In this document: piece by piece, positions 1-36,129 of the stretch
How positions within the stretch are numbered: the first letter of the stretch is position 1
Layout: each line of letters opens with the position of its first letter
Assembly: GCF_001936595.1 (NCBI RefSeq)
Contig: NZ_MLBG01000034.1
Location: 1-36,129 of the forward strand
Reading direction: 5' to 3'
From: Desulfovibrio sp. DV
GTDB taxonomy: Bacteria > Desulfobacterota > Desulfovibrionia > Desulfovibrionales > Desulfovibrionaceae
Length of the DNA stretch: 36,129 nucleotides
The notes under the pieces: generated by a model
What the model saw: only the letters and a program-made list of their open reading frames with translations
The model's database searches: none
Told to the model about the DNA's origin: nothing
Made by a program: the position numbers and the translations under genes

Positions 1-1
1 C

Positions 2-364
2 GATGCTTTTGAGCGGGCGCATGGGGTCTGTCCGGGCGACTGCGGCAGCGCGACCGAGGCTGCCGGCCCGGCCACGGCCCCGGCGGCTGCGGCCGCGGGG
101 ACGCCTGGAGCGGCTTCCGGAGCCGTCCCGGCCGGCAAGTGTGGTGATGGGGTGTGCGATGATTTTGAGCGGGCGCGCGGGGTGTGTCCGGGCGACTGCG
201 GCGGCGCGTCCGGGGCTGCCGGCCCGGCCACGGGGGCTTCCGGAGCCGTCCCGGCCGGCAAGTGCGGTGATGGGGTGTGCGACGCCTTTGAACGGGCGCG
301 CGGGGTCTGTCCCCAGGATTGTCCGACGACAACAACGCCTCCGGCCTCGCCGGGGAACTTCTAG
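2..364 (+). CDS. Cysteine-rich repeat protein, C-terminal fragment (5' end outside window)
   Basis: The frame is open from the first complete codon at position 2 to TAG at 362-364, so the gene starts upstream of the window and only about 120 C-terminal residues are visible. They contain three near-identical cysteine units: a core GDGVCDxFERARGVCPxDC (first copy cut by the window edge), joined by Ala/Gly/Pro/Thr-rich linkers containing SGAVPAGKC. Each unit has four or five cysteines, and the acidic residues between them could bind Ca2+ or support disulfides. Similar GDGxCDxxE...CPxDC units occur in exported and surface proteins. The downstream polymerase-like gene begins at or just after this stop, so the two may be co-transcribed. 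Function unknown; a secreted or surface location is an inference because no signal peptide is visible. Confidence 0.75.
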   Translation, partial: DAFERAHGVCPGDCGSATEAAGPATAPAAAAAGTPGAASGAVPAGKCGDGVCDDFERARGVCPGDCGGASGAAGPATGASGAVPAGKCGDGVCDAFERARGVCPQDCPTTTTPPASPGNF

Positions 365-387
365 CCCGGCCGCCGCGCCAGTCGCCT

Positions 388-1929
388 GTGATCAGATTGC
401 GTCTTGTCCCCTGCCTTGTCGGCGTTTTCGCGGCACTTGGCCTGCCGGCCGCCGCGGCCGCGCTCTATGGGCTGCCCTGGTGGGCCTCCCTGTCCGGCGC
501 GGCCCTGGCCGCCCTGCTGCTCGCCTGTCTGGCCAGCCCGTTTTTCGGGCTGTGCGTCACGGCCTTCACTCTGATTATCGCCTGCGCCAACCTCTTTTAC
601 CTGGTCTCCGGCACGCTCCAGTTCCACTTGTATCCCTACTATTTTCCGCTTTGCTTCACCTGCCTGGGGATGCTGGCCCGCTCCGGCCAGGGGCGCTTGC
701 CGCTGGCCTCCCGCTCGGCCTTCATGCCGGTTTTGCTGCTGGTCCTTGTCGCCGAGACGGCAACCCTTCTTTGGACCCCGCATCCGGCCTGGGGCGCGGC
801 CAACATTGTCCGGCTTTTCCTCAATATTCTGCTCTATTGGACCGTGCTTGTTCTTTGCGACAGTCCGCGCCGGCTGGACCTGCTGCTCAAGACCGTGCTG
901 GCCAGTGCGCTCATGACCTCCATCGGGGTCATTGCCGCCATGTACTATGAACTCGATGTCCACCGCTATCTGACCTCGAAGTGGGCCTTGGAACTGCACC
1001 TCTACACCATCCGGGCCGGCGGCATCGAGTCCTGGAACCAGAGCGCCGGGCTTTTGAGCGTGGCCAGTTTCGTGGCCGCCGGCTACGCCGTGCTGGCCCG
1101 CACCGCCTGGCGGCGGGTGGGCTGGGGCCTTGGGGCCATGTATTTTTTCTGCACCATGCTCCTGCCGGCCAGCCGGGGGGCGCTGCTTGGGTTTCTCGGG
1201 GCCGCCGTCCTTCTGATCCTGGCTCTGCCGGTCACGCGGCGGCTCTTTATCCGCAAGACCACGCTCTTTGTCGTGGTGCTCATCGCCGGGATGCTCATTA
1301 CCACGCCGGGCTACATCGACCGTCTCATGGTCGGTTTCGGCTATACCGGCGAGCTGCTGTTCAGCAAAAAGAAGGCGTCTTCCTCAAGCGACAGCGACGC
1401 CACCGGCCTGTCCACCCGGTTTAAGATCTGGGCCCATGGTTTCCGCAGCCTGGGCGACCGACCGGCCACGATCCTGGCCGGCCTGGGGGCAGGGGGCTTT
1501 ACCTACAACATCAAGGTTTTTGAAGTCCACAACATCTATCTGGCCTTTTATTACGACATGGGGTTGGCCGGCCTGTTCCTGCTGGCCCTTTTGGGCTTTA
1601 TTTTCCTGGGGCGCACCGTCCCGGCCTATCATGTTTTTCAGGCCCGTCTGTCCGGACCGCCCGGAGGGGGCGGCCCGGCTTCGGCCGACTTTGCCCTGGT
1701 CATGTTTTACGCCGTGCTGACGGCGCTTGTGGCCGAGGTGGCGGTGCACGGCATCGTGGACTATGACCTGACCTCGTTTGTCTCGCGCTACGCCTTTTTC
1801 TATCTGGCCCTGTACGACGTGGCCCTGCGGCTGGCCCAGGCCCGGATTGCCGCCCTGGCCGCCACACCGACCCCAATCCCGGCCGCTGGCCTGGCCGCCG
1901 CCCCCCTCGACGCCGCTGGCCCGGCATGA
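388..1929 (+). CDS. O-antigen ligase/polymerase-like membrane protein (Wzy_C family)
   Basis: A polytopic inner-membrane protein with about ten or more hydrophobic segments. It carries the usual Wzy_C/WaaL signatures: PASRGALLG near residue 260, a polar loop with STRFKIWAHG near 341, and VHNIYLAFYYDMG near 379, whose His-Asn lies in the family's large periplasmic loop. Members join or polymerise lipid-linked glycans, or transfer glycans to protein. The start is uncertain. GTG at 388 follows the upstream stop and gives a basic N-terminus (MIRLRLV); TTG at 319 would overlap the upstream gene by 46 bp. Neither has a clear ribosome binding site. The C-terminus is a low-complexity Ala/Pro tail. 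With no glycosyltransferase cluster alongside, the substrate cannot be named. Confidence 0.75.
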   Translation: MIRLRLVPCLVGVFAALGLPAAAAALYGLPWWASLSGAALAALLLACLASPFFGLCVTAFTLIIACANLFYLVSGTLQFHLYPYYFPLCFTCLGMLARSGQGRLPLASRSAFMPVLLLVLVAETATLLWTPHPAWGAANIVRLFLNILLYWTVLVLCDSPRRLDLLLKTVLASALMTSIGVIAAMYYELDVHRYLTSKWALELHLYTIRAGGIESWNQSAGLLSVASFVAAGYAVLARTAWRRVGWGLGAMYFFCTMLLPASRGALLGFLGAAVLLILALPVTRRLFIRKTTLFVVVLIAGMLITTPGYIDRLMVGFGYTGELLFSKKKASSSSDSDATGLSTRFKIWAHGFRSLGDRPATILAGLGAGGFTYNIKVFEVHNIYLAFYYDMGLAGLFLLALLGFIFLGRTVPAYHVFQARLSGPPGGGGPASADFALVMFYAVLTALVAEVAVHGIVDYDLTSFVSRYAFFYLALYDVALRLAQARIAALAATPTPIPAAGLAAAPLDAAGPA

Positions 1930-1979
1930 TAGCCCGCTGCCCAGCCTGATTCCCACCCGCATTTCCGAACGGATGTCTT

Positions 1980-3203
1980 ATGGCCTCTGAAATCTTCGGC
2001 AACCCGTCGTTTACCCGTTTCTGGACCGCCCGCAGCGCCTCGGGCTTTGCCTACCACATGACCGCCGTGGCCATTGGCTGGCAGGTCTACGATCTGACCG
2101 GCAGCGCCTTCATGCTCGGGCTGGTCGGGCTGGTGGAATTCGCGCCCCAGTTCCTGCTCACCCTGGTCGTCGGGCAGGTGGCCGACCGCTTTGACCGCCG
2201 GCGCATCGCCGGGGTGTGCCAGGCGGTTGTGGCCCTGGCCCTGCTCGTCCTTCTGGCCGAGACGGTCAGCGGCTTTCTCGGCCTGGGCGGCATCTTTGCC
2301 TGTGTGGGCCTCATCGGCGCGGCCCGGGCCTTTGAGACGCCCTCGCTCCAGGCCCTGCTTCCCGGCCTGGTCAGCAAGGAATCCCTGCCCCGGATGCTGG
2401 CCTGGAGCGGTTCGGTCTGGAAAACGGCCATGATCCTGGGACCGGCTGCCGGCGGCCTGCTTTTTGCCCTGGGGCCGGGGGTGGTCTATGGCCTGGGTGC
2501 GGTCGTCTATGCCGTGGCCTGCGCGACGGTCCTGTCCATTCCCCGGGCCGTCCAGGCCACGGCTCCGCCGGGCGGGCTGTGGAGCACGGCCCTTGACGGG
2601 CTGCGCTTTATCCGCAGCCGCCCGGTCATTTTCGGGGCCATTTCCCTGGACCTCTTTTCCGTGCTGCTTGGCGGGGCCGTGGGGCTGATGCCGGTCTTTG
2701 CCCGGGACATCCTGGCGGTCGGCCCCGGCGGCCTGGGGGCGCTTCGGGCCGCGCCGAGCCTCGGGGCCTTGGCCATGTCGCTTTTTCTCACCCGCTTTCC
2801 CCTGTCCCGGCGGGTGGGGCCGATCATGTTCGGGGCCGTGGCCGTCTTCGGGCTGGCCACCATCGTCTTTGCCCTGTCGCGCTCCTTTCCCCTGTCCCTG
2901 GCCGCCCTGACCATCCTTGGGGCCAGCGACATGGTGAGCGTGGTCATCCGGGCCACGCTCATTCAGATCGACACCCCCGACGCCCTGCGCGGGCGGGTCA
3001 GCGCCGTCAACGCCGTGTTTATCGGCACCTCCAACCAGCTTGGCGATTTCGAGTCCGGCGTCCTGGCCGCGCTCATGGGAGCCACCGGGGCCGTGGTCTT
3101 CGGCGGGGTCGGCACCCTGGCCGTGGTGGCCTTGTGGATACGTTTTTTCCCGGCTCTGGCCCGGCGCGACCGGCTCGTGCCCGAGGCCGGGCCGCCGGGC
3201 TAG
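1980..3203 (+). CDS. MFS transporter (MFS_3/EntS-like)
   Basis: 407 residues with about 12 hydrophobic segments, the size of a 12-TM major facilitator. The N-terminus (NPSFTRFWTARSASGFAYHM) and the loop 2-3 motif GQVADRFDRRRIAG (about residues 66-79) are typical of the MFS_3 branch, which contains siderophore exporters of the EntS type and many uncharacterised drug/H+ antiporters. The C-terminal half has the expected LRGRVSAVNAVFIGTSNQLGDFESG stretch (LRGRVSAVN then FIGTSNQLGDFESG). ATG at 1980 is 50 bp after the preceding stop, with only a weak GGAT upstream. Substrate unknown; no siderophore biosynthesis genes lie nearby. Confidence 0.85.
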   Translation: MASEIFGNPSFTRFWTARSASGFAYHMTAVAIGWQVYDLTGSAFMLGLVGLVEFAPQFLLTLVVGQVADRFDRRRIAGVCQAVVALALLVLLAETVSGFLGLGGIFACVGLIGAARAFETPSLQALLPGLVSKESLPRMLAWSGSVWKTAMILGPAAGGLLFALGPGVVYGLGAVVYAVACATVLSIPRAVQATAPPGGLWSTALDGLRFIRSRPVIFGAISLDLFSVLLGGAVGLMPVFARDILAVGPGGLGALRAAPSLGALAMSLFLTRFPLSRRVGPIMFGAVAVFGLATIVFALSRSFPLSLAALTILGASDMVSVVIRATLIQIDTPDALRGRVSAVNAVFIGTSNQLGDFESGVLAALMGATGAVVFGGVGTLAVVALWIRFFPALARRDRLVPEAGPPG

Positions 3204-3234
3204 CGCCGCCGGACGTTGGGCCAGAGGGTTGCCC

Positions 3235-3251
3235 CGGGGGCGCATCCCCCG
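3235..3251. repeat. GC hairpin between the MFS gene and the aminotransferase gene
   Basis: CGGGGG (3235-3240), loop CGCAT, CCCCCG (3246-3251). It lies in the 99-bp gap after the transporter stop. There is no T-tract, so it is either a weak terminator or an intergenic palindrome. A similar G6/C6 hairpin occurs at 35763-35783. Confidence 0.5.
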
Positions 3252-3302
3252 TATCCAGAGGGCGCGGCCCCGGGCCGCAAGAGCGTAATCACGGGAGGCG
3301 GC

Positions 3303-4418
3303 ATGAACGAAGAGTCCTGGCGCGGGGAATTCGCGGTGACGGCCGATACGGTGTTTTTCAACCACGCAGCAGTGTCCCCCCTGCCGCGGCGGGCCTGTCT
3401 GGCCGGGCATGAGGTCTTTGCCGAACGCTGGCGTCGGGCGTCGAAGGACTACATGCGCTGGATCGCCCTGGTGGCCGAGGCCCGTGAGCGGGCGGCCGGG
3501 CTGCTCGGCACGGTGCCCGAGCATGTGGCCTTTACCGGCAACACCTCGTGTGGGTTGTCCCTGGTGGCGGCCGGCCTTGACTGGAAGCCCGGCGACAAGG
3601 TGGCCGTCACCTGGCCGGATTTTCCGTCCGTGCGCTTTCCCTTCGACAATCTGGCCCGCCTGGGCGTCACCGTGGTCGAGCTGCCCAAGCACGACGGCGT
3701 GGTGGACATGGCCGCGGCTGCCCGGCTTATTCCGGGCTGCCGGTTGGTCGTCGCCTCCACCGTGGACTGGATGACCGGTGCGGCCCTGCCTGCGGCCGAG
3801 TTCGTCCGGCTGTGCCACGAGGCCGGGGCGCTGTGCTGCTTCGACGCCATCCAGAGCCTGGGGGCGCTGCCCTTTGACGCCACAGCCCTGGACGTCGATT
3901 TCGTGGCCGCCGGCTGCCACAAATGGCAGCTCGGCCCCATGGGCCTGGGCATATTCTACGTCTCCCCGGCCGCCGCCCCCGCCCTGGCCACGGTCCTGGC
4001 CGGCTGGCGCAGCATGTGCGACGAGGAGCGCCTGGGCGAGGAATTCCGCTTGAAAGAGGGGGCCGGGCGCTTTGAGCCGGGAACCCAGGACATCACGGCC
4101 ATCGCGGCCTACGGCGAGTCCCTGGCCCTGCTGGACGAGGTCGGGATGAAAAGTGTGGCCCAGCGGATTTTCACCGTAACCCGGGGGCTGGCCGAGGGGC
4201 TGGCCGAGCGCGGGCTGACCGTGGTCTCGCCCCGGGGAGCCGGGGAATGCTCGGGCATCCTGTCCTTTGCCCATCCCGACCCGGCCGGGCTTTTTGCCCA
4301 TCTGGAAGCAGCCGGCGTGGCCGCCTCGCCCCGGGGCGGCCGCATCCGGCTGTCGCCGCATTTTTACAACGACGCCACCGACGTGGCCCGGTTTTTTCAC
4401 CATCCTCGACAGCTTTGA
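3303..4418 (+). CDS. Class V aminotransferase-fold PLP enzyme
   Basis: 371 residues of the class V aminotransferase superfamily (cysteine desulfurase, kynureninase, isopenicillin-N epimerase relatives). Visible landmarks are FNHAAVSPLP at the N-terminus, GNTSCGLSLVAAG (phosphate-binding region), FDAIQSLGALP with Asp181 positioned to contact the pyridine nitrogen, and CHKWQLGPMGLG with Lys207 as the Schiff-base lysine. The C-terminal domain ends with RIRLSPHFYNDATDV. ATG at 3303 is chosen because GGGAGG lies 5 nt upstream; a longer in-frame form from 3216 has no such site. The reaction cannot be told from sequence: the desulfurase active-site cysteine loop is not evident, which favours a lyase/epimerase or aminotransferase role. 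The next gene starts 30 bp downstream, so the two are probably one transcript. Confidence 0.85.
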   Translation: MNEESWRGEFAVTADTVFFNHAAVSPLPRRACLAGHEVFAERWRRASKDYMRWIALVAEARERAAGLLGTVPEHVAFTGNTSCGLSLVAAGLDWKPGDKVAVTWPDFPSVRFPFDNLARLGVTVVELPKHDGVVDMAAAARLIPGCRLVVASTVDWMTGAALPAAEFVRLCHEAGALCCFDAIQSLGALPFDATALDVDFVAAGCHKWQLGPMGLGIFYVSPAAAPALATVLAGWRSMCDEERLGEEFRLKEGAGRFEPGTQDITAIAAYGESLALLDEVGMKSVAQRIFTVTRGLAEGLAERGLTVVSPRGAGECSGILSFAHPDPAGLFAHLEAAGVAASPRGGRIRLSPHFYNDATDVARFFHHPRQL

Positions 4419-4448
4419 CCGGCGTTGACCGGACAGAGGGGAGCGTTC

Positions 4449-5258
4449 ATGCGACGGGCCATTTTCATCCTCAGCCAGAAGGGCGGGTCGGGCAAATCGA
4501 CCTTTTCCAGGGCCTTGCTCGACCATCTGCGGCTTTTGCGGGGGCTTCCCGTCGCCGCCTTTGACGCCGACGGGCAGGTGGGCCAGCTCCTCCAGCACTA
4601 TGGCGCGCGCGACGCCCGGGGCGGCCTGGTTGCGCCCCAGGACCCGCTTTTCGGCGTCGCCAGCTTCGATCTGCGCGAGGCTGCCCAGCGGGGGCTGGTG
4701 CTCGACGCCCTGGATGTGCCGGCGTCGACCCTGCTGTTTGATTTCCCGGCCGGCTGCCTGGGCGATCTGGGCCGGGTGGTGGGCGGCGGCCGGGGCATGG
4801 CCCCGCTCCTTGACGCCTACGAGGCCGAGGGGGTGCGCATCACCGTGGCCGTGGTCATTTCCAATGTCCAGGCCTCGACCCACAACGTGCTGGCCGCCAT
4901 GGAGGCCTTTGGCGACCGGGTGGACTATGTGGTGGTCAAGAACTGCTTTTACGGCCAGCCTGAGGATTTTCTGTTTTTCGACGGCTTCACCGGGGCCGAC
5001 GGCCTGTCCTATGGCGGGCAGGCCCGGGAGGCGCTGGCCCGGCGCGGCGGGGCGGTGGTGGCCATGCCGGCCCTGCCCGGCCGGGAATACGCCCTGTGCG
5101 ACCTCTACAGCCTGGGCTTTTCCGAGGCGGCCGGGCACCGGGCGCTGCGGCGCAGCGAGCGGGCGGCCCTGGCCGTCTTTCTCCAGGACTTCGGGCAGGC
5201 GGTCGAACGGGCCGCGCCCTTTTTCGGCGATGGCCCGCCGGGCCGCACCGCCGGCTAG
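4449..5258 (+). CDS. ParA/MinD-type P-loop ATPase (orphan)
   Basis: 269 residues. The deviant Walker A, SQKGGSGKST (residues 9-18), is characteristic of the ParA/MinD/CobQ group. FDADGQ at 38-43 resembles switch I, and LLFDFPAGCLGDLG near residue 96 sits at the Walker B/switch II position. The rest (VVKNCFYGQPEDFLFFDG near 160) is like conjugation and plasmid-type nucleotide-binding proteins, but no ParB, TraL partner or centromere-like repeats are visible. ATG at 4449 is preceded by AGAGGGGAG at good spacing; an upstream in-frame start at 4425 lacks one. It follows the aminotransferase by 30 bp and ends at a strong terminator. Role unknown; positioning or regulatory ATPase is inferred from family only. 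Confidence 0.8.
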   Translation: MRRAIFILSQKGGSGKSTFSRALLDHLRLLRGLPVAAFDADGQVGQLLQHYGARDARGGLVAPQDPLFGVASFDLREAAQRGLVLDALDVPASTLLFDFPAGCLGDLGRVVGGGRGMAPLLDAYEAEGVRITVAVVISNVQASTHNVLAAMEAFGDRVDYVVVKNCFYGQPEDFLFFDGFTGADGLSYGGQAREALARRGGAVVAMPALPGREYALCDLYSLGFSEAAGHRALRRSERAALAVFLQDFGQAVERAAPFFGDGPPGRTAG

Positions 5259-5276
5259 GCGCTGGGGCCCCACGAA

Positions 5277-5312
5277 AAAAGGCCGGGAAACCACGAGGTT
5301 TCCCGGCCTTTT
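5277..5312. terminator. Bidirectional intrinsic terminator
   Basis: A perfect 16-bp stem, AAAAGGCCGGGAAACC (5277-5292) and its complement (5297-5312), around a 4-nt ACGA loop. It has an A-tract on one side and a T-tract on the other, so it can stop transcription in both directions. It lies 18 bp after the ATPase stop and 14 bp after the stop of the convergent SLOG gene. Confidence 0.92.
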
Positions 5313-5326
5313 GCTGGTCTGGCAAA

Positions 5327-5878
5327 TCAGGCAAACGAGCGGGCGAACAGGTCGGCGATGGCCGCAATGCCGGCCTCGTTGGGGAAGCGCGTTCCCGTGC
5401 CCGTGAAATGGGTCTGGCTGATGACCGGGGCGGCGGCCGGTTCCCAGGCTCCGCTTTTCCAGGTGAACCAACCTTCTTTCTCCTGGCAGAAGACAAAGAG
5501 CGGCTTGTTGCAGATCTTGGCGAATTCCGCGCCCCAACCCGTGCCGCCCGTCACCGTGCCGTCTTCGTGGATGACCCCGATGACGAACACCTCAAGCCCG
5601 GCGTCCACCTGATGCATGATGGTTCGCAGCACCATGCGGATCTGGGGACCGTTGCTGAATTTGCGGTCCAGGAGCTTGGACACGTAGGTCAGGCTCACGT
5701 CCTTTTTGACCAGCTCCTCGTTTGTCAGCACGCGGATGCCGCGGGTGCGATCGATGCGGTGGCCCTCGAAGGTGAAATTGACCTCCTGGACGCCGTAGCG
5801 TTCGGCCTGGCGTCCGAATTCGGCTTCAGCGCCCTGGGCGCCGCCGCTAAAGAGCGTGAAATTCGTGGCGTTGGGCAT
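5327..5878 (-). CDS. SLOG-superfamily (LOG/DprA-like) Rossmann protein
   Basis: 183 residues. FSGGAQGAEAEFG (residues 10-22) and TGGTGWGAEFAK (110-121) are the two glycine-rich nucleotide-binding loops of the SLOG fold (SMF/DprA, LOG, TIR-like sensors). The first has the SGGAxGxE form seen in predicted nucleotide-sensing members. The ATG at 5878 is preceded by AAGGAG 7 nt away; the longer frame to 5974 has no such site. It lies 113 bp downstream of the Ehr operon on the same strand and may be read through from it. Ligand and role are unknown. Family assignment rests on the paired loops and overall layout. Confidence 0.75.
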   Translation of the reverse strand: MPNATNFTLFSGGAQGAEAEFGRQAERYGVQEVNFTFEGHRIDRTRGIRVLTNEELVKKDVSLTYVSKLLDRKFSNGPQIRMVLRTIMHQVDAGLEVFVIGVIHEDGTVTGGTGWGAEFAKICNKPLFVFCQEKEGWFTWKSGAWEPAAAPVISQTHFTGTGTRFPNEAGIAAIADLFARSFA

Positions 5879-5991
5879 TTCGACTCCTTGGCAGATGGGT
5901 TGCGGATCAAGGCCGTGTGGGTTCGCCGATCCTTCCTTTTGCACCTTTGCCGGCTCTTTCGCAACACCGGCCAAGGGGCTGCCCGCTGGAA

Positions 5992-6753
5992 TCAGGGCGT
6001 TTTTATGCCGAGCAGGCGCAGCAGCCCGTCGAGGATGGTCAGGGGATGGGGCGGACAGCCAGGGATGAACAGGTCAACCGGCAGATGGGGCGTGGCCCCG
6101 CCGGTGGTTTCCGGGTTTCCGGCAAAGAGCCCGCCGGAGATGGCGCAGGCGCCGATGGCGATGGCCACCCGGGGATCGGGCACGGCCTCGAAGGTGGCCA
6201 GCGTGGCGGCCCGCATGTTTTGCGGCACCGGGCCGGTCACGGCCACGCCGTCGGCGTGGCGCGGCGAGGCCACGAAATCGATGCCGAAGCGGCCAAGATC
6301 AAAGACCACCGTGGTCAGCACGTTGGTGTCGGCCTCGCAGGCGTTGCAGCCCCCGGCGCTGATCTGGCGCAGCCGCAGGGACCGGGAAAAGAGTTTCAAG
6401 CGGGCCGGCTCAAGCGGAGTCACCGTCGGGCGCGTGCCTGGACGCAGCACCAGCCCCGCCCGGGTGCTCGACGCCAGCCGATGGTCCTGGGAAAAGGCCA
6501 CCCGCCGGCCCGGACAGGCTGCGGCGCAGGCCCCGCACAGGATGCAGCGGCCCAGGTCAAGGAAAAGGCCGGCCTCGTCGGCTCCGAGCGCCCCGGTCGG
6601 ACATACCCCGGCGCAGGATGGGCAGCCGGTGGCGCAGGGCGAATCGGAAAGGACCGGCAACCCCCGATAGCGCGGCGGCAGGGGCGGCATTTCCCGGGGG
6701 AAGGCCACGGTGCGGTGGCCCTGGCGCAGGCGTTCAAGCAGGATATGGAGCAT
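5992..6753 (-). CDS. Fused ferredoxin-NuoB-like subunit of Ehr complex (HyfH/HyfI-like)
   Basis: 253 residues combining two proteins that are separate in hydrogenase-4 and complex I. Residues 40-80 hold two [4Fe-4S] motifs: Cys40/44/47/51 (irregular CxxxCxxCxxxC) and Cys70/73/76/80 (CxxCxxCxxxCP). Residues about 118-250 are a NuoB/HyfI domain with all four ligands of the terminal cluster (N2 position): Cys136 and Cys139 (GGCNACE), Cys203 (IGACAISGG) and Cys233 (PGCPPHP). The predicted role is to carry electrons from a soluble donor to the centre between this subunit and the large subunit. It is the last gene of the operon, 11 bp after the large-subunit stop. The ribosome binding site is weak, so translation is probably coupled. 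Confidence 0.88.
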   Translation of the reverse strand: MLHILLERLRQGHRTVAFPREMPPLPPRYRGLPVLSDSPCATGCPSCAGVCPTGALGADEAGLFLDLGRCILCGACAAACPGRRVAFSQDHRLASSTRAGLVLRPGTRPTVTPLEPARLKLFSRSLRLRQISAGGCNACEADTNVLTTVVFDLGRFGIDFVASPRHADGVAVTGPVPQNMRAATLATFEAVPDPRVAIAIGACAISGGLFAGNPETTGGATPHLPVDLFIPGCPPHPLTILDGLLRLLGIKTP

Positions 6754-6764
6754 TCTCGGGCGTC

Positions 6765-8249
6765 CTAGAGGTCATGGCCGCAATACGACAGGTTGAAACT
6801 CTTGTTGCACATCGGGAAATCGGAGATCTGCTGGCCGCGAAGGGCCAGGGCCAGTCCGAACCAGTTGTGAAACGACGGATCGACGATCTTGTAGGCGGCA
6901 AATCGGCCGTCCGGGCCGGTTGCGGCCACGTGGCAGATCTCGCCGCGCCAGCCCTCGACCAGTCCCACGGCCAGGGTGTCCGGGGGAAATGTGGCCGGCA
7001 GGGCTCGGTTGACCGGTCCGGGGGGCAGATCGGCCAGGGTGGCGTCGATGAAATCAAGCGACGCCTCCATCTCCAGGCGGCGCACCAGGGTGCGGGCGTA
7101 GACGCCGCCGAAATCGTGAATCTGCATGGGAATGTCCTTGGCCCCGGCCCCGGACAGGGGAAAGGAGTGGCGGGCGTCGCGGGGCAGGCCGCAGGCCCTG
7201 GCCGGCGGGCCGACCAGCCCGATGTCCCGGGCGGCCTCCGAGGTCAGCCGGCCCGTGCCCTCGAACCGGGCCAGGGCCGAGGACGAGGAAAAAAGCAGCT
7301 CGGCGGCTCCGAAGGCGGCCCGGCGGGTGGCTTCCAGACGGGTGTCGAGGAGGCGCAGGACGGCCTCGTCGAGGTCAAAGGCCGTGCCGCCGGGCCGCAC
7401 GAGACCCCGGCCGAAGCGGTTGCCGCATAGAAGGGCCGTCAGGTTTAAAAAATCGCCCCGGATGCGGCCGCAAAAGGCCATGGTCGGCTGGTAGCCCACG
7501 TCGCCGGCCAGGGCCCCGAGGTCGCCGGTATGGTTGGCCAGCCGCTCCAGCTCCAGGGCCACGCGGCCGATGGCCCGTCCCCTGGCCGGGGCGGCCACGC
7601 CGGCCAGGGTCTCGAGCACGGCGGCATGGGCCAGGGAGTGGCCGATGGTGGTGTCGCCGGCGGCTGTCTCCATGAAATGCACGGTGCGCCGGTCCGGGCC
7701 GCCGACCAGCGCGGCCTCGATGCCCCGGTGCTGGAATCCCAGGCTGATCTCCAGATGCAGGACTTCCTCGCCGAAACACTGGAACCGGAAATGGCCGGGT
7801 TCGATGATGCCGGCGTGGACCGGTCCCACGGCCACCTCGTGGACATCCTCGCCGCGCACCTGGAAATAGTCGGTCACGCCCGGACCCGGGCGGGGCAGGT
7901 CGGGCCGGCCGGGCGTGCCGGTAAAGCGCACCGGCTTGAGCCAGGGGTGGCCTTCGGGCACGACGCCCCACTGCTCATACAGCTCGCGCTCGAAGAGATG
8001 GCACTGGGGGCACTCGGGGGTAAGCGACACGTAGGCCAGGGTCGGCTCGGCGCGCAGGAACGCCAGCCGGCCGTCGCGGTCGCGGCCAAGCAGGCAGACC
8101 GGTTCCGGGATGTCGTCGCCGGGCAGGGCAAAAAGAGCCAGCACCCGCCAGCCGGCAGCCACCCGGGTGAGCACGTCCTGGCGAAACCGGGCCAGGGGCA
8201 GCCGGGGCGCCTCGGCCAGGGCAATGGCTTGGTTGTAAGGAAATTCCAT
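6765..8249 (-). CDS. NiFe-hydrogenase-like large subunit lacking NiFe ligands (HyfG/HycE-like, Ehr type)
   Basis: 494 residues: an N-terminal NuoC-like domain (FERELYEQWGVVPEGHP, residues about 86-102) fused to a NuoD-like domain (VGPVHAGIIEPGHFRF at 141-156, EISLGFQHRGIE). In group 4 [NiFe] hydrogenases the metal site needs two CxxC motifs. Here the first position reads METAAGDTTIGHS (193-205) with no cysteine. The second, at the extreme C-terminus, reads DFPMCNKSFNLSYCGHDL, with Cys481 and Cys490 eight residues apart. This matches the energy-converting hydrogenase-related (Ehr) class, not an active hydrogenase. An extra CPQC (80-83) precedes the ERE motif. GGGAGG upstream supports ATG at 8249; the preceding stop is 3 bp away. 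Confidence 0.9.
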   Translation of the reverse strand: MEFPYNQAIALAEAPRLPLARFRQDVLTRVAAGWRVLALFALPGDDIPEPVCLLGRDRDGRLAFLRAEPTLAYVSLTPECPQCHLFERELYEQWGVVPEGHPWLKPVRFTGTPGRPDLPRPGPGVTDYFQVRGEDVHEVAVGPVHAGIIEPGHFRFQCFGEEVLHLEISLGFQHRGIEAALVGGPDRRTVHFMETAAGDTTIGHSLAHAAVLETLAGVAAPARGRAIGRVALELERLANHTGDLGALAGDVGYQPTMAFCGRIRGDFLNLTALLCGNRFGRGLVRPGGTAFDLDEAVLRLLDTRLEATRRAAFGAAELLFSSSSALARFEGTGRLTSEAARDIGLVGPPARACGLPRDARHSFPLSGAGAKDIPMQIHDFGGVYARTLVRRLEMEASLDFIDATLADLPPGPVNRALPATFPPDTLAVGLVEGWRGEICHVAATGPDGRFAAYKIVDPSFHNWFGLALALRGQQISDFPMCNKSFNLSYCGHDL

Positions 8250-8252
8250 GGC

Positions 8253-9728
8253 CTAGCCTCCCAGGGAAATGGCGGCGGCCGCGCGGGTCAAAAGCGCTAC
8301 GAGGCCGCCGGGCAGATACAGGCCCAAAACCAGGGTGGCGGCCAAAAGGACCAGGGGCGGGCCGACGGCCAGCAGGCGTTCCGGGCCGGGATGGGGCACG
8401 GCCGGGGGCAGCGGCCCCTGGACCATGCGGCACACCGAGGTGGCCATGCCGACGAAGATGACGGTCAGGGCGGCCAGATAGATGACCGGGGCCAGGATGC
8501 GCCCGCTTTCCAGCATGGCCTGCAAAATGGTCAGTTCGCTGACGAACATGCCAAAGGGCGGCGAGCCGACAATGGCCAGAAAGCCGGCCATCCACAGGGC
8601 GGCGGTGATGGGCAGGGCCCGGGAGACGCCCCGGGCGTCGTGGCAGGAGCGGGTGTGGTACACGGCCAGGATGTTGCCGGAAATGAGAAACAGCGCACCC
8701 TTGGTCAGGGAGTGGTTGACGGCGTGGAGCATGGCCCCGAAGGTCGCGCCGCCGCCGATGCCGACGCCAAGGGCCAGGATGCCCATGTGCTCGACGCTGG
8801 AATAGGCCAGCATCCGCTTGTAGTCGCCCTGGCCGACGATGAAGACGGCGGCCGTGCCCATGGAGACCAGTCCGAACATGACGAGCAACTCGCCGCAAAA
8901 TTCACCCATGCCGGCGGCGGTCAGCACCTGCCCGGCCCGCAGGATGCCGAGAAAGGCGCAGTTTAAAAGCGCCCCGGAAAGCAGGGCCGAAACCAGGGAC
9001 GGCGACTGGCTGTGGGCATCGGGCAGCCAGTTGTGCATGGGGGCCAGACCCATTTTCGAGCCGTAGCCGACCAGCAGGAAAATAAAGGCCGCCCGCAGCC
9101 AGGGCTTGGCCGCAGCTCCGGCCCGGGGGAGCATTTCATCCAGGCCCATGGATGAAACCGGACTGATCGGATCGAAAAAAGCCACGGAAACCAGGATATT
9201 GCCAAGCAGGGCCAGGGCGATGCCCACGGAACAGATAAGCAGGTATTTCCAGGTGGCTTCCAGGGAGCGGCGGTGGCGGTGGAAATAAATGAGCGGGGCG
9301 CTGGACAGGGTGGTGGCCTCGATGCCCACCCACAGGACCGAGAGGTTGCGGGTGGCGCACACCACGGTCATGGCCGACAGGAACAGGCACAGGCACATGG
9401 AAAACACCCGCTCCGGGGCGTTTGAAAAGGCGGCGCCGTCCTGGAAATCGCGTTTGGGGCCGGCGTCCTCGTGGCTTAAGTAGCCGGCGGCGTAGAAGGC
9501 GGCAGCCACGAAGAGCAGGCTGGCCAGGGACAGGAACAGCTGGCCCGGGGCGTCGAGTTCGAGCAGGCCGCCGTAGGCCGGGGCCGGCGGGACGAAATAG
9601 GTGGCTGCGGTCAGGGCCGCATGGATAAGGCCCGTGACCACCAGGAGCAGCCGGCGGGGAGCGTCGGCGCGAAGGGCCAGGGCGAGCAGGCCTGCCAGCA
9701 GGGGAACAAGGGGGAGGGCAACAAGCAT
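8253..9728 (-). CDS. Antiporter-like membrane subunit of Ehr complex (HyfF/NuoN-like)
   Basis: 491 residues, about 14 hydrophobic segments, proton_antipo_M family. The charged residues expected of a proton channel are present: Glu in LWVGIEATTL, Lys in YGSKMGLAPMHNWLPDAHS, and a second Lys in VNHSLTKGALFL. Histidines occur in the same helices. The NWLPDAHSQSPS loop is typical of HyfF and MrpA/D-like subunits. Start ATG at 9728 lies 6 bp after the previous stop, with a poor Shine-Dalgarno sequence, suggesting translational coupling. It should sit in the inner membrane and translocate H+ or Na+ when the peripheral arm moves electrons. Confidence 0.9.
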   Translation of the reverse strand: MLVALPLVPLLAGLLALALRADAPRRLLLVVTGLIHAALTAATYFVPPAPAYGGLLELDAPGQLFLSLASLLFVAAAFYAAGYLSHEDAGPKRDFQDGAAFSNAPERVFSMCLCLFLSAMTVVCATRNLSVLWVGIEATTLSSAPLIYFHRHRRSLEATWKYLLICSVGIALALLGNILVSVAFFDPISPVSSMGLDEMLPRAGAAAKPWLRAAFIFLLVGYGSKMGLAPMHNWLPDAHSQSPSLVSALLSGALLNCAFLGILRAGQVLTAAGMGEFCGELLVMFGLVSMGTAAVFIVGQGDYKRMLAYSSVEHMGILALGVGIGGGATFGAMLHAVNHSLTKGALFLISGNILAVYHTRSCHDARGVSRALPITAALWMAGFLAIVGSPPFGMFVSELTILQAMLESGRILAPVIYLAALTVIFVGMATSVCRMVQGPLPPAVPHPGPERLLAVGPPLVLLAATLVLGLYLPGGLVALLTRAAAAISLGG

Positions 9729-9734
9729 AGGGGG

Positions 9735-10376
9735 CTAGTCCCGCAAGGAGCAAAACCGTCCGACGTCGATGGACTCGAAGGTTTTATTGATATGGTGCAG
9801 GGCGATGCCCATGACAAAGACGGCCACGAACACGTCAAGAAGGACCGACAGTTCCAGCCAGACCGAACCCTGGGCGGACAGGGGCACGCCGAGGAGGAAA
9901 ATGCCGTTTTCCGCAGCCAGATAGCCGATGACCTGGGTCAGCGCCTTGCGCCGGGCCACCACCAGGGCCAGCCCGGAAAAGATCGAGGTCAGGGCGGCCG
10001 GGAAGAGCAGCGGCGGGAAAAGCCCCGGCGGAAAGGGCAGCCGGGTTTCCAACCACAGGGAAAAGAGCAGCCCGGCCACGCCGGCCAGGAGCGACACGTT
10101 AAAGCCCAGATACGGCTCCACCACCGGGTTGACTTCCAGTCGGGAGAGGGTGCGGGCCAGCAGCCAGGGAAAGCCGATGCCCTTGATGGCCAGTACGCCC
10201 AGGGCCAGGGTGGTGGCGTGGCCGTGGGGATCCTGGCCAAGGACGGCCAGGGGGGCGGCGGCCAGGAGGATGCCCTGGACGGCGGTGATGCGGGTGAGCG
10301 AGCGCAGGCGGGTCACGGCCAGATAGGCCAGATTGACGCACACCAGGGCCACCATCAGCGTTTGGGTCATGTCCAC
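9735..10376 (-). CDS. HyfE-like membrane subunit of Ehr complex
   Basis: 213 residues, six to seven hydrophobic segments. The segment VIGYLAAENGIFLLG with its buried Glu is the NuoK/MrpC-like signature of HyfE proteins. GTG at 10376 is preferred because GGAGGT lies 6 nt upstream; ATG two codons later (10370) would also serve. The upstream stop is 4 bp away. Confidence 0.88.
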   Translation of the reverse strand: MDMTQTLMVALVCVNLAYLAVTRLRSLTRITAVQGILLAAAPLAVLGQDPHGHATTLALGVLAIKGIGFPWLLARTLSRLEVNPVVEPYLGFNVSLLAGVAGLLFSLWLETRLPFPPGLFPPLLFPAALTSIFSGLALVVARRKALTQVIGYLAAENGIFLLGVPLSAQGSVWLELSVLLDVFVAVFVMGIALHHINKTFESIDVGRFCSLRD

Positions 10377-10380
10377 GCGG

Positions 10381-11280
10381 CTACCTCCACACCGTCAGCA
10401 CCAGGGACAGGGCGGCCAGGGTCCCGGCGGCTCCGAGCAGGCGCGGCACGCGGATGAGCCGCAGCCGGGCCATGGATGATTCGACCAGGCCGACGGCTAT
10501 GGCCACGACGGCCAGGCCGGCCAGAAACACGGCCCAGCCGGCGACCGGCGGCATGGCCCGGACCGGCAGGACGCTTAAGACTGTGGCGGCGGCGAAAAAC
10601 CAGAGCTTGAGCGAAGAGCCGTAGACAATGGCGGCCATGTCCGGGCCGCTGTGGTCAAGGACCATGACCTCGTGGATCATGGTCAACTCCAGGTGGGTAT
10701 TGGGGTCATCCACCGGGATGCGGCAGTTTTCGGTCAAAAGCAGGATGAACAGGATCACCGGCACGAACAGTCGTTCCGGGGCCAGGGAGCCGGTCAGTCC
10801 CCGGCCGAGCATCCCGGACAGGGAGATGTCCGGCGCATCGGCGGCCAGGGCCAGCAGGCACAGAAACAGCACCGGTTCGGCCAGGGCGGAAAAGGCGGCC
10901 TCGCGGCTGGCCCCCATGCCCTCGAAGCTCGACCCGCTGTCCAGGGCGGCCAGGATCAGGGCCAGCCGGCCAAGGCCCAGGCAGTAGGCGGCCAGAATGA
11001 AGTCGCCGGTAAAGGCGGCTGGCGAGGGCCCGGCCGGTCCGGGCAACAGGGTCAGGGCAATGGCGGCCGTGGCCAGGGAAACCACCGGGCCAAGGGGCAG
11101 CATCCAGCTGGACGTCTCGCTTTCCACCACGCCCTTTTGCACCAGCCGGGCCAGATCGAAATAGGTCTGGAACAGGGGCCGGCCGACCCGGCCGGACAGG
11201 CGGGCCTTGACGCGGTTTATTATCCCCGGCAGCAGCGGGGCCAGAAGCAGGGCGGCCAGGAGATGGGCGAGGGCATCCAT
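10381..11280 (-). CDS. NuoH/HyfC-like membrane subunit of Ehr complex
   Basis: 299 residues with about eight hydrophobic segments. It carries the NuoH-family markers GRVGRPLFQTYFDLARLVQK near residue 30 and ENCRIPVDDPNTHLELTM, then HEVMVLDHSGPD, around residue 200. This acidic loop forms the contact between membrane and peripheral arms in complex I and group 4 hydrogenases. Start ATG at 11280 is 4 bp after the HyfB-like stop. Confidence 0.92.
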   Translation of the reverse strand: MDALAHLLAALLLAPLLPGIINRVKARLSGRVGRPLFQTYFDLARLVQKGVVESETSSWMLPLGPVVSLATAAIALTLLPGPAGPSPAAFTGDFILAAYCLGLGRLALILAALDSGSSFEGMGASREAAFSALAEPVLFLCLLALAADAPDISLSGMLGRGLTGSLAPERLFVPVILFILLLTENCRIPVDDPNTHLELTMIHEVMVLDHSGPDMAAIVYGSSLKLWFFAAATVLSVLPVRAMPPVAGWAVFLAGLAVVAIAVGLVESSMARLRLIRVPRLLGAAGTLAALSLVLTVWR

Positions 11281-11284
11281 GGTG

Positions 11285-13279
11285 TTACAGCTTCCAGGCC
11301 AACAGCAGGACGACTGTGGCCAGAACGTAGAGGATGTAGAGATGCACCCGACCGTGCTGCACCACCTTAAGCGCGTCGCAGCCCCGGGCGATGGCCTCGA
11401 AAAGCGGCGTGAAAAACCGGCTGCGGATGACGTCGGGGCTGGTGACGAACAGTTGGGCCCGCTTGGGGAACAACCCCGGATCCATGTCCAGGCGGCGGGT
11501 CAGCCCCATGGGTTGGCCAAGGATCTGGGACGTGGGTTCGACAAAGGAGGCGGCTCCGTACTGCACCCGGGCGGTGCCGGCGGTGTAGCCGCAGCCCCAG
11601 GTGGGGCCGCGCCGCCGGCCGTGGGCGGCGATGAGCAGCCGGCGCAGCCACAATAGGACGAGGCTTAGGACCACGATGCCGGCCGAATACAGGCTTACGG
11701 TTCGGGCAATGGCGCAGGCTCCGGCCAGGGCGGTCCGGGCCGGGGCCGGGTCCATGCCCGGAAAGGCCAGGGCGGCCTGCCCGGCCAGACCCAGCAGACC
11801 CGGGGCCAGGGTTGCGGCCAACAGCAGGCAGCCGGCCAGAAAGAGGATGGGGACCAGGGCCGGCCCGGCCGGGGACGCGGCCTTGGCTGCCGCCGGGGTG
11901 CGGGGCTGGCCGAGGAAGGCCAGTCCGCCGGCCTTGGCAAAGGCGGCCAGGGCAAAGCCGCCCACGGCAGCCAGGGCGGTCAGGGCGGCGGCCATGCCCA
12001 CCCGGGGAAGCAGGCCGGGCAGATCGACGCCGGTTAAAATGGCCAGGGCCAGGACCAGTTCGCCAAGAAAGCCCGGCAGGGGCGGCAGTCCGGCAATGCC
12101 GGCGGCGGCCAGGAAAAACGCCCCGCCAACCACCGGCAGGCGTTTGGCCAGACCGCCCAGATGGGCGATGCGCATACTGCCAACGGCAGCCAGGACCTCG
12201 CCGACGCACAGAAACAACAGCCCCTTGAAGCCGGCGTGGCACAGCATGTGGAACACGGCTCCGGAAAAGCCGAGCACGGCCATGGCATCGTTGCCGCTGG
12301 CCCGTCCGATAAGCCCCAGGCCCAGGCCCAGGCAGACCAACCCCATGTTTTCCACGCTGGAATAGGCCAAAAGCCGCTTGAGATTGCCTTGGGCCAGGGC
12401 GCGCAGGATGCCGTACAGGGCGCTTGCCAGCCCCAGGGCGGCCAGCAGCCAGCCCTGCCAGAGGGCGGGCGGGCCAAGCAGCTCGAGGGTGCGCCACAGG
12501 CCGTAGATGCCGACGTTGATCATGCCCCCGGCCATGACGGCGGTGACGTGGCTCGGGGCGGCGGCATAGACGTCGGGCAGCCAGACATGGAAGGGAATGA
12601 GGCCGACCTTGGCGGCAAACCCGACCAGGGCCAGGAGGAACAGGAGGGTCGGCGCGGTCAGCCGGCCGGCGCTGGCGGCGGCGGCAATGGCCTCGAAGCT
12701 GCTCCCGCCGGCCTGTCCCATGGCCAGGGTGAAAAAGGCGATGAGGCAGACGGCACCGATGTGGGCGGCCACGAGGTAGAGCCAGGCGGCCTCGCGTACG
12801 TCGGCTTCGTCGTCGTGCAGGCTGATGAGGAAAAACGGGGCCAGGGACATGATTTCCCAGGCGATCAGGAACAGCACGCCGTCCCTGGCGGCCATGACCA
12901 GGGACAGGCCAAACAGCAGAATATTGAAGCAGAACCAGTGGGGGCCGCGCCGGTCGCCCCCGGCGTGGGCGGCCTCGTGGCCGGCCAGATGCAGGCTGCC
13001 GGAGACGGCTGCGGCCGCGCCCAGGATATACACGGGCAGGAGAAACAGGCGGGTGGTCGGATCGAGGCCCAGGGAAAACGCGCCAAGGGGCAGGCCCCAG
13101 GGCAGGCTGAGGGTGGAAACGGCGCTGACCGGCGCGCCCAACACCCCGGCCAGTCCGGCCAGGGAGCCGGCGACGGCAGCAGCCGGAGCCAGACGATTGG
13201 CCGCCTCGCGTCCCCCGAAAACCAGGGCGCACAGGGCGCCAAGCAGATAGCAGGCAAGCGAGAGCCCGAACAATTCCAT
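11285..13279 (-). CDS. Antiporter-like membrane subunit of Ehr complex (HyfB-like), first gene of operon
   Basis: 664 residues. The antiporter core includes FLIAWEIMSLAPFFL (key Glu) and GFAAKVGLIPFHVWLPDVYA (key Lys), plus HAGFKGLLFL. A C-terminal extension (about residues 540-640) ends with GCGYTAGTARVQYGAASFVEP, as in HyfB/HycC, and a final membrane helix. ATG at 13279 has AAAGGG 9 nt upstream, whereas the TTG three codons earlier (13288) would abut that site. No HyfD (second NuoL-like) gene follows, so this operon has two antiporter-like subunits (this one and HyfF-like), not three as in E. coli Hyf. Confidence 0.9.
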   Translation of the reverse strand: MELFGLSLACYLLGALCALVFGGREAANRLAPAAAVAGSLAGLAGVLGAPVSAVSTLSLPWGLPLGAFSLGLDPTTRLFLLPVYILGAAAAVSGSLHLAGHEAAHAGGDRRGPHWFCFNILLFGLSLVMAARDGVLFLIAWEIMSLAPFFLISLHDDEADVREAAWLYLVAAHIGAVCLIAFFTLAMGQAGGSSFEAIAAAASAGRLTAPTLLFLLALVGFAAKVGLIPFHVWLPDVYAAAPSHVTAVMAGGMINVGIYGLWRTLELLGPPALWQGWLLAALGLASALYGILRALAQGNLKRLLAYSSVENMGLVCLGLGLGLIGRASGNDAMAVLGFSGAVFHMLCHAGFKGLLFLCVGEVLAAVGSMRIAHLGGLAKRLPVVGGAFFLAAAGIAGLPPLPGFLGELVLALAILTGVDLPGLLPRVGMAAALTALAAVGGFALAAFAKAGGLAFLGQPRTPAAAKAASPAGPALVPILFLAGCLLLAATLAPGLLGLAGQAALAFPGMDPAPARTALAGACAIARTVSLYSAGIVVLSLVLLWLRRLLIAAHGRRRGPTWGCGYTAGTARVQYGAASFVEPTSQILGQPMGLTRRLDMDPGLFPKRAQLFVTSPDVIRSRFFTPLFEAIARGCDALKVVQHGRVHLYILYVLATVVLLLAWKL

Positions 13280-13353
13280 GAGCGACAACCCTTTGTTTGG
13301 GGCCGCCGTCTGTATCCGGCCGGTCCCAATAGCCGGAAAAACATCCGAAAAGG

Positions 13354-13382
13354 GGCGTAAGCCTCCTGCCGGGCCATGTCAA
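13354..13382 (-). promoter_or_regulatory. Candidate sigma-70 promoter of the Ehr operon
   Basis: Read on the minus strand, a perfect TTGACA (complement of 13377-13382) is followed after 17 nt by TACGCC (13354-13359), a poor -10. It lies about 75 bp before the HyfB-like start. No other good promoter is visible in the 126-bp gap. Confidence 0.3.
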
Positions 13383-13383
13383 C

Positions 13384-13399
13384 GGCGTCCGCAGACGCC
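13384..13399 (-). terminator. Weak hairpin after the PAS chemoreceptor gene
   Basis: GGCGTC (13384-13389), loop CGCA, GACGCC (13394-13399): a perfect 6-bp stem 7 bp after the chemoreceptor stop. No T-tract follows on the minus strand, so termination is uncertain. It partly overlaps the candidate Ehr promoter region. Confidence 0.4.
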
Positions 13400-13405
13400 C
13401 CGGGT

Positions 13406-14944
13406 TTACTGGTCCAGATGCATCCGGGTCATGGAGGTACGCAGGTCCGAGGCCAGATGGGCCAGATCGGACACGGCGGACGAGGCCACGGCCATGGCTC
13501 CGGCGGTGGACTCGGCAATGGTGTTGATGTGGTCGGTTGAGCGGTTGATCTCTTCGGAGGTGGCGGACTGCTGCTCGGCGGCGGTGGCGATGCCGCGCAC
13601 CTGGTCCGAGGTGCGTTCCACGAAATTGAGGATCTGGCGCAGGGCGTCGCCGGCATCGTGGGCCAGGGTGTCGGCCTGTTCGATGACGTGGGTGGTCTCG
13701 TCGGTGGCGGCAATGTTGCGTCCGGCGCTGTCCTGGATGGCGCGGATGAAGCTGCTGACCTCTTTGGTGGCGGTCATGGTCTTCTCGGCCAGTTTGCGGA
13801 CCTCGTCGGCCACGACGGCAAAACCGCGTCCGGCTTCGCCGGCCCGGGCGGCCTCGATGGCGGCATTGAGGGCCAGCAGGTTGGTCTGGTCGGCGATATC
13901 GGAGATGACCTGCATGATCTGGCCGATGCCCTGGGCCTGTTCGCCGAGGTCGCGCATTTCCGATTTGAGGCTGGTGGCCTTGGTGTTGACCGATTCCATG
14001 ACGTTTATGACCTGATCCACCAGATTGGCCCCGGTGGCGGCCATGGAATTGGCCTGCCCGGCCGTGGCGGCGGCGTCGCCGGCGTTTCTGGCCACCTCGA
14101 GAATGGTGGCGTTCATTTCCTCGATGGCGGCGGCCACCTCGGTGGTGCGGGCGCGCTGTTCTTCCATGCCCTGGGTGGATTGGCTGATCTGGGCGGTCAT
14201 GTGCTCGGCCGCTTCGGCCAGACTCTCGGCCACGGCAGTGGCTTCCTTGACGCCGTTGGCAATGCGGTGGTTCTGCTCGGTGATGGTGCGTTCCTTGAGC
14301 ACGACACCGGTAAAGTCGGCCACGGAAATAAAGCCGCCGATAAGCGTGTTGTCGAAATCCATGATGGGTGTGGCAAAGATACTGATGAACTTGTGGTTGC
14401 CTTTGCGAGTATCGAATTCCGTCTTGGAGGACTGTTTCTGGCGCGTCCGTATGGCTGTCTCGCCGATAGTTTCCCGGGAGTCGCCGTAGAAGAAATTGGA
14501 GAAATGTTTGCCGATAAACTGCTGCGGCGTACCGTCGTTTTCCGTCAGGCGCACCATGTACTCGTTGAGCCAGGTGATGTTGCCCTTGTGGTCGACAATG
14601 GCCATGGGCGTGATGATGTTGGCCAGCATGGCCTCATCCCGGCTCAGGCGTTCCTTGAGCGCCGCTTCGTGGGGGAGGAGCGTTTCCCGCAGAGCCGCCA
14701 CAGAGAGCAAGGCGTTGTCCGTCAGGGAGCAGTCGAATCTATTCGACGCGATGGCGGCAAATGTCTCTGTAACCTGGGTGAAGGTTGTTTCCACGCAATT
14801 TTTGGTCAAGAGGAGAAAAACGGTGGTGCACAGAAACGAGGCAGCCAGCAGACTATAGGCGATCGGACCGTCGCCGGCCAGGGCGCTGCCCGCCAGCAGC
14901 AGGGCGTTGCCAATGAGAACAGTAATCAATGGAAATGGCTTCAT
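13406..14944 (-). CDS. Methyl-accepting chemotaxis protein with PAS domain
   Basis: 512 residues. Two closely spaced membrane segments near the N-terminus (about residues 4-22 and 27-46) leave almost no periplasmic loop. A PAS domain follows ([22 protein letters not shown], starting LANIITPM, roughly 105-225), so sensing is probably cytoplasmic or of the membrane/redox state. The C-terminal MCP signalling domain contains [20 protein letters not shown] (hairpin tip) and [23 protein letters not shown] at 14944 is supported by GGAGGG 4 nt upstream; the frame continues open to 15037 without a better site. It should signal through CheA/CheW; neither is encoded here. Confidence 0.92.
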
Positions 14945-15229
14945 AAGTCCCTCCGACCCCTTTCGGTGCGGCTGCGTCACGATAGAATGGGGAGTGCGTA
15001 ACGCAATGCCCCCCAAAGCGCAACTCATCCGTCGCAAACAGGCGCGCCGGTATTGGATAAACCGAGGTTTCTGCGTTGTTCAAAGAAACAGAGGAGAGAA
15101 TACTGGCGGTCGGGAAGAACAAACGACGGCCCCGGCGACGCGGCAGCGCGTCAGGCCGGGGCTTTGGGCTGGCGGGTGCGGGGCTGCAGTGCGGTCCTGC
15201 GTTTCACAGAGCCGTTGCAGTGCCGCGGG
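14945..15229. other. Intergenic region between the chemoreceptor and radical SAM genes
   Basis: 285 bp with no credible gene. It holds the compound hairpin at 15130-15161, which would end the upstream minus-strand gene, and a weak promoter candidate for the chemoreceptor: TTGAAC (complement of 15078-15083) then TTATCC after 17 nt. Confidence 0.4.
15130..15161 (-). terminator. Compound GC hairpin, probable terminator of the radical SAM fusion gene
   Basis: Outer arms CCCCGGC (15130-15136) and GCCGGGG (15155-15161) enclose inner arms GACGCG (15137-15142) and CGCGTC (15147-15152) around a GCAG loop, with a 2-nt bulge. On the minus strand it is followed by GTCGTTTGTTCTT, only moderately T-rich. 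Confidence 0.55.
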
Positions 15230-17611
15230 TCACGGCATGGAGGGCGACAGATTCAGTGGGGTCAGTGCCTCGTGGTTCGGAAGCTTTTGCAGCAGTTCGG
15301 CCACTTCCTGCCCGGCAGCCGGGCCGCAGCAGCACGAGGTCCCGCCGGCCGTGAAATCCGGATTGGCGATATTGCCTCGCTGGTCAAGGACCAGCAGGGC
15401 GTGCCCGGCCAGATCCTCTTCGTAAAGGACGATGGTGCGCACCTCGCCGGCCCGCAGCACGTCGCCCGAGGCCGTGACCACGGCCCGGAACGGCCCCCGG
15501 TAGAGCACCTTGCGCCGGGGCGGCAGGCCAAGCGGTTTCCTGGCCTCCACGGTGACGGAATAAAAGTCGTGGCCGCCCACCACCCGGTAGGGGAAGCGCC
15601 GGATGATGCGCACGGCGGTAAAGCCCGACTCTTCCAGGATGGCGAAGAGGTCGCGCTGGGTCAGCGTCCCGGAGATGCACTCGCCGCGAAGGGTGGGATC
15701 ATTGCAGATGGCGGCGGCCGCCGGGGTTTCGGTGGCCACGTCGGAAAAGACGATGCGCCCGCCGGGTTTCAAGATGCGAAAGATTTCGGCGTAGAGCCGG
15801 CGTTTACGGGTGGAGAGGTTGAGCACGCAATTGGAGGTGATGCAGTCGGCAGTGGCCTCGGCCAGGGGCAGGGCTTCGAGATAGCCCTGGAAAAAGACGG
15901 CGTTGGCGTAGCCGAGCACTTCGGCCGTGGCGGCAGCCGCCCGGGTGGCCCGGGACAGCATGGCCGGGAGCATGTCGATGCCGATGGCCCGGCCGTGTGG
16001 CCCCACCTGCCGGGCGGCGATCAGGCATTCCACCCCGGCCCCGCAGCCGAGGTCCACCACGGTCTCGCCGGCGACAAGGCCGGCGTCGGCAATGGGCGAA
16101 CCGCAGCCGTAGCCGCGCACCCGGTAAAATTCCGGAATATGTTCGACCATTTCCAAGGGATAGCGCACGGGATTGACGATGTCGCCTTTCTCCACGGCCG
16201 CCGCCTCGGTGTAGAAATCCTTGATGTGCCCCAGGCTCGACTGGCCGGCAATGGACAGCAGGCAGTTGGTGTGGGCCAGGGCCACCTCGCCGTGGGCGTG
16301 GCAACTCTCGTGGGTCTCGCCCATTTTAAGGCGCAGTCCCGGCCGGTCGGGGCGGGCGTTGGGTACGGCCTCGGCCTCGCGCCGGATCATCCAGGCGGCC
16401 AGGCGTTCACGCAGGGGCAGATACGGGTCGGCACCGTCAAAGCGGCCGCTGTGCCGCCAGGCATGGTCCGGGTCGCCGCCGCCAAGGACCAGCCGCCAGG
16501 GCGAGTCGGCGTTGGCGCTGGTGGTGCGGCGCAGGGCGTCCAGGGCCGGGCTTGTCTTCCAGGCCGTTTCCAGGCCGCCGGCCGCGTCGTCGATGGCCGT
16601 GGCCAGGGCGGCCTCGCCAATGAGGGCCGGGCTGGGATAGAGCCGGTCGTCCGGCCCCACGGCCACGGATTCCCAGCCGGCCGTGGCCCCGTCATGGCGG
16701 GTGGCGGCCGGGGAAAAGACCTGGCTGGCCAGGGCGGCCAGATTGTCGATGGCGATGCCGGCCGCTTCGGCCCGGGCAGCCGCTTCGGTGACCGCGGCAA
16801 ACAGGGCGTCGTCGGTTGGCCGGTCGTCATCCCGGCCGCGACCGGCCGCAAAATGCCACATGAAATGGAGGCCGGCCGCGCCGATGTCTGCCGCCAGATC
16901 GACCATGGCCGGCAGGTCGCCGACATTGGCCGTGGTGGGGCAAAAAGACAGGGTGAGGCCGAAGCCGAGTTTTTGAGCCACGCCCAGATCGACGCCCAGG
17001 CGGGCAAAGGCGCCGGGGCCGCGCATGGCGTCGTGGCGCGGGGCCAGCCCGTCGCAACTCACCTGGAAATGCACCCGGTGCCGGGGCCAGTCGGCCAGGA
17101 GCGCGGCGTGGTCGGTAAAGCCCGTGCCATTGGTCAGGATGACCACATGGCTGTCCGGGACGGCCAGGGCGGCGGCCACGATGGAGCCAAGTTCCGGGTG
17201 GCAGAAGGGTTCGCCGCCGGTCAGGGCATAGACCCGGCAGCCCAGGGCGGCGGCCTCCCGGATGCGGCCCACGGCGGTCTGCCCCGAAAGCTCCAGGGCG
17301 GCGGCCGGTCCGGAGCAGAACAGGCAGTGGCGGCAGGCCAGATTGCAGCGGTCGGTCAGGTGCAGCCACAGTTCGCCCAGGCGGCCGAGGTCCAGGGCGG
17401 CGTGGCGGCCGGCGTAGGGCGTGGCCCGGGCTGCCGGCAGGCGCGACAGGAAGAGCGCCTCTTCGCAGCCGGCCGGCTGGCCGGCGGCCACACGGCCAAG
17501 GACGGCGTCGGCCGCGGCATTGGGCACAAACCAGTCCGGGCCCTGGGGATAGAGATACACGGCGGATTCGCCGACAGGCACACGGGTCCAGCAGGCTGGG
17601 TCAAACGACAT
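15230..17611 (-). CDS. Radical SAM - ArsM-like methyltransferase fusion protein
   Basis: 793 residues with no gene name I recognise. Residues about 15-60 ([20 protein letters not shown]) look PqqD-like. A radical SAM domain starts at about 80: Cys89/93/96 ([10 protein letters not shown]) bind the 4Fe-4S cluster, and TGGEPF lies at 131-136. A middle region (to about 480) has [14 protein letters not shown] in a SPASM-like position without its cysteines, and [17 protein letters not shown]. Residues about 490-700 are a class I SAM methyltransferase closest in layout to arsenite methyltransferase Ars[53 protein letters not shown]. The cysteines in GCGSP and ECISG occupy places where ArsM has arsenic-binding cysteines. 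The tail carries GGTSCCCG (about 756-763). ATG at 17611 is preceded by AAAAGGGA. An arsenic- or thiol-substrate role is inference. Confidence 0.8.
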
Positions 17612-17745
17612 GGCAAAGTCCCTTTTCTCGGCTGAGGTGGCGGCATCCGGCTGGCTGGCGGCCCGGCCGGGCACTTTTCCCCCTACCCCGGAGGGCGGAA
17701 CCTGACAAGGCTTCGGGAAGGATAGGCGGGTGGCGGCGGCGCTGG

Positions 17746-17925
17746 TCAGTGCCACCGGGTCTTGTTGAAAAGGCCGCGCTGCGACAGTTCGCTGGCTTTG
17801 TAGCGGTCGAAATCGAAACCGCCGGGGACGATGCCATGGCCGCGGGTCTTGGCGCACAGGGCAAGCAGGGCGGCCAGGGAGCCGGCCAGGAGGAGGCCGG
17901 CGACGGAGAAGGTGATCCAGTGCAT
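17746..17925 (-). CDS. Small single-span membrane protein, FDFDRYK family (copy 1)
   Basis: 59 residues. One N-terminal membrane helix (WITFSVAGLLLAGSLAALLA) is followed by a short cytosolic or periplasmic tail with FDFDRYKASELSQRGLFNKT, then RW. The start ATG at 17925 has AGGAAGGGG 4-9 nt upstream, an excellent ribosome binding site. A paralogue with the same layout and the same tail motif is at 19819-19989, which supports both as real genes. It lies 134 bp upstream of the radical SAM fusion on the same strand and could be co-transcribed with it. Function unknown; size and topology suggest an accessory subunit or anchor of a membrane complex. Confidence 0.78.
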   Translation of the reverse strand: MHWITFSVAGLLLAGSLAALLALCAKTRGHGIVPGGFDFDRYKASELSQRGLFNKTRWH

Positions 17926-18180
17926 GCCCCTTCCTAACAGTCCTGGCCCGTGCCGTCCATCCCGGCCTTGGCTGCCGGGGGATGCGGCCGACGGTCTTCC
18001 CTTTGGCCGGTTGATGGCGTAGCCGTGGGCAAAGCCGCCGCCCGCCCGGGCAGTCCAGGCAGCGCGGACCGTCCCGAAAGCCCGGCTCCGGTCTGGTCCC
18101 TGCCTGACCACGCCGTTGACCCCGGCCCGCGGCTGTGAAATCATCTCCGGCCCCTATCCCTGCCACGAAAAGGATGTCCC

Positions 18181-18687
18181 ATGATCGAACCGTGCCCCTG
18201 TGCCAGCGGCGCTGCCTACGCAGACTGCTGCGGTCCCCTGCTTTCCGGCAAACGCCGGGCCGAAACGGCCGAGGCGCTCATGCGCTCGCGCTACACGGCT
18301 TATGTGCGAAGCGACGCCGTCTACCTCGAACGCACGCTGTTGCCGCGAAAGCGCGTGGGCTTTGACGCCGCCGCCTTGCTGGCCTGGAACGCCCAGACGG
18401 CCTGGACTGGCCTGCGCATCCTGGCCACCAGCCAGGGCGGGGCAGCGGACGAGACCGGGGTGGTGGAATTCGTCGCCTCCTATGTCCGGGACGAAACCCC
18501 GGAAGATGTCCATGAGGTCAGCCGATTTCGCAAAAAAGGCGGCGTCTGGTTCTACGTCGACGGCCACCTCGATGACGACCCCGAGGTTCCCGCCCCGTCC
18601 GTGGCCGACGACGGCACCCCGCTTCCCGGGCGAAACGCCCTGTGCCCCTGTGGCAGCGGCAAGAAATACAAGCGCTGCTGCGGCTGA
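18181..18687 (+). CDS. ychJ: YchJ-family (UPF0225) protein with two SEC-C motifs
   Basis: 168 residues. A zinc-binding SEC-C motif stands at each end: PCPCASGAAYADCCGP (residues 4-19) and LCPCGSGKKYKRCCG at the C-terminus. The central domain begins with RAETAEALMRSRYTAYVRSD, the usual YchJ signature (NTF2-like fold). AAGGATG upstream supports the ATG at 18181. The next gene starts 1 bp after the stop, so the pair is translationally linked. SEC-C motifs bind zinc and often SecB or the ribosome; the cellular role of YchJ is not established. Confidence 0.92.
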   Translation: MIEPCPCASGAAYADCCGPLLSGKRRAETAEALMRSRYTAYVRSDAVYLERTLLPRKRVGFDAAALLAWNAQTAWTGLRILATSQGGAADETGVVEFVASYVRDETPEDVHEVSRFRKKGGVWFYVDGHLDDDPEVPAPSVADDGTPLPGRNALCPCGSGKKYKRCCG

Positions 18688-18688
18688 C

Positions 18689-19279
18689 ATGCGTTTTCTG
18701 GCCACCGCCGCCCTCACCTTTTCCCAGCAGTTTCTGGCCAGGGTCGTCGGGCCCGGAGCCGTGGCGGTCGACGCCACGGCCGGCAACGGCCAGGATGCGC
18801 TTTTCCTGGCCCGGCTGGTCGGTCCGGGCGGGGTGGTCCATTGTTTCGACATCCAGCCGGCCGCCCTGGCTGCGACCGGGGCCCTGCTCGCCCGGTCCGG
18901 ACTGGCCGGCTCGGCCCGGTTCCATGCCACGGGCCACGAGCATCTGGCTGCCGTGCTGCCGGCTGCGCACTGCGGCCGGGTGGCGGCGGTGGTTTTCAAT
19001 CTGGGCTATCAGCCGGGCGGGGACGAGACCGTGACCACCCGGGCCGAAACGACCCTGGCCGCCCTGGAGGCCAGCCGCACGGTCCTGGCCGGGGGCGGGG
19101 TGATTTCGGTGGTGTGCTATACCGGCCATCCGGGCGGGGCGCAGGAAGCAGGCGAGGTCGCGTCGTGGTGCCGGGACCTGGATTTTGCGCTCTGGCGGGC
19201 GGCGCGCTACGAACTGGTCAACAAGCCCGGCCACCCGATCATCGTCTATTGCGTCGAGAAGGCCGCCCAGGCCGGCTGA
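18689..19279 (+). CDS. YtqB/MnmM-like class I SAM-dependent methyltransferase
   Basis: 196 residues. VDATAGNGQDALFLARLVG (about residues 27-45) is the SAM-binding motif I, and FNLGYQPGGDETVTT (about 103-117) is the signature of the rRNA_methylase/YtqB family (PF06962). Members of this family, such as MnmM, methylate the aminomethyl group on tRNA wobble uridine. YTGHPGGAQEA is a further family motif. Start ATG at 18689 is 1 bp after the YchJ stop. The assignment to tRNA modification is by family only; no mnm genes are nearby. Confidence 0.85.
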   Translation: MRFLATAALTFSQQFLARVVGPGAVAVDATAGNGQDALFLARLVGPGGVVHCFDIQPAALAATGALLARSGLAGSARFHATGHEHLAAVLPAAHCGRVAAVVFNLGYQPGGDETVTTRAETTLAALEASRTVLAGGGVISVVCYTGHPGGAQEAGEVASWCRDLDFALWRAARYELVNKPGHPIIVYCVEKAAQAG

Positions 19280-19299
19280 ACCGGCCGGCAGCCGCCAGT

Positions 19300-19343
19300 C
19301 CGGCAGCCCGACGGTCAGGACCCGGCAGCCCGATGGCCGGGAC
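19300..19343. repeat. Tandem 22-bp direct repeat (two copies)
   Basis: Copies at 19300-19321 and 19322-19343 begin CCGGCAGCCCGA and differ at three positions. They lie just after the methyltransferase stop in a non-coding, very GC-rich gap. Confidence 0.6.
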
Positions 19344-19417
19344 AGCCGGTCCGGCCCGGACAGCGCCGGCCCGGTTACGCCATCCCCGTCCCCGTATACG
19401 TTGGCAGGGCCAAACAC

Positions 19418-19452
19418 CGCCGGGCCGCAGGCCGGCCCGACCGGGCCCGGCG
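19418..19452. terminator. GC-rich inverted repeat between convergent genes
   Basis: CGCCGGGCC (19418-19426) pairs with GGCCCGGCG (19444-19452). It lies between the convergent methyltransferase and 80-residue unknown genes. No T-tract follows on either strand, so termination is plausible from position only. Confidence 0.4.
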
Positions 19453-19454
19453 GG

Positions 19455-19697
19455 CTAGGGCGTGGCTGCGGCGATGATTTTCAGGGCCTCTTTCTGGCGC
19501 GCCTCCAAAATGAGCAGGAAGACGTCGGTCCCCTTGGGCCGGCTCTCCCACCAATCGGGATCGGCCAGGGCCAGGATGGCGTCGGCCACGGCCTCGCGTT
19601 TGTCCCGGGGGACCGCCCGCAGACGGGACAGGCACAGTTCCTTGGCGTCGGCCATCTTGGCTTCGCGGCTGGGCAGTTTCGTGCCGGCAATCTTCAT
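19455..19697 (-). CDS. Small conserved-looking protein of unknown function
   Basis: 80 residues, charged and probably helical and cytosolic: MKIAGTKLPSREAKMADAKE, with WWESRPKGTDVFLLILEARQ near the C-terminus. ATG at 19697 has AAAGGA 8 nt upstream; the frame extends to 19772 without a better site. It lies between the convergent methyltransferase and, on the same strand 121 bp upstream, the second FDFDRYK small membrane protein gene. I recognise no domain. Confidence 0.65.
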   Translation of the reverse strand: MKIAGTKLPSREAKMADAKELCLSRLRAVPRDKREAVADAILALADPDWWESRPKGTDVFLLILEARQKEALKIIAAATP

Positions 19698-19818
19698 GTC
19701 CGATCCTTTGGCCTGTGGTGCTGTGGTTAAAAACCGGGTCCTGGCGGCTGTCCGGGGCCAGGGCCGGGCCATGGCCGGGGGAATCCGGCCGGGGTGGGCG
19801 GCGGCCGGACTCCCTGCC

Positions 19819-19989
19819 TCACCATTTGGTTTTGTCGAAAAGCCCGCGCTTGGAAAGCTCGTTTTGCTTGTAGCGGTCGAAATCGAAGTGTCCCTTGACC
19901 GATTCGCCGTCAGGGCGGTTGCCGGTCAGGGCAAACAGACCGGCCAGGGCGGCAATGCCCGCGGCAACGAAGATAAAAATCCATTCCAT
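19819..19989 (-). CDS. Small single-span membrane protein, FDFDRYK family (copy 2)
   Basis: 56 residues, read from CAT at 19987-19989 to TCA at 19819-19821. An N-terminal membrane helix (MEWIFIFVAAGIAALAGLFA) is followed by a tail with FDFDRYKQNELSKRGLF, then DKTKW. It matches copy 1 (17746-17925) in length, topology, the FDFDRYK and ELSxRGLFxKTxW motifs, and even the W at position 3. AGGTG lies 8 nt upstream of the ATG. The two copies are only moderately similar in the helix, so this is an old duplication under selection on the tail. Function unknown. Confidence 0.75.
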   Translation of the reverse strand: MEWIFIFVAAGIAALAGLFALTGNRPDGESVKGHFDFDRYKQNELSKRGLFDKTKW

Positions 19990-20232
19990 GATCAACACCT
20001 ACCAGGGAGCCGGACACTTGTCATGCTGCTTGCCGGGCGCGTTCGCGCGGCCGGCGGCATGGTACAGCCGGGTGAGACATCGGGATCGTGCGTGATGCTC
20101 TTTTGGTACTGCGGCCGACAGGAGGCAATCTTGTCCTGTTGCGGCTGGCAGTTGTTGGCCTGAAGCATTGTTTTTCCGGTCAAGGGGCAACGTGGTTGCG
20201 CTCGTTTGCCCTGTTCCGGGACGTGGCAGCGT

Positions 20233-20274
20233 GGCGGCGGCCGGCCGGGCCTTCCGGTCCGGCCGGCTGCCGCC
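20233..20274. terminator. Large GC hairpin after the glucan synthase gene
   Basis: 14-nt arms at 20233-20246 and 20261-20274 pair with one mismatch around a 14-nt loop. It lies 10 bp after the ndvB stop (minus strand). There is no T-tract, so it may terminate or protect the 3' end. The remaining 19990-20232 holds nothing I can identify apart from the leader of the small gene at 19819-19989. Confidence 0.5.
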
Positions 20275-20283
20275 GCCATGATG

Positions 20284-23200
20284 TCAGCGGACATCCACCT
20301 CGACGTAGTGTTCCTGGCGGTCGTCCGCCAACGGGATGAGGCCCTGGGCGGCCCCGCTGGCGTCCCGGGCGACGCTGGCCATGTCTGCGCCGTCAAGGCG
20401 CACCCGCAGGCCCGGTTCTGGCTGGTCCTGGCTGCGCCTGACCGTGATGTGGTAGACGGTGTCGCGGTGGCGGTAGTGGATTTTGTAGGAATCCCAGTGG
20501 GGCGGCAGGCAGGGCGCGATGCGCAGGCGGTCCACCTCCAGGGTGAGCCCGAGCAGCGTTTCCACGGTCAGCCGGTACATCCAGCCCGCCGCCCCGGTGT
20601 ACCAGGTCCAGCCGCCCCGGCCGGTATGGGGCGGTGCGGCGTAGAGGTCGGCGCTCATGACATAGGGCTCGACCTTGTAACGGGCGACTTTCTCCGGGCT
20701 GTCCCCGTGGGCCACGGGACTGAGCAGGGCGAACAGTTCCCAGGCCCGTTCCCGCTCGCCAAGCCGGGCCAGGGCCATGGCCGCCCAGATGGCGGCATGG
20801 GTGTATTGCCCGCCGTTTTCCCGCACCCCGGGCACGTAGCCCTTGATGTAGCCCGGCTCCAGGCTTGAGGTGTCAAAGGGCGGGGCCAGCAGTTTGACCA
20901 GTCCGTCATTTCGGGACACCAGCCGCTGGTCCACAGCGGCCATGGCCTGGCGGGACCGGCCGGGATCGCCGCCGCCCGAAAGGACGGACCAGCTCTGGCT
21001 GATGGAGTCGATCTGGCATTCCTCGTTTTCCGCCGAGCCAAGCGGCGTGCCGTCGTCGAAGTAGGCCCGGCGGTACCAGTCGCCGTCCCAGGCCTGCCCC
21101 TCGATGTTGCCGCGCAGCAGGGACGCCTGGCCGACACAGGTTTCGGCCAGGAGGACATCCCCCCGGCGGCGGGCCAGCTCGGCAAAGAGGGTGAGGTTTT
21201 CGTAGAGGAAAAAGGCCAGCCAGACGCTTTCGCCCCGGCCTTCCCGGCCGACCAGATTCATGCCGTCGTTCCAGTCGCCGCAACCCATAAGCGGCAGGCC
21301 GTGCGTGCCAAACCGCAGCCCGTGCCGGATGGCCCGGGCGCAGTGCTCATACAGGCTGGCCGTTTCCGACGAACGCTGGGGCAGGTCGTAGTAGGCCTCC
21401 TCGTTGGGGTCGAGTTCGCGGCCTTCCAGGAAGGCCACCGGCTCATCGAGGACGCCGGTGTCGCCGGTGGTCAGCACGTAGCGGCTGGCGGCATAGGGGA
21501 GCCACAGGTAGTCGTCGGAGAAATGGGTACGCACGCCCTGGCCGTTGGGCGGATGCCACCAATGTTGCACGTCGCCCTGGAGAAACTGGCGTCCGGCGCA
21601 CAACAGGAGCTGTTCGCGGGCAAGGCCGGGGGCGGCGTGGACCAGGGCCATGGTGTCCTGCAACTGGTCACGGAAGCCGTAGGCCCCGCCGGACTGGTAA
21701 TAGCCGCTTCGCCCCCATAGACGGCACGACAGCGTCTGGTAGACGAGCCAGCCGTTGGCCAGCACGTCCAGGGCCGGGTCCGGGGTTTCCACGTTGACCG
21801 CGCCAAGGGTCCGGTTCCAGTGTTCCCAGACCCCTTCCAGGGCCTGGCGCGCGCCGGCCGGGCCGCCGAACCGCTCGATAAAGTACCGGGCCTCGTCATT
21901 GTCCCTTGCCGCGCCAAGGAGAAACACCACCTCGCGTTCCTCGCCCTCGGCCAGTTCGATCCGGGTCTGCAGGGCGGCGCAGGGGTCCAGCCCGGCCCCG
22001 GTATTGCCCGACAGCTGCTTGCGGCCCAAGGCGGCCGGGCTGGCCTGGGACCCGTTTCGGCCGAGGAACTCGGTCCGGTTGCCGGTCACCGACCGCTCGG
22101 TTTCGCTGACCTGGGCAAAGACGACGCGGCCGCCGCATTCCCGGCCATAGGCGTTTCGGGCAAAGAGCGCCCCGGTGAGCGGGTCTTTTTCGGTCACGAT
22201 GTGCAGCAGGTTGGCGTGCCGCCATTCCCCGAGCACCAGTTCGAAGTAGCCGGTCAGGGACAGGCGGCGCGCATGCCTGGAATGGTTGCGCAGTTTGACC
22301 ACCACGAATTTGACCGGCGCGTCCATGGCCACATAGACGGAGAGTTCCGAGGAGATGCCGGTTTCGTCATGCTCAAAGACGCTGTAGCCAAATCCGTGGC
22401 GGCACACCGTCCCGGACCGGCCAAGGGCCGGGAGGCCCGTTGGCGACCAGAAGGCCCCGGTGGCCTCGTCGCGCAGATAGAAGGCCTCGCCGCTCACGTC
22501 GCCGACCGGGTCGTTGTGCCAGGCGGTCAGGCGGAACTCGTGGGCGTTTCCCGCCCAGGTGTAGGCGCTGCCGCACTCGCTGACCACCGTGCCGATATGG
22601 GGGCTGGCGATGACGTTGGCCCAGGGCGCGGGCGTGGTCTGGCCGGGCTCCAGGGTCGTGACGTATTCGCGGCCGTCGGGCGTAAAGCCGCCCAGGCCGT
22701 TTTCAAAGATGCGCGAGCGCGCCGCCAGCGGCCAGACCGGTTCGACCGTCTGCCTTGGCGGGATGTCCAGGCGCTCGGGCAGACGCCGGACCGGGGCGCG
22801 TCGTTCCACCTGTTCGGCCAGGGTCTCGGCGGAATCGGTCACGATGACCCGGGCCACGGTCTGGAAGAGCACCCGGTCCTCTTCCGAGAGTTCCTCGGCC
22901 CGGCGCACGAAGATGCCGCCCGGGGTATCCAGGGCCGCCGCTTCCGGGCCGGCCTGGACAAGTCCCAGGATCCGGTCGTGCAGCACGGCCCGGTAGCCTG
23001 AGAAATCCTCGTTGATGATCACCAGGTCCGAGGCCAGGCCCTTCATCCGCCAATAGGCGTGGGCCTGGAGCATCTGCCGGACCAGATCGACGCGGTCAAT
23101 GTCGCCGATGCGCACCAGGATGATCGGCAGATCGCCGGAGACGGCAAAGCGCCACAGGCCCGACTGACCCAGCTGGTTGCGGGCGATGACGCTTGGCGCG

Positions 23201-26200
23201 GCCCGGCGCAGGCCGTTGCCGAAGACCACCGAGGTGGCCAGTCGGCCGTAGACCTGGGCGTCGACTTCGGTTGCGCCGAGACGCCGCAGCACTTCCTGGC
23301 TCTGGAACCAGGCCATTTCAAAGGCGCGCTCCACAAAGTGCCGGTCGCCGTATTTTTCGATCACGGCCAGGGCCGCTTCGCGCGTGTCGGCCACGCCCGA
23401 GATGATCTGCACCGTGGCCGAGGCGTCCGGGGGCAGGGTGATGGTGCGGCGGATGGACACGATGGGGTCAAGGACCGAACCGTCGGTGCCGGACAGGGTG
23501 GCCGGGCCATCGCCGGCCTCCAGGGCCAGGGGATTGGCCGGGGTGCGGCCCCGGCCGATGAAGGCGGCCCGGTCGGTCTCAAAGGACGGGGAGCCGGCGT
23601 CCACGCCCGGGGCGGCAAACAGATGAAACAGCCAGGGGGTGCGTTCGTCTGGCGTCCGCCGCCGGCGGGTGCACAGGATGGCTTGCCGGTCGGGCAGGAT
23701 TTCGGTCCGGACAAACAGGTTGCTGAAGGCCCGGTGGGCCAGATCGGCGTTATGCGGGGCCAGGACGACCTCGGCATAGCTGGTCATCTCGATATGCCGG
23801 GTGCGCGAGGACAGATTGGCCAGGGTGACCCGCCGGATCTCGACGTCGTCTTCCGGGGAAACACTCAGTTCGGTGTGGGTTTCGATGGCCTGGTCCTGGC
23901 GTCGGTATTCGGCCCGGGCCTGGCCAAAGGCCGCTTCGTAGGATTCGGCCGGGCGCAGGGTCGGCTGGTGGGCGGTTGACCAGTAACGGCCGGTGTCGGC
24001 ATCGCGCAGATAGATAAACGTGCCCCAGGCGTCGCAGGTGGCGTCTTCGCGCCAGCGGGTGACGGCCAGGTCCTGCCAGCGGCTGTAGCCGCCGCCGGCG
24101 CTGGTGGCCATGACATGGTAGCGGCCGTTGGAGAGCAGGTGGACCTCGGGCAGGAGCGTATCGGGCTTGGTGAAGACACGCATGATCGAGCCTGATTCCG
24201 CCACCGGGGGATGGGCGCTGGCGCTGACCTCGGCGGCATGGGGATTGAGCGTGGCCCCGTCTTTGGGCACACGTTCCTCAAGCAGCGACTGGGTCGCCCG
24301 GACAAAGGGGAAGGACATGAAGCGCCGCTGCATGGGCTCCCCAAGCAGGACCTGGACAAAGGACAACAGGCTCATGCCCTGGTGGTGGGCCATAAAGGCG
24401 CGCACCACGGCGTGGTGTTTCCCCCGGGGAACCCGGGCGGGGGTGTAGTCCACGGCCTCGTAAAAGCCCTGCCGGCCGAGGAACCCTTCGGCGGACAGCC
24501 GTTCCAGGTTGCGGCAGGCTTCCCCGGGGGCCACCAGCAAGGCCAGGGCGCTGGCATAGGGCGCGATGACCAGATCGTCGCCAAGGCCCCGCTTGAATCC
24601 CAGCCCCGGCACGCCAAAGGCCCGGTATTGGTAGGCCTGGTTGAGGTCCACGGCATTGTAGCAGGATTCGGAAATGCCCCAGGGCACGGCCCGTTGCCGG
24701 CCGTATTCGATCTGGCGCGACACGGCGGCCCGGCAGGTCTGGTCGAGCAGGGTGTTGGCGTAGCTTGGCATGACCAGTTGGGGCATGAGGTACTCAAACA
24801 TCGACCCGCTCCAGGAGATGAGGCTCGGATCGCCGCCATGGCTGGTCAACAGCCGGCCCAGGGAAAACCAGTGCTTTTGCGGGGCCTGGCCTTCGGCAAT
24901 GAGCAAAAAGCTGGTCAGCCGGGCTTCCGAGGCGAGCAGGTCGTAGCAGGACGGATCGCGGCGGCGCTCGCCCACGTCGTAGCCGATGGCCAGCAGGTCG
25001 CGCGTGGTGTCGTAGAGGAATTCGAAATCCATGGCCGCCAGCTCCCGACAGCGGCACAGCAGGTCGTCGATGTGGCCAAGCCGGGCAATGGCGGCCGTTG
25101 CCCGGGGCACGGCCGGGGCGGTGCCGCCTCCGGGGGCCGGTGTGTGGGCCGCGTCCTCCCGGGCCAGGGCGGAGAGCGTCGGGTTGTCGCTGCGCCGGGC
25201 CGGATCGGGGCAAAGCAGATGCAGGTCTTCCCGCAGGGCGCGCACCTGCCCGTCAAAGGCCCGGACCCAGTAGGCCAGTTCGCCGGCTGCCCCGGCGTCC
25301 GTTGGCAGATCGGCCAGCAGGGCGGCGCTTTGGCCGCCAAGGTCGGCCAGGAGCGTCTCGGCCGTGGCCAGCGAGCGCACCGGGCCGTTGTCGCAACAGG
25401 TTCTGAGCCTGTCGCGCAACTGCCCGATCTGCCGGGCCAGTTCCCCGGCGCGGGCGCTTGGGGCCTGTTCGGCCAGCACGCCCAGAGTATCTTCCAGTCC
25501 GCGAATCGCGGCCGGCGAAAGCACCGGCTGCTCCTTCACCTCGGCCAGCCCGGCCTGCAAGGTGAGCAGACAGCCGGCCAGATTGCCGCTGTCCACGGTG
25601 GAGACGTATTGCGGCCGCAGGGGGGCGAGCGTCCGGGTGTCGTACCAGTTGTAGAAATGGCCCCGGTAGCGGGTCAGCTTTTCCATGGCCGTCAGGGTGT
25701 TTTCCGTGCGCGAAAGGAACTCCCCGGCGCACAGATAGCCGAAATCATAGGCCGCCTGATTGGCCAGCAAGGCCATGCCGATGTTGGTCGGCGAGGTCCG
25801 CGAGGCCAGCATGGCGGTCGGGTATTCCTGGAAATTGTCCGGCGGCAGCCAGTTGTCCAGCGGTCCGACAAAGTCGGCGAAATAGCGCCAGGTGCGCCGG
25901 GCCATGCCGCGCAGAAAGATCCGTTGGTCAAGGGTCAAAACCTGCTTCGGGGCGGCCAGGGGGCGGCTTAACCACCAGGCGGCCGCCGGCGCGAGCAGCC
26001 ACAGGAGCAGGATCGGCGCGCAGGCCGGCAGGCCCGCCGGCCGCCCGAAGGCCAGGGCCAGGGCCAGGGTCGCGGCCAGGGCCGGAGCAAACCACATCTC
26101 CATGACAAAATCGGCCAGGGTGCAGCGGGCGTTTCGCCGGGCATAGGCCGGTCCGTGCCACAGGAGCAGGCCGCGCCGGGTGAACAGCATCCGCAGGCCC

Positions 26201-28962
26201 GAGCCGGCCATGGCGTCGAGGCCAAGCAGGGCGTCGTAGGGCAAAAAGGTCAGGGTCAGGAGGGCCAGCAGGAACGGGCGGGCGGCAGACCGGCAGGTGT
26301 GGTGCAGATGGGCCGGCCAGGAGCGTTCTTCGGGCTTGCGGATCAGTTCGAGGACGGCTGCGGGCAGGCTCGGCAAGAAGACCACGGCCAACACGGCCAG
26401 CGTCCAGTACCAGGCCGGACCCGGACCAAGGAGCCAGCCCACGGCCAACAGGGCGCACAGGGCGGGGGCCACGAGGCTTCGGCGCAGATTGTCGCACAGC
26501 TTCCACACCGACAGGGCGGTCAGGGGATTGCGCTGCCGCCGGGCCTTGGCCCCGTCCCGACCGGCAGGGCCGGGCACGCGCGGCAACAGCCAGTCGGCCA
26601 GTTGCCAGTCGCCGCGTATCCAGCGGTGCCGCCGGCTGGCGTCGGCGGCATAGCTGGCCGGATGCTCCTCGATAAGGTCCACGTCGGTGACCAGGGCGGA
26701 ACGGGCATAGCCGCTCTCCAGGAGATCGTGGCTCAGGATGCGGTTTTCCGGGAACCGGCCGTCCACGGCCAGCCGGAAGGCGTCCACATCGTAGATGCCC
26801 TTGCCGATAAACGAGCCCTCGCCGAAAATGTCCTGGTAGGCGTCGGACACCTCCCGGGTATAGGGATCGATGCCGGCATCGCCGGCGTAGAGCCGGGAAA
26901 AGCGCGACTGGCCGGCGCTGGTCAGGCTGATGGACACCCGGGGCTGCAGGATGGCGTAGCCGTCGACCACCCGTCCCCTGGCCGGGTCATAGACCGGGCG
27001 GTTGAGCGGATGGGCCATGTTGCCGACCAGGGCGCGGGCCGCGTCGCGGGGCAGCTGGGTGTCGGTGTCCAGGGTGATGGCATAGCGGATGGAGGCGAAA
27101 AGGGAGGCGTCGCCCACGATTTCGGAAAAGGCGGACCCGGCCTCCCCGCGCAGCAGGGCGTTGAACTGCTCGAGCTTGCCGCGTTTTCGCTCAAAGCCCA
27201 TCCAGGTCTTTTCGTAGGGATTATAGACCCGGGGCCGGTGCAACAGGAAAAAGATGCAGGGCCGGTCGTCGCGGTAGGTGGCATTGAGCGCCATAACCGC
27301 CGTGCGGGCGGCTTCGATGAGCGCGGCGTCGCCCGGCAGGGTGGGGGTGGCGGCATCGGGAAAATCCGTCAGCAGGGCGAAAAAGAGATTGGGGTCGCGG
27401 TTGCCGAGGTAGCGGATCTCCAGGGCTTCGAGCAGGACTTCGACGTCCTGGAGGGAACCAAGCAGGGTGGGGACGATCACCATGGTGCGGTGGGCGTCCG
27501 GGATGCCTTTGGAAAAATCCAGCCGGGGCAGGGCGCGCGGCGACAGGATCAGCGTGGCGGTCAGGTTGACCAGCGGCACGGCCAGGGCCGAACCGCCGAG
27601 CGCGCCGGCCAGGCCGAGGAGCCAGTAGCGCCAGTCGGCCGGGGCCGGGCCGCCAAACGCGGCCAGGATGGCCCAGACCACCACGGTGGTCAGGAAGGCG
27701 ATGCAGCCGAGGTAGCCGGCCAGACGGCTTCGGCCTCCCAACCGGCCGGCCAGGGAGGCTGGCGACGGGCGGCAGCCCACGGCCCGCTCCAGGCTTTTGC
27801 GTCCGTGGTCGAGCAGGTAATAGCCGACATGGGCGGACCGGTCGCCTGGCCCGGACAGCTGGGCTGCGGCCCGGGCCAGGGAAATGGCCTGCCGGGCCAC
27901 GGCCGGCTCGCTTTGGCGGCTGCCCCGGGCCACATTTTCAACGACATGGCGGTAGCGGTCCCGGGTGGCAAAATCCTGCAGGGCGTGCATCCCGGCCGGG
28001 TCTTCCCGCAAGGTCTGTTCCACGACGCTTAAGGACTCGACGTATTCCCGCCAGTCCATGGCTCCGATAAAGCGCAGGCTGCCGATGCTGTTGGCGATGG
28101 AAAGCTGGTTGGTGGCGGCGGTGCGGCCGGCGGCCTCGGAAAGCTGGGTGGCGGTGACGCCTTGTTCGAGGAGTTTTTGGGCCACCCAGGTCTGGATAAA
28201 GGCCATGGACGCGCCCTGGGTCTGGAGCCTGGAGTGGAATTCCTCCACAAACGGCGCAGTCAGCGGCACATCGGCCGTGGCAAACTCGGCCAGGAGCAAA
28301 ATGAGCTTTTTGGGCTCCTTCTCGGCCGTGGCCAGCATCCGGTCGGCCCAGACCACGGCCGCGTCGCGTTCCTCGCGCCGTCTGGCAATGCGCAGCCCCA
28401 CGCGCCGGAGGTTTTCCAGCACCGCCAGCTGCAGCATGATCGGGAAGGCCCACAATTCGCCAAGGGTCAGCGGTTCGACGGTCTGGTAGGCCGCGACGAA
28501 CTGGGTGGCGTTGTCGTTGTCGATGCGCCCGTCCATGTGCGAGATCAGTTCCAGGGCCAGATCGTAGATGCGGGGAAATCCGGTCAACGGCCCGGTGGCC
28601 AGACGCGGCAACTGGCGGCTGTAGCCGCGCGGCAGATGCCGTCTGGCCAGCCCGACCTGCTGTTCGATCAGATAGAAGTTGTCCAGAAGCCAGGCTTCGG
28701 CCGGCACGATCCGCCCGCCCTCGGTGGCCGCCTCGGTCACGACGGCATAGGCCGCCCGCAACACCCGGGCGTTGTCGGCCAGCCGGGGCAGCAGCATATC
28801 CGGTCCGTGATGCGGGTCGAGGGTGTGCAGGCCGGCCAGTTTGGCGGCATGGAGCGTGAGCTGGTTGAGGCTAAAAAGTTCGGAACGCAGCAGTTCGGTA
28901 TTCTTGTCGTTTCGCAGGGCGTGGCGGGCCCGTGTGTTCAATGCAAAATCCTTGATGCTCAT
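20284..28962 (-). CDS. ndvB: Cyclic beta-1,2-glucan synthase (NdvB/Cgs type)
   Basis: 2892 residues, the full length of this giant inner-membrane enzyme. It makes cyclic beta-1,2-glucan from UDP-glucose and exports or shapes it with partner proteins. After an N-terminal region of about 400 residues come membrane helices (from about 414). The GT84 glycosyltransferase follows, with DTDTQLPRD (DxD, about residue 631) and [10 protein letters not shown] (about 779), then more helices to about 1000. A glucoamylase-like cyclisation domain spans about 1310-1570 ([32 protein letters not shown]). Two Glyco_transf_36 sandwich regions follow (about 1600-1840 and 2125-2320). The C-terminal GH94 phosphorylase domain has GDWNDGMN near 2561, which sets chain length in the Brucella and Agrobacterium enzymes. 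ATG at 28962 has AAGGA 8 nt upstream; an in-frame GTG at 29001 lacks one. It is a monocistronic gene by spacing. Confidence 0.93.
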
Positions 28963-29067
28963 GATGGTTTCCTTGATCGAATCCGGGACCCGAAGCGCCA
29001 CTGATTCCTCATGTATGCTGGCAAAGAGCGTTGGCCGGCGGTGTTGGCCGAAAAACCGTTTCAGGAG

Positions 29068-29095
29068 TCGCCAGCCGGCTCTTGGGGGCTGGCGA
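29068..29095. repeat. Inverted repeat in the glucan synthase leader
   Basis: TCGCCAGCC (29068-29076) and GGCTGGCGA (29087-29095) form a perfect 9-bp stem with a 10-nt loop. It is about 105 bp upstream of the ndvB start. Confidence 0.6.
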
Positions 29096-29105
29096 GGGCG
29101 TTGGC

Positions 29106-29125
29106 GGCCCGGCCGCGGCCGGGCC
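29106..29125. repeat. Perfect 20-bp GC palindrome in the glucan synthase leader
   Basis: GGCCCGGCC at 29106-29114, central GC, GGCCGGGCC at 29117-29125. It is 11 bp from the neighbouring inverted repeat and could be an operator or an RNA hairpin. Confidence 0.6.
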
Positions 29126-29474
29126 CAGGACCGTTACGGACCCTTGGCCGGGCCGGCGGCGGGCGGGTGGCGGATACGTTTTGCCGGATGCGGCCGGGCT
29201 GCTCCCGGAAGCACAGGAGCGGATCGCCCCAGGTCGGGCGGTCGGGGCCTGAAGCCGGCCTGTCTTTAGGGCCCCGGGTTCCCGGTTGTCAGGAAGCGCG
29301 TTGTCCGCCCCTTCTGGGATTGTTGCTCCATGCCCCTTAAATAATAGAACAAGCTACTGTATGTCGGCCGTCCTGAGGCTTGAGTCCCATGGTATACGGT
29401 ACCAGAGTGGTATGGCGTTGTCATGGAGTATTGAGACTTTGGTGGGATTTACATTGCGGGCGGCTGCCGGATAT

Positions 29475-29490
29475 TGGCGCAGGAGTTGCG
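29475..29490 (+). promoter_or_regulatory. Sigma-54-like promoter element
   Basis: TGGCGCAGGAGTTGCG has the GG-N10-GC spacing and the TGGC...TTGC blocks of RpoN promoters. It points to the plus strand, where the next gene is on the opposite strand, so any transcript would be a small RNA or antisense to the 29628-29975 gene. Confidence 0.25.
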
Positions 29491-29627
29491 CAACATATTG
29501 CTGCATCCGGGCAGGGCCTGACTATAAGCCGGCAGAAGTATTGGAGTTGGCCTGATGCCGCCCGCTTGGGCCGCGTCGTGTCGTGTCGGGGAGGGGCGGG
29601 GGTCTTCGGACCCGCTGCGGGGTGCTT

Positions 29628-29975
29628 TTATTGCGACGTCGACTGGGCCGGCCGTTGCGTTGCCCGGCCCTGGTAGCGGCCGTGGGCATCGTAGACGCGG
29701 GTGTTGCCGTTGTCGTCGGTCATGACGCGCCCGACATAGCGGCCGTGCGGGTCGTACAGGTTTTTTTGCCCGGGGTTGGCCGTGTTCGTCGTGGCCCGGC
29801 CTTGGTACCGGCCCTTGGCGTCGTACAAGCGCGTCTGGTCGCCGGCCGGGGCCAGGGTGGCGAAGGACGCCACGAGGAGCAGGGCCAGGAGTGCCGGGAG
29901 CAGGCGGCCCCGCGCGGCAGGGGTAGAGCGGCGATTCCCGGAATTTTCCAGCCAATCGGCAGCACGTTTGACCAT
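29628..29975 (-). CDS. Small secreted protein with YDxxGRYxGR repeats
   Basis: 115 residues. A basic N-terminus and hydrophobic stretch (LLPALLALLLVASFATLAPA) form a likely signal peptide, with cleavage near APA/GD. The mature part is three copies of a 13-residue motif: LYDAKGRYQGRAT, LYDPHGRYVGRVM and VYDAHGRYQGRAT, separated by Asn/Thr/Gly-rich linkers. The C-terminus is Gln/Ser-rich. Start at 29975 is uncertain because the GGATCGGT upstream is a weak site. Function unknown; periplasmic or surface location inferred. It lies upstream of ndvB on the same strand but 665 bp away, so it is probably a separate unit. Confidence 0.7.
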   Translation of the reverse strand: MVKRAADWLENSGNRRSTPAARGRLLPALLALLLVASFATLAPAGDQTRLYDAKGRYQGRATTNTANPGQKNLYDPHGRYVGRVMTDDNGNTRVYDAHGRYQGRATQRPAQSTSQ

Positions 29976-30090
29976 ACCGATCCATTGTCCATGGCCGGGC
30001 CGAAGTCAAGCCCGGGCCCCGTGCCGCGCCTTGCCCCGGCCCATCGGTGGAAGCCACGCCCGACTGCCCGGAGGGCAAAAGCGCCAACGC

Positions 30091-30123
30091 AAAAGGGGTC
30101 CCGGCTATAAACCGGAACCCCTT
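30091..30123 (-). terminator. Intrinsic terminator of tRNA-Lys
   Basis: AAGGGGTTCCGG, loop TTTATAG, CCGGGACCCCTT on the minus strand (one mismatch), followed by a T run (A-tract 30091-30094). It begins 9 bp after the tRNA 3' end. Confidence 0.85.
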
Positions 30124-30131
30124 GAAATCTC

Positions 30132-30207
30132 TGGTGGGCCATCAAGGACTCGAACCTTGAACCAACGGATTAAGAGTCCGCTGCTCTACCAATTGAGCTA
30201 ATGGCCC
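30132..30207 (-). tRNA. tRNA-Lys (anticodon CTT)
   Basis: A 76-nt cloverleaf: acceptor GGGCCAT/ATGGCCC, D stem GCTC/GAGC, anticodon stem GCGGA/TCCGT around loop CTCTTAA, and T arm CAAGG-TTCGAGT-CCTTG. The 3' CCA is encoded (complement of 30132-30134). The anticodon CTT reads AAG. It has its own promoter and terminator. Confidence 0.98.
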
Positions 30208-30235
30208 GCGCTGCACTCATGCGCGGCGAAGACGT

Positions 30236-30264
30236 GGTCTACGCAGGAGGGGGGAGTTTGTCAA
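30236..30264 (-). promoter_or_regulatory. Sigma-70 promoter of tRNA-Lys
   Basis: TTGACA (complement of 30259-30264), 17-nt spacer, TAGACC (complement of 30236-30241). The tRNA 5' end is 29 bp downstream of the -10 box. Confidence 0.7.
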
Positions 30265-30303
30265 CGACTTTGTGCGAAAAATATTACGGCCCGGTGACGC
30301 CAT

Positions 30304-30332
30304 TTGCCGTTTGACAGGATATGGAGTATAAG
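30304..30332 (+). promoter_or_regulatory. Sigma-70 promoter of the RicT-like/metG operon
   Basis: TTGCCG (30304-30309), 17-nt spacer, TATAAG (30327-30332), 52 bp before the RicT-like start. It is divergent from the tRNA promoter, with about 40 bp between the two -35 boxes. Confidence 0.65.
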
Positions 30333-30384
30333 CCTCGTTTGGGTGATGATTACCGCCGCGGCGCGGCGCATACATAGGGCGTAC

Positions 30385-31764
30385 ATGAGCCATATCCTCG
30401 GCATCAAGTTCCGTGACCACGGACAGGTTTACTATTTCGAATCCGGCCCCTTTGTGGTGGCCATGGGCGACGATGTGCTCGTCCAGACCGAACAGGGCCT
30501 CGGCATGGGACGGGTCGTCGTCGTGCGCGACGATCCGCCCGAGGCAGCCACCGAACAGGAACTCAAACCCATCTTCCGGATGCCCACCCAGGAAGACATC
30601 GATGCCCGCCGCGAGAACGACCAGCTCGGCCGCGAAGCCCACACCTTGTGCCGCCGCTGCATCGAAACCAGAAATCTGGAGATGAAGCTCGTGGACGTGG
30701 AAGTGCTCCACGACCGCAGCAAGATCGTCTTTTATTTCACCGCGCCCGGCCGCGTCGATTTTCGCGAACTGGTCAAGGATCTGGTCAAGGCCTACCATAC
30801 CCGCATCGAACTGCGCCAGATCGGCGTGCGCCACGAGACGCAAATGCTCGGGGCCATCGGCAATTGCGGCCAGATCTGCTGCTGCCGCCGGTTCATGCGC
30901 AAGTTCGCCCCGGTCACCATCAAGATGGCCAAGGAACAGAACCTGTTTCTCAATCCCACCAAGATTTCCGGCATTTGCGGGCGGCTTTTGTGCTGCCTGT
31001 CCTTTGAGCAGGAAAACTACGAGCAGTTCCAGAGGAAATGTCCCCGGGTCGGCAAGAAGTTCGCCACCGCCTTTGGCATGGCCAAGGTGCTGCGCACCAA
31101 CCTCTTTCGCGAAACCGTCACCGTCCTTGACGAGGCCGGCGACGAACGCGAAATGACCGTGGAGGAATGGACCCAGGCCGTGGAAAACCGCCCGGTTGCG
31201 CCCGAAGGCGTCATCGAGGCCCCCGACGGTTCCCGCCCCGACGCCCCGCGCTCCGAACCGGTCCGGGTCGAGCCGGCCCGGCCCGAAGCCCGGACGCCGT
31301 CGCCCCGGCCCGAATCCGGCCGCTCCGCCCCCCGGGGCGAATCCCGGCGTGGGGCGAACCGTGACCAGGGCCGCGATCCGGCCCGCGACCAGGGCCGTGA
31401 ACCGGGCCGTGAGCACGGCCGCGATCCGGCCCGCGACACCGAGCGCCGCCGGGGCCGCGAACAGGGACCGCCGGCCGCCTCCGGCCCGGCCGCCGTACCC
31501 GGCGCTCCCGACAGCGCCGTCGCTGCCGTCCCATCCGCCGCTCCCGGCAAGGACGCCGCCTCGGCCGGTCCCAACCAGCCGGCCGGCGAAGGCCGCGAAG
31601 GAGCCGGACGCTCCTCGCGCCGTGGCCGCCGTCCCGGCCGCCGTCCCCCGCGTCCCGGCGGCGAGGCCGCTCCCGACCAGCAGCAACACAATCGTTCGCG
31701 GCCAAAACGCCCGGACGCCCGCCAAGGCGGCAAACCTTCCCGTGAACCGGAGAGCGGATCGTGA
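30385..31764 (+). CDS. RicT/YaaT-like PSP1-domain protein with repetitive Arg-rich tail
   Basis: 459 residues. Residues 1-270 are the PSP1 domain of RicT (YaaT). In Bacillus this forms a complex with RicA and RicF that binds Fe-S and acts in mRNA processing and development. The cysteine set is intact: CRRC at 89-92, NCGQICCC (Cys161, 165-167), ICGRLLCC (Cys198, 203, 204). Residues about 290-459 are a disordered Pro/Arg/Gly/Ala tail rich in basic repeats, including an 8-residue unit (RDQGRDPA type) at 326-350; such tails often bind RNA. ATG at 30385 fits the conserved MSHILGIKF start. The stop overlaps the metG GTG start (GTGA, 4 bp), coupling the two. RicA/RicF partners are not in the window. 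Confidence 0.9.
   Translation: MSHILGIKFRDHGQVYYFESGPFVVAMGDDVLVQTEQGLGMGRVVVVRDDPPEAATEQELKPIFRMPTQEDIDARRENDQLGREAHTLCRRCIETRNLEMKLVDVEVLHDRSKIVFYFTAPGRVDFRELVKDLVKAYHTRIELRQIGVRHETQMLGAIGNCGQICCCRRFMRKFAPVTIKMAKEQNLFLNPTKISGICGRLLCCLSFEQENYEQFQRKCPRVGKKFATAFGMAKVLRTNLFRETVTVLDEAGDEREMTVEEWTQAVENRPVAPEGVIEAPDGSRPDAPRSEPVRVEPARPEARTPSPRPESGRSAPRGESRRGANRDQGRDPARDQGREPGREHGRDPARDTERRRGREQGPPAASGPAAVPGAPDSAVAAVPSAAPGKDAASAGPNQPAGEGREGAGRSSRRGRRPGRRPPRPGGEAAPDQQQHNRSRPKRPDARQGGKPSREPESGS
31360..31431 (+). repeat. 24-bp in-frame tandem repeat in the RicT-like tail
   Basis: Three copies (31360-31383, 31384-31407, 31408-31431) plus a partial fourth. Each encodes R-D/E-Q/H-G-R-D/E-P-A/G. The exact codon-multiple length keeps the frame whatever the copy number. 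Confidence 0.85.
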
Positions 31765-33716
31765 ATCGTTTTTTCATCACCACGCCCATTTACTACGTCA
31801 ATGCCAAGCCGCACCTCGGCCATGCCTATACCACCATCGTGGCCGACGCCCTGGCCCGGTTTCATGCCCTGTGCGGCGAGGACGTCTTTTTCCTGACCGG
31901 CACCGATGAACACGGCGACAAGATCGCCGAGGCCGCGGCCAAGGCCGGACAGACGCCCAAGGAATACGCCGACGCCATAAGCGGCCTGTTCTCCAACCTG
32001 TGGCCGACCCTTGGCATCACGCCGACGCGCTTTATCCGCACCACCGACGCCGACCATATCGCGGCCGTCAAGCGCGCCCTGCAGCTGGTCTACGACAAGG
32101 GCGACATCTACTTCGGCGAATACGGCGGCCACTACTGCAAGGGCTGCGAGCGGTTTCTGACCGAAAAGGAACTGGTCGACGGCCTGTGCCCGGACCACAA
32201 GGTCAAGCCGGACTACATCGCCGAGAAGAACTACTTCTTTCGCATGTCCAAGTACCAGGGCCAGCTGCTCGACCACATCAAGGCCAACCCGGATTTCATC
32301 CGCCCGCGCCAGTACCGAAACGAAGTGGTCAGCCTGCTCGAATCCGGGGCGCTCGACGACCTGTGCATCTCCCGGCCGAAATCCCGCCTGACCTGGGGCG
32401 TGGAGCTGCCCTTTGACCCCAATTTCGTCACCTACGTCTGGTTCGATGCGCTCATAAACTACCTGACCGCCGTGGGCTGGCCCGATGCCCCGGAGTTCCC
32501 GGCCTGGTGGGGCGCGGCCGAACATCTGGTGGCCAAGGATATCTTAAAGCCCCATGCCGTGTTCTGGCCCACCATGCTTTTGGCCATGGGCCTGCCGCTT
32601 TACAAGCGCTTGAATGTCCACGGCTATTGGCTGGTGCGCGACACCAAGATGTCCAAGTCCCTGGGCAACGTCGTCGAACCGGCAGCCATGGCCGCCCGGG
32701 CCGGCCTGTCCGGGATGCGCTATTTCCTTTTGCGCGAGATGGTTTTCGGCGCGGACGCGAGCTTTACCGACGAGGCCTTTGTCGGCCGCTTCAACGCCGA
32801 TCTGGCCAACGATCTGGGCAATCTGGCCAACCGCACCCTGGCCATGGCGGCCAAGTATTTCGGCAGCGTCATGCCGGCCGATGCGGCATCCGATTGCGTC
32901 GATGACGATCTGGCCCAGCTGGCCGAGGCGGCAGTGGCCAATTATATGACGCTTTTTGGCTCGGCCCAGTTCTCCCGGGCCCTGGACGCCCTGTGGGAAC
33001 TCGTGCGCGGACTCAATAAATACGTCGACGCCACGGCCCCCTGGACGCTTTTCAAGGAAGGCCGCACCGACCGGCTGGCCACCGTCATGCGCACTGTCTT
33101 TGGCGGCCTGCGCAAGGTGGCCGTCTGCCTGCTGCCGGTTATGCCCGAGGCGGCAACCACGCTTCTGACCCAACTCGGCCAGGACCCGGCCGCCGTCAAT
33201 CTGGCCGACGAAGCCGGCGCGTTTGCCCCGCTGCCCGCCGGAACCCAGGTGGCCCTGACCTCCAATCTGTTCCCCCGCCTGGAGGTCGCGGCCAAGGACG
33301 AACCCGCCCCGGCCGCCCCCAAGGCCAAAGCCGCCAAAGAGGCCGGCAAGGCCAAGGACAAGGCCCCGGCCGCCAAGCCCGGACCAGCGGCGGAAGTGGA
33401 CTACGAGGACTTTGCCAAGCTCGATCTGCGCCTGGGCAATGTTTTGTCCGTGGCCCCGGTGCCCGGAGCCGACCGCCTCTATGCCGTGTCCGTGGACATC
33501 GGCGAGGACGCGCCCCGGCAGGTGGTGGCCGGACTGGCCGAACACTTCAAGCCCGAAGAACTGGTCGGCCGGCAGGTCACCCTGGTTGCCAACCTCAAGC
33601 CCAGAAAGCTGCGCGGGGTCGTTTCCCATGGCATGATCCTGGCCGTGCGCCATGCCGGCGGCATGGCCCTGGTCGCGGCCTCGGTCCCGGTTGCTCCGGG
33701 AGATCGCGTCTCCTAG
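31761..33716 (+). CDS. metG: Methionyl-tRNA synthetase
   Basis: 651 residues. It charges tRNA-Met in the cytoplasm. The class I signatures are clear: HLGH (residues 18-21, HIGH motif) and TKMSKSLGN (around 295-303, KMSKS loop). A zinc-type knuckle, YCKGCERF...LCPDH, lies in the connective insertion. An anticodon-binding helical domain follows, then a Lys/Ala/Pro linker (about 515-545) and a C-terminal EMAP-type tRNA-binding domain (about 547-651, FAKLDLRLGNVLSV) used for dimerisation. The start is GTG at 31761, overlapping the RicT-like stop by 4 bp, with GGAGAG upstream. Coupling to a RicT-like protein suggests shared expression. Confidence 0.97.
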   Translation: MNRFFITTPIYYVNAKPHLGHAYTTIVADALARFHALCGEDVFFLTGTDEHGDKIAEAAAKAGQTPKEYADAISGLFSNLWPTLGITPTRFIRTTDADHIAAVKRALQLVYDKGDIYFGEYGGHYCKGCERFLTEKELVDGLCPDHKVKPDYIAEKNYFFRMSKYQGQLLDHIKANPDFIRPRQYRNEVVSLLESGALDDLCISRPKSRLTWGVELPFDPNFVTYVWFDALINYLTAVGWPDAPEFPAWWGAAEHLVAKDILKPHAVFWPTMLLAMGLPLYKRLNVHGYWLVRDTKMSKSLGNVVEPAAMAARAGLSGMRYFLLREMVFGADASFTDEAFVGRFNADLANDLGNLANRTLAMAAKYFGSVMPADAASDCVDDDLAQLAEAAVANYMTLFGSAQFSRALDALWELVRGLNKYVDATAPWTLFKEGRTDRLATVMRTVFGGLRKVAVCLLPVMPEAATTLLTQLGQDPAAVNLADEAGAFAPLPAGTQVALTSNLFPRLEVAAKDEPAPAAPKAKAAKEAGKAKDKAPAAKPGPAAEVDYEDFAKLDLRLGNVLSVAPVPGADRLYAVSVDIGEDAPRQVVAGLAEHFKPEELVGRQVTLVANLKPRKLRGVVSHGMILAVRHAGGMALVAASVPVAPGDRVS

Positions 33717-33761
33717 GCGACAATTCCGTTTTTTGTAAAAAACGCGATCTGTTGCAGGCCG

Positions 33762-33789
33762 TTGACTTGGCGCTGCCGTGTGATACGTT
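33762..33789 (+). promoter_or_regulatory. Candidate sigma-70 promoter of the second chemoreceptor
   Basis: TTGACT (33762-33767), 16-nt spacer, TACGTT (33784-33789), 105 bp before the chemoreceptor start. An A/T-only hairpin at 33727-33744 precedes it. Confidence 0.4.
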
Positions 33790-33894
33790 TCCTTGAAATC
33801 GTTCCGGTTCTTGTGTGCCGGCCGGTCGGACCACGTGGGGTGGGTCTGATCGGCCGCCACCTCTTTCCCTTCCCATTTGTGTCACGGGGGGCGT

Positions 33895-35709
33895 ATGCGT
33901 GTATCCCTACAGTTGCGGCTGACCCTGACCACCATCATCGGTTTTGCCCTTGTCGTCCTGGCCGCCAATGTCGCCGCCAACTGGCGGCTCTCCAGTCTCA
34001 CCGATACGGCCAAGGCCTCCCTGGCCCGGGTCGAACGCGACCTGGGCAGCGCCGACCAAAGCGCCGCCCGGGCCGATCTGGCCGCCTTGTCCAAGCTGCT
34101 CGACGCCATGCCGGGCGAGACCCTGACCGCCTCGTCCGCAACCAGTCTGGCCTGCGCCGCCATTATTGTGGCCCTGTTCCTGGCCCTGCTTGGCCGCCAT
34201 CTCATGCGCCCCCTGGACCTGTTGGCCGGCTACGCCACCCGGGTGGGCGAGGGCCGGGTGGAGCGGCTCCCGGACGATCCACGCTTCATCGGCCGTCTGG
34301 GCCTCCTGCGCCAAAGCCTGGAAACCATGGTGGCGAACCTGGAAAGCCAGCTTACCCTGGCCAAGGGCCGTGCCGCCGAGATCGAAGCCCACGCCGCAGC
34401 CGCTGAAAAAGCCTCCCGCGAGGCCCGCCGGGCCGTTAAAAAGGATGAAGCCAGACGCCTGGGCATGCTCGGGGCCGGCGAAACCCTGGAAACCGTGGCC
34501 GACTCCATCAAGGAAGCCACCAGCTCCCTTCGCCAGGAAGCCCGCGATGTCTCGTCCGGGGCGGAAGAGCAGAAGACCTGCATCGATGAAACCGCCGATT
34601 CCGTGTCCGTCATGGTGGACGCCACGGTGGCCGTGGCCAAAAGCGCCGAACAGGCCGCCTCCGCCGCCGAAGAGGCCCGACGCCGGGCCGCCGAAGGAGC
34701 CTCGGTCGTGGACGATTCGGTGGCGGCCATCGGCAGGGTTTCCACCCTGGCTGCCGCCCTCAAGTCCAACATGGCCGACCTCGGCCGCCAGGCCGAATCC
34801 ATCGGCGAGGTCATGACCGTCATCTCCGATATCGCCGACCAGACCAATCTGCTGGCCCTCAATGCCGCCATCGAGGCCGCCCGCGCCGGCGAGGCCGGAC
34901 GCGGTTTCGCCGTCGTGGCCGACGAGGTGCGAAAGCTGGCCGAAAAAACCATGACCGCCACCGCCGAAGTCGGCAAGGTCATCCAGGCCATCCAAAGCGG
35001 CACGTTCGAAAACATCCGCCACATGGATCAGGCCGCCGGCGCCGTGGACGACGCCACCACCCTGGCCGGCCAGTCCCGGGCCGCCCTTGGCCAGATCGTC
35101 ACCCTGTCCGGCGACGCCTCCGCCCAGGTCGTCTCCATCGCCAAGGCCTCGGATGAACAGGTGGCCGCCAGCGAACGCATCCAGTCGGCCATCGAACGCA
35201 TCCGCGACCTGTCCGGCCGCACCACCGACGGCATGGTCCGTTCCGCCGCCACCATCGAAGCCCTCGGCGGTGAAATCGAAGAACTCATCAAATTAAACGG
35301 CGTCTTCAAATTGATCGGCCAGGGAGCCGCCCAGGATGCCGTCGAAACCCTGGCCGGCGCACCCGAAATGGCCGCACTGGACCGCTCCGTAATGGAACGC
35401 CTCATGCGCCAGGCCCTGGCCCAAAATACCTTCCTGGAACTCCTCTACGCCACTGACGCCGCCGGCGTCCAAGTCACGGAAAATATCGCTCCCGCCCACT
35501 TCCGCGCCGCCTCGCGAGCCTCCATGGTCGGCAAGAACTGGTCCACCCGCCCCTGGTTCACCGGCGTCGTGACCAACCAGGATACCTCCATTTCCCCCAT
35601 CTACATGTCCGAAGCCTCCAACGAATACTGCCTCACCATCTCCACCCCCATCCGCATCGACGACCGTATCGTCGGCGTGCTCGGAGCCGATATCAAGGTG
35701 TTCGGGTAG
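33895..35709 (+). CDS. Methyl-accepting chemotaxis protein with C-terminal PDC/Cache-like domain
   Basis: 604 residues. Two membrane segments (about residues 7-29 and 80-101) flank a short periplasmic loop of about 50 residues. A HAMP-like segment ([21 protein letters not shown]) and a coiled coil follow. The signalling domain has [20 protein letters not shown] and [20 protein letters not shown]. After it come about 120 more residues, with [47 protein letters not shown] and [11 protein letters not shown]. This is the layout of a PDC/Cache sensor, here C-terminal and so presumably cytoplasmic. ATG at 33895 follows GGGGGG; an in-frame start at 33877 is less likely. CheA/CheW partners lie elsewhere. 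Confidence 0.9.
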
Positions 35710-35762
35710 GGATGGGGATGGGAAGGTAAAGGCGAAAACGAAGGCGAAGAGGCCTCCGGCGG

Positions 35763-35783
35763 CCGGGGGGATGATCCCCCCGG
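35763..35783. terminator. G6/C6 hairpin downstream of the chemoreceptor
   Basis: CCGGGGGG (35763-35770), loop ATGAT, CCCCCCGG (35776-35783). It is 53 bp after the chemoreceptor stop, without a T-tract. Similar in kind to the hairpin at 3235-3251. Confidence 0.5.
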
Positions 35784-35854
35784 ACCCCTGCTCCTGGTTT
35801 GTAAGCGGGTGCAGGTTTGGAGGGCGGGTCGGTGGGTATGCGTGCGTGAGAGAA

Positions 35855-35925
35855 TGGGGTCTGGGATTTGGCTGGCGGTTGCGGCCGGAAGCCGCCCGCA
35901 ACCGCCAGCCAAATCCCAGACCCCA
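35855..35925. repeat. Perfect 30-bp inverted repeat
   Basis: Left arm 35855-35884 (begins TGGGGTCTGGGATTTGG) and right arm 35896-35925 are exact reverse complements, separated by an 11-nt spacer CCGGAAGCCGC. It could form a hairpin or cruciform much longer than an ordinary terminator stem. Confidence 0.95.
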
Positions 35926-35933
35926 ACTCGCCA

Positions 35934-35987
35934 GCGTCCGGGGCGGTTTTGCGCGATCAAAGCCTCGCGCAAAACCGCCCCGGACGC
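35934..35987. repeat. Perfect 23-bp inverted repeat, adjacent to the previous one
   Basis: Left arm 35934-35956 (GCGTCCGGGGCGG...) and right arm 35965-35987 are exact reverse complements with an 8-nt spacer TCAAAGCC. It starts 8 bp after the 30-bp inverted repeat and has unrelated sequence. Confidence 0.95.
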
Positions 35988-36129
35988 ATTTCTGAAATAT
36001 GGGCAGGTGTTTTTTTTGAAAACGCAAGTGTCTTTCCGAAAGAGCAAGCGCTCCCGCGCCCTACAGTCTTTCCCCACTCCCGCATCCGCAACAGTTCCTT
36101 ACCCCGTCCACACCATCGACCCCCTTTCA

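Follow-up and report, generated by a model that had tools for sequence, protein, structure and literature searches.

Arsenosugar synthesis opens with two separate proteins: ArsM, which methylates arsenite, and ArsS, a radical SAM enzyme that adds a 5'-deoxyadenosyl group. In CmArsM, As(III) is bound by Cys72, Cys174 and Cys224, and we take Cys44 to be the fourth ArsM cysteine. ArsS (TIGR04167) usually stands as its own protein, about 320 aa long, with an in-frame TGA in some genomes. Arsinothricin biosynthesis likewise uses two partners, an ArsM and the radical SAM enzyme ArsL, to build C-As bonds; these are again two separate proteins, and their product is different. To our knowledge, algae, cyanobacteria, and a handful of other organisms are the main known sources of complex organoarsenicals.

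An ArsM-like domain joined to a second domain is also a feature of the fused selenoproteins NF041536 (ArsM-DUF2284), NF041537 (ArsM-AhpD), and NF047649, whose names include no radical SAM domain. Here, we describe a protein in which an ArsM-like methyltransferase sits behind a radical SAM enzyme in a single chain. It is encoded in a stretch of 36,129 nucleotides from Desulfovibrio sp. DV (contig NZ_MLBG01000034.1), which we call the window. The fusion scores 113-123 bits against the three selenoprotein models (cut-offs 460-575). We found no published account of such a fusion in the open-access literature, outside which most subscription papers lie.

A radical SAM enzyme fused to an ArsM-like methyltransferase

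The fused gene is an intact frame of 793 aa on the minus strand (15230..17611), as are all parts of it described below. Its ATG is at 17611, its last sense codon at 15233-15235 and its stop at 15230-15232. An SD-like AAAAGGGAC was seen by eye upstream of the ATG, and the start matches that of the relatives in the alignment. Pfam detects Radical_SAM (PF04055) at residues 85-200 (E 1.7e-13) and Methyltransf_31 at 514-661 (E 3.5e-28). The single frame described in the earlier note is thus real, and it is not a chance frame, since relatives of full or nearly full length (E 5e-216 or lower) occur in 30 of the 297 class genomes. These genomes comprise all 12 same-genus genomes, its own included, 17 of another genus and one of a third. 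In one genome (G282) the relative is split across two contigs.

The family extends well beyond the class. A scan with residues 1-494 (A1) against genomes of 84,980 species returned 74 fusion loci, mostly from Desulfuromonadales and other deltaproteobacterial groups, with some labeled Acidobacteria, Planctomycetes, Fibrobacterota, or Myxococcales. Most of the 74 are MAGs, and the matches at 65-77% identity are Solidesulfovibrio. The window protein and 53 of these loci make up an alignment (A2) of 54 rows, on which the AlphaFold2 model was built. The model has a mean pLDDT of 87.5 and a pTM of 0.87, and its sole segment under 50 is 753-793.

The methyltransferase half is ArsM-like, with a complete predicted As(III)-binding cysteine triad. 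A class I methyltransferase of this type occupies residues 481-690 (15542..16171), on the combined evidence of Pfam, NCBIfam, phmmer, and fold. An ArsM-type C-terminal beta domain (YRGPFR...) follows at 691-752 (15356..15541), where the ArsM fold alignment runs to residue 732 and the final part of the chain shows a weak match to the C-terminus of arsinothricin ArsM (E 0.0015). Residues 497-675 align with the crystallized CmArsM (phmmer E 6e-34). Counting along this pairwise alignment places Cys72, Cys174, and Cys224 on C503 (16103..16105), C595 (15827..15829), and C645 (15677..15679), respectively, with all three codons checked. The register agrees with the alanine found at the first cysteine place in 5eg5, which is titled C72A. 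Each of the three is invariant (54/54 rows), which holds even for a Vicinamibacteria row of 36% identity. It had been considered that this half might lack the ArsM cysteines, in which case the proposed arsenic role would fail; all three equivalents are present, so that objection falls away, and the ArsM-like assignment of the earlier note is borne out. In the model, residues 481..732 have an ArsM fold: ArsM 4fr0 superposes on them with Z 27.1 and an rmsd of 2.0 A over 217 residues, at 37% identity.

The likeness to ArsM (CmArsM 4fr0/4kw7, CrArsM 5evj, NF008823) thus extends to the class I fold, the C-terminal beta domain, the cysteine triad, and the SAM motif. The differences are its position behind a radical SAM enzyme and its score: the top NCBIfam match is arsenite methyltransferase PRK11873 (NF008823; residues 478-676), at 192.8 bits against a curated cut-off of 263. 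The CmArsM alignment begins past the fourth ArsM cysteine. Unlike the stand-alone ArsM of the same genome (L002/L128), the fusion is without a Cys-rich N-terminal segment; instead, its linker (residues 416-480, 16172..16366) carries C437 and C450, each invariant in 54/54 rows.

The radical SAM half has a fold like that of peptide maturases. RRE and SPASM are used here as defined for comparison with maturases, and strand-strand-strand-helix-helix is the order expected of an RRE. The head (residues 1-75, 17387..17611), with its conserved PxWFVPN, adopts this order at residues 9-57 of the model. It is followed by the radical SAM core (76-300, 16712..17386; Pfam PF04055), which shares its fold with CteB, anSMEcpe, and PqqE. 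The core holds the [4Fe-4S]-binding motif CxxxCxxC at residues 89-96 (17324..17347); the codons of C89, C93, and C96, as named in the earlier note, were checked, and each residue is invariant (54/54). A SPASM-like region (301-415, 16367..16711) completes the half, its fold aligning with SPASM maturases as far as residue 414-416. No column between 298 and 425 has above 5 Cys of 54 rows, so conserved cluster cysteines are absent from this region. Residues 6..414 align structurally with the sactipeptide maturase CteB (VIA Z 28.4), and parts superpose on anSMEcpe, SuiB, SkfB, and PqqE.

The head had been described as PqqD-like. Model topology and the CteB alignment support this, whereas Pfam does not: PqqD was matched in 0 of the 32 members whose heads were scanned. 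A profile of the heads against PDB sequences gave no match at E up to 1. The head is conserved among the aligned relatives, but the divergent L108 and L110 match only from query residues 47 and 54, respectively, indicating that it is not always kept.

ArsS orthology is rejected for the radical SAM half. This half shares with ArsS the CxxxCxxC radical SAM core; however, TIGR04167 scores 41.2 bits over residues 77-218 against a cut-off of 300, and identity to one ArsS is 26.9% over 160 aa (E 1.4e-7). The one full-length ArsS sequence compared (L118) has neither an RRE-like head nor a fused methyltransferase. ArsL is absent among the 25 of 51 NCBIfam matches listed for this half. Compared with RRE-rSAM-SPASM maturases (CteB 5why/5wgg, SkfB, PqqE), the fold is common over residues 6-414 for CteB and in parts for the others, but the fusion is without conserved SPASM cysteines, has a fused methyltransferase, and has no recurrent precursor-like ORF that we could find.

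The chain ends in a low-confidence tail (residues 753-793, 15233..15355; pLDDT under 50). The GGTSCCCG motif reported there is found in the translated protein, with CCC at 760-762. Its proposed part as an essential metalloid ligand does not hold: among the 54 aligned members CCC occurs in 18 and CxC in 41, which rules out a fixed trithiol site, and the well-kept residue is the last cysteine (52/54). A selenocysteine tail was also rejected, because the first stop of the long frames lies past the DUF5714 part or, in Solidesulfovibrio, at the gene end, leaving no TGA at the tail. L110 is an exception, its frame ending in TGA directly after ...APGCC. The frames of L042, L095, and L105 stop early, and those of L042 and L105 contain Ns.

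Gene neighborhoods of the fusion

Genes named for arsenosugar biosynthesis lie beside part of the family. We searched the flanks of the 74 loci, 19 of which are under 7 kb and so limit the flank searched, taking the best tblastn match per locus at E up to 1e-8. TIGR04282 and TIGR04283, the NCBIfam "arsenosugar biosynthesis" glycosyltransferases, whose names presumably rest partly on gene context, occur at 10 and 9 loci, respectively, with one or the other at 12. A VTT/TVP38 membrane protein occurs at 19, a MerA-like FAD oxidoreductase at 8, and DUF3047 at 5. These genes share the strand of the fusion in 9/10 (TIGR04282), 8/9 (TIGR04283), 18/19 (VTT/TVP38), 7/8 (MerA-like), and 5/5 (DUF3047) cases. 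At least one of the five families is present at 26 of the 74 loci. None is present at the remaining 48, where the neighbors are uninformative as to whether homologues sit in unrelated pathways.

The glycosyltransferase matches fall off with distance from the fusion: 13 lie at 0-2 kb (233 kb of sequence), 6 at 2-4 kb (182 kb), and 0 at 4-8 kb (226 kb). Their end past 4 kb serves as an internal control for the neighbor signal. In all five representatives scanned, TIGR04282/TIGR04283 score above their curated cut-offs; weaker matches are those of L091 (95 and 103 bits), L043 (117 bits, cut by the contig end), and L070 (129 and 160 bits). The loci bearing these genes are in separate tree branches, including a deep one (L104, L106, L108). 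In a Desulfobulbaceae branch (L097, L098, L100, L102, L107), a RadA-like gene was seen by eye in place of the partners.

No classical ars operon was detected beside the fusion. The search of the flanks of the 74 loci gave no ACR3 or stand-alone ArsM, and one weak ArsR-like match (L067). The window itself agrees with the earlier observation that no ars operon gene is visible beside the fusion: searched over its whole length with ArsS, ACR3, ArsR, and ArsM queries, and with TIGR04282/TIGR04283, VTT/TVP38, MerA-like, DUF3047, and Hdr-like queries, it matched only at the fusion itself. Among seven window ORFs scanned, the near neighbors are an MCP (13406-15037), YchJ/SEC-C (18181-18687), and complex-I-like genes. 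By eye, this gene order recurs in another genome of the genus (L131).

Arsenic genes are present elsewhere in the genome. Both ACR3 (454 bits, cut-off 283) and a stand-alone ArsM (343.5 bits, cut-off 263) are encoded on another contig, together with an ArsR-type regulator and a TtrA/ArrA-like molybdoenzyme that scores below the TtrA and ArrA cut-offs. Arsenic methylation is therefore not unique to the fusion in this genome. On a third contig, TIGR04282 (169 bits, cut-off 134) lies beside TIGR04283 (223 bits, cut-off 182), so that possible pathway partners exist, unlinked to the fusion.

Relationship between the fusion and ArsS

The fusion and ArsS share partner genes in part of both families, and largely exclude each other in genomes. 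TIGR04282/TIGR04283, VTT/TVP38, and MerA-like genes also flank ArsS. Partner genes were present at 6 of 12 ArsS loci inspected (L129, L130, L135, L138, L139, and L140), a set that was partly preselected, four of the six positives being known beforehand as linked. In the class, TIGR04283 lies within 5 kb of ArsS in at least 10 of 36 ArsS genomes, and within 5 kb of the fusion in 0 of 30 fusion genomes, among the matches listed. In the order of genome G306, the corresponding counts are 4/42 for the fusion and 1/56 for ArsS. The presence of TIGR04283 by itself is a weak marker of the pathway because the family is widespread. It exceeds its cut-off in 102 of 136 genomes of that order, and in the class it is found in 30/30 fusion genomes, 32/36 ArsS genomes, and 72 of the 231 with neither enzyme.

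Co-occurrence of the two enzymes is rare. In the order of G306, the fusion is found in 42 of 136 genomes and ArsS in 56 (53 over the cut-off), with both in 2 where 17.3 would be expected (Fisher p 7e-10, with ancestry ignored and genome completeness not given). In the class, ArsS is found in 36 of 297 genomes (35 over the cut-off) and never with the fusion, 3.6 being expected (exclusion p 0.017, ancestry ignored). When the class is counted by genus (53 genera), the fusion is in 3 and ArsS in 12; the overlap is 0 with about 0.7 expected, and the exclusion is not significant. Of 50 genomes in which the species scan had located the fusion, 4 also have ArsS. Fusion and ArsS labels alternate many times along the genome listing, the order of which may not follow kinship.

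The common partner genes and near exclusion suggest that the fusion probably replaces ArsM plus ArsS. As the radical SAM half is maturase-like and not ArsS by sequence, this would be a non-orthologous replacement. The idea that one protein carries out both steps thus finds independent backing in the ArsS-type neighbors of part of the family and in the near exclusion, but not in the form of an ArsS orthologue fused to ArsM.

Possible reactions of the fusion

We lean slightly toward reading the fusion as one chain that takes the place of both enzymes at the start of arsenosugar-type biosynthesis. Its ArsM-like half would bind As(III) through C503, C595, and C645, a site predicted from sequence, and would methylate it with SAM. 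The methylated arsenic would then pass to the adjoining radical SAM half, where a single [4Fe-4S] cluster on C89, C93, and C96 would cleave SAM and put a 5'-deoxyadenosyl group on arsenic. We infer this radical step from gene context and from the exclusion with ArsS. On the same grounds, the product would be an adenosyl-dimethylarsenical, from which arsenosugars are made. More speculatively, C437, C450, and the cysteine tail might hold or reduce arsenic between sites.

Within arsenic chemistry, the strongest alternative is an organoarsenic enzyme whose radical SAM half moves a group other than 5'-deoxyadenosyl, such as the 3-amino-3-carboxypropyl group, as in arsinothricin. Radical SAM enzymes are reported to adenosylate arsenic, as for oxo-arsenosugar, or to transfer a 3-amino-3-carboxypropyl radical onto it, as for arsinothricin (PMC12159101), and arsQML is reported to make arsinothricin (PMC8552651). 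This alternative is favored by a radical SAM half that is neither orthologous to ArsS nor equipped with conserved SPASM cysteines, and the weak match of the protein's end to arsinothricin ArsM points the same way. However, the loci with informative neighbors have arsenosugar-type glycosyltransferases, and it is ArsS that the fusion nearly excludes; both points favor the product of ArsS. We therefore regard a different radical product as unlikely.

Outside arsenic chemistry, the strongest alternative is a peptide or protein maturase, in which a peptide or protein held by the RRE-like head would be modified by the radical SAM half, with the ArsM-like half methylating either that product or a bound metalloid. 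The best fold matches, which are sactipeptide/RiPP maturases (CteB Z 28.4, also SuiB and SkfB), and the conserved head keep alive the peptide or thiol substrate that the earlier note had allowed for. Yet no recurrent short ORF (20-90 aa) was found within 2.5 kb of 54 loci, a limited test that speaks against a RiPP precursor of this length and position but not against a shorter or more distant one; the largest similarity clusters of short ORFs, among the 12 listed, cover 4-5 loci and by eye resemble shadows of neighbor genes. Furthermore, the SPASM cysteines are not conserved, the head is not always kept (L108, L110), and the ArsM triad is invariant. A maturase thus appears improbable.

Least likely is that the enzyme acts on a small thiol or on another soft element (Sb, Se, Te, or Hg), its link to arsenic being only an inheritance from the ArsM fold: MerA-like oxidoreductases recur as neighbors (8/74) and no arsenic efflux gene was found beside the fusion, but the three arsenite-binding cysteines are kept in 54/54 and a MerA-like gene flanks ArsS too (L129, L135, L140).

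On balance, the genome evidence favors the arsenic reading. On the other side, the rest of the window yielded no arsenic or partner gene, none of the five partners was seen at 48 of the 74 loci, and the partner names are partly context-based. If the fusion does yield the adenosyl-arsenical, anaerobic sediment bacteria would own a separately evolved route to arsenosugar-type compounds. Arsenosugar-type chemistry would then count among the traits of anaerobic reducers of sulfate and metals, and surveys for ArsS alone would miss and undercount it. In that case, one natural polypeptide would also unite polar methylation with radical adenosylation of the same metalloid atom.

Most long relatives reach about 1000 aa and carry DUF5714 (PF18978) after the tail as a third domain. 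This Cys-rich domain may add a further step in these relatives. A wider reading, which we advance tentatively and would not yet favor, is that the fusion is a one-protein C-As bond factory, whose maturase-like radical SAM domain, of non-ArsS descent, adenosylates the same arsenic atom that the ArsM domain has methylated and handed over, and in which DUF5714 is a further arsenic-handling domain. The window protein has no DUF5714 match in Pfam, and none was found in the whole genomes of 14/14 members of its genus. Since this genus is nested in DUF5714-bearing branches of the midpoint-rooted tree, the absence is most simply read as loss. Stand-alone DUF5714 neighbors at L112, L114, and L115 gave no functional clue, and the word DUF5714 is in no paper that we found in the open-access literature, most subscription papers lying outside it. 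The best fold match is at VIA Z 5.3 (PrpD), and Foldseek gave none with an E of 0.001 or lower, which does not in itself prove a new fold. DUF5714 scores above its Pfam cut-off in four of five relatives scanned, and the region starts with C[MLIV][VIML]C[GS] in 48 of 50 long ORFs. Its model has a pLDDT of 90, and 33 columns are invariant in 47 rows, among them 14 cysteines and 3 histidines.

The C-terminal end of the fusion and stand-alone DUF5714

Throughout the genus, the place of DUF5714, the third domain of most fusion relatives, is taken by a tail of the form LLxK...L.PFNLAPP. This tail lies downstream of the CCC motif, at window positions 15233-15290 on the minus strand. A divergent fusion member from Vicinamibacteria (L110:604-2838) has a frame that runs to ...APGCC and ends at once with TGA, which may be either a stop or a selenocysteine codon. 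At L115:1456-3419, DUF5714 occurs as a stand-alone protein, which immediately adjoins an ORF that by eye resembles a PaaK-type adenylating enzyme.

Possible paralogues and a possible separate arsenic locus

Three genomes from the order of G306 (G373, G379, and G415) each match the fusion at two places, with ~530-540 bits for the second hit. These second matches are perhaps paralogues with another role. On another contig of the Desulfovibrio sp. DV genome (L128; C8:40000-56000), we find a cluster of ACR3, an ArsR-type regulator, a TtrA/ArrA-like molybdoenzyme, and a stand-alone ArsM. This cluster is perhaps a separate locus for arsenic or tetrathionate respiration.

Neighboring genes

Inspection by eye showed that a conserved small membrane protein gene precedes the fusion at six loci of the Desulfobulbaceae branch (L097, L098, L100, L102, L103, and L107), five of which also have a preceding RadA-like gene. 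The window itself carries Complex-I/hydrogenase-4-like genes (5992-13288, minus strand), with 49-kDa, 20-kDa, NADHdh, and antiporter-type subunits. By eye, some of these genes also come after the fusion and the MCP gene at L131, which belongs to another genome of this genus. The window also contains a 2905-amino-acid ORF (20284-29001, minus strand) that by eye resembles a cyclic beta-glucan synthetase, with glycosyltransferase and phosphorylase-like parts.
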